A DNA stretch of 64,000 nt from Bacteroidota bacterium (GCA_026708685.1 JAPOUL010000098.1:1-64000); one strand, 5' to 3'; counted from the stretch's first letter, positions 1-64,000 are shown. Numbers and translations are program-made. Notes: a model not told the origin generated them from the sequence alone.

Positions 1-3000
1 CACGGATCGTTTACCCTCTTTTTCGTGCTTCACCCACTTAAAAAACGGAAGCCCCAAAATTACAATCCCTCGTGATGACGTATAATCTTCGCCAGCAGTT
101 GCCGTTCCATCGGTCGTTGTATATTGGACCGTAACCACCTCATGGGTAGAATGACTCAGTTCTATGGCCAAGCGAACAACATCCTCATCTTCTGAGGCTC
201 GTCCTGAATGAATAGTGATCGTCGGTGGCCCCCTTTCCAGAATCGTAACTGGAACCTCTTTTTGTTGACCCGTATACCCTCCGCCCACCGCACGTAGAGT
301 GAGGATTTCCTGGTCATCCATAGTGTTATCATCAGTTCCGGCTTTCAAGATGATCGTTTGGGGAGTCTGCCAATCTGATGGTGTAAAGGTTAACGGTGTA
401 GTAGAGATCCTCAAAACTGAATCTCCCTGTTTAGAAACCCTGATCTCGACATCTGCTGTTGGCTCTGATGTTAATACGACACTCAATTCATCGGTTTTCT
501 CTTCTACAATACGCATAAAGGTTGGATGAACGTCGATACCGATTGCGTCTTTTTCTATAATCGTGACTATGACGGTTTCAGTCACGCCGTCATAACCTCC
601 CCTTGAACCATTCAGGGTGATCTGTACAGGATCATCTGGCTCGGCATCAGGATCTTCCCGTACCATCAGTTCAACCGATTGCGTTTCATCCCAGTTTGAC
701 TCTCTAAAGGTCAAGACAGTTGATGAGAGAAGCTCCAAATCCGTATCAGGCGTTTCGGGGACCAGAATCATGACACTGACATCCTCAATCGGTCTCTGTG
801 AAAGGCTTACATCAAAAAATCCAGTCTCTCCCTCAGTGATGGATATCGCAATGGGGACTACTAGCCCTGGTTGGCTACTATCAATGATTGTAACATCAAT
901 CTTGTGCTCCTCACCCTCATATTCGCCTCCACTGGCGGTCAGTAAAAGAGGAATCGTATCATCGGTTAGATTATCATCTGGCGTTGCCATCAATGTGACT
1001 TCAAAGGATTGATTCCTGAGATCAGCAGAAAACACCAGATCTGTCGGAGCAACTTCAAGATTCGACTGCTCCATTGCTGTGATCTTCACCGTGACATCGT
1101 TAGACGGGACAGCAGTTAGCGAAACCAAAATCTTTTCTTCAGATCCTTCAACCATGACCACTGACTGGGGTGCATCAATGAGAGCTTCGTTCGTATCATT
1201 GATCTTGATTACAATGGATGAAGGTGTCCCCTCTACAACCGAGCTCGGCAGATCATCGCTCAATGCAACGGTGAATGTCTCTGGGCTTTCAATGAATCTG
1301 TCTTCCTCAGCACGAATAGAAATTTGTCCGTCTGTCTGTCCGCTCGCAATCTCTGGAAATAATGTGCTGAGTATTTGATAATCCGATTCGGATGCAGACA
1401 CAGGATCAACCTCTAAAGGAATTACGACATCATTGGATAGCGATCTTGACAGGCTTATCGTTACATTGATTTGTTCGCCTTCATTCACGGAATTACGATC
1501 GACCGAAAGAGATACATCTGGCGGCTCTTGATCAACAATCATGATCGTATAAGACAAGGGCCGCCCACCAACTACCTCGGATGGAAGAGCTCCCATCGCC
1601 ACCGTAAAGGTTTCTACATTTTCCGGTTCGCCATCCAAAAGCGTTTGAATTGATCCCGATTGCACCGTCTTGCCCGCCTCGATGGTCAGCTCAGGTAATG
1701 GAATATAGTCATCCTCTGGTGTCGCATCAACACCATCAGTAGAGTAATCTAATGGAATGACTACAGCCTGATTCAGGGCTTTTTCTAGTGTTACTGTGAC
1801 GATGACCGACTCCCCCTCCAGAACGGATTGGCGATCAACCGTGAGAATGACTTCAGTAGGAGGTGGTATGTCACCATCATCGTTAATGGTGACCACAATT
1901 GAACTGGGGGTTCCTAAATCCACCCCATCTGGCTTAAGGAGGCGAATGCGGAAGGTCTCATCGGGCTCGGCAATATCGTCATTAGAGATGTGTAGATCTC
2001 CTGAGCCAGAGCGAAACCCGGCATCAATGGTAAAACTTGGAATCTGGATATAGTCCGATGGTTCGGTGTCAATATGCTCATAGTCCAGTTGAATGACCGT
2101 GGGCGTTGAAACCGCTTCCGAAAGGGTCGCAGTAATAGTAGTGGTAGCCCCTTCTCTGACGGGGTTTGGACGCACAGATGATAATTGTACCGATGGTACA
2201 GAAATCGGACCATCATCATCGTCAATGGTGACCGTAACATCTTTGGTCACTTCATCATAGCCACCGTTGGATGCACTCAGAGTGAGCGTAATCGTTTCGT
2301 CTTGAAAATCATCATCCGGTGCGGCGGTTAAGGTAACCGATTTATCGGTATTCCAAGTTTCACCTGTAAACGTCAGCTTCGTAGTATTGGAAGACAAATC
2401 AGTTCCTGCAGTGCCTGAAATCGTAACATCTACATCCGCCTTTGGGCGGTGAGATAAGCGGATGCTCAGTGATTTGGACTGCCCCTCACCAATGGTCAAG
2501 GATGACGGTGCAGTGATCTCTGGTTTGTCTGGATCCTCAAAGTTTACCGTAATTGTTGTATCAACCCCATCATAGCCTCCTCCTGATGCTGTCAATGTGA
2601 GTCTTTCAGATGGATGATCGATTAAATTATCATCAGGAGGTGCTTCTAACGCAATCGTCTTGGGGTTACCGCAGTCTGAAGCATCAAATTCAATGATTGA
2701 TGGATTTGGTTCATTCAAATTAGATGGTGATTCTTGCTTAACATTGACCATAACCGTGCCTGTGGGATTCTGACTCAAACACACCGTCAGTTGATTAGAC
2801 GATGTTCCTTCGGTGATCGTAATACGACTGAACGATGGTAGGATCCGTCCATCACTATCCTTGTCTAACACATTGACCGTTAAGGTTGCTTTCAAACCGT
2901 CATACTCCGCACCCGTTGCAGACAATTCTATCTCCTCTGACTCACTGATGGAATTAGGATCCTCCATGGAAGTCACGGTGACGATTTGTGCATTTTCATA

Positions 3001-5299
3001 GTTAGTCGGCGTGAATTCCAATGAATCAGATTGATTATGGTCCAGTCCATCCGTCAGTAATGGTGGAATATACACTTTCACCAGTTCAGTGGGCTCAACC
3101 AATAATGAAACCTTAAAATCCTTTGAACTGCCTTCATCTACATTCACAGTTGCAGGAGTGATCACAATCCCTGGCGGAGGGGCTTGGTCAGAATCTTCTA
3201 TGATGATTAGGACGTTTTTGCGAATTCCATTGTAATCGCTACCGGAGGCCGTTAAGGTAAGTGGGATTTCATTATCCTTCCAGTCTGTATCGGTAGCAAC
3301 TATCATCTTAATCCATTTCCAATCATTCCAATCCCGTCTAGACTGGGGCGTAAAATTCACCCATTCTGGAGTTAAAGTCAAATCTGAACCTACTTCTTGT
3401 CCTGATATGCTCACCCGAACTGGCCCAGTCGGGCGGGATCCAAGAATAATTCCAAACTCGTCTTCATAAGTCTTCCCCTCCTGAACCTTAATCGTGTCCT
3501 CTGCAATGATTTCGCGTATGTCAAGGTCTATAATGTCCACTCGGACCTCCTTAGTCACGCGGTCATAGCCACCCCCAGATGCATGCAATATGGTAAATCC
3601 GTCCTCATCGTCAGCAGTACTGTCTTTTATAGCCGTTATATCTACCCATTGGGGTGTTTCATAATTGTTTCTGGTAAACATTAAACTTTCTTTGCTAACA
3701 GTCAAATCTGTATTTGTGAAGGGCGGAATTTTTACTTTCACTGGTCCATTCGGTCGACTTTCCAGTGAAATCCTAAGTTGTCGTAACGTTTGTCCTTCTT
3801 TAACTCTTAGGCGGTCGGGTTTAACCTTGATTGCAGCCCCATTTACAGCGTCTTTATCTTGTACCAGAACCCGCGGAAAAAACCCTACTATAGACGGTTC
3901 TGAGGGGACGGCCATTCGGATGCATACTTTTTCATCTTGATCATCTTGATCAATATTTGCGGTCAGTGTTACCGGTTGAGTCTGGCCATAATCAAATGGA
4001 GTGAATGTTAGAGTATCAGGTTGAATGGTTACTGATGAGCTGGGATGTAAACACCATGGAGAACCCGGATAAGTGGGCAAACTTATTTCTACATCTACAG
4101 TGTCTAATATCAACGATTTAAGGCTTACTTGAAAAGTTATAGATGAAGGTTCTTCCATTACAATATTTGCAAAACTGTTTGGATCCAAATTCGGCGTATA
4201 GCCACTGACATTGAGTCCGTAAGTTTGAAGATGATCTTCTATGAGTATTCGATAAGGTCGGGTTACCCCTTCGTAGATTCCCCCGCTGGCGGTAAATGTA
4301 GTATAGGCCGACTCATTATCAAATTCTGGGTCTTCATTGGATATCCCCAAATAAATCCATTGATCATCGGAGAAATTTTTGGGAGTGAATGTTAAGGTTG
4401 GATCACCCTTAATGGTTACATCTGGGTTATCAAATCCAGAAAGAGTCACGATTACTTCTTGATCTGGCATTTCCGAGAGCCGTACTTTAATTCTTGGATC
4501 CAAGTTATTATCAAGAAAAATTGGACTGGCGGGAGTAATGATGATCTGAGGTCCTGAAATATCATTATCTATGACTTGAACTGGGAGAGATTTAGACAAT
4601 CCGTCATATCCAGTTGCACCGCTTGCCAGAAGGATAAGGGTTTCTCTTTCGTGTACAGTATTACCATCATCCTCAGCGGCGATTATAGTTACTGACTGAC
4701 GTTCATTGTAGTTTGATGAAGTAAATGTCAGTGGGCTTGATTGAGAGTGAGTAAGCCCTGATGTCGTGAATGGAGAGATCGCGATCTTCACATCGCTTGT
4801 AGGTTGGAATAGTAACGATACCCGAAATGTTGTTGATTGGCCCTCATTCACTTCCATGGTGCTCCATGGTTCAATTCTGATCAGAATGTCAGAATTAATG
4901 CGATCTACCCCCCCCCAATTTTTTGTGAGTTTTCACCACCTCACCCACTTCATCATGATTTGATCCTACTGAAACCAGTGGCAAATGAGCAGGATTTATC
5001 TCCAATGAATCAACCTGAAATCCTTGAGACAAGTTGTTTATCTGTAACGACTTGAAGGTTTCAGCCCATGGTGGTTGATCATACTGCTCGGTGCTGTTGT
5101 CTTCCGTCTGATTCAAGAAAATCAGTGAGGGAGCACTGTTGAAAGGAATTGAACTTGGAGCCGTGGTTTCAACTTGTAGGCTATGACCATTCGCATCAAA
5201 CGTTACAATCGACAAATGGACAAGAAGCCACATGACGAGATGAACACTGAAGTGGCTTTTAGCGAGGGACAGATGAAAGCACACCAAAGATACATTCAT
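1..5299 (-). CDS. Giant secreted Calx-beta-type repeat protein, C-terminus beyond window, frameshifted at a G9 tract
   Basis: A single minus-strand frame is open from about 4908 to the window edge; I checked its phase at 4900, 2278 and 307. It encodes tandem immunoglobulin-like/Calx-beta-type repeats. About ten units carry a variant of the strand GGYDGVTETVTVTI, at about 280, 590, 930, 2250, 2570, 2910, 3230, 3570, 4270 and 4600. The central part (about 1080-2240) has the classic Calx-beta pattern with EGESV and acidic YTP/DY-type turns. The stretch near the window edge contains DGTATAGEDY. The first 134 codons (5299-4895) are in another frame. They supply a hydrophobic signal-peptide-like segment near residues 16-34, then end just after a run of nine G (4908-4916). 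Removing one G joins the two frames. The family is typical of large surface or secreted adhesins of this phylum. The function is inferred only; any sorting domain would lie outside the window. Confidence 0.8.
4908..4916 (-). repeat. G9 homopolymer tract inside the giant repeat-protein gene
   Basis: Nine C on the plus strand (nine G in the coding sense) lie exactly where the signal-peptide frame and the repeat-domain frame part. With eight G the protein would read through from the start at 5299 into the repeats; with nine it stops at 4895. This is the expected form of a slipped-strand (phase-variable) tract. A base-calling error in a homopolymer would look identical. Confidence 0.85.
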
Positions 5300-5821
5300 A
5301 AGTAAACCCTACAATTTTGATCCTGAAGATTTGTAGTGAAACACTGACTCGCATGCAATAGATCAAAGGTCGTCAATTGACTGCTACGTATGTGATTTGA
5401 TGAATACATGTCGTCTCAAATATACACCATTCTACCACATTTTGCACTGCCTGCACAGGGATTCTTCATTTTGCCCCCAATGTGGAATCCTTCCATGAAA
5501 TGAATCAACCGAATCCTACCACTTCCTATTGGTGTAAAACGCACATCTTTGACCACAACAATGACATGTCCACTGATGATATCTTTTCTCCATCATCACC
5601 TTGATATCACCTGATCATCTTGTGATTGACCGTGAATGATCTACAAGAATTTGTGGTATGAATCCAACCCACCCCAAGATGATATCTCATCTATTCAATT
5701 TGATGCTTTCATCTATGGTGTGTCACTTTCATGGATCAATCAATTTCTTTTTCTTCCTGAGGGGTCATCTAAATGCAACCGTATGCATGCTAATGCGTAA
5801 GCCCGTTCAAATTTCTTTAAA
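5300..5821. other. Divergent intergenic region, giant repeat gene / ilvE
   Basis: This 522-base A/T-rich gap separates two divergent genes and should hold both promoters. I see no RNA gene, no strong hairpin and no credible ORF. Words such as GATGATATC recur (about 5575 and 5677), but no ordered repeat is present. No Shine-Dalgarno precedes the ilvE ATG. Confidence 0.5.
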
Positions 5822-6727
5822 ATGACCTACGATATCTGGTTTAATGGGAAACTCGTTCCTCATGCAGAGGCGAGTGTCCATGTTCTGTCTCATGCCATTC
5901 ATTATGGATCGAGTGTTTTTGAGGGGATTCGATCCTACAATACCAAGAACGGTACTGCTGTCTTCCGGCTTTCTGAACATATCCGAAGGCTTCTTGATTC
6001 GGCTAAGATTCACCGAATGCAGATCCCCTATGACCAAGAAACTCTTGAGAACGCGTCCATAGAAACGCTTATCAATAGTCAGCTCAAGGCCAGTTACATT
6101 CGCCCAGTGATGTTTCGCGGATATGGACCGATGGGGGTGAATCCATTGGATAACCCCGTTGAAACGGCTATTGCTGTATTTGAGTGGGGACCCTACTTAG
6201 GTGAAGACTCCTTTGAACATGGAATTGATGTGCAGGTCTCTTCATGGAATCGGTTTGCTCCAAATACAGTTCCCACCCTTGCAAAAGCGGGAGGAAACTA
6301 CCTCAATGCGAGCTTGGTCAAGATGGATGCCGTTCTCAATGGATATGTAGAGGGAATTATGCTCACGACCTCTGGTTATCTTGCCGAAGGAAGTGGTGAG
6401 AATTTGTTTATCGTTCGAGATGGAGAGATCTACACGGCTCCTACAAGCCTTTCTATTCTACCCGGCATCACTCGGTCTTCCATTCTTACGTTGGCCGAGC
6501 ATGCTCAAATTCCAATCCATGTAGGTACAATCCCTCGGGAAGCACTCTACATTGCAGATGAATTATTTTTTACGGGAACTGCGGCAGAAATTACCCCCAT
6601 CCGAACGGTTGACAAATATGTGATCGGTGATGGAAAGCCTGGTCCGATTACCAAACAGTTACAGCATGATTTTCTGGATATTGTCAAACACGGGAATGAC
6701 CCCTTCGGGTGGCTGACCCACTTTTGA
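5822..6727 (+). CDS. ilvE: Branched-chain amino acid aminotransferase
   Basis: This 301-residue class IV PLP-dependent aminotransferase makes or degrades leucine, isoleucine and valine by transamination between branched 2-oxoacids and glutamate in the cytoplasm. The N-terminus begins with the family pattern (YDIWFNGKLVP, then HYGSSVFEGIR around residues 27-37). The PLP lysine is K155 in the motif LAKAGGNY, and SGYLAEGSGENLF (about 185-197) and the late FFTGTAAEI segment match the family. Length is normal for IlvE. The ATG at 5822 follows an A/T-rich leader with no Shine-Dalgarno. It is a single-gene unit between a divergent and a convergent neighbour. D-amino-acid or aminodeoxychorismate activities occur in the same fold class, but the FEGIR and SGENLF motifs fit IlvE best. 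Confidence 0.93.
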   Translation: MTYDIWFNGKLVPHAEASVHVLSHAIHYGSSVFEGIRSYNTKNGTAVFRLSEHIRRLLDSAKIHRMQIPYDQETLENASIETLINSQLKASYIRPVMFRGYGPMGVNPLDNPVETAIAVFEWGPYLGEDSFEHGIDVQVSSWNRFAPNTVPTLAKAGGNYLNASLVKMDAVLNGYVEGIMLTTSGYLAEGSGENLFIVRDGEIYTAPTSLSILPGITRSSILTLAEHAQIPIHVGTIPREALYIADELFFTGTAAEITPIRTVDKYVIGDGKPGPITKQLQHDFLDIVKHGNDPFGWLTHF

Positions 6728-6880
6728 TCTCAGAGAGTAACTGCTCCCCTCGTAACAGTACCCCGTCATTCTTCATTCCACTCTCTTGGAGAGACTTCCG
6801 ATCGATGGTGTTCAACGGAGGTCTCACACTATTCAGAAAGTGGTCAATGATAGTTAAAATCAAAGTCGGTGATCTTGATT

Positions 6881-8451
6881 TCAGGGAGATGTCACTGCAA
6901 TCTGAACTCTGGTCTGATCCCACTCAATGATCATTGCCAGCCCATTATCATCTTCTTCCAGTAGAATGGTAAAGGCCTCTTTTACTTGATCCATCTCCAT
7001 GACAGGAACAGTGAGTCGAAGTGCATCTTCCTCCTGTTGATACTGCGATGTGCCATTATGACCAAGTCCACGATTAAAGATGAGAGTCCACTCCATTTCA
7101 TTGGGGATGCTAAACAGTGAATAGGTACCTGCCGATAACATTTGACCATTTACCAATACACCTTGAGTCAATGAGATTTCGGTGGCTTCATTGGCTCCCG
7201 TTCGCCATAACTCCCCGAATGGAACCAAGTCCCCAAAAATCATGCGTCCACGTTTACGTGGAGAACTGTAATGTACTTTCACATAGCCGTCTCCAAACTC
7301 TGTTTGAGCTAACTGAAGAGGACTAAGACGCGGATCTGAAGCTGGAATATGATCAACATTCCAGTCGTCTTCATAGAGACTCTTATCAATCGCAGGAATG
7401 ATTTGAAGAGCATTCTTTTAATAGACTTTTCTTAGGACCTCGTCGGGAAGATTCAAGCCATACATCTTCCACCACGCATGACGTTTTCGGTAATAGGGAA
7501 AAAACTCATCATCGGTTTCAAAAATTCGAAAGTAGGTGTGATATTCGTCCGCATTCCAAGAGTCTTTCCCCATCAACACCCGGTCCTGATACTCAATCAT
7601 CCACTGGCGTGCAGTATGAGGCTGTCGACCAAGTTCAGCAATCACAGCCCCCAACTCGGTGTATACGTTTGGGTAGAGATCCAAGCTATCACCCAATACC
7701 TTCAAATTGTTTCCAAGCCATCCCAAATGGGCATTCAGGAAAATCGTGTTTGGATGGTTGCGAAAAATATTCCACTGCTCTTCAATCAGTGATTCCCATG
7801 ATGGATCTCCATCCTGTTTTCGTCCAGGGCGTTCCTTTAATTCAAACCATCGCTCATTGAATTGATCATGAGGTAGCCAGAAGGATGCAGGATCCCCAGT
7901 ATGAATCAGAACTGGGATCCCTAACTCTCCACATTTAGCCCAAATCGGATCTAAACGAGGATCATCAGCTGGAACCCTCATCCATTGGAATCTTCAACCG
8001 TGAGTCCCAGATTTTTAAAGATTTTCAATCCAGCGGCACCATTTTGAACATCCGCCTCCAACTGGGCTGCAGCGGATTCTCCAAAATTGGGTTCATCCAC
8101 CTGCGAAAAATCTATATTAGCAAAATGGACAAACCGACCTGGGGCATGGCGGTTGGTATTTTCAACTTTATGGAGTAATTCATCCCCACTTCCTCCGCTC
8201 AAGTTCACCATCATTACCAGATTTAAGTCATCCATATCGCTTACAAGTGACTGGAGTTCTTCCTCCGAAGCGGTGCCAATTCTCCACTGATGTCCATGGG
8301 CATCAACAAAACGATACTTTGCCTTGGCCACCAGATGCTCTTCAACCATCAGAGTAGACACAGGAGAATAGTCTTCCCATTGAAGGGTTTGGCTTTGCAC
8401 CATTGACACGGAAAGCATCAACAGTAATAAGGGTGGTATTGAATACTTCAT
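6881..8451 (-). pseudogene. Amidohydrolase-DUF2911 fusion broken by a frameshift and a stop codon
   Basis: Three consecutive pieces together make one protein of about 523 residues. Piece 1 (8451-7978) has a signal peptide and the N-terminal half of an amidohydrolase-2-type TIM barrel, with the metal-site HGH near residue 53. Piece 2 (7981-7418) is the C-terminal half, with IHTGDP and the MGKDSWN segment. The two overlap by ATGA in different frames, and one extra base at the junction would restore the usual run into DDPRLDPIW. Piece 2 ends in KVY-TAA. The same frame continues with KNALQIIPAID, which is the normal amidohydrolase C-terminus, so TAA has replaced one codon. It then runs through a linker into a DUF2911 domain (IFGDLVPFGELWRTGAN, about 7250-7190) ending at 6881. 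No ATG, GTG or TTG lies between the TAA and 7282 in that frame. Two independent lesions favour a decaying gene; sequencing error or residual coupled translation are alternatives. Confidence 0.75.
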
Positions 8452-8739
8452 GAAAATGTAATTCGACTATGATTAGAAGGATCTGCAACGGGTTGTGATC
8501 AACTTACATCCTTACAGATGAGTTTAACTGGCTATCAACTGCCGAGACGATCGTACATTTGACCCCCGAACTGGTTCAGGCTCCAATCTTCCCCATGTTG
8601 CCCCGCGAAATGTTGCTGGTGTTCAATGAAACAACTCTGACAACCGAATCAATGATTATGGATTTTGCACCCATCCTATTGATGTGCTACATGACTCTTT
8701 TCAGAGTATAAGTAAGAAAGTCGACGATCTCATCTTCCC

Positions 8740-10824
8740 ATGTCTATTCCACTTTCTGCGCGACCGTTTGAATTGTGTGCTCCGTTTGAGCCATTTGGAG
8801 ATCAACCCGATGCAATTCAAGCCTTGACTGAGGGAGTGGTTCAAGGAAAACCACATCAGACATTGTTAGGAGTCACTGGATCTGGCAAAACATTCACCAT
8901 TAGTAACGTGATTCGCAACCTCGGCGTGCCCACTCTGGTGATGAGCCATAACAAAACACTTGCTGCCCAACTCTATGCCGAGTTTAGACAGTTTTTTCCC
9001 AATAACGCAGTTGAATTCTTCATATCATACTACGATTACTATCAACCTGAAGCCTACATTGTTCATAGCGATACCTACATTGAGAAAGATCTGTCCATCA
9101 ATGATCGAATTGATCGTTTGCGACTTCGGGCTACAAGTGCCTTAGTCTCTGGCCGATCGGATGTGATCGTTGTGGCAAGTGTTTCGTGCATTTTTGGCTT
9201 GGGATCTCCAAAGGAATATCAGGCTCAGATTGTTCAACTTTCACCCGGTCAAATGGTCGATCGTAATGATCTGCTGTTGCAGCTAATTGGAATTTTCTAT
9301 AAGCGCAATGATATGGATCTGCAACCGGGCACCTTCCGCGTTCGTGGCGATTCAGTGGACATCTTCCCTACCTACTCCGAAGAGATCGCCTATCGTATCC
9401 AACTGTGGGGAGATGAAATTGAAGAAATCACTGCGATCAATCCCATCACAGGTGAGACCATCGAAAAAGAACATGCAGCGTTGACCATTTACCCTGCAAG
9501 AATATTTGTCACCCCTCAAGAGCAGATTGACCGTGCCGTGGCTGCCATTGAAGATGAACTACAGTGGCGGTTGGCCATCCTGCGAGAAAACAACAAAATG
9601 GTGGAAGCACAGAGGCTTGAACAGCGCACCATGTTTGATCTGGAAATGATCCGTGAGCTCGGGTATTGCTCTGGAATTGAAAATTATAGTCGCCACATGA
9701 CAGGCCTAGCCGAAGGACAGCGTCCCTATTGCCTCTTGGATTATTTTCCTGATGACTTTCTTTTGGTCGTTGACGAAAGCCATGCAACGATTCCCCAGGT
9801 CCGTGCGATGTACAATGGAGATCGTGCCCGGAAACTCACTCTGGTAGAGCATGGATTCCGTCTGCCATCCGCTCTGGATAATCGCCCCATGACCTTTAAT
9901 GAGTATGAGGATCGTCAACAATCCACCATCTACCTCAGTGCGACACCTGCCGATTATGAACTCATGAAGTCCGAAGGCGAGTTTGTGGAGCAGGTCATTC
10001 GCCCTACGGGAATCCCCGATCCGCCCGTGATCATTCGTCCCAGTCAACATCAGATTGATGATCTACTGGAAGAAATTCGTGTGGTCAATCAACGCAAAGA
10101 ACGAACGCTGGTGACGACCTTGACGAAACGGATGGCCGAGGACTTGACGGATTATTTTGATTCTTTTGGAATTCGTGCACGCTATTTACACTCTGATATT
10201 GATACGCTCACCAGAGTAGAACTCCTGCGAGATCTGCGATTGGGAAATTTTGATGTCCTCGTGGGTGTGAATCTGCTCCGTGAAGGGCTTGACCTGCCCG
10301 AAGTATCATTAGTGGCTATTATTGACGCAGACAAAGAAGGCTTTCTTCGCAGTGAGCGATCTTTGATTCAGACTGCCGGCCGAGCGGCCCGTAATGTGAA
10401 CAGCAAAATCATTCTCTATGCAGATAAAGTCACAGGAAGCATGCAACGAATGCTTAACGAGACCAAACGACGCAGGGATAAACAACTTGCGTACAATGAA
10501 AAACATAATATTACTCCCCAAACGGTGTTCAAGGATCGTACGGATGTCCTGCGTGGAACAGTCGTCGCCGAAGAACGCGAACCCGGCGGGATGACACCAC
10601 TTGTTTCGCAACCCGAAGTTGCTGAGATCCCCGATGAATTGAAAGATCCAGTGATCCAAATGCTCACCGATGCAGAGAAACGTCAACTGATGGAACAAAT
10701 GGAGGTGGAAATGCTAGCAGCTGCTGAGAAAATGGAGTTTGAAAAGGCCGCATCACTGCGAGATACCATCAGCCGCATTGAGTCCACAATTTCAAGTGGA
10801 ACCAATTCGGAAGAAAATGATTAA
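8740..10824 (+). CDS. uvrB: UvrABC excinuclease subunit B
   Basis: UvrB is the damage-verifying helicase-like subunit of bacterial nucleotide excision repair. It is loaded by UvrA and recruits UvrC for the two incisions. The 694-residue protein has Walker A GVTGSGKT (44-51) and the DNA-wedging beta-hairpin region with [10 protein letters not shown] (about 97-106). It also has the DESH box ([11 protein letters not shown]), helicase motifs VI with QTAGRAARN, and a C-terminal UVR motif (about 649-680) that contacts UvrC. Length and all motifs are standard. The start at 8740 gives the usual N-terminus and has no Shine-Dalgarno. It is followed 26 bases later by rpmE in the same direction. No obvious LexA box was recognised upstream. 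Confidence 0.98.
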
Positions 10825-10850
10825 AATAACGACATAACTCTATCTCTCCT

Positions 10851-11069
10851 ATGAAAAAAGGAATCCATCCTGATTATCATCCACTGAAAGTACGGTTGGC
10901 TGATGGTACTGAGTTTGAAACTCGGTCGACCATGAAGTCTAAGCAATATGTATCTGATGTGGATAGCACCAACCACCCGTTCTACACGGGGCGTCGCCAA
11001 TACGTTGACACTGCTGGGCGCGTTGAAAAATTCCATCGTAGGTATGGAAAACCTACATCCAAGTCATAA
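10851..11069 (+). CDS. rpmE: 50S ribosomal protein L31
   Basis: This 72-residue protein matches bacterial L31, a late-assembling protein of the large subunit that helps bridge to the small subunit. Diagnostic parts are the start MKKGIHPDYHP, then LADGTEFETRST, HPFYTGRRQYVDTAGRVEKFHRRYG. It has no cysteines, so it is the zinc-free type. It lies 26 bases after uvrB and may share its transcript. The ATG follows CTCTATCTCTCCT, which is not a Shine-Dalgarno sequence. Confidence 0.95.
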   Translation: MKKGIHPDYHPLKVRLADGTEFETRSTMKSKQYVSDVDSTNHPFYTGRRQYVDTAGRVEKFHRRYGKPTSKS

Positions 11070-11146
11070 CCTATTTGCTGTATTGATGCATCTTATGTCA
11101 ATCACTCACCATTAATATTCTTACCTTTCGCCCGCAGGAATCTTCT

Positions 11147-12481
11147 ATGGATGCCATTCAAATCATCAAAAAAAAGCGAGAGGGTTTTGAGCTCGTCAAG
11201 AATGATATTCATTTCCTGATTGAGGGATATACCGCTGGGCGTATCCCTGACTATCAGATGGCTGCATTTTTGATGGCAGCCCAGTTGCAGGGGATGTCGC
11301 TTGATGAGACGATCGCGCTCACTGAGGTGATGCTCAAGTCCGGCCGAATTTTGGATTTTTCTTCATCATCGTCTACCGTCATTGATAAACATTCCACGGG
11401 TGGTGTTGGAGACAAAGTCTCATTGATCCTTGCACCACTTGCTGGTGCATGTGGTGTTCGCGTTCCCATGATCTCCGGTAGAGGACTTGCCCATACGGGT
11501 GGAACCCTTGATAAACTGGAATCCATACCTGGGTTTCGCACGGATCTATCCATCCATGATGTCTATTCACAGATTCGTGATTTAGGGGTTGCCATGATTG
11601 GAGCGACCAAAGAAATTGCACCTGCCGATCGACAGATCTATGCACTCAGAGATGTGACTGCCAATGTTGATTTTATTCCGTTTATTACTGCCTCCATTTT
11701 AAGCAAAAAACTTGCTGAGGGCCTGGAAGGTTTAGTCCTTGATGTCAAATGCGGACGCGGAGCATTCATGTCCGATTCCGCTCTGGCCCGTGAACTAGCC
11801 GAAACTCTCGTCCATATTGGAGAACATTTTGGGATGAGTACGATTGCACTTCTGACCGAAATGGATCATCCTCTCGGGCATGCAGTCGGTAACTGGCTTG
11901 AAGTTGAAGAAGCCATCGAGTGCCTGCGCGGAGAAGGCCCAAAAGATGTACAGGATTTGTCTTTCCTTCTCGCTGGTGAAATGATTGCACTTGCTGGTTT
12001 GGCGGACTCTCCATCCGAGGGCATTCATCTAGCACGAACCGCCATCTCATCCGGCCGTGCCCTTGATTTCTTCTCTAAAATCGTCAAGGCACAGGGTGGT
12101 GATCCTAAAGTCATCATGGATCCAACGCTACGCATGCGTAGTATAGAACCCCATACCCTGAATATTCCCTTGGATGTCAATGGATATGTAGCCGACATTG
12201 ACGCTTTCAAAGTCGCCGAGGTAGCAAACACTCTTGGTGCCGGTAGATTAGTGATTGAAGATGAGATTGACCCTGAAGCGGGAATCATCCTCCATGCAAA
12301 GATTGGCGATCGTGTGACCCCTGGACTACCCATTGTGAGTCTCTTTACACGCAAGACTGATATCATTGAACAACAGTCTATAAAGATTATGGATGCGCTG
12401 TCCTTCTCTTCAAAACCAGTTAAAGAAACACCCACCATTCTGGATCGGCTTACAATTAATGGATGGGAGTCTGCCTCCTGA
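11147..12481 (+). CDS. deoA: Pyrimidine-nucleoside (thymidine) phosphorylase
   Basis: The enzyme reversibly splits thymidine, deoxyuridine or uridine with phosphate to the free base and (deoxy)ribose-1-phosphate in pyrimidine salvage. The 444 residues are typical in length. The family signature KHSTGGVGDK (81-90) is followed by SGRGLAHTGGTLDKLESIPGF (about 109-129), which holds substrate residues. The late part (from about 350) is the pyrimidine-nucleoside phosphorylase C-terminal domain. Whether it is strictly a thymidine phosphorylase (DeoA) or a broad Pdp cannot be decided from motifs seen here. It lies 77 bases after rpmE. Confidence 0.93.
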   Translation: MDAIQIIKKKREGFELVKNDIHFLIEGYTAGRIPDYQMAAFLMAAQLQGMSLDETIALTEVMLKSGRILDFSSSSSTVIDKHSTGGVGDKVSLILAPLAGACGVRVPMISGRGLAHTGGTLDKLESIPGFRTDLSIHDVYSQIRDLGVAMIGATKEIAPADRQIYALRDVTANVDFIPFITASILSKKLAEGLEGLVLDVKCGRGAFMSDSALARELAETLVHIGEHFGMSTIALLTEMDHPLGHAVGNWLEVEEAIECLRGEGPKDVQDLSFLLAGEMIALAGLADSPSEGIHLARTAISSGRALDFFSKIVKAQGGDPKVIMDPTLRMRSIEPHTLNIPLDVNGYVADIDAFKVAEVANTLGAGRLVIEDEIDPEAGIILHAKIGDRVTPGLPIVSLFTRKTDIIEQQSIKIMDALSFSSKPVKETPTILDRLTINGWESAS

Positions 12482-12544
12482 CGCATTATCGCTGATACTT
12501 CATTCATCTATTTCGTATCTTATCATTCAACTTTATTTTTCATC

Positions 12545-13312
12545 ATGTCTTTGTGGTCACGATTTAAACGCGCAATGCGCTCTATTTTTGGAGGTGCAAT
12601 TTCATCTCTTGAAAATCCTAAGTTGATCTTAGAACAAAATATTCGGGAGTTGAATGATCAAGTCCCGAAAATGAATGAGAATATTGCGACTGTAAAAGCC
12701 AATGTAATCCTCCTTCAAAAGGAAGCCAAACGCTTACAGGCTGAGGTTGCAGCCCTGAGATCCAAGATCAAATCAGCAATTACCAGTGGGCGAGATGATT
12801 TGGCACGCCAACATGCTGTTCGATTTGAAACGGCCCAGCAAAATCTTGAAAAAACGCTAGAGCAACTTGCTCATGCAGCTGCAGCCTATGATAAAGCTCA
12901 GCAGGTGAAGAAAGCCTTCATGCGAGAGAGACAACGTAAGATTGATGAAGCCCAGGAAGCTCTGCGAGCGAGTGAACGTGCAAAATGGCAGGCAAATGTT
13001 GCGGATGCTCTTGAGCAGTTTGAAGTCGGTGGTGTTGATCAAACCCACAATGAAATGATCCAGCGTTTAGATCAGGAAACTGCCCGTAATGAAGCACGTA
13101 TTGAGGTCGCTCTTGATTCCGTTGATGTGCAAGCTCTGCGTCTTGAGGAGGAGGCAGAAGATTTACGTGCCTCTGAGTTGGTCAATCAAATGAAACTGGA
13201 AATGGGATTTGATGAATCATCGCCTGAACAAGACCCCATTGCAGAAGACCCCCTGGATTCCGAAGAAAAAACCATAGGTCGTACTCGTAACCGAGAATCA
13301 TCCTCTTCCTGA
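12545..13312 (+). CDS. pspA: PspA/IM30 family membrane-stress protein
   Basis: PspA-family proteins are peripheral membrane proteins that assemble into ESCRT-III-like scaffolds and protect a leaky cytoplasmic membrane. The 255-residue sequence begins MSLWSRFKRAMRSIFGG, the amphipathic helix. It continues as a long coiled coil, with NPKLILEQNIRELNDQV near 24-40, and the conserved tail region FEVGGVDQTHNEMIQRLDQE (about 158-177). A charged acidic tail follows. It heads a set of four same-strand genes: a one-base gap to the next, then a 4-base overlap, then CorC. This suggests co-expression for envelope maintenance. No PspF-like regulator is adjacent. Confidence 0.9.
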   Translation: MSLWSRFKRAMRSIFGGAISSLENPKLILEQNIRELNDQVPKMNENIATVKANVILLQKEAKRLQAEVAALRSKIKSAITSGRDDLARQHAVRFETAQQNLEKTLEQLAHAAAAYDKAQQVKKAFMRERQRKIDEAQEALRASERAKWQANVADALEQFEVGGVDQTHNEMIQRLDQETARNEARIEVALDSVDVQALRLEEEAEDLRASELVNQMKLEMGFDESSPEQDPIAEDPLDSEEKTIGRTRNRESSSS

Positions 13313-13313
13313 T

Positions 13314-13688
13314 ATGCCTGAAAAGGAACGAGCTCGCCTCAAAGAGCAGTACGTGAAAGAATTGCGTGAGCGCAAACGGGTCCAACAGACACTTGGCAGT
13401 GTACACGCTCGTCGTTCAGTGAATCAGGCACTGGGCAATATGGCGGATATGCTTGACGATCTTACCGATGGCTCTATCGACGAAATTACGACTCGGATGG
13501 ATGCTGAAACTGCTCTGAATGAAGCACGTCTGGAGATTGCATTAGAAGAACAACATCATCAGGAGCAACACAGCTCACCTCCCATTGAGAAGTCCACAGA
13601 ACCACCCTCAGAACCCTCTAGACCTCCTTCCAAGACCTTTGGTCCACGACTCAGAACAGACCGTCTCCCCAACTCGGAAGATCCATGA
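13314..13688 (+). CDS. Small PspA-tail-like protein
   Basis: This 124-residue protein starts one base after the pspA stop. Its middle part (QALGNMADMLDDL... and MDAETALNEARLEIALEE, about 39-80) is clearly related to the C-terminal part of the PspA upstream (NVADALEQFE... and DQETARNEARIEVALDS). It lacks the PspA N-terminal amphipathic helix and most of the coiled coil. The N-terminus is highly charged and the C-terminal 40 residues are proline/serine-rich. I infer partial duplication of pspA and a role as partner or modulator of PspA polymers. Function is unknown. The coding call rests on the family resemblance, tight spacing and the ATGA overlap with the next gene. Confidence 0.8.
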   Translation: MPEKERARLKEQYVKELRERKRVQQTLGSVHARRSVNQALGNMADMLDDLTDGSIDEITTRMDAETALNEARLEIALEEQHHQEQHSSPPIEKSTEPPSEPSRPPSKTFGPRLRTDRLPNSEDP

Positions 13689-14524
13689 AAGAGGAAGACA
13701 TCAATTATACCCGTGAGGCATTTCTTCATCGCTGGAATCTTTCGTTTCTAACGGTTGGACTGGGAGTCAGTGTTGGAGTAGGATTTTTTCCTGGTGGCGA
13801 TGTGCTCTTTCCATCCCTTCTCACCGCCACAGCTGGTTTGGAGTTGTTGCTTCTTGGTTTTACTTCCCGTCATCCTAGATTCCGAAGATTGATCCGTGCC
13901 AAATATGCAGCGGCGGCAGCTAAACCACCCTCACAGCGTGAAATGTACCGGCAGCTCAGTCGCGTCAACCAACGCCGCTATATTCGCCTCCGAGACTTGG
14001 AAAAGGAATTACAGGCCAACTACCGTAAGTTTAGTTTTGCATCTCAGGGGATCTTGGAAAGCCATACAGCAAAGATTGAGGGGCTGATGAATTCATGTTT
14101 AAAACTCATGTTTCAGCAGGAGCGATATGCTGCCTTTGGCCAACGCAGGAACGAACAGGAACTGGCGACCGCCATTGCTGCTGTTGAGGCAGATTTGAAG
14201 AATGCCTCTGAGCCGATACGCAATATTAAACTTCGTCGGCTGAAGGTTCTTGAACAGCGTCTGCAACGCTTCAAACAAAGTCAGGAGCAACTTGAGATGA
14301 TTGAGGCACAGGTGGCCACCATTGAGGATGTGGTCAAATATATCCATGAGCAATCGCTTACCCTGACCAACCCCGAAGAAATTACCTACCAACTTGATGT
14401 GCTCCTTTCTGAGGTAGAGGAAACCGAGGCATCTGTCTCTCAGATTGAGTCTATCTTCGTTCCTGAAGAAAGTGAAGACGACTGGAGTCCGTCCTCCTCG
14501 GTGCGGCCTCGTTCTAGAGTTTGA
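13685..14524 (+). CDS. Two-TM coiled-coil membrane protein of the pspA cluster
   Basis: I do not recognise a named family. The 279-residue protein has two closely spaced hydrophobic segments (about 18-37 and 42-59) in a short N-terminal hairpin. A basic, alanine-rich stretch and a long charged helical region (about 80-250) with heptad-like Leu/Ile/Val spacing follow, probably a cytoplasmic coiled coil. The start overlaps the previous stop by ATGA, so translation is probably coupled. Its position between the PspA-like genes and the CorC gene suggests that it anchors or senses the PspA assembly at the membrane. That is inference from context only. Confidence 0.8.
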   Translation: MKEEDINYTREAFLHRWNLSFLTVGLGVSVGVGFFPGGDVLFPSLLTATAGLELLLLGFTSRHPRFRRLIRAKYAAAAAKPPSQREMYRQLSRVNQRRYIRLRDLEKELQANYRKFSFASQGILESHTAKIEGLMNSCLKLMFQQERYAAFGQRRNEQELATAIAAVEADLKNASEPIRNIKLRRLKVLEQRLQRFKQSQEQLEMIEAQVATIEDVVKYIHEQSLTLTNPEEITYQLDVLLSEVEETEASVSQIESIFVPEESEDDWSPSSSVRPRSRV

Positions 14525-14539
14525 TCGCCTGCTCTAAGC

Positions 14540-15793
14540 ATGGCTCTCATTGCTGTCATTGTTACCACCCTCCTGTTAAGTGCATTTTTCTCAGGCACTG
14601 AAATCGCCTTTGTGGCTGCGAACCGCTTGCGCGTTGAAGTGCGTGCACGCAATAGCGGATTCATCGGTCGAATGGTACAATTCTTCTTAGAGTCCCCTTC
14701 ACGATTGTTGACGACAACACTGGTCGGCAATAATATTGCACTCGTGATTTTTTCCACGGTGATGGCCCTGGCTCTCACTGAACCTCTCTCCCGATTGATT
14801 CAGGGAGAGAGTCCGCAGATGATTGTCCAGACTCTGATCGCAGCGATCATTGTGCTCTTGATTGGAGAGATTCTGCCCAAAACGATCATGCGGGAAACGG
14901 CCACCCGGGCAGTTTTTTTTCTCGCTCTTCCACTTGCATTGACCTATGCCCTCCTTCTTCCCCTAATTGCACTGGTCAGTTGGACGTCAGAACTGCTTAT
15001 CAAAACACTTGGTGGATCCTCCAACGGATATACCCGATTCACCCGACGTGCTTTTGAGCAGATGATTGAAGAAAATCTGAAGCGAGGATCTCTGGCACTG
15101 GATGACGAAGAAACCGAACTGCTCACCAATGTTTTTGAGCTTCATTCCAAAAGGGCGAAAGTATGCATGACTCCCAGAACAGAGATCGTAGCTATCTCTG
15201 AGGATACTTCACTAGAAGATTTTCGTCAGCTTTGTATCCAGAGCGGCTATTCTAAAATTCCCGTTTATCGGGACAATATCGACACGATTGTTGGCATTGC
15301 CTTTGCCTACAACCTATTTGATGGCCCAACCACATTAGAAGATGTTGTCCAGCCAGCCCAATTTGTACCTGAATCGAAAACAGCTAAAAACCTATTGAGG
15401 CAGCTGCGCGAGACCCACCGGTCCATCGTCATAGTGGTGGATGAATACGGAGGAACCGCAGGCCTCATTACCAGAGAGGATCTTCTGGAGGAGTTGTTTG
15501 GAGATATTCAGGACGAATTTGACACCGAAAATGTGGTGATGAATGAATTCGTTCCCAGTACCTATATCATCAGTGGGAAAGCCGAGATTGATGAAATCAA
15601 TGAGCGATTTGATTTATCCATCCCTACGGGTGATTTTGAAACGATCGCGGGATACATCATGGACCATAGCGGATCCATCCCCTCCGTCAACGATCAAATC
15701 GTCATCGGAGAGTTTCAAATCGAGATCCTCAAGGCATCTCGCAATCGTATTGACCTGATCCGACTATCGTCGGTTGCAGATGAACCGTTATGA
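14540..15793 (+). CDS. HlyC/CorC family protein (CNNM-CBS-CorC)
   Basis: The 417-residue membrane protein has the DUF21/CNNM transmembrane domain (about 1-185, three to four hydrophobic segments; SAFFSGTEIAF near 15-25 is diagnostic). A tandem CBS pair follows (about 205-330, beginning MTPRTEI) with VVDEYGGTAGLITREDLLEE at 300-319. The C-terminal CorC/HlyC transporter-associated domain is at about 335-410. Family members take part in magnesium/cobalt efflux or homeostasis; some are mislabelled haemolysins. It ends the pspA-led cluster, 15 bases after the preceding gene, and converges on floA with a five-base gap. Confidence 0.92.
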   Translation: MALIAVIVTTLLLSAFFSGTEIAFVAANRLRVEVRARNSGFIGRMVQFFLESPSRLLTTTLVGNNIALVIFSTVMALALTEPLSRLIQGESPQMIVQTLIAAIIVLLIGEILPKTIMRETATRAVFFLALPLALTYALLLPLIALVSWTSELLIKTLGGSSNGYTRFTRRAFEQMIEENLKRGSLALDDEETELLTNVFELHSKRAKVCMTPRTEIVAISEDTSLEDFRQLCIQSGYSKIPVYRDNIDTIVGIAFAYNLFDGPTTLEDVVQPAQFVPESKTAKNLLRQLRETHRSIVIVVDEYGGTAGLITREDLLEELFGDIQDEFDTENVVMNEFVPSTYIISGKAEIDEINERFDLSIPTGDFETIAGYIMDHSGSIPSVNDQIVIGEFQIEILKASRNRIDLIRLSSVADEPL

Positions 15794-15798
15794 AGTGG

Positions 15799-16785
15799 CT
15801 ATCGCTCCTCAGCAACCTCTCCTCCACCAATCGCAGTACGCATATCGGTATCGGCTTCAATGTTACGCAGATTATAGTAATCCATGACTCCTAGTCGCCC
15901 ATTCTTGAAGGCATCTGCCATGGCTTCAGGAACGAGTGCTTCGGCCTCCACAACCCGAGCACGGGCCTCTTGAACACGAGCCACCATCTCCTGCTCCAGT
16001 GCAACCGCAGCCGCACGGCGCTCTTCGGCTTTGGCACGAGCCACCTGTAAATCTGCTTCCGCTTGATCCGTCTGTAGCTTTGCACCGATATTCTCGCCGA
16101 CATCTACGTCAGCGATATCAATGGAGAGAATCTCGAAAGCAGTTCCTGAATCCAATCCTTTTGCCAGAACCGTCTTAGAAATAATATCCGGGTTTTCAAG
16201 GACTGCGGCATGGGAATCAGACGACCCGATGGTAGAGACAATCCCCTCCCCGACCCGGGCGATGATTGTTTCTTCACCAGCACCACCCACTAGACGTTCA
16301 ATGTTTGCACGAACCGTGACTCGGGCGATTGCTCGTAACTGAATTCCATCCTTCGCGATGGCAGAGATCGGCGGGGTCTCAATGACTTTAGGATTCACTG
16401 ACACCTGCACGGCCTCAAATACATCACGACCAGCTAGGTCAATGGCAGTCGCACGCTCAAAGGGCAAGTCTATGTCGGCCTTGTCGGCAGAGATCAAAGC
16501 GTTGATGACCTGCTGAACATTGCCACCAGCCAGAAAATGTGCTTCCAGCTTGGGGGTTTCGGCGGGAATTCCCGCTTTGTGGGCTGTGATCAGTGGTTTC
16601 ACAATCCGTTCAGGTGGAACTCGGCGGAGTCGCATTCCTACCAAGTCACGAAAGAGCTTGAGGCGCACGCCCGAAAAGATAGCAGTAATCCAGAGTCGTA
16701 CTGGAACAAAGTACAACAATAGGATTACGCCAAAAAGAATGAGCAGAATCACAACGAAACTACCTAAGTTCAGTAAATTTTCCAT
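15799..16785 (-). CDS. floA: Flotillin-like protein FloA
   Basis: FloA is a membrane-anchored SPFH-family scaffold of functional membrane microdomains, influencing membrane fluidity and protein organisation. The start is placed at 16785 ([10 protein letters not shown]), since the longer frame would run into moaC. From there the 328-residue protein has an N-terminal hydrophobic hairpin (about 6-30). It continues with the FloA-specific [20 protein letters not shown] (about 51-70), the SPFH core, and a C-terminal Glu/Ala-rich coiled coil with the repeated EAR/AEAL pattern. Length is right for FloA (about 330). It lies seven bases after moaC. Together with the convergent PspA cluster, two separate membrane-scaffold systems meet end to end here. 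Confidence 0.93.
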
Positions 16786-16792
16786 GATGGTC

Positions 16793-17287
16793 TTATGATG
16801 ATGATTGAGTATCGGACGCACAGTAACGACCGTGCTGTCCACCGTCTTTCGAGATGAGCCGAATGTCAGTGATACGAATTGCTTTGGAAATTGATTTACA
16901 CATATCATAAATCGTAAGAGCGGCAACCGAAACAGCGGTGAGTGCTTCCATTTCCACTCCCGTACGATCACATGAACAGACGGTGCACTGAATCTTGATG
17001 GAATATGTGTTCTCCATCGGTTGGAACGTAAGATCTACGGCATCCAGAGCAATGGAATGACATAAGGGAATCAGTCGAGCCGTCTCTTTGGCACCCATGA
17101 TTCCAGCGAGTTGTGCAGTATGCAGAACATCCCCCTTCTTGACGCGATCCTCCACTAGGGCACGAAAAGCTTCTTCGCCCAGATGTACTACTCCTTCTGA
17201 AACCGCTTTACGTTCAGTTGGAGATTTCTGAGAAACATCCACCATATGGACTCCACCCTGATCACGAAGATGTGTTAACGTAGACAT
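16793..17287 (-). CDS. moaC: Cyclic pyranopterin monophosphate synthase
   Basis: MoaC converts the 3',8-cyclo-GTP product of MoaA into cPMP in molybdenum cofactor biosynthesis. The 164-residue protein keeps the known active-site residues at standard numbering: K51 (KKGD), H77 (IPLCHS), E112 and E114 (GVEMEAL), D128 and K131 (IYDMCKS). GGQHGRY marks the C-terminus. No other moa gene is nearby, so the cofactor pathway must be encoded elsewhere. It is followed by floA after seven bases. The 420 bases upstream are non-coding and should hold its promoter. Confidence 0.95.
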
Positions 17288-17707
17288 GACGATACGTCTA
17301 ATGATCGTCTTTCACCAAAAACAGCCATCATCTGCAAGTTTTGTATAATGATTGCTCTTCTTGTACCAAGAATTGAGTATTTTGTCACACACATTCATTA
17401 GTGAAATTCCATTTGCTGAGCCCATCCACTTTTGACAGTGAACCATTGACCAGTTCCCTTTCGTTAGACTTGACAGCATCGTAATGGTCCGTCTGTGTCT
17501 ATCGTATCTTTTTCATCTTGCTTGGATCATATGAGATTTTGGTAGGTCCAAGGTGTACCAAAAGAAATGAGGCGAAAATTTTTCCACACTAATGCGGTCA
17601 TTGGATTTCATGGGGGTTCATTGCTACTTTCCCGCACGTCACTGTTCAAGATCAAAAGAACTCTCTCGGTTAAGGTTCAATCCTTTTCAGTTCAGCAGAG
17701 TGATCCA
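17288..17707. other. Gene-free gap upstream of moaC
   Basis: This 420-base A/T-rich stretch separates the moaC start and the end of the next minus-strand gene. A short plus-strand frame at 17567-17806 has no family resemblance and runs into the coding region of the neighbour, so I do not call it. No convincing terminator or RNA gene was seen. Confidence 0.45.
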
Positions 17708-19351
17708 TTAGGACTTTGTGGTAAGATTCCACCAGAATACAATATATTCCTTGGTAGAGGGAAGCCACAAAAGAAGAGCAATTCCGACCATGATCATCAA
17801 TGGTAGAATGAATAGCCCTAGTGCCGTACCCTTGGCTAAACTACTGCGAGCCAATGATGCGAAATTCCGTGCACTCCGAAAACTACAGTAGACACTCAGT
17901 ACAATCCCACTAAAAACCAGCACAGGGGCCATGATAACCGAATGATGCTCATGAAGGCTCGGTGAAACAAAGACTAGGGGAAGCATTAGTCCCAGAGGTG
18001 TGTTATTCATGGTATTAATGACGAAAAAGTGCTCCAGTGGGATGCGACTTCCAGGCTGTCGTGACCCCCAGGCACCCAATGTGGAAGAAATGAGGATCAA
18101 CGAAAGGTAAACCGCAGTGACAATGAGGACCAACAAAGCGGGATTAGAGATCAGTAGATGGAATCTCTGAATGATCTCAGGACTCAAAAAAGCAACCACA
18201 CCTTCTATCAAGCCAAGGTCCTGAGAGGATTCAATCAGAATCAGTGCAACAGCTGAAAGTAATACACCATGGGAGATGGCAAACACAAAAGATGCCCCCC
18301 CTAAAAGAGCACTCTCCCGATAAATCGTTTCGCGGTGGGGATACTTGTTCAGGATATAATTCCACATCACCTCTGGAAATCGCTTGTACCACAAGTTGAC
18401 GAAGAGAACCAGAAAAACCGTGATCAATCCAAGAATGAGTGGCCAAGGAGTACTCTCATCCTGCTGTGTTCCAAGATGAAACGTGAAAACATGCCGTGTA
18501 TTGGTGTAAATCCCTTTCAACACTTCATAAGAAGGCCGCTTCTGGTCGGACGGATCAATGAGACCCCACTGATACGGAGAAATGACAGAGTCCTGCCACT
18601 GATAAACAAATACGTTATCTAGTGTACTGTTCAATACATTGGGGAGATGATCTTCAAGATAACGTGCCTGAGATTCTGGGGAATTTGTCTCGTTCAAGCC
18701 AAAGGATTGAGGGTCAATTCTTTTTCCAAAACTGGCGAACCCCATGGGCGTGACGTGATTCCAGTCATTAATGATACTCAGTGGAGAGGGGTTTCCACGG
18801 ACATCAACCAAAACAAGATCTACATAAGAACTACATTGATCATCTGCAACGAAGGCAGATATATAGTAGAGCGTAAGTTCAGGAGCCCACTCCGATAATT
18901 CCTTGAAATACTCGCAGGAAAGCGGGTGACTCGTATCACTTTTTGCGGAAACTCCATATCGATGGGCCGAAGGATAGAGAATGTACATCCAACGGCCGCG
19001 ATTGAGGAGCTGCTTAGCATACTCCAGTGTATCCAGCAGAGCCGTTGCTGGTAACAGTAGAATAGGCAGGTCCTGGAAAAGTTGAAGCCCTAAGGAATCT
19101 GCTGCGTGAACAATGGCCAGATCCTCCACAAGAGGAAGTCGGATTGCCTCTGTCCCAGTGTTATGAATTTTGACCAGATCATCCACCGTAGGTGGATCGG
19201 GGGCATCCCATACGACACCTTTGAGGGGTGTCGATTGACCGTATCCTTCAACGATAAAGAAAAGGCTCAACAGCACACACCAACAGGTTCGTGCGTTGAT
19301 CGTTGGGCTAGTCAATAGCCCCCGTTCATTGCCCCGCGAGAAAAATTGCAT
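17708..19351 (-). CDS. Secreted-domain/membrane fusion: glycosidase-like barrel plus six TM segments
   Basis: I do not recognise a specific family. The 547-residue protein begins with an export signal (hydrophobic core about 22-38, CWCVLLSLFFIVEGYGQ). The region 40-290 looks like a TIM-barrel fold related to glycoside hydrolases of the GH2/GH5 kind: GTEAIRLPLVEDLA early, ADSLGLQLFQDLPI near 88-101, and a late YQWQDS segment. Around residue 305 it changes to a polytopic domain with about six hydrophobic segments to the C-terminus, reminiscent of Yip1-like bundles. The start overlaps the upstream peptidase gene by 26 bases. It ends a recJ-peptidase-this gene run. A periplasmic sensing or hydrolytic domain anchored to the inner membrane is an inference. 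Confidence 0.75.
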   Translation of the reverse strand: MQFFSRGNERGLLTSPTINARTCWCVLLSLFFIVEGYGQSTPLKGVVWDAPDPPTVDDLVKIHNTGTEAIRLPLVEDLAIVHAADSLGLQLFQDLPILLLPATALLDTLEYAKQLLNRGRWMYILYPSAHRYGVSAKSDTSHPLSCEYFKELSEWAPELTLYYISAFVADDQCSSYVDLVLVDVRGNPSPLSIINDWNHVTPMGFASFGKRIDPQSFGLNETNSPESQARYLEDHLPNVLNSTLDNVFVYQWQDSVISPYQWGLIDPSDQKRPSYEVLKGIYTNTRHVFTFHLGTQQDESTPWPLILGLITVFLVLFVNLWYKRFPEVMWNYILNKYPHRETIYRESALLGGASFVFAISHGVLLSAVALILIESSQDLGLIEGVVAFLSPEIIQRFHLLISNPALLVLIVTAVYLSLILISSTLGAWGSRQPGSRIPLEHFFVINTMNNTPLGLMLPLVFVSPSLHEHHSVIMAPVLVFSGIVLSVYCSFRSARNFASLARSSLAKGTALGLFILPLMIMVGIALLLWLPSTKEYIVFWWNLTTKS

Positions 19352-21824
19352 TAGCGAGTAAAAGACGGCCCTGATAATGGAAGCCCCGATAAATGGGGTT
19401 ATCCATAAAATAAATCACCTCTCCCCGACCGATCGATTCCATTCCAATGATCAGAGATTCCATCAGTGGGGGCAGAGTTTTAGCCCCTGCAAATCCTGCA
19501 ATGGGGCGTCCTTCCTTGAGCATTCCAATATTCCATCCGTCTTTGAGCGGACCAAACGCTTGAGATCCCACCTTCAAAGTAAAATAATAAGATGAATACC
19601 CGAAGGCAAGTGGATGAGTCGTGTCTAACTGAACCTGAAAAAAAGCACCCGGAATCTCTTTTGAAAGTGCATGCCGATTCCGCTCAGAATACGGAATCAT
19701 GTGGGCCTCCAGTGAATCAGTCGATTCCTCGTCATCAGACTTAAGGTTGATGCTGAACCCCTCGTCCTTGGCGAGAAAACTGACGGCCCGTTCCAGAGCA
19801 ATCAACCGGCCTCCTTTTGTAATCCAATCCCTAAGGTCTTCCATCACTTTCTTCGTCAGTACATCCCGGTACTGCCCCGAAGGCAGAAGAATCACATCAT
19901 ATCGAGAAAGACGTAGATGGGCGATGTCATCGGTATGGATCAAAGTAACTGGATATTCCAGCTGCTCATCAAAGAAATGCCATAGTTGGCCGAGTGCATT
20001 GGACGAAATGGATGGGCCAGCCAAAATGGCGATGCGTGGAGGTTGAATGTAGGTGACATCAGATGATCCAAAGTCAACCCCTTCGGTGACAAGCGTGGTG
20101 GTCACACCATCAACCAGCTGATGGGAATCAAGGGCAGTCTGAATGATGAGAGAATCAAAGGACTCTCCCTGTTGAGCACGGGTCATGATCAGAGAACCCT
20201 CGGTATAGGTTTGATCATGGATCTTAAATGGAACTTCAGCATAGCGGACGCGGATATCCGATTGCAGGAGTTGAGCCAGAAACTTGGCATCTTCAAAACT
20301 TTTCCACTCAGCAATATAGGCAACGGGGTTGGATGGATGGTCTGGTGTTTCCTTGACAGGTTTGTCTGTCCCCCAATGAATGTCCTGATCTAATGCATAG
20401 GCCTCAACTCCATAGACATAAGGAAGTGCCCAAGCGGTAATATCATATGTCAAAGTATCTTCTAACACAGGTTGTGGTTCAAACAGAACAGCGGCAAGGA
20501 CTCCTTTGGGTTGTGCGGCGGGAATGATCAGATCCCCTGATTCAATATTGACCCTCTGTTGCTGCCCACTTTGGTAGGAAAAACCAGATTCTGAAGATTG
20601 ATCCAGAGCATATCCATACATGATTCCCTGCATATCCAAATGCTCAGAAAGAGTTCGAACCTGATCCTCCTGACCTCGATGTCGAACAACATACATTGCA
20701 TGTTGCCCCGTAGGTCTTGCTGCTGAATCTATGAAGTATTGCATAAACTCACCAATAATACGCTGACGTGCTTTGACGGCAACTTCTATGGTAGACAGAG
20801 TGGTCGTGTAATGATGTTCAATACGGTCACTCAGCGTCAACGTATCTCCTTCCTCGGTGATAATTCCCAGTCCAGCCTGACCAGAACCCGCCTGCTCGTA
20901 GGTCATTCCAATCGCCCCATTGAAGGTGGGCCATGTATCTCCATAGCCTGGGTAAAAGAGATCAAACACCTGTTGAGTGAAAAATAACCACCCCTGGGCA
21001 TCAAAGTACTTGGCATGGTTCGTGCCTATCAGACCCTGAAGTTCGCGTTGCCAAGGTGTAATGTACGCATGGAATGGTGCGGCTGCTGGAGGAAAGAAAT
21101 AAGGGCTGTTAACACTTTGCTCATGAAAATCGACATGAATATGAGGCATCCATCGATTGTAATGGACTAATCTCTGACGCGTTTCGGCTTGCGTTCCCCA
21201 TGCCCAGTCTCGATTGAGATCAAAATAGTAGTGATTGGTACGTCCCCCTGGCCAGGGTTCCGAGTGCTCACGAGCTTCTTCCAATACATTGGCATGGGAG
21301 CCACGCGTCTGGCGATAGAAGTGAACATAGCGTTCGCGTCCATCAGGGTTTAGGCATGGGTCAAGAATGACTATGGTGCTATCAAGCCAGTTTGCAATCT
21401 TCGGGGTTTCAGCGGAGGCTAAGGTGTGGAGAACTTTTAATGCTGTTTCGGTGCCCACAGACTCATTTCCGTGGACATTGTAACTCAACCACACAATCAC
21501 GGGAGCGTGCTCAGAAGGGCTACCATCCAGTAAACCAGCACGCTGTAGATTAGACATGCGGATTTCTTCAAGTCTGGAAAGGTTATCAACAGAAGAAACA
21601 ATGAGGTACTGTAGTGAACGATCTTCATAGGAACGACCATATTCTACATGAATCACATTCTCCGACGTAGCGGCCACATGATGTATATAATCATTTACGC
21701 GGTGGTAGGGAGTGAATTCTTGACCTAGCCGATAGCCAAGAAATTCAGACGGACTTTGAAGTTGTGCATTCGCTGTCAATGTCTGCAGAAAGAGGCATAA
21801 CAGGCACAGCAAAAGTCTATTCAT
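19326..21824 (-). CDS. M14 family zinc carboxypeptidase, secreted
   Basis: The start at 21824 (MNRLLLCLLCLFLQTLTANA) gives a clean signal peptide and an 832-residue protein; it overlaps the recJ stop by eight bases, and an ATG at 21833 is also possible. The catalytic domain (about 25-330) carries the M14 zinc site HGNE (about residues 118-121) and the second zinc histidine region with HIHVDFHEQ. CLNPDGRERY matches the substrate-binding part of the family. A long C-terminal region (about 400-830) resembles the glutamine-amidotransferase-like domain seen in Bacteroidota M14 proteins (VILLPSGQY, then a lid region with GRLIALE). Role: extracellular or periplasmic peptide degradation. Confidence 0.9.
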   Translation of the reverse strand: MNRLLLCLLCLFLQTLTANAQLQSPSEFLGYRLGQEFTPYHRVNDYIHHVAATSENVIHVEYGRSYEDRSLQYLIVSSVDNLSRLEEIRMSNLQRAGLLDGSPSEHAPVIVWLSYNVHGNESVGTETALKVLHTLASAETPKIANWLDSTIVILDPCLNPDGRERYVHFYRQTRGSHANVLEEAREHSEPWPGGRTNHYYFDLNRDWAWGTQAETRQRLVHYNRWMPHIHVDFHEQSVNSPYFFPPAAAPFHAYITPWQRELQGLIGTNHAKYFDAQGWLFFTQQVFDLFYPGYGDTWPTFNGAIGMTYEQAGSGQAGLGIITEEGDTLTLSDRIEHHYTTTLSTIEVAVKARQRIIGEFMQYFIDSAARPTGQHAMYVVRHRGQEDQVRTLSEHLDMQGIMYGYALDQSSESGFSYQSGQQQRVNIESGDLIIPAAQPKGVLAAVLFEPQPVLEDTLTYDITAWALPYVYGVEAYALDQDIHWGTDKPVKETPDHPSNPVAYIAEWKSFEDAKFLAQLLQSDIRVRYAEVPFKIHDQTYTEGSLIMTRAQQGESFDSLIIQTALDSHQLVDGVTTTLVTEGVDFGSSDVTYIQPPRIAILAGPSISSNALGQLWHFFDEQLEYPVTLIHTDDIAHLRLSRYDVILLPSGQYRDVLTKKVMEDLRDWITKGGRLIALERAVSFLAKDEGFSINLKSDDEESTDSLEAHMIPYSERNRHALSKEIPGAFFQVQLDTTHPLAFGYSSYYFTLKVGSQAFGPLKDGWNIGMLKEGRPIAGFAGAKTLPPLMESLIIGMESIGRGEVIYFMDNPIYRGFHYQGRLLLANAIFLAGQ

Positions 21825-23556
21825 AATGTTCATGCGGACGAAGTGCAGTAAAGCGAAGTTGAGTTGAGACGGTTCCATTCCACCAATTTTCTTCAACATG
21901 ACAGAGAATGTCAATTCTCGTGTGTTTCACACGAGCTTCCTCAGCCGTACGATGATGGTGCCCCATACCAAAACCAATGGCGACCATTTTTGTGGAGGAT
22001 TCGGGATCCTGTACAGTCAATCGGAGGTGTCGCCCAGCAGTGAGCAATTGTACGGAGAGAGGATATAGGTTTTCAATGAGAAACAGGGGTGCTTCATTCG
22101 CTTTGCCAAAGGGCTGACATCGGTCAAGGATCCGTTCAAACTTTCCCGAGATGTCTGTTAAGTGTACCTGAGCATCGTATTCCAGATTTGTTGAGACATT
22201 GCGGGCATGTGACTGTTTTTGAACCTCTACATCAAGTTGATCTCTAAGCTGGGGGAGATCATCTTTTTTCAGGGTCAGCCCAGCGGCCTTGGCGTGCCCC
22301 CCGAACCGAATCAGTAGATCCTGACATGCGTTGAGAGCATTGAGGATGTGAATATCTCCCGATGTACGTACACTGCCAAAAACTTCCGATCCATCAGAGT
22401 TCGGAACATCCGTGAGAATGACGGCTGGAATCTGGAATTCCTCAACCATTCTTGCTGCTGCCATCCCCAGAATTCCTGGATGCCAGTCGGAGTGATAGAG
22501 TACAAGAGCGTTGATCAGACGACCTGCAAGTTGTGTCCTTGCAAGCTTACTTGCAACGGGGACCAGTTTTGCTGTATGTGACTTGCGCGACTGATTGAGT
22601 AGATCAAGGCGTTTGGCAAGGGGTTCCGCTTCGGATTTGGTTTGTGCCATAAGAAGATCCACGGCTTCACTTGCATGTGCGAGTCGTCCAGCAGCATTGA
22701 GACGGGGCCCAAGTTGCATGGCGATATCGGATGAACTCAATCGATGCTGATTGCATTTTGATATCGCCACTAGGCTTTTCAGTGCTGGATGAGTGGAAGA
22801 ACGTAGTACTTTCAGCCCTTCCTGTGCTAAGATCCGATTTTCGCCAACTAGGGGCATAATGTCGCAAATTGTAGAGATAGCCACCAGATCCAAATACTGA
22901 TCTGCCAGTTCAGGAGGCTGCCCCAACTTCTCAAGGGTCACTTGAATCATCTTGTACGCTAGGGCACATGCAGAAATATCTTTGACAGGATACGAACAAC
23001 GGGATTGATTGGGGTTGACATGAGCGTGACAAACAGGTTGTTTGTCATCATTTTGGTGATGGTCACAGATGATGAGATCTATTCCTGCATCTCGTATGAG
23101 GTCCGCGGTTTCCTCATCATTGGTACCACAATCGACAACGATAATCAATGTGCAGTGATGCGATTGAGCGGTCTCTACTGCACTTGCATGAAATCCATGA
23201 TTCTCGTTTTGCCGGTGAGGAATATAGAATTCGGTATCCAGTTGATGAGACTGTAAAAATTTAAGAATCAATGCAGTGGAAGTAACGCCATCGGCATCAA
23301 AGTCGCCGTAAACCAGCACACGCTCCTTTGAAGTAATAGCATCAGCAATTCGCTGGCCTGCCAACTCTGTATCTGCCAATCCCTTCGGGTCATGGAGATT
23401 GTCCTTCGTTGAGCGAAAATAATTTCGGGCACTATCATAGTTATCAATCCCCCGAAGGACCAAGAAGCGGGCTAATGACATCGGTAGCGAGTTCAACTCG
23501 CTACTGAGAGTAGCAACAATGGCTGCGTTTTGAAGTGGACGCTCTATCCATCCCAT
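21817..23556 (-). CDS. recJ: Single-stranded-DNA-specific exonuclease RecJ
   Basis: RecJ degrades single-stranded DNA 5' to 3' in recombination, mismatch and base-excision repair. The 579-residue protein has the DHH-superfamily metal motifs: D85, D87 and D89 in YGDFDADG, D142 in VDCGT, and DHH at 165-167. LGPRLNAAGRLAHA and the DHHA1-domain GGHAKAAGLTL motif (about 425) are present. A C-terminal OB-like region follows. Length is normal. It is the first gene of a minus-strand run and its stop overlaps the start of the peptidase gene. Confidence 0.95.
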   Translation of the reverse strand: MGWIERPLQNAAIVATLSSELNSLPMSLARFLVLRGIDNYDSARNYFRSTKDNLHDPKGLADTELAGQRIADAITSKERVLVYGDFDADGVTSTALILKFLQSHQLDTEFYIPHRQNENHGFHASAVETAQSHHCTLIIVVDCGTNDEETADLIRDAGIDLIICDHHQNDDKQPVCHAHVNPNQSRCSYPVKDISACALAYKMIQVTLEKLGQPPELADQYLDLVAISTICDIMPLVGENRILAQEGLKVLRSSTHPALKSLVAISKCNQHRLSSSDIAMQLGPRLNAAGRLAHASEAVDLLMAQTKSEAEPLAKRLDLLNQSRKSHTAKLVPVASKLARTQLAGRLINALVLYHSDWHPGILGMAAARMVEEFQIPAVILTDVPNSDGSEVFGSVRTSGDIHILNALNACQDLLIRFGGHAKAAGLTLKKDDLPQLRDQLDVEVQKQSHARNVSTNLEYDAQVHLTDISGKFERILDRCQPFGKANEAPLFLIENLYPLSVQLLTAGRHLRLTVQDPESSTKMVAIGFGMGHHHRTAEEARVKHTRIDILCHVEENWWNGTVSTQLRFTALRPHEHYE

Positions 23557-23965
23557 GAATACACCTTAGTCAAAGAACTTAAATATACAAATGATTGATG
23601 GGTTATTAATTCAAATGGCGGTCACCAAGGTCCAAGTCATTACAGACATGGGATTGACATCAAGCAGGTGGATCACATGTTGGAAAAAAAGCATCATGAA
23701 ATGCACTTGACATTTGTGCAAATGGAGTCGTTCAATGCATTCTTCATGGAAGTCATCGTGCCGACTCAATGATGGATCATTTCTTTTCAAACATTTTCAT
23801 TGTTCTTTCGTTCTATCCGTCGTGAGTTTAATGTAAGATGAAGTTATTGATGTTCAAACTCATACATAACTATGGAAAAATCATGATGATATGGAGTTCA
23901 TGCGACATACTGCTGGCGATTTTCGTGGATTTCTCACCGGTTTCCACATTCACTTCTGAATTAAT
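23557..23965. other. Divergent intergenic region, recJ / GHKL gene
   Basis: This 409-base A/T-rich gap must contain both promoters. I found no ORF, RNA gene or strong inverted repeat in it. Confidence 0.45.
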
Positions 23966-25960
23966 ATGACCGAAAGTATACATTCAGACAATCTGGTCAA
24001 CCCTTCCCATAAGACATTACTTCTTGAATTTCCCGGAAGAGTCATTGAACATCTTGGAATCCAAATGTACCAAAGTCCAGTGAATGCAATAGCTGAATTG
24101 GTCGCAAATGCATGGGATGCAGATGCCACGACGGTTGATATTGAATTGCCTCAAGCGTCAACCGATCCCGAAGCTGTTTTTCAGATCCTTGATAACGGAA
24201 TCGGGATGAAATTTGATGACTGTCAAGATTTTTTCTTAGCAGTGGGGTGCAATCGCAGGGAAGAAGAATCTTATAAAAAGTCTCAGCTTGGTCGATCTGT
24301 TCTTGGTCGTAAAGGTATTGGAAAATTTGCAGGATTTGGAGTTGCCAGAGTTATGACGGTCAGAACAATAAGTAAAGAGACTGGAGAGCGTACGGTATTT
24401 AGTCTTGATCTTGATGTTTTGAGTGCTCAGAATGCTTCTACCATAGATCGTAAAGAGATTCGTGTTCTGGAGTATGATCCCCCAGAGTTGGGACGACGCT
24501 CTCAGCATGGAACGGTGATCACATTATCGAAACTTCGAATCCATAGGGCTCCTTCCGAGGAGCAGTTCCGTCAAAGTATGGCCCGCAGATTTCTGCTCCA
24601 TGAGGAACAGGCAGATTTTACGATTTCCGTTCAGGGTGAACCACTTCCACAATCATTTGATGTTGCTGGCTTTGAGTATCAATTCCCCTTGGATCTCCCT
24701 AAACTCCAGAATGGAATCGTGATCAATACCGATGGATGGGGCATCGAGACTGTTGAAGGTCATGAGATTAGATGGAGATTTTTGTTCCAAAAAGAAACCA
24801 TTGAAGAGGAGGAGCTGAGAGGGGTTGCTGTTTTCGCAAGAGGCAAGCTGGCACAAATGCCTTTTTTTTTCAATCTCACACATGGACTCACTGGACGCCA
24901 TGGAACTGAATATCTTGCAGGACAGGTCGTTGCTGACTTCATTGATCAACTTCCATCAGATCTCATTTCAACTGAACGACAGCGGATTAACTGGGACAGA
25001 GAAGAAACGGCTCCTCTTCTTGACTGGGCCCAAGGTCGTCTTAAGCAGGTATTAAGAATTTGGGCAGAACTTAGAGCAGAAGAGAAAAGAAAACGCTTAG
25101 AAGAACGACTTGTAGGATTTGCAACTCGGTTAAATCGCTTGCAAAAGCATGAACGCAAAACTGTAGAGCAAGCACTCATCGCTTTAGGAAAGGTACCTAC
25201 TCTTTCCGAACAACAGTATGACGAATTAGGACAAGCCATTCTTACTGCCTGGGAGCATGGAAGACTCAAGGGGTTAATTGCCGAAATTGCCGAGGCAGAG
25301 GATTTAAATGAATCCACATTGTTGGATGTGCTAATGGAAGCACGAATTCTTACAGCATTGCAGACAGTAGAGGTAGTCCGTACAAAATTGGAGGCCATTC
25401 AAAATCTCAGATTAAGAATTGAGAAAAAAGATTTGGAGAATTCCATTCGCGATTTTATTGCACAAAATCCTTGGTTAATCTCCCCAGAATGGGAAACATT
25501 TAAGAAAGAGACGAGCCTTCAAAGAGTTACAGGACAAGCAGCAGGCACCTCAAAATTACTCGCCAATACTTATAGAGGGAGAGTAGACCTGACCATGTCC
25601 AGCGGCCGCCATCTTCTTGTCATTGAATTTGTACGACCCGGACAGACCGTTGACTGGGACCACCTTTCACGCTTTGAGAGATATGTCTTGACGATTAGAT
25701 CTGCCATCATGACATCAACTGAAGCAGTCTTTCGGAGCGTTACAGGGTACATCATCGCCGATCATCTGGATAAGAATTCTGATTCTGTTGCCAAGATTCA
25801 GTTGTTAGCTAAAGACGACATGTATGCGTTGGACTGGCATGCACTTCTTGAAAAGGCCGAAGCAGGTTGGAGTGATTTTCTAAATATTCTTGAAGAGCGG
25901 GGAAGTGGGGATTTTAGAATGGAAGAGCACTTTGTTGAGGCTCGTCTGAATGGATCATAA
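23966..25960 (+). CDS. GHKL (MORC-like) ATPase fused to a Shedu/PD-(D/E)XK-like domain
   Basis: The 664-residue protein starts with a complete GHKL ATP-binding fold. The N-box is ELVANAWDA (E44, N48), the G1 box DNGIGM (77-82), the G2 box GRKGIGKFAGFG (114-125), and HGTVITL (about 176-182) follows. The ATPase part with its transducer-like region extends to about 345, ending in the conserved QRINW segment. Helical linkers follow. The C-terminal part (about 490-640) begins FIAQNPWLISPEW, as in DUF4263/Shedu-type nucleases. It has D541 and E554 in VDL...VIEFVRPG, spaced like a PD-(D/E)XK core, but the usual lysine is valine (V556). Prokaryotic GHKL-nuclease combinations are associated with anti-phage defence; that role is inferred here. 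It stands alone between long non-coding gaps and contains a T9 run at 24862-24870. Confidence 0.85.
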   Translation: MTESIHSDNLVNPSHKTLLLEFPGRVIEHLGIQMYQSPVNAIAELVANAWDADATTVDIELPQASTDPEAVFQILDNGIGMKFDDCQDFFLAVGCNRREEESYKKSQLGRSVLGRKGIGKFAGFGVARVMTVRTISKETGERTVFSLDLDVLSAQNASTIDRKEIRVLEYDPPELGRRSQHGTVITLSKLRIHRAPSEEQFRQSMARRFLLHEEQADFTISVQGEPLPQSFDVAGFEYQFPLDLPKLQNGIVINTDGWGIETVEGHEIRWRFLFQKETIEEEELRGVAVFARGKLAQMPFFFNLTHGLTGRHGTEYLAGQVVADFIDQLPSDLISTERQRINWDREETAPLLDWAQGRLKQVLRIWAELRAEEKRKRLEERLVGFATRLNRLQKHERKTVEQALIALGKVPTLSEQQYDELGQAILTAWEHGRLKGLIAEIAEAEDLNESTLLDVLMEARILTALQTVEVVRTKLEAIQNLRLRIEKKDLENSIRDFIAQNPWLISPEWETFKKETSLQRVTGQAAGTSKLLANTYRGRVDLTMSSGRHLLVIEFVRPGQTVDWDHLSRFERYVLTIRSAIMTSTEAVFRSVTGYIIADHLDKNSDSVAKIQLLAKDDMYALDWHALLEKAEAGWSDFLNILEERGSGDFRMEEHFVEARLNGS

Positions 25961-27126
25961 CAACTGAAGAAGCAACCTCGTGATTAATCTTGAATCATCA
26001 TACCTATGTAGCAATTGAATGAATTGGACAAGATAGACATTCTCACCGTAAGAACTCATAAAAACGCGAAATACTTCTCAAACTTGACAACCAACCTTTT
26101 TCTGAGAAATTCCACTGGCTTACGCCTAATCGTTGAATTTAGAGCCGCGTAGAATCTTGTTTTATCTATTGGACTAAGCCCGTAAAGAGACCGGTTCAAC
26201 TGATCCATTTGAATCGTGCATGAAATTGGTAATGTACTCAAAAGCATCCTCTGAAAAGAAATAAGGATAAAAGTTTGTAGCTGATTTGTAAAAACATTTT
26301 GAGTGCGTTCCATTCTTAAATTGTTTGCGATGAAAGGTTTCGCTTTGATATAAAATGATTGAGTCCACATATGTGATGAATATTCTGAAGAATTTTGATC
26401 ATCGTGGATAGAAATATTTCTGGTATCCCGGAATCCGAATGTTTTCTCGGAAGCATGAGTTCAAATCTCCTATCGTTACCAAGAAAATCAAGTGATCACT
26501 CAACCAATAGCGATTCATTCGTACGGGTGTTCATCAAGATGGGGGGCCAGTGTAAGATGGCAAGCGGGACACCGAAGGCCGTAAGGCTCTGCCTAAACCA
26601 GCTTATTGTATCATCCAGCTCTATCTATTGGGTAAAGACAAACCTTAACTCTGAATCTCATTTGGTTCAGGATGAGAACCTAATTGCATGGGCATACGCC
26701 TGACTACTCTTCATTGATCTCTGCATCGCCATTCAGTATTGATTTTTTCAGATGATTGCTTCGAAAACCCCATTGGTTCAGTGCAGTTTCGAGTTTTATT
26801 TCAATCCCATGAGTCTGCTCATGTACCATATGGATAATCTTAGAAGCATCGTTGTATAAGGTACATTCTATTGTTCTTCATTTGGTTGGATACCAAAATT
26901 CTGCGGAAAAATTCAATGATCACCACCATCATTTTCAGATCATAGTACATGCAATATTTGATGAGTTGCCCCTTTCATTCAGCCTTATCCTCGGTCCTTT
27001 CGTGGTGTATTGATCAACACCACTGACATGGAATGCTATAGACATACGTGCGAAGTAGCTACAATTCTTTTCAAGATTGCTATCAAGTAAGTCAAATCAT
27101 CCGTGACAGGATTGCAGAACACATAG
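25961..27126. other. Long gene-poor region with possible gene remnant
   Basis: This stretch of about 1.17 kb has no confident gene. On the minus strand a frame at 26174-26368 (GTG start) reads like a protein fragment (KNGTHSKCFYKSATNFYPYFF), and a second overlapping frame runs to 26056. Neither has a recognised family, and an in-frame TGA lies 11 codons upstream of the GTG, so a decayed gene is possible. On the plus strand 26559-26593 can fold with GGCA/TGCC outside and GGCC-GTAA-GGCT inside, a GNRA-type loop. No transposase or tRNA is visible. Confidence 0.4.
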
Positions 27127-28374
27127 ATGAAAACAACTCTACTGGAAAAGAAAATCAAGCCTGAGATACTTCCCAATCCTGCAGTTGGAAATTCATTTTT
27201 TATTATTGCACCACTCTGGCTGACAGCATTTATCGTGAGTTGCCAGCTCTTTATCGTTGCCCCCCTATTACCGCTCATTGAGGATGAACTGCTCAACCCA
27301 GCCCAGCCCTCAGATTTTGCACTTGGATTTCTCGGGACAGCATACTCAATCCTGCTGTCTATCTCTACCCTAATCATTGGGCCGATTTCCGATCTAGTCG
27401 GGCGGCGAAAAATCTTGATTTGGGGTACAGCACTCATTTCTGTAACACTTTTACTGCACGGACTTGCTACGCACTACGAATCACTATTGATCGTGCGGGC
27501 ATGTACTGGAGTCGCAGCGGGGGTATATAGTGGAAGCATGGTTGCGTTTGTTGGAGACTACTTTCCGTATAATCGCCGCGGATGGGCAACTGGGTGGATC
27601 ATGACGGGGGTTGCCAGCGGATTGATTATTGGGACCCCTGGAGGAATTTTGTTGGCAGATACATTTGGATTTCAGTCTCCGTTTATGATCTTTGGCATCC
27701 TGATGGGATTCGCATGTTTAATGGCATGGAGGTTCATTCCAGAAACCAGAGTCATTTCTAGGGAAGAGTCATTCTCCCTGATCCGCACATTCAACACCTA
27801 TACCAAACTATTGAAGACTCCAAGACCTGTTACAGGTGCGTTCGTACACTGTCTGATCTTTATGAGTATTGGGTTTTTTATCTTCTTTTTTCCAAAATGG
27901 CTGGAGGAGGATCTAGGATTTACGATACAGCAGCTTGCATTGCTATTCGTGATTGGTGGGATCGGAATCGTCATAGGGACCACCTCTGGGGGAATGCTTT
28001 CCGATCGGTTCGGTCGTAAGCCAATTATTATTGGTTCGTCTTTGGCAATGGTGCTCGTCCTTCCTTGGATTGCCTACTGGGCTCAAGGGCTATGGAGTGT
28101 AACGGTATTGACGACCTTGGCATTGCTGTTTGGTGCCATGCGTACGGGGCCCATGATGGCATTGTTAACAGCGATCACAACGGATTCAAAGAGAGGTACA
28201 CTGATGGGGCTCGTGGTTGCTGCGGGTCAGTTTGGACTTGGTGTGTCCACGGCAACCTCAGGATGGGTTTATGAGCATTTGAGTTTTGAGTGGAACGTAA
28301 TAGCCAGTATCCTAGTGATCCTCGTGATGATGGGTGTCTTGTGGAAACTGCTACCTGAGCCTAAAGAAAATTGA
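27127..28374 (+). CDS. Major facilitator superfamily transporter
   Basis: The 415-residue protein has about twelve hydrophobic segments in two halves. The MFS motif A appears after TM2 (GPISDLVGRRKILI, about 89-102) and again in the second half (GGMLSDRFGRKPIII, about 287-301), which shows the internal duplication. A cytoplasmic loop separates TM6 and TM7 (about 195-235). It is a secondary transporter of a small molecule, most like drug/proton antiporters or sugar-type permeases; the substrate cannot be told. Its last 14 bases overlap the end of the convergent DUF3078 gene. Confidence 0.92.
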   Translation: MKTTLLEKKIKPEILPNPAVGNSFFIIAPLWLTAFIVSCQLFIVAPLLPLIEDELLNPAQPSDFALGFLGTAYSILLSISTLIIGPISDLVGRRKILIWGTALISVTLLLHGLATHYESLLIVRACTGVAAGVYSGSMVAFVGDYFPYNRRGWATGWIMTGVASGLIIGTPGGILLADTFGFQSPFMIFGILMGFACLMAWRFIPETRVISREESFSLIRTFNTYTKLLKTPRPVTGAFVHCLIFMSIGFFIFFFPKWLEEDLGFTIQQLALLFVIGGIGIVIGTTSGGMLSDRFGRKPIIIGSSLAMVLVLPWIAYWAQGLWSVTVLTTLALLFGAMRTGPMMALLTAITTDSKRGTLMGLVVAAGQFGLGVSTATSGWVYEHLSFEWNVIASILVILVMMGVLWKLLPEPKEN

Positions 28375-29236
28375 ATAAGAACCCGATAGCCATTGACTGC
28401 TTTCGTTGAACATACATGGATAGGTCGCGATCATAAAGTGCTGTATATTCTGCGTTGACCTGAAGCCATGAGTTCACCTTCATGGTCAGGAACGTCTCCC
28501 AGATGGAATCTGGGGATTGCTGATTGAATGCGAGAAAGAGCGTCAGTGTAGACTTAAGATGGACATTGGTAAAGATCATCCGATCAAAGTGAATATAACC
28601 AGAGGAACCGACCTGCCAACGCAAGATTTGATCTGGATCCACTTTGTAACGAGGTCGGAGATTCCGAACCGTGACAATGGTCTCTTTAGCGGCAATGCCT
28701 AACCCAAAATCCAACCAAGGATTTAAATGATAATGCAAACCGACGGTTTGAGTCCAGATCGCCGGAGAGAGAAATCCAGAAATTCGTACTCCATCTTGAG
28801 TCGGATCTTTTTCGTCGTATTGATAGCCATCGGCAAATTGAGTTCGGAAATCAAAGACAATTGCAGGATTCAATGCACCAAAAATGGAGATACCAGAGAA
28901 ATCTAAAGCATTCCTCAAATGAATGAGATCATCCGATTTACGCACACCAATTCCATCTTGCCTCACGACTCCAAATGCAAGTCGAATTGCATGATCTTGT
29001 TGATTCGCACCGGATTTTTTCAGTGCCTGGGCACTGATTCCGACACCAAGGGATAGAGAACTGATTCCTCCCTCGTACCATCTCCAAAATCCGACTTGTG
29101 AAAAGGAAGTAGTACCTTGGACACCAAGCGTCCATGAGGAATCCTGTTGCCCATAACAGGGAAAAGCGAATCCCAGTACAACGAAAAGTAATGTGAGCTT
29201 ATACACGATGATCAGGATCCCCAATGGAGAGCTCAA
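28361..29236 (-). CDS. DUF3078 family outer-membrane-type protein
   Basis: The 291-residue protein has an N-terminal signal peptide (hydrophobic core about 8-27, ending near CYGQ). Next comes the DUF3078-like opening WTLGVQGTTSFSQVGFWRWYEGG (about 35-57; in the family usually W..GG.F..NFSQ...NWAAGG). The rest alternates short amphipathic strands and ends in a C-terminal aromatic strand (GFLFNFL), as expected for a beta-barrel inserted by BAM. The biochemical role of the family is unknown. It converges with the MFS gene, with 14 bases of overlap, and the downstream atpDC pair lies on the same strand upstream of it. Confidence 0.8.
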   Translation of the reverse strand: MSSPLGILIIVYKLTLLFVVLGFAFPCYGQQDSSWTLGVQGTTSFSQVGFWRWYEGGISSLSLGVGISAQALKKSGANQQDHAIRLAFGVVRQDGIGVRKSDDLIHLRNALDFSGISIFGALNPAIVFDFRTQFADGYQYDEKDPTQDGVRISGFLSPAIWTQTVGLHYHLNPWLDFGLGIAAKETIVTVRNLRPRYKVDPDQILRWQVGSSGYIHFDRMIFTNVHLKSTLTLFLAFNQQSPDSIWETFLTMKVNSWLQVNAEYTALYDRDLSMYVQRKQSMAIGFLFNFL

Positions 29237-29333
29237 TAGATACAGCAGTCAACGCATGATGGAGCTAAGAGGGCATAGACCTCATCGGTAAATGATGCTC
29301 ATCAGCACTCTGAGTGAGGCATAATGATATCAT

Positions 29334-31715
<2,382 letters not shown>

Positions 31716-31796
31716 ATGATGGGCCAAAACGAACTCTATACAGGTAAAACTCCTATAAACCTTATATTTCGTAAGATAAACTTCATAAATGATCCA

Positions 31797-34295
31797 ATGA
31801 GACGATTGTGGTTAGGCGGTCTGATGATCATCTTTCTGGTAAATGCTCCCATCAAGGCACAGAGAGTATCGTCCATCAGCGAAAAAACCAAAAACCTAGA
31901 AAAGCAGGATGGATTCTTTCCAGTCTACTGGAATGAAACCACTGGTACAATCTATCTTGAAATTAAAACCCTTGGACAGGACTTCCTCTATGTCTCTTCC
32001 ATGCCAGCTGGACTGGGATCCAATGATATCGGGCTTGACCGAAGTCAGCTAGGCCGTACCCGCCTCGTTCGGTTTGAACGCAGTGGTCCGAAGATTCTAC
32101 TGGTGATGCCGAATCTCCGTTACCGTGCAGACTCTGATTCAAATGCCGAACGAATGTCGGTTCGTGAAGCGTTTGCAGAGGGGATTATCTGGGGGTTTAA
32201 GGTGGAAGCGGAAGAGAGTGGTAGAATCTTAGTGGATGCCACAGACTTTGTCGTCAGAGATGCCAATGATGTCATCGGACGGCTAAGCGGATCAAATCAG
32301 GGACGGTTTGCCTTGGATAAGAGCCGAAGCGCTCCCGTTCCTGCAATGCTCAAGGCCTTTCCACAAAATACAGAACTGGAGGCACGAATCACCTTTACTT
32401 CGGAGAATCCAGGACGCTATGTCAGAGATGTAGCAGCGGATCCAAACTCGGTCACACTGAGCGTTCGACATTCCTTAATCATGCTCCCCGATGATGGCTA
32501 TCATCCAAGAGTGTTCCATCCAGGTGCAGGGTATGGCAGTGTCAGTTATATGGATTATGCAGTACCGATTGGTGAAGATATGATGAAGCGTTATATCCGA
32601 CGGCACCGCTTGATCAAACAGGATCCAAATTCCGTGATTAGTGATCCTGTATCACCGATCGTCTATTATCTGGATTCTGGAACACCCGAACCTGTTCGGG
32701 GAGCCCTCCTTGATGGTGCCCGTTGGTGGTCTGAAGCGTTTGAAGCCGCTGGTTTTTCCAATGCATTCCGAATAGAGATGCTCCCCGAGGGAGCCGATCC
32801 CATGGATGTACGATACAACACAATTCAGTGGGTTCATCGTGCGACGAGGGGCTGGAGCTATGGAGCAAGCATCGTTGACCCCCGGACGGGCGAAATCATC
32901 AAGGGACATGTTTCCCTTGGCTCCCTGCGGGTGCGTCAGGACTATCTCATCGCGGAAGGGCTCTTGGCACCTTATGAGGACTCTCTTGCCGAAGATGACC
33001 CGATGCTGGCAATGTCGCTTGCAAGGATTCGCCAACTATCAGCACACGAAATTGGACACACGCTCGGGCTCAGTCATAACTTCGCATCTTCCATCAATCG
33101 AAGGGCTTCGGTGATGGATTATCCAGCTCCCTATGCTACCGTCAATAACGATGGTAAAATTGATCTTCATCAAGCCTACGGGAATGGGATCGGGCAATGG
33201 GATAAGGTCGCGATTGCTTACGGGTATGCCCAACCACTACCTAGAGAAGTTGAACAGGATCTCTTGGATACGATTCTTCAGACGGCCTGGGATCAAGGCC
33301 TTCTGTACATTACAGATGCGGATGCTCGTCCTGCAGGTGCTGCCCATCCACTATCCAACCTATGGGATAACGGAGAGGATATGGTACGTTCACTCTATCA
33401 CGAATTGGATGTTCGTCAGGTTGCACTTGCAGCGTTTGATGAACGCGTGCTCAGAGCCGGTCGCCCCTTGGCTACCATGGAGGAGACGCTCGTACCACTG
33501 TATCTGCGTCATCGATATCAAATTGAAGCCACCACAAAATTATTGGGAGGAGTGATCTATACCTACGCACATCGGGGCGATCGTCAAGCTCAACAGATAC
33601 CTGTTCAGACACACATTCAGATGGACGCACTGGATGCTCTCTTGGCGACTCTCTCCTCCGAAGCACTTCGGGTTCCAGAGAGCGTGAGGATGCAGATGCC
33701 CCCAAGGCCGCCAGGGTTTCCAATGCATCGGGAACTGTTTCATCGACATACAGGCTTGACCTTTGATTCCTATACTCCAGCTGCTGTGGTAGCTACGATG
33801 GTGTTTTCACAGATCCTGAACCCAGAACGTGCCGCCCGCCTGACCTATCAAAGTGATCTTGATGAGACGCTACCAACCTTTCATCGCGTCCTGGAGACGG
33901 TCAGTGATGCAGTCTGGGGTGTTACGATGTCCGATGATGCGTATGAGGCAGAACTTCAGAGAGTCGTCCAGCAGGTTTGGATAGACGAACTGATCGGACT
34001 TGCAAGTGAACCCACCGCTGCACCAGCTGTGAGAGCATTCGTACTGGAACGGCTTCGTGAATTTGTGGAGTGGATTCCAGAGTCACCCGTATCGCCAAGC
34101 GATAGAGAAACTCGCTATCATAGGGAAATGGTTCTCAGTGACATTGAACGATATCTGGCGAGGGACTACGAGGCAAAAGAGCAAACAGAGAGCATCACCA
34201 TTCCCCCAGGATCTCCCATCGGATCGGAAGCCCGTCGGCATTATCATCATGAGTTTCTTCATGCTACGGATACGCAGTGGTGCTCACATCAATGA
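31797..34295 (+). CDS. Secreted zinc metalloprotease (metzincin HExxHxxGxxH, DUF5117/DUF4953 type)
   Basis: The start at 31797 (MRRLWLGGLMIIFLVNAPIKAQ) gives a signal peptide and an 832-residue protein; an in-frame ATG at 31716 would add 27 unlikely residues. The N-terminal DUF5118/DUF5117-like part has GFFPVYWNETTGTIYLEI (about 39-56) and the SLGSNDIGLDR-like segment. The catalytic domain carries HEIGHTLGLSH (417-427), the extended zinc motif of metzincins, with a downstream Met-turn-like VMDYPAPY. The C-terminal half is the helical DUF4953-like region. Such proteins are common in Bacteroidota and act in the periplasm or outside; the substrate is not known. Confidence 0.88.
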   Translation: MRRLWLGGLMIIFLVNAPIKAQRVSSISEKTKNLEKQDGFFPVYWNETTGTIYLEIKTLGQDFLYVSSMPAGLGSNDIGLDRSQLGRTRLVRFERSGPKILLVMPNLRYRADSDSNAERMSVREAFAEGIIWGFKVEAEESGRILVDATDFVVRDANDVIGRLSGSNQGRFALDKSRSAPVPAMLKAFPQNTELEARITFTSENPGRYVRDVAADPNSVTLSVRHSLIMLPDDGYHPRVFHPGAGYGSVSYMDYAVPIGEDMMKRYIRRHRLIKQDPNSVISDPVSPIVYYLDSGTPEPVRGALLDGARWWSEAFEAAGFSNAFRIEMLPEGADPMDVRYNTIQWVHRATRGWSYGASIVDPRTGEIIKGHVSLGSLRVRQDYLIAEGLLAPYEDSLAEDDPMLAMSLARIRQLSAHEIGHTLGLSHNFASSINRRASVMDYPAPYATVNNDGKIDLHQAYGNGIGQWDKVAIAYGYAQPLPREVEQDLLDTILQTAWDQGLLYITDADARPAGAAHPLSNLWDNGEDMVRSLYHELDVRQVALAAFDERVLRAGRPLATMEETLVPLYLRHRYQIEATTKLLGGVIYTYAHRGDRQAQQIPVQTHIQMDALDALLATLSSEALRVPESVRMQMPPRPPGFPMHRELFHRHTGLTFDSYTPAAVVATMVFSQILNPERAARLTYQSDLDETLPTFHRVLETVSDAVWGVTMSDDAYEAELQRVVQQVWIDELIGLASEPTAAPAVRAFVLERLREFVEWIPESPVSPSDRETRYHREMVLSDIERYLARDYEAKEQTESITIPPGSPIGSEARRHYHHEFLHATDTQWCSHQ

Positions 34296-34467
34296 TCCAT
34301 AATCTTACACCCTCACCATTAGCAGGATAAGGACGAACTTGAATCCATTGGAGCATCAACCAATCATGGATTTCCCTTGAATGATGTATTGCTCTGAGCA
34401 GGGATGCATTACATCATGGTATTGTTCATGGATGATCGTGACATCCTAACACTGATCTTCGTTTCGT

Positions 34468-36570
34468 ATGCCATCACAGAAGAATCCTGATTCGCTCAAA
34501 GACGTTGCTCTTCAGTATCTGCGTGACTCCGTTGGGAGTGCAGACGCACAGTTTCGTGATGGGCAGTGGGAAAGCATTCAGCAGGCCGTGAGTGGCAATC
34601 GCGTCCTAGTTGTACAGCGTACAGGTTGGGGGAAGACGATGGTCTATACGATTTCAACAAAGCTCCGCCGTGATCAGGGTGCAGGGCCATCGTTGATGAT
34701 TTCTCCCCTACTGGCACTGATGCGCAATCAGGAGACGGCAGCATTCCATCTGGGATTAAATGCACGCAGGATGACAGGCGATAACAGGGAAGAATGGAAT
34801 GACATTCATGAAGAACTTAGAGATGATCAGGTGGACATCTTGATGATCACTCCAGAGCGGCTTGCGAACGAAATGTTTCTCAGTAAGACGCTTCCAACCG
34901 TCGCCAGTGGTCTTGGAATGCTGATCATTGATGAAGCCCATTGCATCTCTGATTGGGGCCATGACTTTCGTCCAGATTATCTACGGATTCGCAGAGTGCA
35001 GAAGATGGTACCACGGGGATCGGCGATTGTAGCAACCACTGCAACCGCGAATAACCGGGTCGTTGAGGATGTAAGGGATCAGCTGGGAGGAAATATTCAG
35101 GTCAGCCGTGGGAGTCTGGTACGACGTAGCCTGCAATTACACAATTTCCACATGCCCAAACCAAGCACCAGACTGGCCTGGATGGCCTGGGCCATTGCGG
35201 ATCATCTTCCGGGAAGTGGGATCGTGTATGTCCTTACCCGTAAAGATGCAGATTTAGTCACAAAGTGGCTACAATCCAAGGACATTGACGCACATGCCTA
35301 TTACGGAGATACCCAAGAGCGTGAAGAACTGGAAAAGGCCCTGCTCAACAATGATATCAAAGTGCTCGTCGCCACGATCGCTCTGGGGATGGGTTTTGAC
35401 AAGCCAGACCTCTCCTTCATCATCCATTATCAGCGTCCCAGTTCGGTGATTCATTACTATCAACAGGTGGGGCGTGCTGGTCGTGGGATCACGGATGCCT
35501 ATGGATTTTTGATGTGGGGCGAAGAGGATGAGCGCATTGCAGACTACTTTGTCGATAATGCTTTTCCATCTCAAGATGAAATTGATCTGGTCATGAAAGC
35601 ACTTGAGGAAGCAGATGGTGGACTCAAACTGGCAGAGCTCATGTTTCTGGTGAATCTTAAAAAAAGCAGGATAGAAAAAATTCTAAAACTCGCCTCGCTA
35701 GAATCCCCCGCCCCCGTCATTAATGAACGTAGCCAATGGTTCGCCACGGGAGAAGCCGATGGGTTCCAGATTCCTCCAGATCGGATTGAGAGGTTACGCG
35801 AGGTTCGTGCCAAGGAGAAACTACAGATGCGTGAGTATATGAATCATCAAGGATGCTTGATGAAGTTTCTGCAGCAAGCACTTGATGATGAGTCCGCCAA
35901 GGACTGCGGACGATGCAGGAACTGTATCAACCGGACACATCAATCCTATCTGCCAAAACCTGCAATGGTTCAGGAAGCAGCACAGTTTATTCAGAAAAAG
36001 CCAAACATCATCCCTCCCGTAGTGAGATGGCCCATTCGTAGACTTTCGGATCATCCGATCCATGAATCACAACTGATCCCATTGGATTATCAGGCCGCTT
36101 GGGGATATGCCTTATGTCGAATGTTTGATGTCGACATGAGTCAACAGATCCTGGAGCAGAGAAGGAATCGTAGCCATTATTCCGATGAGATTGTGGATGC
36201 TTTTGTAGAAGTCCTACGAAAACATTGTGGAAGTTTTAGATACGTCACTTATATCCCGTCGCGTACCGATCAACATCATGTTCCAAGATTAGCCGAAGCA
36301 GTAGCACAACGTCTGGACATTCAACTGGTCCATAGTGTCAGCAGGACTGGAATGGGGAAGCGTCAGGGTGACCAAAAGAATCCAGTCCAGCGTGCACGAA
36401 ATGTGGCCAATGCTTTTACAATTGTCCATTCGTGTAAAATGTCAACCCTTGTGATTGATGATGTGATTTCCAGTGGCATGACATTTACCACGGTAGCAGC
36501 TCTCTTGCGTTACGATGGTTGTCCCAAGGTGGTACCCGCCGCTCTTGTCTACCGGAGTTTATCGGAATAA
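34468..36570 (+). CDS. RecQ-family DNA helicase fused to a C-terminal phosphoribosyltransferase
   Basis: The 700-residue protein has RecQ motifs: an altered Walker A QRTGWGKT (50-57), DEAH at 155-158 followed by the RecQ aromatic loop CISDWGHDFRPDY, TTATAN, and QQVGRAGRG (about 338-346). Its zinc-binding segment has C463, C480, C483 and C486. Beyond about residue 500 there is no ordinary RecQ HRDC domain. A phosphoribosyltransferase (ComF-like) domain occupies the end, with the PRPP-binding motif VIDDVISSGMT at 662-672. RecQ helicases unwind DNA 3' to 5'; what the PRTase does here is not established. Two DprA-like genes follow directly (five-base gap). The altered Walker A and the PRTase set it apart from housekeeping RecQ, and I infer a defence or DNA-processing role. 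Confidence 0.88.
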   Translation: MPSQKNPDSLKDVALQYLRDSVGSADAQFRDGQWESIQQAVSGNRVLVVQRTGWGKTMVYTISTKLRRDQGAGPSLMISPLLALMRNQETAAFHLGLNARRMTGDNREEWNDIHEELRDDQVDILMITPERLANEMFLSKTLPTVASGLGMLIIDEAHCISDWGHDFRPDYLRIRRVQKMVPRGSAIVATTATANNRVVEDVRDQLGGNIQVSRGSLVRRSLQLHNFHMPKPSTRLAWMAWAIADHLPGSGIVYVLTRKDADLVTKWLQSKDIDAHAYYGDTQEREELEKALLNNDIKVLVATIALGMGFDKPDLSFIIHYQRPSSVIHYYQQVGRAGRGITDAYGFLMWGEEDERIADYFVDNAFPSQDEIDLVMKALEEADGGLKLAELMFLVNLKKSRIEKILKLASLESPAPVINERSQWFATGEADGFQIPPDRIERLREVRAKEKLQMREYMNHQGCLMKFLQQALDDESAKDCGRCRNCINRTHQSYLPKPAMVQEAAQFIQKKPNIIPPVVRWPIRRLSDHPIHESQLIPLDYQAAWGYALCRMFDVDMSQQILEQRRNRSHYSDEIVDAFVEVLRKHCGSFRYVTYIPSRTDQHHVPRLAEAVAQRLDIQLVHSVSRTGMGKRQGDQKNPVQRARNVANAFTIVHSCKMSTLVIDDVISSGMTFTTVAALLRYDGCPKVVPAALVYRSLSE

Positions 36571-36575
36571 AACTG

Positions 36576-37721
36576 ATGTGGACACTTACGGAGGATACCA
36601 CTGAGGTTGCACTGCTCTGTGCATGGTTTGCAGGTGAGCATCATCCGCTAGCCCTACATGAATACAATGCTATAGCATCATGGCTTAAACACCAAGAATT
36701 GCGGCCTGCGAATTTAATAGATCCGTCCTGTTTGGAAGAGGCATCCCAGTCCACCGGGTTGGATCTTGATCGCTTAACGGGGCTGCAGAATCGGAGAATT
36801 TCTATGGGGTTCTACCTAGAAGAGTGGAAGCGGCGCGGGATCTGGATGATCGGACGAGGAGACGAGGACTACCCTGTTCGGATTCGAACTCAGCTACGAT
36901 CAAAGGCTCCCCCGATTCTTTATGGCATTGGAGAGAGCTCACTTCTAAATTCGGGAGGGACTGCAATGATAGGTCCGAGTCCTCCTGCATCCGAGTACAG
37001 TGAATCATTGAGTGGGATGGTAAGGTTATGTGCTGAACATCAAAGCACGGTTATTAGTGCTGGAAAACTGTCACCAGCAACGGATGCCATTGAGACATCC
37101 ATCCAGTGTGGTGGTACATTTATATGGCTCCTTCAGGGATCACTTCTGGCAGAGCCGCTCACAAAACCATTTCGTGATACGAAAGCATCAGGTAAAATTG
37201 TACTTCTTTCTACACGCAGCCCTGCCGATCCCCGTTTCGTCTCTGGAGAACCTGAGCTTGGTCAACTCATCATCACTCTATGCGATTCAATCATTCATAT
37301 TGATGGTACCGAACTGAGTATGGACTGGCTTCACACCACTGAGATCATCCACCAAGCAATTCCCAAAAAGAAGTGTTTTATATGGACAGGACATTTTGCT
37401 ACATCAGTAGCCGAACATCTCATTCAATGTGGAGCAATACCGTGGAGCACTCATGAAGATGCTGTTCATGCGGGGATCTTTGAGCGTCTGGAAGACTTGC
37501 CTCCATCGGATAGCGAGTCCTCTCCCGAAGAGTTAGTTGATTCTGAGAAGCCATCCTATATAGACAAGGGCAATGATTCAGCAGAAGAGAACCCTGATCA
37601 TGCAGAGATGGATCTCCCATCCCCTGATACGAAGGATGAACTCCCTGTCACAGATGAACCCACTGAATTCTTGAAAGAAAGCTCATGGGGAAACAGCGTT
37701 CAGGGAGAGTTGTTTGCATGA
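36576..37721 (+). CDS. Divergent DprA/SMF-like protein 1 with clamp-binding-like tail
   Basis: The ATG at 36576, five bases after the RecQ stop, is preferred over a TTG inside the RecQ gene, giving 381 residues. The N-terminal region has LALHEYNAIASWL (about 24-36), the helical lead-in typical of DprA-like proteins, then RGIWMIGRGDEDYPVRI and APPILYGIG before a Rossmann-like domain. The DprA hallmark GSR and SGGARG-type nucleotide/DNA-binding loops are changed to MIGPSPPAS and SAGKLSPATDA. An acidic low-complexity region follows from about 310. The last residues are QGELFA, matching the beta-clamp-binding pattern Q-x-(D/S/E)-L-F. True DprA loads RecA on incoming DNA; this one is probably a defence paralogue, by context. 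Confidence 0.8.
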   Translation: MWTLTEDTTEVALLCAWFAGEHHPLALHEYNAIASWLKHQELRPANLIDPSCLEEASQSTGLDLDRLTGLQNRRISMGFYLEEWKRRGIWMIGRGDEDYPVRIRTQLRSKAPPILYGIGESSLLNSGGTAMIGPSPPASEYSESLSGMVRLCAEHQSTVISAGKLSPATDAIETSIQCGGTFIWLLQGSLLAEPLTKPFRDTKASGKIVLLSTRSPADPRFVSGEPELGQLIITLCDSIIHIDGTELSMDWLHTTEIIHQAIPKKKCFIWTGHFATSVAEHLIQCGAIPWSTHEDAVHAGIFERLEDLPPSDSESSPEELVDSEKPSYIDKGNDSAEENPDHAEMDLPSPDTKDELPVTDEPTEFLKESSWGNSVQGELFA

Positions 37722-37828
37722 AAATGAAATTATCAGGCCATTTTTTGACGTTGAGACTGATTTTGAATAGAGTAACACTCACATCTTTTTCACTGTTTGC
37801 ACAATGGACTTGTTACGAGGGACCATAG

Positions 37829-38803
37829 ATGGAAGAGTTGATGACGGATGATACATGTGCGACACTGCTGCTGTGTGCATTCCAGGGAGGAGAGAAAGAG
37901 CATCTACCCTTGACGGTGGATGAGTATAACCGAGTCGCCCATACTCTGCACAGATCTGATCAGCGCCCAAGTGATTTATTGGGGAGCGTATTGATTACAG
38001 ATGTGAGCCATGAGGCAGAGATCCAACAGGATCGGTTGGCATGGCTCCTTGATCGTCGGATCAACCTTGGATTCACCTTGGAGCAATGGTATCGGGCAGG
38101 AATTTGGGTTTTATCCCGAAGTGATCTACATTACCCTGCCTGTCTTCGAAAAAACATGGGGAATCAGGCCCCTCCTTTGATCTACGGAACGGGCCATCAA
38201 CACCTGGGTCATCAAGACACTCTGGCCATTATGGGACCCGATTCCATTTCAAATGCTCGAATCTCCAAGGTAGGTGATATGGCAGAAGATCTAGCTGATC
38301 AACAGAAGACGGTGGTCACCATCGGTGCACTGAAGTTGGGTAAAAAAGTTGTTCAGAGCGTCTATGAGCATGGAGGGAGAGTCCTGTGGGTTTTAAGCGG
38401 TGGACATCTCAAACTTCGCCTTAAAAAACCTTATCGCCAGGCAATCAGAGATGAGAATCTCACCATGATCGCAATGCAAAGTCCAGCTACACCCAGCACA
38501 TCTGACGAAGAGGCTGCCCTTAGTCAGGTCGCCGCTTCCCAAGCCGATGAAATCCTGTATGTGGATGGGGTCAACTCAAAAGACATTGCCAAGAGAGTCG
38601 ATCGGTATCAGGCGTTCAGGGCCGCTCTGAACCGACCTAGTCAATGTAGCGTATTCCATGGACAAAAACTGACACCAGAGGCACAGGAGCTTCTCAAATC
38701 AGGGGCTTCGTCATGGGACCAGAAATCCGTTGATGGTCCGAACACAGATGCTAACCCGTCTGAAGGTAAAGAGTCCTCGCATCAAGGAGATTTGTTTGGG
38801 TAG
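37829..38803 (+). CDS. Divergent DprA/SMF-like protein 2 with clamp-binding-like tail
   Basis: This 324-residue protein is a paralogue of the gene before it. It shares the helical lead-in (LTVDEYNRVAHTL, about 28-40), RRINLGF, AGIWVLSRSDLHYP, APPLIYGTG and the Rossmann-like core. Here too the phosphate-binding loops depart from DprA (LAIMGPDSIS, TIGALKLGKK). GGRVLWVLSGG and the LKKPYRQAI helix follow the DprA layout. It also ends in a Q-x-acid-L-F tail (QGDLFG, 319-324) after a short polar linker. It starts 107 bases after gene 1, so they are probably one transcript. Tandem divergent copies suggest a heteromer or a specialised partner of the RecQ-PRTase. Confidence 0.8.
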   Translation: MEELMTDDTCATLLLCAFQGGEKEHLPLTVDEYNRVAHTLHRSDQRPSDLLGSVLITDVSHEAEIQQDRLAWLLDRRINLGFTLEQWYRAGIWVLSRSDLHYPACLRKNMGNQAPPLIYGTGHQHLGHQDTLAIMGPDSISNARISKVGDMAEDLADQQKTVVTIGALKLGKKVVQSVYEHGGRVLWVLSGGHLKLRLKKPYRQAIRDENLTMIAMQSPATPSTSDEEAALSQVAASQADEILYVDGVNSKDIAKRVDRYQAFRAALNRPSQCSVFHGQKLTPEAQELLKSGASSWDQKSVDGPNTDANPSEGKESSHQGDLFG

Positions 38804-38925
38804 ACCTCACGCAAAAGATCAAGATGAAGCATCAAATCAAGATTCAAAGAGGCTGAGAACCTGATCGGTAGGCACATGGGGAATTCAACCAATGCCTTGT
38901 TCACTTCGGAATGTAAAGGTCTCAC

Positions 38926-40749
38926 TCAATCGTAATAGGGTGCAGTCGTTGCTGGTTCAATGAGGATGGCTTGCCATCCAAGCACACCAGTTCGGATTTT
39001 TGGTTTTTTGAGGGCAACGACATTGACATGTGAGCCAAATGCATGACCTCGAACCATCGCAGCTGGGACATAGACATCATTGACAAATCCAAATCCCCGG
39101 TCGTGAATAAAGAGCTCACCTGATTGTTGGGTAACCAAATCCGACTCCTGAAACGTTCCAGGACGTACTTCATACGCAATATATCGACGATCACGGTAAT
39201 TGATACAGGACATGACCAGTGGTGTACCGGGCTTCCAATTGCGTACTTCTTCAAATTGTGAATATCGAAGGATGGTAAATGTCGTCGGGGAAATGAAGAT
39301 GGTAGACATCTCCTTGGCTGGATTATGATGGTCCAGAATTCCATTGACTTCAATCAAACAGTCAAAGGCATGTCCCTCTTCTCTGAGCTTCAGAGAAAAA
39401 ATTCGGGGAAGCCCAATATCTTCATTATACCCCATGGCTGCATAGAGAGGAGTGCCTGATTCCAGATTTTTGATGTGGGGGTAATCTTTGACCGGGACTA
39501 CAATTTCTTGTGAGGACTCCTCTCTGGTTTTATAGATTAACTTTAAAAATCTCTTTTCGATTTTTGAAGTGAAGGATTCAAGCAACGTTACCTCATTCCA
39601 TTTTCCGTCAAACAAAAATTCCTGATCCTCTTTGGATTCAGCTACATCTTTCAAGGTCTGTTCGGGGTCTGCAAGATCCGTGGTTGATGAATACCAATCA
39701 GATGCCATGAGCGTTTCAAGGGATACCATGGATTCTGGGGAAGACTCTTCATTCGATTGCAGAATGGAAACCTGTTCATCAACAGCCCACTTGGCCAGTT
39801 GATAGTCTCTTAATTCAATGGACAACTCCACAATGTCTTCCAAGACCAATCCATCCAGTACATCCAGTGTATTGTCATTTTTTTCTTTGGCCAAAAAGTA
39901 TGCCTTCGCACATAGTGACAATGCGGTTGAAGGAGAAAAACGCCTTTCACACCGTGCAACAGCATGCCATGCCCAATCTTCATCCCGCATCAGATCTAAA
40001 ACGTAGAGCAGATGTTCTCGGGCAATTTCTTCCCTCCCAAGTTCACACAGGATTCTACCTTTAAAGTACCGGAGCATGAGAGGGTCATATACTTCGGCCA
40101 TCTCAAGTGCTTTGTCAATGAGTAGAATGGAAAATTCCTGTACAGTGCGTTCATAATCTTTCCAGTTAAAGACAACCTGCTCACCAATATCGTATGCCAA
40201 ACGCTCAACCAGTGATTGACGTTTTTCGGATTCATCGGAGGGTTTGGAATATTCAAAATCTTCCTTAAGAAAACTGTGAATCCCAGCCCAAAAAAGAATC
40301 TGGGGGGAAAAACTGGGTAAAACGGGAAGTTCCAACAGTAACTCAACCAGAGAGCTAAACAGTGGGTCGGGGCGATCCAGTCGTAGTCTGGCATACTCTT
40401 GAAAGAGACCACGAATTTGTTCATGCAACTCTGTCGGATCTGAATCATCAGAATAGATTTTATCAACGATCTGCTTCACCTTATCATAGATAATCCATCC
40501 GAAGACCACCTTTATGGACCTGTCGTTTGGGTGCAGACTGAGTAGCTCACGGCCGCGTTCATAGGCTGATTCAATCTCTCCTGATTCTCGCAGAGAATCT
40601 AACTCTTTGGATTCAGGACTTGGAGAAAAGTCAGTATCGGAACCTTGCTCTGGGGGAATCTGCGATCCATGATGGTCGTTGTCGGGCGAGGCTGTGGTAA
40701 TGGTTGTGGGATAATGATTCATGGTTGAAAATAGATTGAAGTGATTCAT
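38926..40749 (-). CDS. TPR plus S1/cold-shock-like (TOTE-type) protein
   Basis: The 607-residue protein begins with a polar, disordered leader. Its TPR-like helical array (about 48-340) starts LDSLRESGEIESAYERGRELL with LHPNDRSIKVVFGWIIYD. After an acidic linker the C-terminal third is beta-rich and ends with an OB-like module, HDRGFGFVNDVYVPAAMV (about 552-569). This resembles the S1/CSD-like domains of proteins assigned to predicted TOTE conflict systems. Such modules bind nucleic acid. It converges on the DprA-like genes (122-base gap), so it may belong to the same defence locus though not the same transcript. Start could also be the ATG at 40722. The family assignment is by motif memory, not a search. 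Confidence 0.65.
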   Translation of the reverse strand: MNHFNLFSTMNHYPTTITTASPDNDHHGSQIPPEQGSDTDFSPSPESKELDSLRESGEIESAYERGRELLSLHPNDRSIKVVFGWIIYDKVKQIVDKIYSDDSDPTELHEQIRGLFQEYARLRLDRPDPLFSSLVELLLELPVLPSFSPQILFWAGIHSFLKEDFEYSKPSDESEKRQSLVERLAYDIGEQVVFNWKDYERTVQEFSILLIDKALEMAEVYDPLMLRYFKGRILCELGREEIAREHLLYVLDLMRDEDWAWHAVARCERRFSPSTALSLCAKAYFLAKEKNDNTLDVLDGLVLEDIVELSIELRDYQLAKWAVDEQVSILQSNEESSPESMVSLETLMASDWYSSTTDLADPEQTLKDVAESKEDQEFLFDGKWNEVTLLESFTSKIEKRFLKLIYKTREESSQEIVVPVKDYPHIKNLESGTPLYAAMGYNEDIGLPRIFSLKLREEGHAFDCLIEVNGILDHHNPAKEMSTIFISPTTFTILRYSQFEEVRNWKPGTPLVMSCINYRDRRYIAYEVRPGTFQESDLVTQQSGELFIHDRGFGFVNDVYVPAAMVRGHAFGSHVNVVALKKPKIRTGVLGWQAILIEPATTAPYYD

Positions 40750-40830
40750 GTATTACAGAAGTATACGATTGATCCAGTCAATGCATAGATCTGAGCTGAG
40801 TGAATGGAAAATAAAGATATGGGAAAGGGT

Positions 40831-41079
40831 TCATCCATCAGATACATTGGAGAACATGATCAAGTCCGCTCGGATCGCTGAACAATGAAGTCGGATCTTC
40901 AAGTTCAACAGTAGATCACGCACGGTCATCAAGGCATGGGAAATACGTAGATACCCCTCGTTCTTCCCTAGTGGATGGCTCACATCAATAGGATCGGCGT
41001 TGTTCACAAAGAGAGTTTGAGCACTGTGAATCCAACTCCAACAAAAGGATGAAAACGAAGGAATATATTCGATATTCAT
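40831..41079 (-). CDS. Possible small protein, unrecognised
   Basis: An 82-codon frame 81 bases upstream of the TPR-S1/CSD gene, on the same strand. It has mixed residues and a plausible helix (HALMTVRDLLLNLKIRLH), with no signal peptide or known family. It follows another small frame by 17 bases. The coding status is doubtful. Confidence 0.25.
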   Translation of the reverse strand: MNIEYIPSFSSFCWSWIHSAQTLFVNNADPIDVSHPLGKNEGYLRISHALMTVRDLLLNLKIRLHCSAIRADLIMFSNVSDG

Positions 41080-41096
41080 TGAAAGAAAAAATAGCG

Positions 41097-41336
41097 TTAT
41101 TCATACATGGGAGTCAACCAGCGAACAGATCCACCACAAGGATAAAGCCCCTGAGACAGAGTCATAACCCGATCTGGTGAGTTGATCAACGCATCCACTA
41201 AGTAGGATTGAGACATATCGAGATGGATCATGGCGCACCCGCATTGTATCTTTGACGATTCACAGTAGCCATCAATTCTATTTATTGATGCCATCCATGT
41301 GATCTTCTTTGTGGTATTGTACTTCTTCCTTCTCAA
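41097..41336 (-). CDS. Possible small cysteine-containing protein, unrecognised
   Basis: A 79-codon minus-strand frame with four cysteines (CESSKIQCGCAM and a late PCGG) and a basic N-terminus. No family is recognised. It is reported only because it sits in tandem with another small frame next to a putative defence gene. The coding status is doubtful. Confidence 0.25.
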   Translation of the reverse strand: MRRKKYNTTKKITWMASINRIDGYCESSKIQCGCAMIHLDMSQSYLVDALINSPDRVMTLSQGLYPCGGSVRWLTPMYE

Positions 41337-41630
41337 TTGGTTTATTCTCGTGGATTCTTTCCGTAATCTGTCATTTTTTCGTCTTTTATCGGGATCATCA
41401 TTGAGCTTCTACATGAGTTGAATCTTCTATTTTGTTGATTCATTTCTGAGTATCATTGTGTGCATGTAGTCTTTTCAACAACAATGAACCTGTATGTTCA
41501 TACATCATCTCGAAATCAAGAAAGTATTTATATGAATCCTTGATAGATCTCTTTGCCCAAAATCATCTCTAACCACTCACAAAGTTGAATGAAGTACTCT
41601 GGAAATCTGTACGATCTGGGCTCTCATTGT

Positions 41631-42659
41631 TCAGGCATCCTCAGAATTCGTATCCTGAGGATCAGCAGATGTAAAATGATCATGACCCTTTGCAGGTAAG
41701 GATTCAATCGTTCCACTGATTCTGTGAAGGCGTACATCCTGTTCGGTGATTTCGCCAATGATCGTAATCTGGTCAAGTGACATTTGATTGAGAACATCCG
41801 CAGATGCGGTAAAGAGCAATTCGTAGTCATCACCTCCATTCAAGCCATAGTCCAGAGAAGAGCGAGGCGGATCCAGCCCCGTTGGACACTCTTCGGGCAA
41901 TGGAAGGCATGATTCCCACAGAACAGCTCCACAATCCGAAGCCTTACAAATATGATGGATTTCATTGGCGAGCCCGTCCGAAATGTCAATCATGGCAGAC
42001 GGATGAACTCCCTGAGAAGCCCACTGATCGACAAGATCCAGTCGGGGGACAGGCATCAGGTGCCGAGAAGTCAACTGATCCCAGATGTTTTGCCCAATGA
42101 TGGATGGATCTGCATCGTTTCGAAGCAGATCAAGTCCCATGGCCGCCTCACCGACGATGCCACTGACACAGATGTAATCTCCTAGCTTCGCTCCATCTCG
42201 GTAAACAATGCATGACTGAGCAACTTCACCAATCACTGTAATCGAGAGCATGAGAACCGGGGACCTCGTCGTATCTCCACCAACAATCTGGACTCCATAT
42301 GTTGATGCTACATGAGTCAGTCCGTGATAAAGAGCATCCAGATTTTCCAGTGGATAGGAACTTGGAATTCCTAGTGCGACAGTTGCCAGTATGGGGCGAG
42401 CATTCATTGCAGCAATATCACTGAGATTGACCACCATCGCCTTGTTGCCCACTTGCTCCATCGTATAGAAGGCGTAATCAAAATGATACCCTTCAATCAA
42501 GGCATCCGTCGTGATCACCTGAAGCATACCTTCGGAAGATTCATATACAGCCGCATCATCCCCTACCCCTACCATGACAGGCGGTCTGACTTTGGATGAA
42601 CTGATGGCCGTCAGACGACCGATCAGGTTAAATTCTCCAGCGTCTTCAACGAATTCCAT
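41631..42659 (-). CDS. thiL: Thiamine-monophosphate kinase
   Basis: ThiL phosphorylates thiamine monophosphate to the active cofactor thiamine diphosphate using ATP. The 342-residue PurM-like enzyme shows the N-terminal EFNLIGRL, the metal/substrate loop GVGDDAAVY (31-39), TTDALIEGYHFD (about 50-61) and NLSDIAAMNARP (about 78-89). GGDTTRSP and the C-terminal IDISDGLANE and GLNGGDDYELLF are also present. These are the full ThiL motif set. It is the last gene of the minus-strand run that begins with miaB, 103 bases after anmK. Confidence 0.95.
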   Translation of the reverse strand: MEFVEDAGEFNLIGRLTAISSSKVRPPVMVGVGDDAAVYESSEGMLQVITTDALIEGYHFDYAFYTMEQVGNKAMVVNLSDIAAMNARPILATVALGIPSSYPLENLDALYHGLTHVASTYGVQIVGGDTTRSPVLMLSITVIGEVAQSCIVYRDGAKLGDYICVSGIVGEAAMGLDLLRNDADPSIIGQNIWDQLTSRHLMPVPRLDLVDQWASQGVHPSAMIDISDGLANEIHHICKASDCGAVLWESCLPLPEECPTGLDPPRSSLDYGLNGGDDYELLFTASADVLNQMSLDQITIIGEITEQDVRLHRISGTIESLPAKGHDHFTSADPQDTNSEDA

Positions 42660-42762
42660 GTACGATGATGGATAATGGAAGAATCATTCATCTATGATCG
42701 TCTGAGCCATTGGATGAACAAGATGATGGATTGGAGCCGACGAACAGGTATAAAGGTTCGGG

Positions 42763-43941
42763 TCAAGCCATACAAAGTTTCCCAAGCACAGCAGAACGAT
42801 GTGCACCTGTGACAGAGGGAATACTGGTTGGAATACCATTGGCAGTCTCGTGGGCAAGGACTGCAAAGCACAAGGCTTCCTTGCTGTCGGCATCAATTCC
42901 ATAGGGATCCGTTGTCTCTATGACAACAGGGGTTTTGGAGAGGCTGAAATAGTCCTTCAGATAATCCATAAGAGCCTGATTGTGTGCACCACCTCCAGAA
43001 ACAATCAGCCTGTCAAGAGTGCAGCGTGGTTGGATAAAGGTCTCATACCCCTTCCAGACCGAGGCCGCAGTCAGTGCAGTTGCAGTGGCCACTAAATCTT
43101 CCAAAGAAATCTGGCTTGATTGATGGAGAAATTCATTCAGAAAAACGCTGGTAAGGTATTCTCTTCCCGTAGTTTTAGGGGGCGTGGCTGTGAAGTACGC
43201 ATCCTCTAAACATTGAGACAGTAACGGCTCATGGACGGTTCCCGATTGTGCAATCCGACCACCTTCGTCATATGGGAGATTAAAAAACTGACGGCAGAGT
43301 GAGTCCATCAGAAGATTCCCCGGCCCCGTATCAAAGCCATAGACATCTTGGATCTCCGCACTGGGAAGCAGAACGGTGATATTAGCTACTCCTCCAATGT
43401 TGAGACATCCGCGGGTCTGCTGATCATGAGTGAAGATCACATAATCAAAATACGGTACCAGTGGTGCCCCCTGTCCTCCACACGCCATGTCAGCGAGTCG
43501 AAAGTCTCCGATGACTGGCACGCCAAGAATCTGCGACATGGTCGCAGGGTCACCAATCTGAAAGGTGGAATGAATCATTTTCCCAGCGATCTTCTCTTGG
43601 TTGGGGATGTGCCGAATGGTTTGGCCGTGGCAACCAACTAAATCCAATTGTTCCATACTCATTCCACCAGCTTCTATAGTTGTTTTGATGGTATGGGCAT
43701 ATTCATGTGCAAGACGAACATTGAGTTGACTGAGTTCCACAACGCTGATCTGCTCTTGGTCAGCTGCCCGTTTCAAACCATCATACAACGGATCTGGAAA
43801 GGAGTAGGAAGCCCCGAACCACTTTTTGATGCACAGGTCTTTTCCGTGCCCGTCAAGATGAGCGATCACAACATCCACACCATCCAGTGATGTGCCACTC
43901 ATCACGCCCGCCACACAACGATGATCCTGGGGGGTGATCAC
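42763..43941 (-). CDS. anmK: Anhydro-N-acetylmuramic acid kinase
   Basis: AnmK cleaves and phosphorylates 1,6-anhydro-MurNAc to MurNAc-6-phosphate in peptidoglycan recycling. The 392-residue sugar-kinase-fold protein has GVMSGTSLDGVD (13-24), GCHGQTIRH, DTGPGN, and VSGGGAHN (about 318-325). The start is a GTG whose GTGA overlaps the stop of the upstream gene, a coupled arrangement. No other recycling gene (murQ, nagZ) is adjacent. Length is normal. Confidence 0.95.
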   Translation of the reverse strand: MITPQDHRCVAGVMSGTSLDGVDVVIAHLDGHGKDLCIKKWFGASYSFPDPLYDGLKRAADQEQISVVELSQLNVRLAHEYAHTIKTTIEAGGMSMEQLDLVGCHGQTIRHIPNQEKIAGKMIHSTFQIGDPATMSQILGVPVIGDFRLADMACGGQGAPLVPYFDYVIFTHDQQTRGCLNIGGVANITVLLPSAEIQDVYGFDTGPGNLLMDSLCRQFFNLPYDEGGRIAQSGTVHEPLLSQCLEDAYFTATPPKTTGREYLTSVFLNEFLHQSSQISLEDLVATATALTAASVWKGYETFIQPRCTLDRLIVSGGGAHNQALMDYLKDYFSLSKTPVVIETTDPYGIDADSKEALCFAVLAHETANGIPTSIPSVTGAHRSAVLGKLCMA

Positions 43942-44531
43942 GAGTTTGGGTGTTGGGCTGCCAACTCTTCCAATCGTCGGGCTTCACTCAGTAAGCGTCC
44001 TTTTTCGAGAGGATTCTGCTCACTTAGGGAGCGGTAGGCTTCGGCTGCCTTTGCATATTCCTTCTGGTTGGTCAGAATGCGAGCAAACGTTTCGGTGGGA
44101 GCAGTATGATCATACTCATCCTCTAGGAGTTCATCGTCAAGATCATCATCAATGTTGGATGCTTCATGAAAGGCCTTCCGATCACTGGAATTGAGTTGTT
44201 CAATGATTCCCTGGATTTCATCTCCATCATCGCTGCTGAAGATCTTGTCAAGTTCCTGCTGCAAACTCTCGGTAAAAGTGAACGCGGGTGACTTTGACTC
44301 AGATGTGGGTGGCTTTGAAGGTCGCTGTTTGGACTGTAGATTGCTGACCGTTTCCCAGACTGAATTCGCACGGCTATGATCTTTGGATACTTCCAGAGCG
44401 TGTGCAAACACAAAGTTCGTGTTGATGTCCGTGGGAGACTGGACGCGGAGGTGGCGGATCTGCTCAATGGTTTTAGCATTGTAGCCATCTCTTATGATGG
44501 TCAAGGCTTCAAAAAGAGATAAAGAGGTCAT
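43938..44531 (-). CDS. TPR-like protein of unknown function
   Basis: A 197-residue cytoplasmic protein (no signal peptide or TM). It has a helical N-terminal repeat (LRVQSPTDINTNFVFAHALE, about 29-48), a polar linker, an acidic stretch (NIDDDLDDELLEDEYD), and a C-terminal tetratricopeptide-like unit (FARILTNQKEYAKAAEAYRSL). It overlaps the genes on both sides by four bases, which supports coding and co-expression with the glycosyltransferase and anmK. It may be a scaffold; no named family is recognised. Confidence 0.8.
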   Translation of the reverse strand: MTSLSLFEALTIIRDGYNAKTIEQIRHLRVQSPTDINTNFVFAHALEVSKDHSRANSVWETVSNLQSKQRPSKPPTSESKSPAFTFTESLQQELDKIFSSDDGDEIQGIIEQLNSSDRKAFHEASNIDDDLDDELLEDEYDHTAPTETFARILTNQKEYAKAAEAYRSLSEQNPLEKGRLLSEARRLEELAAQHPNS

Positions 44532-45964
44532 GTTGGTTCGGGTGGTGCTTCAAGAATGTTGTACCAAGTGACAAAAAGATACGACATAAAAAAAATCAAT
44601 TGAAACGCAACGGCAGTCCAGATACCTTCCCATATTAAGTAAGAAAGTCCCATCAGTGAGTAAACGGCCAGGAATGTCTCTAAGATAACAATGATGGGCG
44701 AAGTTTTTGCAACATATATTCCCTTGGCCTTAGGCGTTCGTTCAAAGGGAGTTCTGGCTTTTCTCCATCCGTCTATAACGGCCTTTGTATTGGAGATGGC
44801 CAGCCCCATGGATCCAGCCAGTATAATTGGAAACAAACAAACACGACGATGCCAGTGAGGGTAGAGCTGTTGCTGGGCAAGCAGCTGAGCAAGAAAAAAC
44901 CCAAGCAGTCCAATGAGCCCGATTCCCATCATCCCAAAATATACCTCGCCAGGCCCAAATCCGTTTGCCTGCTGAAACAATAACAATGGGTGTAGAAGTG
45001 CTGCAAGCACTAAGGAGGGATAAACAAGGTGCGAAGTCAGGTGAATCGTTCCCTGCATTTTGGTGAGCAGTGACACTGGAGCACTCCATAAAGGTTGAAG
45101 CAGCTTACGTGCCGTTTCTGCGGTTCCCTTGGTCCAGCGCGTTTGCTGAATCCGTAGGGATCCCAAAGTTTCGGGTAACTCCGCGGGAGCTTCCATGTCA
45201 TGGATGTATTTAAGTGTCCAGCCCTTGATTTGAGCACGATAGCTGAGATCTAAATCTTCGGTAAGTGTATCTTGCTGCCAGCCTCCAGAATCTTCAATGC
45301 AGCGTCGCCTCCATAGACCAGCCGTCCCGTTAAAATTGATAAAGCAGCCAGTGACACTGCGGGCGACATGTTCAATAGCAAAATGCATGTCCAGAGACCA
45401 TGCCTGAATTTGAGTCAGCAGGGATGCCTGTGCATTGATATGACTCCATCGAACCTGAACCATACCGAGATTGGGGTCGTCCACCTGTGGAATTAAAGAA
45501 AGAAGAAAGTCTTCTGGTGGAATGAAATCGGCATCAAACATGGCAATCAGTTCGCCGGTTGCAGATTGTAATCCGTGTGCCAATGCCCCTGCTTTATATC
45601 CAGTCCGATCCGTTCGGTGGATGTGAGAGATATTGATTCCGCGATGTTTCCAGTTTTCAACTGACTGACGAGTCATCTCAATGGTTTCATCGGTGGAATC
45701 GTCAAGAACCTGAATTTGTAATTGATCCCTTGGGTAAATGATGGAAGCACAGGCATCTATGACTCGTTGAGCAACAGAAGATTCATTAAAAATAGGGATC
45801 TGTATCGTGACTTTGGGCCATCGATCGGGGCGTTGAAAATGTGAGGAGGAATCCGACCGGGAGTCTGAATGCTCAGAACGTACGACCATGATGCTCATCC
45901 AGAGGAGGTTTGCTCCGTAGAAGGCAAGAACAATCATAACGCCTGCATACATGATGGCAACCAT
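44528..45964 (-). CDS. Family 2 membrane glycosyltransferase (cellulose-synthase-like)
   Basis: The 478-residue protein has one N-terminal TM segment (about 2-22). The GT-A catalytic domain shows DDSTDET (first Asp), FDADF (the DxD), TEDLDLSYR (third Asp) and the QQTRW motif (about 270). Four further hydrophobic segments complete the C-terminus. This is the processive GT2/BcsA-like layout, though without a PilZ domain. Similar proteins in Bacteroidota make exopolysaccharide or glycolipid; the donor and product are not known. It overlaps the TPR-like gene by four bases and follows lptE by three. Confidence 0.9.
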   Translation of the reverse strand: MVAIMYAGVMIVLAFYGANLLWMSIMVVRSEHSDSRSDSSSHFQRPDRWPKVTIQIPIFNESSVAQRVIDACASIIYPRDQLQIQVLDDSTDETIEMTRQSVENWKHRGINISHIHRTDRTGYKAGALAHGLQSATGELIAMFDADFIPPEDFLLSLIPQVDDPNLGMVQVRWSHINAQASLLTQIQAWSLDMHFAIEHVARSVTGCFINFNGTAGLWRRRCIEDSGGWQQDTLTEDLDLSYRAQIKGWTLKYIHDMEAPAELPETLGSLRIQQTRWTKGTAETARKLLQPLWSAPVSLLTKMQGTIHLTSHLVYPSLVLAALLHPLLLFQQANGFGPGEVYFGMMGIGLIGLLGFFLAQLLAQQQLYPHWHRRVCLFPIILAGSMGLAISNTKAVIDGWRKARTPFERTPKAKGIYVAKTSPIIVILETFLAVYSLMGLSYLIWEGIWTAVAFQLIFFMSYLFVTWYNILEAPPEPT

Positions 45965-45967
45965 GGC

Positions 45968-46474
45968 CTACCAGTTGGATGTAGCGGCGGTGAATAAATC
46001 GTCGGCAATATTTTCCAGGGCTGCCAAAGCAGCCGACTCCTCCGCTTCCAGACCACCCTCCAACGCATCGTAGTCATCAAAACCACTGAAGGTGCGCTCC
46101 AGTGCGTCATCGTTGATCTGATTGATATACTGTGTAGCGACGGAGATGGACACGCGATTGAATTGTGCACGCTCCTGGCCAGTGACAGATGTGGGGGCAT
46201 TGGTATACCGGGTAATCTGTGCCGTTAACAAAAGATCCGCCTCTGATTCGTCTTCAACAAGATTCAGTCGGGTTTGACGGACAAACCGTTCAATCATCAA
46301 TTCGGTGAGGGACTCATCAAGAAGAGTAAGAGGCCCGCTACTGTTGTCCTCGGCCAGGGGGATGGAGATCGTATTGAGGTTAGATGGAATACTTACTCCG
46401 CTGAAGCTGTAATAGGAGCAGCTTGATGTGATCAGAAGAACTCCAACAAAAAAAATCTTACTCAACGTCCTCAT
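45968..46474 (-). CDS. lptE: LptE-like LPS-assembly lipoprotein
   Basis: The start at 46474 (MRTLSKIFFVGVLLITSSCSYYSF) gives a lipoprotein signal with a lipobox ending at Cys19; the longer frame overlaps the regulator gene more deeply. The Bacteroidota-type LptE pattern CSYYSFSGVSIPSNLNTISI (19-38) is clear. It is followed by the alternating alpha/beta core to about residue 168. LptE plugs the LptD barrel that inserts LPS into the outer membrane, so it marks a Gram-negative, LPS-bearing cell. It overlaps the sigma-54 activator gene by 17 bases. Confidence 0.88.
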   Translation of the reverse strand: MRTLSKIFFVGVLLITSSCSYYSFSGVSIPSNLNTISIPLAEDNSSGPLTLLDESLTELMIERFVRQTRLNLVEDESEADLLLTAQITRYTNAPTSVTGQERAQFNRVSISVATQYINQINDDALERTFSGFDDYDALEGGLEAEESAALAALENIADDLFTAATSNW

Positions 46475-47699
46475 CAAACTCTTTGAGTTTACGATAAAGC
46501 GTTCGGGCACTGATTCCCAAAGCTTCGGCAGATTCTTTACGCTTTCCGTTAAATCGATCCATCGCTTTCAAGATGAGTTCTCGTTCTGCCTCTGCAAGAG
46601 TAGGCAGGGGTTCTTCTGATAGAGGTTCTTCGACTTCGTAGGCGATCTCATCAATTCTACGCGTTGGTTCAGGTTGTGGAAGCATCGGTACACTGGTCGC
46701 TTGATCATACTGTATCTGCTCCTCGTAAGGGGGAGATGTGGTTTTCATTGCAGAAAAATGATCCCGAAAGATTTGGCCTAAATCATCGCGCAGATCGTGC
46801 ATACCCTGACGTATCTCCAACAGTGCACGATAAATGACGGTCAGTTCTGGCTGAGCATCTCCTTGAGTGTTTTGCTCAGACGGAATCCGCATCAAAGAGG
46901 TAGAGGGCGGGTTGGCAGATATTCCGCGAAGAAAGGGTCGGATATCATCGTTATTGACCTCTGAACCACGATGTAGTACTACAACCTGATCGGCCACATT
47001 ACGCAATTCACGGACATTTCCAGGCCAAGAGTAAGCGTCAAGCAACTCGTAGGCTTCTGGGGTTAGTACTCGGCGGGGGGACTGATACTTACGACTTGAT
47101 GCATGCAGAAATGAATCAAAAATAGGGCGGATATCCTCTCTACGTTCACGAAGTGGAGGTATATGGATGATCACAGTACTGAGACGATAGTAAAGGTCTT
47201 CTCTGAAGCGTCCCTCAGTGACTTCATGTCCTAAATTTTTGTTGGTTGCAGCAACAACACGGGTATCTGTACGATGAATGGTGGTCGATCCGACCCGATT
47301 GAAGGTGCCCGATTCAAGAACACGCAGCAGGCGAACCTGTGCAGATTGAGGCATTTCGCCAATCTCATCCAAAAAAATGGATCCACCATCGGCTTCCTCA
47401 AACAGGCCACGACGACGCTCGGTTGCCCCAGTGTAGGCTCCTTTTTCTGCACCAAAAAGTTCGGACTCAATGAGTCCTTCGGGGATCGCTCCAGTATTGA
47501 TCACTTTAAGAGCTTTGTGACGACGCAGAGATAATTCATGAATCGCCTGAGCAATCAATTCCTTTCCAACACCACTCTCGCCCTCAATTAGGACGGAGAT
47601 ATCCGTGTTTGCAACAAGGCGTACACGATCAATGACATGCTGAATCCCTGGTGATGTACCAATGATGCCAAAACGTGTCTGAACAGTTTCTCGGTCCAT
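46458..47699 (-). CDS. Sigma-54-dependent activator without receiver domain
   Basis: The 413-residue protein begins directly with the AAA+ domain: Walker A GESGVGKE (40-47), the sigma-54 contacting loop GAYTGA (87-92, the usual GAFTGA with Tyr), GGSIFLDEIGEMP, and an arginine-finger region. A linker of about 110 residues leads to a C-terminal Fis-type helix-turn-helix (KESAEALGISARTLYRKL, about 391-408). No receiver, GAF or PAS domain precedes the AAA+ part, so activity may be set by expression or a partner protein, as in PspF. It lies between miaB (nine-base gap) and lptE. Confidence 0.93.
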   Translation of the reverse strand: MDRETVQTRFGIIGTSPGIQHVIDRVRLVANTDISVLIEGESGVGKELIAQAIHELSLRRHKALKVINTGAIPEGLIESELFGAEKGAYTGATERRRGLFEEADGGSIFLDEIGEMPQSAQVRLLRVLESGTFNRVGSTTIHRTDTRVVAATNKNLGHEVTEGRFREDLYYRLSTVIIHIPPLRERREDIRPIFDSFLHASSRKYQSPRRVLTPEAYELLDAYSWPGNVRELRNVADQVVVLHRGSEVNNDDIRPFLRGISANPPSTSLMRIPSEQNTQGDAQPELTVIYRALLEIRQGMHDLRDDLGQIFRDHFSAMKTTSPPYEEQIQYDQATSVPMLPQPEPTRRIDEIAYEVEEPLSEEPLPTLAEAERELILKAMDRFNGKRKESAEALGISARTLYRKLKEFDEDVE

Positions 47700-47708
47700 G
47701 GTCTGAAA

Positions 47709-49175
47709 TCAGAAATGCGTTGAACTCTCACGCACAGTTCCAAAAAGTGTAGCGGATGTGCAGTCGGTAATCTCTACCTGGGCATATGACCCAGGCTGGA
47801 GCATTTCTCGGTCAAAGATGACCATTTTGTTGGTGTCGGTTCGCCCGCAAAATTGAGCATCGCTACGTTTGCTTGGACCTTCCACCAGTACGGTATGGAT
47901 GTTTCCAATCTGTTGGCGGTTCTTTTTGAGAGAGATGGAATTCTGGAGTTCAATAATTTCAGAGAGGCGCTGCTTTTTCACCTCTGGGGGAACGTCATCC
48001 TGAAACTTTCGAGCGGCGTAGGTATCAGGGCGTTCGGAGTACATAAACATGAATGCGTGATCATATTCAATCTCGGACATCAGATTGAGTGTATCTTGGT
48101 GCTCGGCATCGGTCTCTTCGCAGAACCCTGCAATGATATCCGTGGACAGAGAGAGATCCGGGCAGATCCGACGTGCTCGTTTAATCAACTCTCGGTAGTC
48201 CTCTGAAGTGTAACCACGACGCATCCGCTTTAGGACATCTGAGTTGCCATGTTGAACGGGCAGGTGAATAAAATTACACACATTGGGACGTTCAAGGTGG
48301 ACATGGAGTAACGCTTCTGAGCAGTCCTTTGGGTGGCTGGTCGAGTAACGGATGCGCAGATCGGGAGACACAAGGCTGACTCTATCAACAAGGGTAGGAA
48401 AGTCAATGGGGCCGTCTACATAGGAGTTGACATTTTGGCCGAGAAGCGTGATTTCACGATATCCTGCATCAAAGAGATCCTGACATTCACGGACGATCGT
48501 TCCGGCATTACGGCTTCGCTCTCGGCCTCGTGTAAAAGGGACCACACAAAATGCACACATATTGTCACAGCCGCGCATGATAGAAACAAATGCACTAATT
48601 CCATTGGAATCGTATCTGACGGGTGCAATCTCTGCGTAGGTTTCCTCTCGTGACAGTTCCACATTGACAGCACTTTGCCCAGTGGTTTCCACCTGTTTCA
48701 AGAGGCGGGGAAGATCGCGATAGGCATCCGGTCCAATCACAAGATCGACAAGTCGCTCTTGTTCCAAGAGTTTGCCACGCAACCGTTCGGCCATACAACC
48801 TAGTACACCGATCCGAAGGTCTGGATTGTGCTTACGCTTACGAGAACGGAAAAATTCCAGGCGGCGGCGAACCCGCTGTTCGGCATTTTCGCGAATGGCA
48901 CAGGTATTGATCAGCACCACATCGGCCACCAGCGGATCATGGGTTAATCCATATCCTGCATTTTTTAGCACGGATGCGACAATTTCAGAGTCTGATACAT
49001 TCATCTGGCAACCATAGGTCTCTATATACACAGAGAAACCTCTTACACTTGGCGTGTGGGGTAAGACTGCCGAATCCAGATTTTCAACAATAGGTAGAGT
49101 GTGTTGCACGATGGACTCACATTTAAACTTGGGAACATGGGAAAACGCGTTTCCATGCGGGTTTGTTCTCACCAC
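47709..49175 (-). CDS. miaB: tRNA-2-methylthio-N6-dimethylallyladenosine synthase
   Basis: MiaB is a radical-SAM enzyme that adds the methylthio group to i6A37 in tRNAs reading UNN codons. It has the N-terminal MTTase domain (YGCQMN and [11 protein letters not shown]), the radical-SAM cluster in [25 protein letters not shown], and a C-terminal TRAM domain. The start is uncertain: the longest frame begins at a GTG at 49175 (488 residues); a GTG at 49109 would give a length closer to the family (466). It heads the miaB-regulator-lptE-GT2-TPR-anmK-thiL run. Confidence 0.95.
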
Positions 49176-49231
49176 AGGAAAAATTCATAGTTGATGTGTA
49201 AATTGTGGGTTCACCATTGATCACACATAAA

Positions 49232-49906
49232 ATGAAACACGTTCTATTGGCATTGATTGTTATGGCGTATCCACTGGCAACGATTGCACAGGTAGATCCT
49301 TCCGTCGCTGATGGAGAGAATCTCATGGTTCCCGAATCCTGGAAGGTGCGTCTTGATCACTCCAGTCCAGATGCCGTTATTGGGGCAGTCCCGGATTCAG
49401 TGGATATCTTTTTCGTCAACATGACTCCAGGATGGCATATTACCACTGGGCCTGCGGCGATCTTTTACCATCCAGATCTCATGGCGGAAGGAAACTATGT
49501 ACTGGAATCTATCCTTCATTTGTTTGATCCCGGTAGCCGGAGGGAAGCCTTTGGAATTTTCATGGGAGGTCATGATCTTGAAGGGGATGAGATCATGTAC
49601 GATTATTTTCTTCTTCGCAACTCTGGAGAATTCTTGATCAAACGACGGACCGGATCCGAAACCTCACTGATTCAGGACTGGACAGCCAGTGACTCTATTG
49701 TCACATTCGGTCCTGAAACGGAAAGCTCGGTTAAAAACCATCTGCGGGTGGATGTACTCAGCGATACGGTTACGTTTTCCGTCAATGGTACGGAGGTCGC
49801 CAGTGCACCGCGTGATCAGGTGATGACCGATGGAGTTGCTGGTCTTCGGATCAATCATGCATTGAATGTGCATGTGAGCGACTTGAAAGTGACACCACTG
49901 GAGTAA
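49232..49906 (+). CDS. Secreted beta-sandwich (DUF1080/laminin-G-like) protein
   Basis: The ATG at 49232 starts a clear signal peptide (MKHVLLALIVMAYPLATIAQ); an in-frame upstream start would add nine residues. The mature part (about 205 residues) is beta-rich, with a TPGWHITTGP strand, a FGIFMGGHDL turn and a C-terminal VAGLRINHALNVHVSDLKV strand. This is like concanavalin-type DUF1080 domains that bind or cleave glycans. Lacking an anchor, it is probably periplasmic or exported. It stands alone, divergent from miaB. The family call is tentative. Confidence 0.7.
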   Translation: MKHVLLALIVMAYPLATIAQVDPSVADGENLMVPESWKVRLDHSSPDAVIGAVPDSVDIFFVNMTPGWHITTGPAAIFYHPDLMAEGNYVLESILHLFDPGSRREAFGIFMGGHDLEGDEIMYDYFLLRNSGEFLIKRRTGSETSLIQDWTASDSIVTFGPETESSVKNHLRVDVLSDTVTFSVNGTEVASAPRDQVMTDGVAGLRINHALNVHVSDLKVTPLE

Positions 49907-50152
49907 TGGCTGACAGCCGCTTCATTGAATGGATACGCCTCAGGTACAGCCACCAACACACATCTGCATCCTTTGCGTCTCAACCCGTGAGATGACTCCA
50001 TCATGTACGTTTTGGAGTTGATGATGACTGATCAATCGTTCCTGCTGAGAGTCTTCACCATGGTCAAGCGATTTGCGAACTCCATCATCATGTCATCAGC
50101 AGAGATCTGGCGTTCTGAAGCAGACATCATGGAAAGAGCTTCTTTGATGGTG

Positions 50153-51559
50153 CTATGGTGTGGAGCGAGATGGACGGCGGTTTCGTCCCTCTGTATCTGA
50201 GAGAGCATCACCTAAATCCTCTCGCATTTCAGCAAGGTATCCCATCAGTTGGTTGACGATGTCTGGATGAGTACTTGCAAGATTGGTGGATTCTCCGGGA
50301 TCTGATTCAAGATGGAACAACGACAGCGGGATAGAATCCTGCCTGTAAGCACCTTGAAAGGTTGGCGTGGACAGGGATGCCCCATCCATGGTACGATAGC
50401 GGTGTGGGACATGTAATTTCCATGGTCCTGATCGGACTGCCTGAAGTTCATGCACATGATAGAAAAACAGGGCATCATGTGGAGAGGGTTCTCCGTTGAT
50501 GACATCCACCAAAGACTGACCATCAAATGGGAAGGATCCCATAGGTGCCTGAATGATCTCGGCAATCGTTGGCATGATATCCATGGAGGAAGAAACCGCA
50601 CTGGTGACTCTTGGAGTGATGACTCCTGGCCAGGACATGATCATGGGGACACGGTGACCTCCTTCAAATGTGGTACCCTTGCCCTCTCGCAACGGCCCCG
50701 CTCTGCCACTATGATCCCCCTTGATTAACCATGGACCGTTATCTGAAGAAAAGATCACCAGTGTATTGCGAGTCAATTGAAGGTGATCAAGAGTTGCGAT
50801 GATCTGCCCTACAGACCAATCCATTTCCATGATCACATCGCCATAGAGTCCCGCCCCGGATTGATCCTCAAATGCATCTGATACAAAAAGAGGAACATGT
50901 GGGAAGGTATGAGGCATGTAGAGAAAGAAAGGGCTGTCACGATTAGATTCAATGAATGCAATTGCCCGTTGAGTATATCGCTTCGTGAGCAGAGACTGAT
51001 CCGGTTCCAGCTCCATCGTGGAAAATCCATCCACCAAAGGCACGGGTGGATGCTGTCTGGCAAATGGGTTTGGATTCTTGATTGCATCTGGAGTCATATC
51101 ATTGGAATAGGGAATCCCGAAATACTCATCAAATCCATGGGAGATAGGGAGATGCAACGAATCATGCCCTAAATGCCATTTCCCGAAAATTGCCGTGGCA
51201 TACCCCAATTCCTTGAGCATTTCTGCAAGCGTCCTCTCCTGGGGATGAAGTCCCCGTTTTGACTGTGGCATCAGAACATTTGGAATGCCAATCCTTTGGG
51301 GGTACATGCCAGTTAGGAAAGCGGCCCGTGAAGGTGAGCAGGAAGCGGCTACGGAATAGAAATCTGTGAACCGAAGACCGTTCGTAGCCAGTTCGTCAAG
51401 GTGTGGAGTCAACAGATCATCCGATCCATAACTACCTAAATCAACCCATCCCTGATCATCGGCAAGGATCAGAATCACATTGGGAAGAGGCTGCTGATAA
51501 TCACATCCAGTCAAAACCAGCACCGCAACCCAATAGTAATGGACCATTTTTCGAATCAT
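50153..51559 (-). CDS. Sulfatase lipoprotein (arylsulfatase family)
   Basis: This 468-residue type I sulfatase hydrolyses sulfate esters, commonly of algal or host glycans. N-terminal lipoprotein signal with LTGC (Cys19), so it is probably membrane-anchored. Metal ligands D34 and D35 lie in LADDQG. The formylglycine site is C74 in CSPSR, the Cys-type sulfatase motif that needs an anaerobic or FGE-type maturation enzyme, not found in this window. GKWHLGH and SDNGPW complete the family pattern. A sulfatase without an adjacent SusC/D pair suggests a stand-alone gene. Confidence 0.93.
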   Translation of the reverse strand: MIRKMVHYYWVAVLVLTGCDYQQPLPNVILILADDQGWVDLGSYGSDDLLTPHLDELATNGLRFTDFYSVAASCSPSRAAFLTGMYPQRIGIPNVLMPQSKRGLHPQERTLAEMLKELGYATAIFGKWHLGHDSLHLPISHGFDEYFGIPYSNDMTPDAIKNPNPFARQHPPVPLVDGFSTMELEPDQSLLTKRYTQRAIAFIESNRDSPFFLYMPHTFPHVPLFVSDAFEDQSGAGLYGDVIMEMDWSVGQIIATLDHLQLTRNTLVIFSSDNGPWLIKGDHSGRAGPLREGKGTTFEGGHRVPMIMSWPGVITPRVTSAVSSSMDIMPTIAEIIQAPMGSFPFDGQSLVDVINGEPSPHDALFFYHVHELQAVRSGPWKLHVPHRYRTMDGASLSTPTFQGAYRQDSIPLSLFHLESDPGESTNLASTHPDIVNQLMGYLAEMREDLGDALSDTEGRNRRPSRSTP

Positions 51560-51670
51560 CTATCCATTCCTGATCAAAGGAGTCGCAGTCTGGCTTCTCA
51601 AAAACATCTTTTGAGGACTGTTGATCAAATGATGACAATCAGCAGTTAGCAATTGTTCGATCGTGACGGA

Positions 51671-52489
51671 TCACAATTCATCAGGAATTGAAAGGTCACG
51701 AAATTGGTCAGAAACAAATCGTTGGGTCTCCATTGATGGACGCTCATATTCATTTCCAGTCTGCAGTGATGGTAGACTGATCTCCTCAGGCTGTATTCGT
51801 TCAAACGAAATTTGAGACAGGAGGTGATGGATACAATTGAGCCGTGCACGACGCTTGTCATCCGCTTCAACCACCCACCAGGGAGAATCAGGTAAGTCAG
51901 TATTCAAGAACATCTGATCTTTTGCTTTGGAGTATTCCACCCATCGGGCCCTAGATTCCAAATCCATTGGGCTGAGCTTCCATCGCCTTGTTGGATCTTC
52001 AAGCCTGCGGCGAAAGCGTCTCTCCTGTTCTTCTGCACTGACCGAGAACCAGTACTTAATGAGGATGATGCCACTTTGAATCAGCATTCGCTCAAACATC
52101 GGGCACTGTCGCAAAAAATCCCAGTATTCATTTTCAGTGCAGAAGCCCATGACGCGTTCAACACCGGCACGATTATACCAACTCCTGTCGAAGAGCACCA
52201 TTTCACCGCCAGCTGGTAAATGATGAACATACCGTTGAAAGTACCACTGGGACGATTCTCTTTCGGTCGGTTTTGCCAAGGCAACAACCCTACAGACACG
52301 TGGATTCAATGGAGCAAGAATCCTTTTAATCGTTCCGCCTTTTCCAGCGGCATCTCTGCCTTCAAATAAAACAACAACGCGCTTTTTCCGCACACGAATA
52401 TAGCGCTGAAGTTGGGCAAGACGAATTTGCAATAAAGCCAATTCCGTCTCATAAAACTTACGAGACAGTTTACCGTTTTGTTTTAACAT
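51671..52489 (-). CDS. ppk2: Polyphosphate kinase 2
   Basis: PPK2 transfers phosphate between polyphosphate and nucleotides; single-domain forms of this size mostly phosphorylate ADP or GDP with polyphosphate. The 272-residue P-loop protein has Walker A GRDAAGKGG (44-52), the lid residues KPTERESSQWYFQRYV, and DRSWYNR (101-107) as Walker B. The C-terminal WVVEADDKRRARLN follows. Length and motifs are typical of the class I type. It is divergent from the CoA-binding gene across 238 bases. Confidence 0.92.
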   Translation of the reverse strand: MLKQNGKLSRKFYETELALLQIRLAQLQRYIRVRKKRVVVLFEGRDAAGKGGTIKRILAPLNPRVCRVVALAKPTERESSQWYFQRYVHHLPAGGEMVLFDRSWYNRAGVERVMGFCTENEYWDFLRQCPMFERMLIQSGIILIKYWFSVSAEEQERRFRRRLEDPTRRWKLSPMDLESRARWVEYSKAKDQMFLNTDLPDSPWWVVEADDKRRARLNCIHHLLSQISFERIQPEEISLPSLQTGNEYERPSMETQRFVSDQFRDLSIPDEL

Positions 52490-52727
52490 GTGATTGTCTT
52501 TGATTTAGGGATGACAAAAAAGTGTGGATCCAAAAGTCTATCGACATTTCTGATGCTAAGGCCGTTGAATCAGCAAAGATTGGTTTTGGATCTAGTGAAT
52601 GATGGGTTGACCCATATGAGCAAAATCTTGTCAATTGAGATACGTTTTTGTTTTCATTGGTAGAATGATTGAATACTTATCCTAATACTAACACTTTCCA
52701 ATCATCAAGATACAAGCCCACGCACTC

Positions 52728-53219
52728 ATGGAACATAGAGTAGGCCCTGCATGCGACCTATCAGGTAGAATCATTCTGACGGATGATCAGCGTTCAAAAG
52801 TTCAAAATGTGGATATAGCTCAGAACATTTTGAAATCATCTCATACCATAGCCATGGTTGGGTTATCAACGAATCCCAATAAAGATAGTCATATGGTAGC
52901 TAAATTTCTGATTGATCAGGGTTTCCGAGTGATTCCTGTCCATCCGAAAGCAGATCAGATCCTTGGGCAAAAGGTCTACCGGAAAGTGACGGATATTGGT
53001 GAACCAGTAGATATCGTAAATGTATTTCGACCATCAGAGGAGTGTGCTCTTTATGCTAAACAGGCCGTTGAGATTCATGCTAAAGCAATATGGTTGCAAC
53101 TCAATATCTACAGTGAAGAAGCTGCGGATATTGCCACCGATGCTGGAATGGACATAGTGATGAATCTTTGCATCAAAATAGAATACAACCGTCTACTCGC
53201 AAATTCGGATAGCCATTAA
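52728..53219 (+). CDS. CoA-binding domain protein (YccU type)
   Basis: The 163-residue protein matches the short Rossmann CoA-binding family. IAMVGLSTNPNKDSHMVAKFL (about 43-63) gives the dinucleotide-type loop, and GFRVIPVHPKA, VDIVNVFRPSE and AIWLQLNIYSEEAAD follow the family order. A cysteine-bearing LCIKIE ends it. The first 35 residues are an unusual extension; an internal start may be used but no better ATG is visible. The ligand is probably acyl-CoA or CoA; the biological role is not settled. Confidence 0.88.
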   Translation: MEHRVGPACDLSGRIILTDDQRSKVQNVDIAQNILKSSHTIAMVGLSTNPNKDSHMVAKFLIDQGFRVIPVHPKADQILGQKVYRKVTDIGEPVDIVNVFRPSEECALYAKQAVEIHAKAIWLQLNIYSEEAADIATDAGMDIVMNLCIKIEYNRLLANSDSH

Positions 53220-53364
53220 CATACTGTGCCCATTCATGATTTGTGATGATGAGATATCTCCCGTCCAATTTCAACAGTTAGACAATTCACAGCACAAATT
53301 CTAGCATGTGAAACGAAATGTAGCCTCGGATCCTATTGGCAGATCGACCGTCAATGCTCAACTC

Positions 53365-54345
53365 CTACTCAGGGATCTTAAACCGAGGGGAAACAAGAGA
53401 TTGATCATCAAGATGGGTCGTAATTTGAACGATCCTTGCAAGATTGGGACTATAAACAGTCACCGTTTTCTCTGCAGGATGATCAAGGTCGTGCGAGATC
53501 GTAGGATGATCAACGACATCCATGACATCAACATTAATGGCTTGCAGCGATTCTGGATAACGCAGTTTTCCGTAGGGTACTGAGCTGGACAATACGATCT
53601 GTCCACCCGTCGTGGCAATCTCAATCTGGGCAATGGGTGTCGTTTTGACGATCCGTTGCAGGTGCTCATTTGTTTTGGCAACGGACCATCCAGCCGTTTC
53701 GGTTACCCCGAGGAAGGCATCAATCAATCCGGCTTGAGCCACCATCTGTTTTGACAGAACCGCATCAAAAACGGACCGAACTTCTGCAACGCGAGATGTA
53801 TATTGAGATGAGAGAAGTTCGGCCTCACCAAATGCAGCCAAGGCTGCGGTCATCACGGGAGAGGCATAGCTGTTGTTTAGCAATCCCTGTTCCTCAAATG
53901 CCAGAGCATTGCCAACCTGAACAATCCGAGGTTGATCAATCCCACTCACACCAACATATTTGAAGATATCCCAGTCAATTTCACGAGTTTGTGCAGCTTG
54001 GGTGATGCATTCATCGCTGTCAATGTTAGCGGAGAGCAGTGGAAAGAAAGCAGATGCCTGAGGCTGGGCAGTGGAATCATCAGAAAACCGAAAATTGATC
54101 GGCTGACCATCATCCCCCCGGACATTGGTAAGATACACCGATCCTTCGGAGTCGGTCACCCAAAGTTCATCCAATACTGTTTTATCTAAAATAGCATCAA
54201 AAATAGATATGATCTCTGAAGGTGAATGACCATGACCTTCGGCTGCAGCCACCAGATGAGCACAGATTCGGGCCTGTCCAGTCATTTGTTCATCTAGTAG
54301 TAGATCAAGTCCTTTAGCAATGACTGCAAGAGATAGCTGACTCAT
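53365..54345 (-). CDS. Duplicated sensor-like protein, unrecognised
   Basis: The 326-residue protein has no TM segment or signal peptide. Two halves resemble each other. Residues 12-75 (LLLDEQMTGQARICAHL..., then DELWVTDSEGSVYLTN) align with about 200-260 (AVLSKQMVAQAGLIDAF..., then AQIEIATTGGQIVLSS): helix, helix, then a sensor-type beta hairpin. The first half continues FRFSDDSTAQPQASAFFPLL, like Cache/PAS-related ligand-binding folds usually attached to kinases or chemoreceptors. No output domain is present, so it could act as a soluble sensor subunit. It is divergent from the type III mod gene and its function is not known. Confidence 0.7.
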   Translation of the reverse strand: MSQLSLAVIAKGLDLLLDEQMTGQARICAHLVAAAEGHGHSPSEIISIFDAILDKTVLDELWVTDSEGSVYLTNVRGDDGQPINFRFSDDSTAQPQASAFFPLLSANIDSDECITQAAQTREIDWDIFKYVGVSGIDQPRIVQVGNALAFEEQGLLNNSYASPVMTAALAAFGEAELLSSQYTSRVAEVRSVFDAVLSKQMVAQAGLIDAFLGVTETAGWSVAKTNEHLQRIVKTTPIAQIEIATTGGQIVLSSSVPYGKLRYPESLQAINVDVMDVVDHPTISHDLDHPAEKTVTVYSPNLARIVQITTHLDDQSLVSPRFKIPE

Positions 54346-54806
54346 GGGAACTAAAGATTAGTTGATGATGAAGAGAAATAGAAGCGTATGATACGTAAAT
54401 TTACGACAAATTGATCATTATCGTAATACTTCATCAAAAAGGGGAAGATCATTGACTATATTGAGCTTCCTAATCTGAACTCGTCTATTGAAATCGACTC
54501 ATGGGTGGTAGAAGCATTGATTATTTGATTTGATGTATCCTGTGGAAAACAATCCATCATTTTGTACATAAAACAAACTGATATTTCAGCGTCCAACAAG
54601 GTTGGTTATTGATGATCGGACATACGCACGCAATTGTATATGAGCCAAGCCAAGGATCATCGCAGTTCATATCTGCTTTGAAACAATCGTATGGATTGGT
54701 GTTATACGTTGATTGCACTGTTGAAAACACCCTAAGTTGTTCAACTTTTAAGGGTGATGTTCAATTTCAGTTTATCTGGTATTCATTATTAGTCTTGTGA
54801 GAGCCT
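54346..54806. other. Divergent intergenic region upstream of mod
   Basis: This 461-base A/T-rich stretch should contain the mod-res promoter. It holds an imperfect hairpin at 54728-54756. A 63-codon frame (54609-54800) has no support and covers this hairpin, so it is not called. Confidence 0.4.
54728..54756. promoter_or_regulatory. Imperfect inverted repeat upstream of mod
   Basis: The arm CACCCTAAGTTG (54728-54739) is nearly repeated in inverted form by CAACTTTTAAGGGTG (54742-54756), with a 2-base centre and two extra T in the right arm. It lies about 50 bases before the mod start, so it could be an operator or an mRNA leader hairpin controlling methylase expression. Confidence 0.4.
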
Positions 54807-56411
54807 ATGCCACGCCTTCAATTTAAGGGGAAGATTTTAGTGGAAAATTATCATATGTCTGTTCCCTTCCACGAACTGATTGCATCGCGAGAAAAAGGAT
54901 TAAGTCCTCAATCAAGTTTACATGATAATCTCATTCTTCATGGAGATAACTTAGCGGCTTTAAAATCTCTGCTACCGTTTTACCGTGAACAGGTAAAATG
55001 TATTTTCATTGATCCTCCCTACAACACGGGGAATGAAAGTTGGGAGTATAACGATAATGTAAACTCACCATTGATCAAGGATTGGTTAGGAAAAACTGTG
55101 GATCGTGATGATCTTACTCGGCATGACAAGTGGCTATGTATGATGATGCCCCGTCTTAAACTGCTTCACCAACTGCTACGTAAGGATGGAGTGATCTTTG
55201 TATCGATTGATGACAACGAGATGCACCATCTCAGATGTTTGATGAATGAAGTGTTTGGTGAAGAGAATTTCTTAGCAAGTTTCATATGGCATCACCGAAA
55301 AAGCAAGCAGAATGATATCCGTGTGTCATTGGGGCACAATTACATTCTAGGATATACGAAAAACGAGACTCATTTTGAACTCAAGTCCATTCCAGTGAAT
55401 GAGAGTCAGTTCTCTAACCCCGACAATGATCCTCGTGGACCATGGACACTTGATCCTATGGATGCTCCCAATATCTGCCCCAATCTTACTTATGAAATCA
55501 TAAATCCAAATACAGGGAAAAGTTATTATCCACCAAAAGGACGGTGTTGGCAATTTTGCAAAGAAAAATATGAACAGGCACTTGAGGAGGGACGAATCGT
55601 ATTTGGACGGACAGGACGGGCAAAGCCCCAGTATAAACGATACTTAGAGGAGGCAAAACAAAAGGGACGGTCAGTGTCAACCATATGGCAGGATGTTGGA
55701 ACGGCAACCAACGCTACAGAAGAATTAAATCAGATTTTTGGTGAGAAAGGAGTTTTCAAAACTCCCAAGCCAAGCGACTTGATTCGTAAGTTGGTCCTCC
55801 TGTCTACGGATCACGACTCTGTTGTTCTTGATTCATTTGCAGGCTCTGGTACCACAGCTCATGCGGTCCTCGCTCAAAATCTGGAAGATGGCGGGAACAG
55901 ACGATTTATTTTAGTGGAGTGCGAAGATTATGCAGAATCTACGACCGCTGAGCGTGTTCGACGGGTTATTCAAGGAGTTCCCGATTCCAAAAATGAATCT
56001 CTTAATGCAGGGCTCGGTGGCACATTTAGCTATTATACATTAGGAAGGCCTATGAAACAGGAATCGCTTCTTGACGGTTCTCATCTGCCATCGTGGGAAA
56101 ATTTGAGTTCCTACATCTTCTTCACTGCCACTGGTCAAGAATTTGACCTCAATGTGATCAACCACGATACTGGCTATATCGGTCAGACCAACTCCCATGA
56201 TGTATTCCTTCTCTACGAGCCTGATGTAGATCAACTTAAGAACCTTGCATTATCACTGTCCGAGGCTCGTGCATTACCCGCAAGTCCCAGAAGAAAACTT
56301 GTCTTTGCACCTGCAAAATACCTAGATCAGGAGTTTCTTCATAAGTATAATATTGACTTTCAGCAACTGCCTTTTCAGATATACGAGGCGATTGATCCAG
56401 ATGAAAAATGA
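54807..56411 (+). CDS. mod: Type III restriction-modification methyltransferase (Mod)
   Basis: This 534-residue N6-adenine methyltransferase also supplies DNA recognition to the type III complex. The start is supported by the family opening MPRLQFKGK. The catalytic motif DPPY is at 69-72 (IDPPYNTGNE) and the AdoMet motif FAGSG at 344-348, in the beta-class order (DPPY before FxGxG). KWLCMMMPRLKLLHQLLRKDGVIFVSIDDNEMHHL (about 110-145) is diagnostic of Mod. The central part between the motifs (about 200-330) carries the target-recognition region. It overlaps res by ATGA. The motif recognised cannot be predicted. Confidence 0.95.
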   Translation: MPRLQFKGKILVENYHMSVPFHELIASREKGLSPQSSLHDNLILHGDNLAALKSLLPFYREQVKCIFIDPPYNTGNESWEYNDNVNSPLIKDWLGKTVDRDDLTRHDKWLCMMMPRLKLLHQLLRKDGVIFVSIDDNEMHHLRCLMNEVFGEENFLASFIWHHRKSKQNDIRVSLGHNYILGYTKNETHFELKSIPVNESQFSNPDNDPRGPWTLDPMDAPNICPNLTYEIINPNTGKSYYPPKGRCWQFCKEKYEQALEEGRIVFGRTGRAKPQYKRYLEEAKQKGRSVSTIWQDVGTATNATEELNQIFGEKGVFKTPKPSDLIRKLVLLSTDHDSVVLDSFAGSGTTAHAVLAQNLEDGGNRRFILVECEDYAESTTAERVRRVIQGVPDSKNESLNAGLGGTFSYYTLGRPMKQESLLDGSHLPSWENLSSYIFFTATGQEFDLNVINHDTGYIGQTNSHDVFLLYEPDVDQLKNLALSLSEARALPASPRRKLVFAPAKYLDQEFLHKYNIDFQQLPFQIYEAIDPDEK

Positions 56412-58933
56412 TTCTAAAGGATTACCAAAAACGGGCACTTGATGTTGTGACGGAGTTTCTTCGATACTTAGCTGTTACAAAAGAAAAAGATAAGCGAGAT
56501 AGAATAGAAGACTCTGAATGGGGAGGTTTTAATTGGGTGCGACGTGCGTGGGAAAAAGTCTTGCCGAATAGAGAATATAAGAGTCGCCAAAATGGATTGG
56601 GGGAACATCTTCCTGTGTTCTGTCTCAAGGTTCCTACTGGGGGTGGGAAAACATTGTTAGCCACTCGTGTGATAGATCTCGTAAATGTACATTTTCGCCA
56701 GAGTCGACGCGGCTTGATACTTTGGATTGTGCCAACGAATCAGATTTACACGCAGACTCTCAAGGCTCTCAAGGATCTTAATCATCCATATCGTCAACAA
56801 CTTGACTTGTCATCTGGCCAACGTACTTGCATCTATGAAAAAACATCATCTTTTGGTCCTCAGGATGTATCAGAGAACTTATGCATTCTTCTGCTCATGC
56901 TTCCGTCAGCCAATCGCGGTTTAACCAAGAAAGATCAACTCAGGATCTATCGTGACAACGGAGGATTTGACCAGTTTTTCCCCTCAGATGATGAATCCTC
57001 AAAGCATGCTAAATTACGTAAACATTTTCCCAATTTAGACACCTTTAGTCAGCATGGGGCATTGGGTGCAAAAATTGTAAAAACCTCACTGGGAAACACC
57101 TTACGTATTCTCAAACCATTGATCATTTTAGATGAGGGACACAAAGCATACAGCGACAATGCGAGACAAACACTTGAGGGCTTTAATCCGTGTATGATTG
57201 TTGAGCTTTCAGCCACACCGAGCAAGCTTTCAAATATCCTCGTTGATATTCGCGGAGTGGAACTCAATGCAGAGGAAATGATCAAGCTTGATCTTCATAT
57301 TCGTAATAAAAAGGATAGTGACTGGCAAAGTACACTCCATGAATCTATCCAGCATCGTCAATTTCTTGAATCTGAAGCCCGACGTTACGAAGCCGAGACT
57401 GGCATTTATATTCGTCCTATTTGTGTCATCCAAGTGGAAAGAACGGGTAAAAATCAGCGAATGTCTGGATATATTCATGCCGATGATGTTAGAGAGTTTT
57501 TATTAAAGAATTCTGCAATCAAACCGGAGCATATCGCGATCAAGACGAGTGACAGAGATGATCTCATAGATATTGAGGAAGAGGAAGGTTTAATGTCCCG
57601 CAATTACTCTGTTCGTTTTATCATTACGAAACAGGCTCTGCAAGAAGGATGGGACTGTTCTTTTGCTTATCTACTGACCATCCTTACGAACCCAATGTCC
57701 AAGACTGGTTTGACACAACTCGTTGGGAGGATCCTTCGGCAACCCTACGCACACAAGACTGGCATATCCTGTTTAGATGAGAGTTATGTTTATTGCTTTA
57801 GTCAAAGCGGTAATGAAATTCTGAAGGATATCAAGAAAGGATTCCATCTTGATGGATTGCAAGGGCTTGAACCGATCAGTACATCAAGTGCAGACGATTT
57901 GACAAAAAGACAACAACAAAAGATCAAACCAAGAACACGCTATCAAACAGCCGTTCGTGATCTTCTTCTACCCGCATTCATGATTCAAGATGGGAGTCAA
58001 TGGAGACTGGTTCATTATAATACAGATATTCTATCCCAATTACCTTGGGAAGAAATTGATATTTCTCCGATCGGGGAGTTAAAACTTGAAGAAAAGAGTC
58101 ATGGAAATGACGATTTTGTGGTGAATCTATCAACAGAGTATCACATTGAACAATCCCAGAATTCTACTGATATTACATCAGTGGATTTAAGCACATTTAC
58201 AAGTCATCTCATTGATATCGTTCCGAATCCTTGGCATTGTTATCGTATGATTGAGAATACATACAGTATGTTGTGCAAACGTTATTCTGTCAGTTATTTA
58301 GCCAACAACTCCGTCTTTATCATTGAGCAACTCCGCCAACTACTGGAGAAAGAACGAGACCGTCTTTCAAAAAGAATTTTCTATTGTCTTTTGGAAGTGG
58401 AAACGATTAGGTTTCTTGTAGTTACAGATGATCTTGGACTGAATCGCTTACCCGAGGAAATTGATTATCCAAGTGGTAAGCGTGCGAACAGGGAAGACGG
58501 TGCCCCCTATCAGATGAGTCTATTTGAAGTGATTGCTGAAGATGAGCTTAATCAATTAGAAACTAAAGTTGCTACGTATCTTGATCAGCAAGCTAGACTC
58601 TTTTTCTTGTATCGGAATCGGGCACGAAAGGATTATTATGTTCAAGGGTGGAAACCTCATAAAATCTATGCAGATTTTGTTGTAACCCTCAGTGAGAATA
58701 CTCTTGATGATATAGAAACATTTCAGGAAGTATTTGTGGTTGAAACTAAAGGTCTTCACTTGTCTAAATCTGAGGATACTGACTACAAGCGATCAATCTT
58801 TGATGTGTGCAACCAGCATGCCCAAAAAGTTGGCTGGGCAAAATTAGCTCCCAAGATGCAAGATATTGTGCTGCGCTACAGTGTCTTGGATGAAAAAGAT
58901 TGGGAAGCAAGATTGAATAGTATGCTCACTTGA
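56408..58933 (+). CDS. res: Type III restriction enzyme, helicase-nuclease subunit (Res)
   Basis: Res is the ATP-dependent translocase and nuclease of the type III system; with Mod it cuts unmethylated DNA after head-to-head sites communicate. The 841-residue protein has Walker A PTGGGKT (around 75-81), the DEGH box (D242), ELSATP, ALQEGWDCSFAYLLTIL and the motif VI QLVGRILRQPYA. A PD-(D/E)XK nuclease near the C-terminus has D756 (YADF) and E779-T-K781 (VETKG). All motifs look intact. A QMSLF segment (702-706) precedes the nuclease. The 4-base overlap with mod couples the two. Confidence 0.95.
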   Translation: MILKDYQKRALDVVTEFLRYLAVTKEKDKRDRIEDSEWGGFNWVRRAWEKVLPNREYKSRQNGLGEHLPVFCLKVPTGGGKTLLATRVIDLVNVHFRQSRRGLILWIVPTNQIYTQTLKALKDLNHPYRQQLDLSSGQRTCIYEKTSSFGPQDVSENLCILLLMLPSANRGLTKKDQLRIYRDNGGFDQFFPSDDESSKHAKLRKHFPNLDTFSQHGALGAKIVKTSLGNTLRILKPLIILDEGHKAYSDNARQTLEGFNPCMIVELSATPSKLSNILVDIRGVELNAEEMIKLDLHIRNKKDSDWQSTLHESIQHRQFLESEARRYEAETGIYIRPICVIQVERTGKNQRMSGYIHADDVREFLLKNSAIKPEHIAIKTSDRDDLIDIEEEEGLMSRNYSVRFIITKQALQEGWDCSFAYLLTILTNPMSKTGLTQLVGRILRQPYAHKTGISCLDESYVYCFSQSGNEILKDIKKGFHLDGLQGLEPISTSSADDLTKRQQQKIKPRTRYQTAVRDLLLPAFMIQDGSQWRLVHYNTDILSQLPWEEIDISPIGELKLEEKSHGNDDFVVNLSTEYHIEQSQNSTDITSVDLSTFTSHLIDIVPNPWHCYRMIENTYSMLCKRYSVSYLANNSVFIIEQLRQLLEKERDRLSKRIFYCLLEVETIRFLVVTDDLGLNRLPEEIDYPSGKRANREDGAPYQMSLFEVIAEDELNQLETKVATYLDQQARLFFLYRNRARKDYYVQGWKPHKIYADFVVTLSENTLDDIETFQEVFVVETKGLHLSKSEDTDYKRSIFDVCNQHAQKVGWAKLAPKMQDIVLRYSVLDEKDWEARLNSMLT

Positions 58934-58942
58934 AAATATTGC

Positions 58943-58971
58943 TCTGAATCATGGAACAACACGAAATTCAG
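58943..58971 (+). terminator. Weak hairpin after res
   Basis: CTGAAT (58943-58948) and ATTCAG (58966-58971) can pair across a 17-base loop, and a T-rich stretch (ATTTATTTT) starts seven bases later. The stem is short and the loop long, so termination is only possible. Confidence 0.25.
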
Positions 58972-59019
58972 ATCAATTTATTTTAATCATAGTAATCACC
59001 ATTCTATCCCCCAATAACT

Positions 59020-60636
59020 ATGTATTCTCGAAGATCATTTATTCAACTGGCGGCGGGTGGTCTCGTCGCCTTCTCTAACATTCAGCGCGAATGGGAAGCC
59101 GATGTGGCAATCATAGGTGGAGGGACTGGCGGGTGTGCTGCTGCACTTGCTGCATTAAGAATGAATCGTACGGTTATTCTTACAGAAGAGACCGACTGGA
59201 TTGGTGGTCAGTTTACTCAGCAGGGGGTTCCCCCCGATGAACATCAATGGATTGAGACTCAAGGTGCAACGACCAGTTACTTGGAATTTCGCCGTCAAAT
59301 TCGTCAGGTATATCGAGATTATTACCCACTGAATCTCCCTGATGCACCTTTACTCAATCCAGGAACATGTCTGGTTTCACGACTCTGCCATCAGCCGCGT
59401 ACTGCTCTTTCCGTATACAATGACTGGTTTGCACCTTATTTAAGTTCGGGGCAACTGAAGATTTTTCTTAACACAGTGCCAGTATCTGCTGATGTCAGCG
59501 GTGATCGGATTGAGTCTGTTCAAATGTCTTCTTCTGAATCGATTATCAAAGCAACGTATTTCATTGATGCAACGGAGGATGGAGCTCTTCTTGAGCTCTC
59601 CAATACGGAGTATGTTTCTGGAGCAGAGGCCGATTCGGATGAATTGCATGCATCCCCTCGTCCAAGCCCTGATAACATGCAAGCCCCCACTTGGTGTTTC
59701 GCTATGGACTATCGGCCGGGTGAAGAATATCTCATTGATCCACCTGAATCGTATGAATACTGGCGAGATTATGTCCCTCCGATTGACCCTCCTTGGCCCG
59801 GAAAACTCTTCAGTTTGACCTACACCCATCCCTATACTTTGGAGCCTACAACTGCTTCATTTGATCCACGACCGGGTGCTGAAACAGAGAACTTTAATTT
59901 GTGGATTTACCGTCGATTGATTGATCCTGGCCTGTTTTCATCGGGAGCATATACAGGGGGAATCTCTCTTGTCAATTGGCCACAGAACGATTATATTGAA
60001 GGAAACCTGTTTGGGAATCCAAAAAGTGAATTCCATCGACAGGCAGCACGGGAAATGAGTCTTTCCTTTTTTTACTGGCTTCAAACAGAAGTTCCACGCG
60101 AAGATGGTGGACAGGGCTGGCCTGGGCTACGATTACGGGGAGATATTCTTGGAACTCATGATGGATTAGCCAAAGCTCCCTACTTAAGAGAGGCTCGCAG
60201 AATTCAATCGGAATTTACTGTTACCGAAGATCATGTTGGAGCCGAAGCACGCCAAAACACCAATAGAGCCGAAGAATTCCATGACACTGTGGGAGTGGGA
60301 AGCTATCGTATTGACTTACATCCATCAACCGGTGGAGACAACTATATTGATGTTCCCTCGCTTCCCTTTGAAATTCCACTGGGGGCCTTGATTCCAGTTC
60401 GCATGGAAAATGTACTTCCTGCAGCAAAAAATATTGGAGTAACTCATATCACTGGTGGTTGTTATCGCTTGCATCCAGTGGAATGGAATATTGGCGAGGC
60501 TACTGGAGCACTCGCTTCGTGGTGCATTGAAAAATCAACTTCACCCCGTGGAGTGAGAGCTCGTCATCTACAAGAATTTCAGGATTTGCTCACTGCACAG
60601 GGCGTACAATTAAGATGGCCAGAATCAATCTACTAA
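59020..60636 (+). CDS. FAD-dependent oxidoreductase with Tat-like signal
   Basis: The 538-residue protein begins with a twin-arginine-like leader (SRRSFIQLAAGGLVAFS, 3-19). An FAD-binding Rossmann motif (IIGGGTGGCAAALAAL, 31-46) and the FAD_oxidored-family EETDWIGGQFTQQG (about 56-69) follow. A C-terminal GCYRLHPVEWNIGEATGALA (about 482-501) is the second FAD contact typical of PF12831-like enzymes. Such proteins are often periplasmic and their substrate is unknown. It is tightly followed (three bases) by the multihaem cytochrome, suggesting that the flavin passes electrons to or from it. Confidence 0.85.
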   Translation: MYSRRSFIQLAAGGLVAFSNIQREWEADVAIIGGGTGGCAAALAALRMNRTVILTEETDWIGGQFTQQGVPPDEHQWIETQGATTSYLEFRRQIRQVYRDYYPLNLPDAPLLNPGTCLVSRLCHQPRTALSVYNDWFAPYLSSGQLKIFLNTVPVSADVSGDRIESVQMSSSESIIKATYFIDATEDGALLELSNTEYVSGAEADSDELHASPRPSPDNMQAPTWCFAMDYRPGEEYLIDPPESYEYWRDYVPPIDPPWPGKLFSLTYTHPYTLEPTTASFDPRPGAETENFNLWIYRRLIDPGLFSSGAYTGGISLVNWPQNDYIEGNLFGNPKSEFHRQAAREMSLSFFYWLQTEVPREDGGQGWPGLRLRGDILGTHDGLAKAPYLREARRIQSEFTVTEDHVGAEARQNTNRAEEFHDTVGVGSYRIDLHPSTGGDNYIDVPSLPFEIPLGALIPVRMENVLPAAKNIGVTHITGGCYRLHPVEWNIGEATGALASWCIEKSTSPRGVRARHLQEFQDLLTAQGVQLRWPESIY

Positions 60637-60639
60637 TCC

Positions 60640-63309
60640 ATGGAACCGTTGCGTACCCGTTACATACGGCTACCTAAGTACCAGAGACGATTGGTTTCAG
60701 TGCTGCTTGGCGGTTTTGCAGTACTTCTCGTCAATAGCCTATTCCTTTATCTCATTGAAGGATCCACTGCACTGCTCTACATGAGCAATGTACTCCTCCA
60801 TATTGGATTGGGTACGTTGTTCACTCTTCCAGCTATTGTCTTTATCATTGTGCATCTTCAAAAGATGCCTCTGCGCAGTAATTGGAAAGCGGCGTTAGCG
60901 GGAAGTGTCACAGCTACATCCTTGATCACCTTATTGACAACGGGATTTGGATTGGTCTTCTTGGGATCCACATGGGCTGGGAGTACACTTGTCTATATCC
61001 ATGTGATCTCAGTAGTCACCACTGCTGTAGGGTTTGTCATCCATGTTTCATTAAAAGATGGAATCCGTTATCGATTTTTAGAGTGGGGGCAGGCCTTCAA
61101 GTCTGGTGGATTCAAGGTATGGCAACATCCATTGACACTGACTTTGGTTGCTGGGCTCTCCATTACATTTTTGGTGGCCCTGGTTCCGTGGTTGCAGGGC
61201 GGGAATCCAATTTACGTTGATGACACCGAAGGAAATCCATTATCTGCGTCCCAGGCCATTCTGGCCCATGATGGGTATTTAAGCGATGATGATCTGGGAC
61301 GATCTCAGTCTTGTGGCCAGCAGGGATGCCATCCCGATGTGGTTACACAGTGGGAGGCATCGGCTCACCGGTTCTCTTCGTTCAATAACCCCTATTACCG
61401 TAAAAGCGTGGAAGCACTCGTTGAGCGGGCAGGTAATGAACCAGCTCGCTGGTGTGCTTCATGTCATGATCCACTGGTTCTTTATACTGGTCGTTTTTCG
61501 GACGATGAACTACTTGATTTTGAACATCCAACGTTCAGTGCTGGTCTGACCTGTCTATCCTGTCATGCGATTGAAGGATTAAGAGATGTCAGGGGTAATG
61601 GCCGGTATGTCATTGCTCAACCTGATGAATACCCCTTTGCCCGATCAACTGACAATACTCCAAGATGGATTCATAATACTCTGGTACGTGCCAATCCAGA
61701 ACCTCATCGCGAAGCTATGCTCAAACCAGTGCATCAAACCATGGAGTTCTGTGGGACATGCCATAAGGTTGGACTACCCCCAGAGGTGAACAACTATCGT
61801 TGGAAGCGGGGCCAGAATGAGTATGATGCATGGCAAAACAGTGGAACGAGCGGAAATACAGTCAGATCCTTTTATTTGCCTGAGGAACCCCTCAACTGTG
61901 TGGACTGCCACATGCCTCTGGTAGAATCCAATGATCAGGGAGCTACGGATGGATTTATTCGAAGTCACACATTTGCATCTGCGAACACGGCAATCCCTCA
62001 CTTGAAGGAGTTTCCTGATCAAATGAAAGAGGCACAGGAGGTTCTGCAGTCATCTGCATCGGTGGACATCTTTACCATTACGGTGAATCAAACTGTCTAC
62101 GGTCCACTGGATCCAGTCCCTCCCCTGAAATCTGGAGACGAAGTCTTCGTTACAGTCGTTGTCCGCAATCGAAAAGTCGGTCATCTTCTTCCTGGTGGGA
62201 CCAATGATTCTAATGAAATGTGGCTGGAATTTTCCGCAGAGGATGAATCAGGATCCCGCATTCTCATCTCAGGTGATCTAGATCAAGAGGGCAGGGTAGA
62301 TTCGACAGCCCACTTCTGGGGAGCTGTGCAGGTGGATCGTGCCAGTCAGCTAATCAATCGCCGAAATGCTCAGGACTGGATTTCAACGGTTTATGCAAAT
62401 ATGATCGGACCCGGTACTGCCCATACCATCCACTACAGGTTTGACGTTCCTTCGGGGGTCTCTTTACACTCTCTCACCGCTCGGTTATATCATCGCAAGT
62501 TCAAATGGTATTTTCATAACTGGACATTTCGTGGACAGGTTGCTCCTGATCAGCCTGACTCATTAGCACATAAAGAGGTTGACTTACGACGGTGGGAACT
62601 CGCTGAAGGTGATGCACCAGATATTCCAGTTACACTCATGGCCTCGGCCAAACGCCCATTGAATCTTCCGTCGGATGTGAGCTATGCATTATGGGAGCGT
62701 TGGAATGATTACGGAATTGGGCTTTTCCTTGAAGGTGACACGCGTAGTGCCATAGAAGCATTTCAGCAGGTTTCCACCATTGCCTCTGACAGTCCAGAGG
62801 GGCCCATCAATATTGCACGCGTCTACCTTGACGAAGGGAATCTTTCCCAGGCGGAGTCCTACCTTGCGGAAGCTGAACGCAGGCAATCAGGATTTTTGAA
62901 GACAGCGTATTTCAGGGCAGAGGTCCTGAAGGGAAGTGGTTTATATGACGATGCTCTTTCAGAGTGGATGAAGGTCTACGATGTGTATCCAAGCGATCGT
63001 GTTCTCTTGCTCTCGATTGCACGCCTTTACTATTTGATGGAACAATACGAAGTAGCATTAGAATGGATTGATCGTACTCTTGAGATTGACCCTGAGGATT
63101 TGGGGGCTTTATACAATCGAATGCTTACACTTGGTGCACTTGGGGACACCCAGCAGCTAGAAGAGGCACAGCAGGTATATGAGTTTTACAAAGAGGATGA
63201 GACAGCACTGGCAGTGACCGGACCCTACAAGCAGAGGCATCCATCCGATAACTTAGAAGCACAGCCTATTCATCAGCATAGTATGAGGCTGGTCAATCCT
63301 CAGCCTTGA
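60640..63309 (+). CDS. Membrane multihaem cytochrome c with TPR tail
   Basis: An 889-residue redox protein. The N-terminal part (about 15-190) has about five TM segments, with a CcdA/DsbB-like general look but no recognised family. The periplasmic region carries five haem c sites: one CX4CH (C225-GQQG-C230-H231), then CXXCH at 272-276, 305-309, 371-375 and 420-424. A beta-rich domain (about 480-640) follows, and the C-terminal region (about 685-870) has TPR repeats. Distal His ligands are plentiful. CX4CH is the haem 1 variant seen in some multihaem cytochromes. Coupling with the FAD enzyme suggests an extracytoplasmic electron-transfer chain. The substrate is not known. Confidence 0.85.
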   Translation: MEPLRTRYIRLPKYQRRLVSVLLGGFAVLLVNSLFLYLIEGSTALLYMSNVLLHIGLGTLFTLPAIVFIIVHLQKMPLRSNWKAALAGSVTATSLITLLTTGFGLVFLGSTWAGSTLVYIHVISVVTTAVGFVIHVSLKDGIRYRFLEWGQAFKSGGFKVWQHPLTLTLVAGLSITFLVALVPWLQGGNPIYVDDTEGNPLSASQAILAHDGYLSDDDLGRSQSCGQQGCHPDVVTQWEASAHRFSSFNNPYYRKSVEALVERAGNEPARWCASCHDPLVLYTGRFSDDELLDFEHPTFSAGLTCLSCHAIEGLRDVRGNGRYVIAQPDEYPFARSTDNTPRWIHNTLVRANPEPHREAMLKPVHQTMEFCGTCHKVGLPPEVNNYRWKRGQNEYDAWQNSGTSGNTVRSFYLPEEPLNCVDCHMPLVESNDQGATDGFIRSHTFASANTAIPHLKEFPDQMKEAQEVLQSSASVDIFTITVNQTVYGPLDPVPPLKSGDEVFVTVVVRNRKVGHLLPGGTNDSNEMWLEFSAEDESGSRILISGDLDQEGRVDSTAHFWGAVQVDRASQLINRRNAQDWISTVYANMIGPGTAHTIHYRFDVPSGVSLHSLTARLYHRKFKWYFHNWTFRGQVAPDQPDSLAHKEVDLRRWELAEGDAPDIPVTLMASAKRPLNLPSDVSYALWERWNDYGIGLFLEGDTRSAIEAFQQVSTIASDSPEGPINIARVYLDEGNLSQAESYLAEAERRQSGFLKTAYFRAEVLKGSGLYDDALSEWMKVYDVYPSDRVLLLSIARLYYLMEQYEVALEWIDRTLEIDPEDLGALYNRMLTLGALGDTQQLEEAQQVYEFYKEDETALAVTGPYKQRHPSDNLEAQPIHQHSMRLVNPQP

Positions 63310-64000
63310 TGGACCGCCGCAAACTCGTCATATTGTTCGCGCCGGATCTGGATTCCACATTGGGAAAGTTTCGATTCCAGAGCTTCATAACCTCGGTCAA
63401 GGTGATAGATGCGTCCAACATGCGTGGTACCCTTAGCGACCATTGCTGCAAGCACCAACGATACACTTGCTCGTAGGTCTGTACTCATCACGCGTGCTCC
63501 AGAGAGTGGTTTCCCACCCTGTACAGTAACTTGATTACCGCTCACATGGGCCATGAGCCCCATCCTTGCGAGTTCGGGGATATGGTTAAAACGATCTCCA
63601 TAGACTTGATCGGTCACGGTCGCAGATCCATCAGCACAAGCAAGGAGGACCGTCCATTGTGCTTGTAAATCCGTTGGAAACCCTGGATAGATTCCAGTTG
63701 TGATGGAAACCGGTGTAAGTCTCTCGGGGGCAGTCACGGTGATGGTGCTGTTGCTGTCGTCAATGATGCATTTTGCACCAGTTCCTTGAAATGCATCCAG
63801 AAATTCATTCCCCAAGTGATCTGATCGAGTATGGGTCATGACCACGGGCTGGTCGGGAATCCCGGCGATTGCCGCAGCAATCATAAACGTACCAAGCTCA
63901 ATGCGGTCGGGGCAGTTACTGAATTGAACGGGATGTAATTCAGCAACCCCCTCCACTTCAATCGTACGGGTCCCAATCCCCTCCAGTTTTGCACCCATGG
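63300..64000 (-). CDS. murA: UDP-N-acetylglucosamine 1-carboxyvinyltransferase, C-terminal part
   Basis: This is the final 233 or so codons of MurA, the first committed enzyme of peptidoglycan synthesis; the rest lies beyond the window. Recognisable are MGAKLEGIGTRTI (near the edge), DRIELGTFMIAAA, GIYPGFPTDLQAQWTVLLA, IFENRF-equivalent VYGDRFNHIPELARMG, and the late DLRASVSLVLAAM with HLDRGYE. All are in the normal order with no break. It converges with the cytochrome gene by a ten-base overlap. The catalytic Cys loop would be upstream, outside the window. Confidence 0.95.
   Translation of the reverse strand, partial: MGAKLEGIGTRTIEVEGVAELHPVQFSNCPDRIELGTFMIAAAIAGIPDQPVVMTHTRSDHLGNEFLDAFQGTGAKCIIDDSNSTITVTAPERLTPVSITTGIYPGFPTDLQAQWTVLLACADGSATVTDQVYGDRFNHIPELARMGLMAHVSGNQVTVQGGKPLSGARVMSTDLRASVSLVLAAMVAKGTTHVGRIYHLDRGYEALESKLSQCGIQIRREQYDEFAAVHQG

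What the first reader, a model, noticed from the sequence alone, without database searches (positions are those of the whole stretch)
34468..40749. RecQ-PRTase, two DprA-like proteins and a TPR-S1/CSD protein: candidate defence locus
RecQ with an altered P-loop and a C-terminal phosphoribosyltransferase is followed at once by tandem divergent DprA-like genes, then a convergent TPR-OB protein of the type seen in predicted TOTE conflict systems. Links of DprA-like proteins, PRTases and helicases have been noted in surveys of predicted conflict systems, but I cannot match this exact set. A plausible model: the helicase exposes single strands, the DprA pair binds ssDNA or a nucleotide signal, and the PRTase makes or modifies a nucleotide signal or depletes PRPP.
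Basis: partly seen in the sequence, partly recalled or inferred. Interest (0 to 1): 0.78.

Follow-up and report, generated by a model that had tools for sequence, protein, structure and literature searches.

The report
Settled-in PsyrTA-type operon, doubled antitoxin
The locus is a known kind of bacterial toxin-antitoxin/defence pair (PsyrTA, also called RqlHI) that one sponge-associated Rhodothermales genus keeps in every species as an inherited core operon with a doubled, altered antitoxin, in genomes that have lost the ordinary RecQ and DprA repair proteins, so it may show how a defence toxin becomes a housekeeping machine.

Summary
The genes are real. RecQ-PRTase and both DprA-like proteins belong to PsyrTA/RqlHI, a named toxin-antitoxin/defence family, so the exact set is not an unnamed system. 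The "altered P-loop" is the family signature. The TPR-S1/CSD gene is not part of it: it is absent at this locus from 8 of 9 congeners and from 80 PsyrT loci elsewhere, and is an orphan TOTE (PDC-M16B) component inserted nearby.

What is new is the variant. All ten species of the genus have recQ-PRTase-dprA1-dprA2 at one site between atpD and thiL, inherited vertically and under purifying selection, whereas other PsyrTA copies in these genomes are scattered. The sister genus has one dprA there; two relatives have an empty site. The antitoxin duplicated in the genus ancestor after losing the SLOG pocket motifs. The PRTase keeps the PRPP-binding DD but lost the last Asp of DIVD; across 88 PsyrTA pairs both losses go together. 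Housekeeping RecQ is missing from the genus, and DprA and ComEC from the family; RecJ remains. Every DprA1 has a QxELF-type sliding-clamp motif, as do E. coli RqlI and some other PsyrA.

Best reading: a disarmed PsyrTA turned clamp-tethered, fork-associated RecQ (inference, about 0.55). Rival: a still-armed inherited toxin-antitoxin system.

The parts
34468..36570 (+). RecQ-family helicase with C-terminal phosphoribosyltransferase (PsyrT/RqlH family), 700 aa
   Evidence: PADLOC PsyrT E=1.4e-235 over the whole length; orthologues 65-74% identical in 9 of 9 congeners
34615..34638 (+). Motif I QRTGWGKT (the 'altered P-loop'), family-typical; K56 equals K49 of E. coli RqlH
36445..36483 (+). PRPP loop of the PRTase (VIDDVISSGMT). 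Both Asp kept; the last Asp of the DIVD motif (position 666 of the 698-aa E. coli RqlH) is Ser here and Val/Ser/Thr in the genus
36576..37721 (+). DprA-like 1 (PsyrA/RqlI family), SLOG pocket motifs lost, acidic disordered tail from about residue 313
   Evidence: tree
37701..37715 (+). Predicted beta-sliding-clamp binding motif QGELF at the end of DprA-like 1
   Evidence: strict motif in 10 of 10 orthologues; 0 of 706 control proteins in the last 60 residues
37829..38803 (+). DprA-like 2 (PsyrA/RqlI family), paralogue of DprA-like 1, SLOG pocket motifs lost
   Evidence: tree
38783..38797 (+). QGDLF, predicted clamp motif at the end of DprA-like 2 (strict motif in 3 of 10 orthologues)
31716..34295 (+). 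Conserved neighbour upstream: DUF5117/DUF4953 metzincin-type protein; left edge of the insertion site
41631..42659 (-). Conserved neighbour downstream: ThiL-like; right edge of the insertion site
38926..40749 (-). NOT part of the system: TPR-S1/CSD protein, orphan PDC-M16B/TOTE component inserted between dprA2 and thiL
21817..23556 (-). RecJ exonuclease (context: RecF-pathway partner of RecQ retained in the genus)

Best explanation
The locus is a PsyrTA/RqlHI-type operon that was inserted between a metzincin gene and thiL before the split of this genus from its sister genus, and has since been kept by vertical descent as a core operon. The helicase (motifs intact) very probably still translocates 3'-5' on DNA. 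The toxic PRTase appears disarmed or re-tuned: PRPP-binding Asp pair kept, the last Asp of DIVD lost. The antitoxin lost its nucleotide/ssDNA pocket motifs, duplicated, and now probably serves as a structural partner pair of the helicase. DprA1 carries a sliding-clamp motif on a disordered tail and would tether the complex to the replisome. In a genus without housekeeping RecQ, the complex most likely works as a replication-fork/repair RecQ substitute beside RecJ. Shown here: family membership, synteny, vertical inheritance, purifying selection, duplication timing, motif losses, motif enrichment, gene absences. Inferred: PRTase disarming, complex formation (known only for E. coli RqlH-RqlI), clamp binding, housekeeping role. 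The TPR-S1/CSD gene plays no part.
For: PsyrT/PsyrA identity. Same site in 10 of 10 species, one dprA in the sister genus, empty site in G011 (147 bp) and G013 (425 bp). Gene trees congruent with neighbour genes, 5-7 of 8 clades shared. NG86 dN/dS 0.11-0.35 for all three genes. Duplication in the genus ancestor. SLOG motifs lost in 20 of 20 core copies and in the sister copy, kept in nearly all other single PsyrA. Last DIVD Asp lost in 11 of 11 core PsyrT, kept in 77 of 87 others; loss coupled to antitoxin pocket loss, table 68/1/5/14, Fisher p=2.5e-11, about three lineages. In E. coli, PRTase loop mutants (D663A; DIVD to EVME) abolish RqlH growth inhibition and SOS induction (PMC4670107). No housekeeping RecQ over cut-off in 10 of 10 species; no DprA over cut-off and no ComEC in 16 of 16 family genomes; RecJ present. 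Clamp motif in 10 of 10 DprA1 and 12 of 84 other PsyrA against 0 of 569 controls.
Against: RecQ loss and operon fixation in the genus is a single event, so the link could be coincidence; sister G010 has both the locus and a canonical RecQ. PRPP-binding residues are kept, so the PRTase may still act (PurF also lacks the DIVD-type Asp; own knowledge). The DprA-like proteins evolve 2-3 times faster than the helicase, which also fits an arms race. Purifying selection does not separate housekeeping from defence. The congeners are draft genomes (those named are MAGs). The clamp motif is a five-residue pattern and is not universal in the family. The co-loss test is not corrected for phylogeny.
Confidence: 0.55

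Rival explanations
1. It is a fully functional PsyrTA toxin-antitoxin/anti-phage system that merely happens to be inherited vertically. The PRTase is a toxin held by the two DprA-like antitoxins and released on infection; the second antitoxin copy gives extra safety or wider sensing.
For: Homology to PsyrT/PsyrA. PRPP-binding DD and helicase motifs kept. DprA genes evolve fast and some species add a third d2-like domain, seen in G001 and G009. RqlH is genotoxic without RqlI in E. coli (PMC4670107).
Against: 10 of 10 presence at one housekeeping site is unlike the patchy accessory PsyrTA copies of the same genomes (G004, G007, G009, G010). Antitoxin pocket motifs and the last DIVD Asp are lost together.
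Confidence: 0.33
2. First reader's four-gene defence system including the TPR-S1/CSD protein.
For: Adjacency in this one genome; the TPR protein is a TOTE/PDC-M16B component.
Against: Absent from the locus in 8 of 9 congeners; the one in G003 is only 22% identical, sits beyond thiL and comes with its own TBP-TOTE ATPase. 0 of 80 PsyrT loci elsewhere have it nearby. It is on the opposite strand.
Confidence: 0.03
3. A competence/DNA-uptake module (helicase + ComF-like PRTase + DprA replacing the lost DprA).
For: Weak comF profile match of the PRTase; no housekeeping DprA over cut-off in the family.
Against: ComEC is absent from all 16 family genomes although it is present in all 14 genomes tested from other families of the order, so there is no uptake channel to serve.
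Confidence: 0.03

Closest known systems
PsyrTA (Pseudomonas syringae) / RqlHI (E. coli F11; PMC4670107)
   Same: RecQ-type helicase fused to a PRTase, same motif I, zinc-finger region and gene order (helicase first, DprA-like second), full-length profile match
   Different: Two DprA-like genes instead of one; SLOG pocket motifs lost; last DIVD Asp lost; no C-terminal HTH on the DprA-like proteins; fixed, vertically inherited locus; genus lacks housekeeping RecQ
ShosTA (PRTase toxin + DprA-like antitoxin)
   Same: DprA-like antitoxin fold: ShosA (8zva) is the best PDB match of both DprA-like proteins
   Different: The window's toxin is a RecQ-PRTase fusion, and the DprA-like proteins score as PsyrA
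Mycobacterium smegmatis RqlH (3'-5' translocase/helicase; cited in PMC4670107)
   Same: RecQ-like helicase with PRTase that exists as a chromosomal gene
   Different: Has no RqlI partner, whereas the window operon has two
TOTE conflict systems / PADLOC PDC-M16
   Same: The neighbouring TPR-S1/CSD protein carries S1CSD-TOTE-2 and matches PDC-M16B
   Different: No TBP-TOTE/M16A partner in the window; not part of the RecQ operon

Membership tests
PsyrTA / RqlHI | RecQ-like helicase fused to C-terminal PRTase, full-length family match | tested here: met
   PADLOC PsyrT E=1.4e-235, residues 12-696
PsyrTA / RqlHI | DprA-like partner directly downstream on the same strand | tested here: met
   Two of them, PsyrA E=8e-45 and 1.5e-46
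PsyrTA / RqlHI | Partner keeps the SLOG/DprA pocket motifs GSR, SGGARGVD, RNKxIY (typical, not part of any published definition) | tested here: not met
   Lost in both copies in all 10 species and in the sister genus; hence a variant, not a typical member
PsyrTA / RqlHI | PRPP loop with DDxVD (typical) | tested here: inconclusive
   DD kept, last Asp lost in 11 of 11 core PsyrT; activity unknown
PsyrTA / RqlHI | Toxicity of the helicase-PRTase neutralised by the DprA-like protein | not testable with these tools
   Needs an expression assay
Housekeeping RecQ (TIGR01389) | Score over the curated cut-off (640 bits) | tested here: not met
   276 bits; helicase motifs shared, family differs
Housekeeping DprA (TIGR00732) | Score over the curated cut-off (191 bits) | tested here: not met
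   21 bits each
TOTE conflict system (TPR-S1/CSD gene) | TPR-CSD protein together with TBP-like protein and effector | tested here: not met
   TPR-CSD present, but no M16A remnant in 38801-41640; complete pair only in G003

The most novel reading that the evidence does not exclude
PsyrA/RqlI antitoxins in general dock the RecQ-PRTase toxin to the replication sliding clamp, and in this genus the docked complex was disarmed (last DIVD Asp of the PRTase and antitoxin pocket lost together) and took over the job of the lost housekeeping RecQ: a defence toxin turned replisome-bound repair helicase with a two-subunit DprA-like scaffold.
Probability: 0.35. Interest if true: 0.78.

Novelty: new variant of a known kind. 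Interest (0 to 1): 0.56.

Why it matters
The biochemistry of PsyrTA/RqlHI is unsolved: neither the reaction of the PRTase nor the ligand of the DprA-like antitoxin is known. A natural lineage in which the antitoxin pocket and one PRTase loop residue are lost together points to a chemical link between the two that can be tested by mutation. The clamp motif, also present in E. coli RqlI, predicts where the system acts and is testable with a peptide. The genus also offers a case of a conflict system becoming core while the ordinary RecQ is lost.

Tried and rejected
Four-gene unit with the TPR protein. Competence role (no ComEC). M16A remnant or thiL duplication in the 0.9-kb gap 40750-41630: no significant hit. 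Reading that the core lineage lost the very residue mutated as D663A in F11: checked by numbering on 698-aa E. coli RqlH proteins and rejected, since D663 is the second D of DD, which is kept; the lost one is D666. Reading that the tandem pair is a split form of the fused double-DprA proteins seen in G004, G007, G014 and elsewhere: the tree puts those domains in other clades. Viral contigs: only 5 loci, not informative. ARAGORN tRNA-Leu at 43500 inside the anmK ORF is not seen at congener or relative loci that hold anmK, likely false. No Rfam match in 34000-45000.

Full report
Observation. The helicase is 700 aa with RecQ-type helicase domains and a C-terminal PRTase. DprA-like 1 starts 5 bp after it, DprA-like 2 follows after 107 bp, and the TPR-S1/CSD gene is convergent. 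AlphaFold2 models of both DprA-like proteins are confident except for the C-terminal tails, and ShosA (8zva) and DprA are the best solved matches.

Identity. PADLOC models identify the helicase as PsyrT (E=1.4e-235) and both DprA-like proteins as PsyrA (E=8e-45 and 1.5e-46). PsyrTA is the same kind as E. coli RqlHI. There, RqlH without RqlI induces SOS and filamentation through its PRTase domain, the two proteins bind each other, and changes of D663 or of DIVD (starting at 663) to EVME in the PRPP loop remove growth inhibition and SOS induction (PMC4670107). Rousset et al. (PMC9122126) list shosTA, syrTA and rqlHI as systems with DprA-homologue antitoxins. The altered P-loop QRTGWGK[ST] is a signature of the clade.

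The TPR-S1/CSD gene is separate. It is present at this spot in this genome only. G003 has a 22%-identical relative beyond thiL, together with a TBP-TOTE ATPase (PDC-M16A), and a duplicated piece of thiL lies on the far side. None of 80 PsyrT loci from other genomes has it nearby. It is best read as the orphan B component of a PDC-M16/TOTE system, in an insertion hotspot: the gap between the metzincin gene and thiL is empty in G011 and G013 and holds other genes in G012 and G014.

Inheritance. All nine congeners have metzincin - recQ-PRTase - dprA1 - dprA2 beside atpD, and thiL follows wherever the contig reaches far enough and no other genes intervene. The helicase is 65-74% identical. The sister genus has the locus with one dprA. 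Gene trees of the operon genes and the neighbour genes share 5-7 of 8 clades. dN/dS is 0.11-0.18 for the helicase and about 0.17-0.35 for the DprA genes (NG86), so all three are under purifying selection. By contrast, further PsyrTA copies in G004, G007, G009 and G010 are scattered, and in G004 one sits beside a type III R-M system. The genus is represented by Rhodothermales MAGs.

Antitoxin history. In a 118-domain tree, dprA1 and dprA2 form sister clades (99, 99, joint 93) with the sister-genus copy outside on a long stem: the duplication occurred in the genus ancestor. In 20 of 20 core copies and the sister-genus copy, all three pocket motifs of PsyrA (GSR, SGGARGVD, RNKxIY) are gone, so the loss most simply preceded the duplication; nearly all other single PsyrA keep them. 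Two of the nine congeners (G001, G009) carry an extra d2-like domain fused to DprA1.

Toxin history. Helicase motifs I, II and VI are invariant in the core lineage. In the PRPP loop the DD pair is kept, but the Asp four residues after the first D (position 666 in 698-aa E. coli RqlH) is Val, Ser or Thr in 11 of 11 core proteins, and Asp in 77 of 87 others. From general knowledge, that Asp corresponds in HPRT-type enzymes to the general base; PurF lacks it. Across 88 PsyrT-PsyrA pairs, loss of this Asp and loss of the antitoxin pocket go together (68 both kept, 14 both lost, 1 and 5 discordant; Fisher p=2.5e-11, not corrected for phylogeny). The losses fall in about three lineages: this genus with its sister, two Planctomycetaceae, and a G014/G015 pair where one member keeps the last Asp but has ND for DD. 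Inference: the SLOG pocket of the antitoxin handles a substrate or product of the PRTase.

Genome context. Housekeeping RecQ (TIGR01389 cut-off) is missing from 10 of 10 genomes of the genus. Housekeeping DprA over the TIGR00732 cut-off and ComEC are missing from all 16 genomes of the family, while the 14 genomes tested from other families of the order have both. RecJ is retained and lies in this window. A competence role is therefore unlikely, and a RecQ-substitute role becomes plausible, but this rests on a single evolutionary event and the sister genus still has RecQ.

Clamp motif. Every DprA1 carries a strict Qx[SDEN]LF motif in its acidic, disordered tail (10 of 10; 0.05 expected by tail shuffling), and 12 of 84 other PsyrA carry it in the last 150 residues against 0 of 569 control proteins (p=1e-11). 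E. coli RqlI has QPELF between the DprA domain and the HTH in both variants examined. This is the classical bacterial beta-clamp motif by general knowledge; no paper found here links it to DprA-like antitoxins, and the RqlI paper does not mention a clamp. Binding is a prediction.

Verdict. The finding is a new variant of a known kind: a PsyrTA/RqlHI operon fixed as a core operon with a duplicated, pocket-less antitoxin pair. The most likely mechanism is a clamp-tethered RecQ-type helicase complex with a disarmed or re-tuned PRTase acting at forks (0.55). The main rival is an inherited but still armed toxin-antitoxin/defence system (0.33).

Noticed in passing
window 54807-58933: Type III R-M mod/res pair (N6_N4_Mtase, ResIII). 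Its 65-77% orthologues in congener G004 sit directly beside an accessory PsyrTA (L051).
   Followed up: partly
L149:8269-10197 (G000:C92): Own genome also has an orphan fused double-domain PsyrA (642 aa; first domain with intact motifs, second degenerate) next to a moeA-like gene, with no PsyrT beside it.
   Followed up: partly
L054, L050, L051, L052, L152: Fused double-DprA PsyrA proteins in the family, in which domain 1 keeps and domain 2 loses the pocket motifs; possible active/inactive heterodimer architecture.
   Followed up: partly
L150:8771-10209 and L153:7983-9439: Conserved pair of a short DprA-like protein (310 aa, just under the DprA cut-off) and a HAD hydrolase in G000 and G005.
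   Followed up: no
L155:2848-8225 (G003): Complete TOTE/PDC-M16 pair (TBP-TOTE ATPase + TPR-CSD) flanked by thiL and a duplicated thiL fragment, suggesting insertion at thiL.
   Followed up: partly
L151:2452-11000 (G000:C100): RecQ-like/DUF559 helicase of 1243 aa beside methylase-like ORFs: probable other defence locus.
   Followed up: no
window 23966-25960: HATPase_c_3 ATPase protein with a partial PADLOC REase_II match.
   Followed up: no
L172, L173 (E. coli gntU-yhgN interval): 1655 of 5426 complete E. coli genomes have a match to a Providencia PsyrTA probe (some only to part of the helicase gene); in the two opened at the gntU-yhgN site RqlI carries QPELF.
   Followed up: partly
window 43500-43592: ARAGORN tRNA-Leu call inside the anmK ORF, not seen at congener or relative loci that hold anmK; probably false.
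   Followed up: yes
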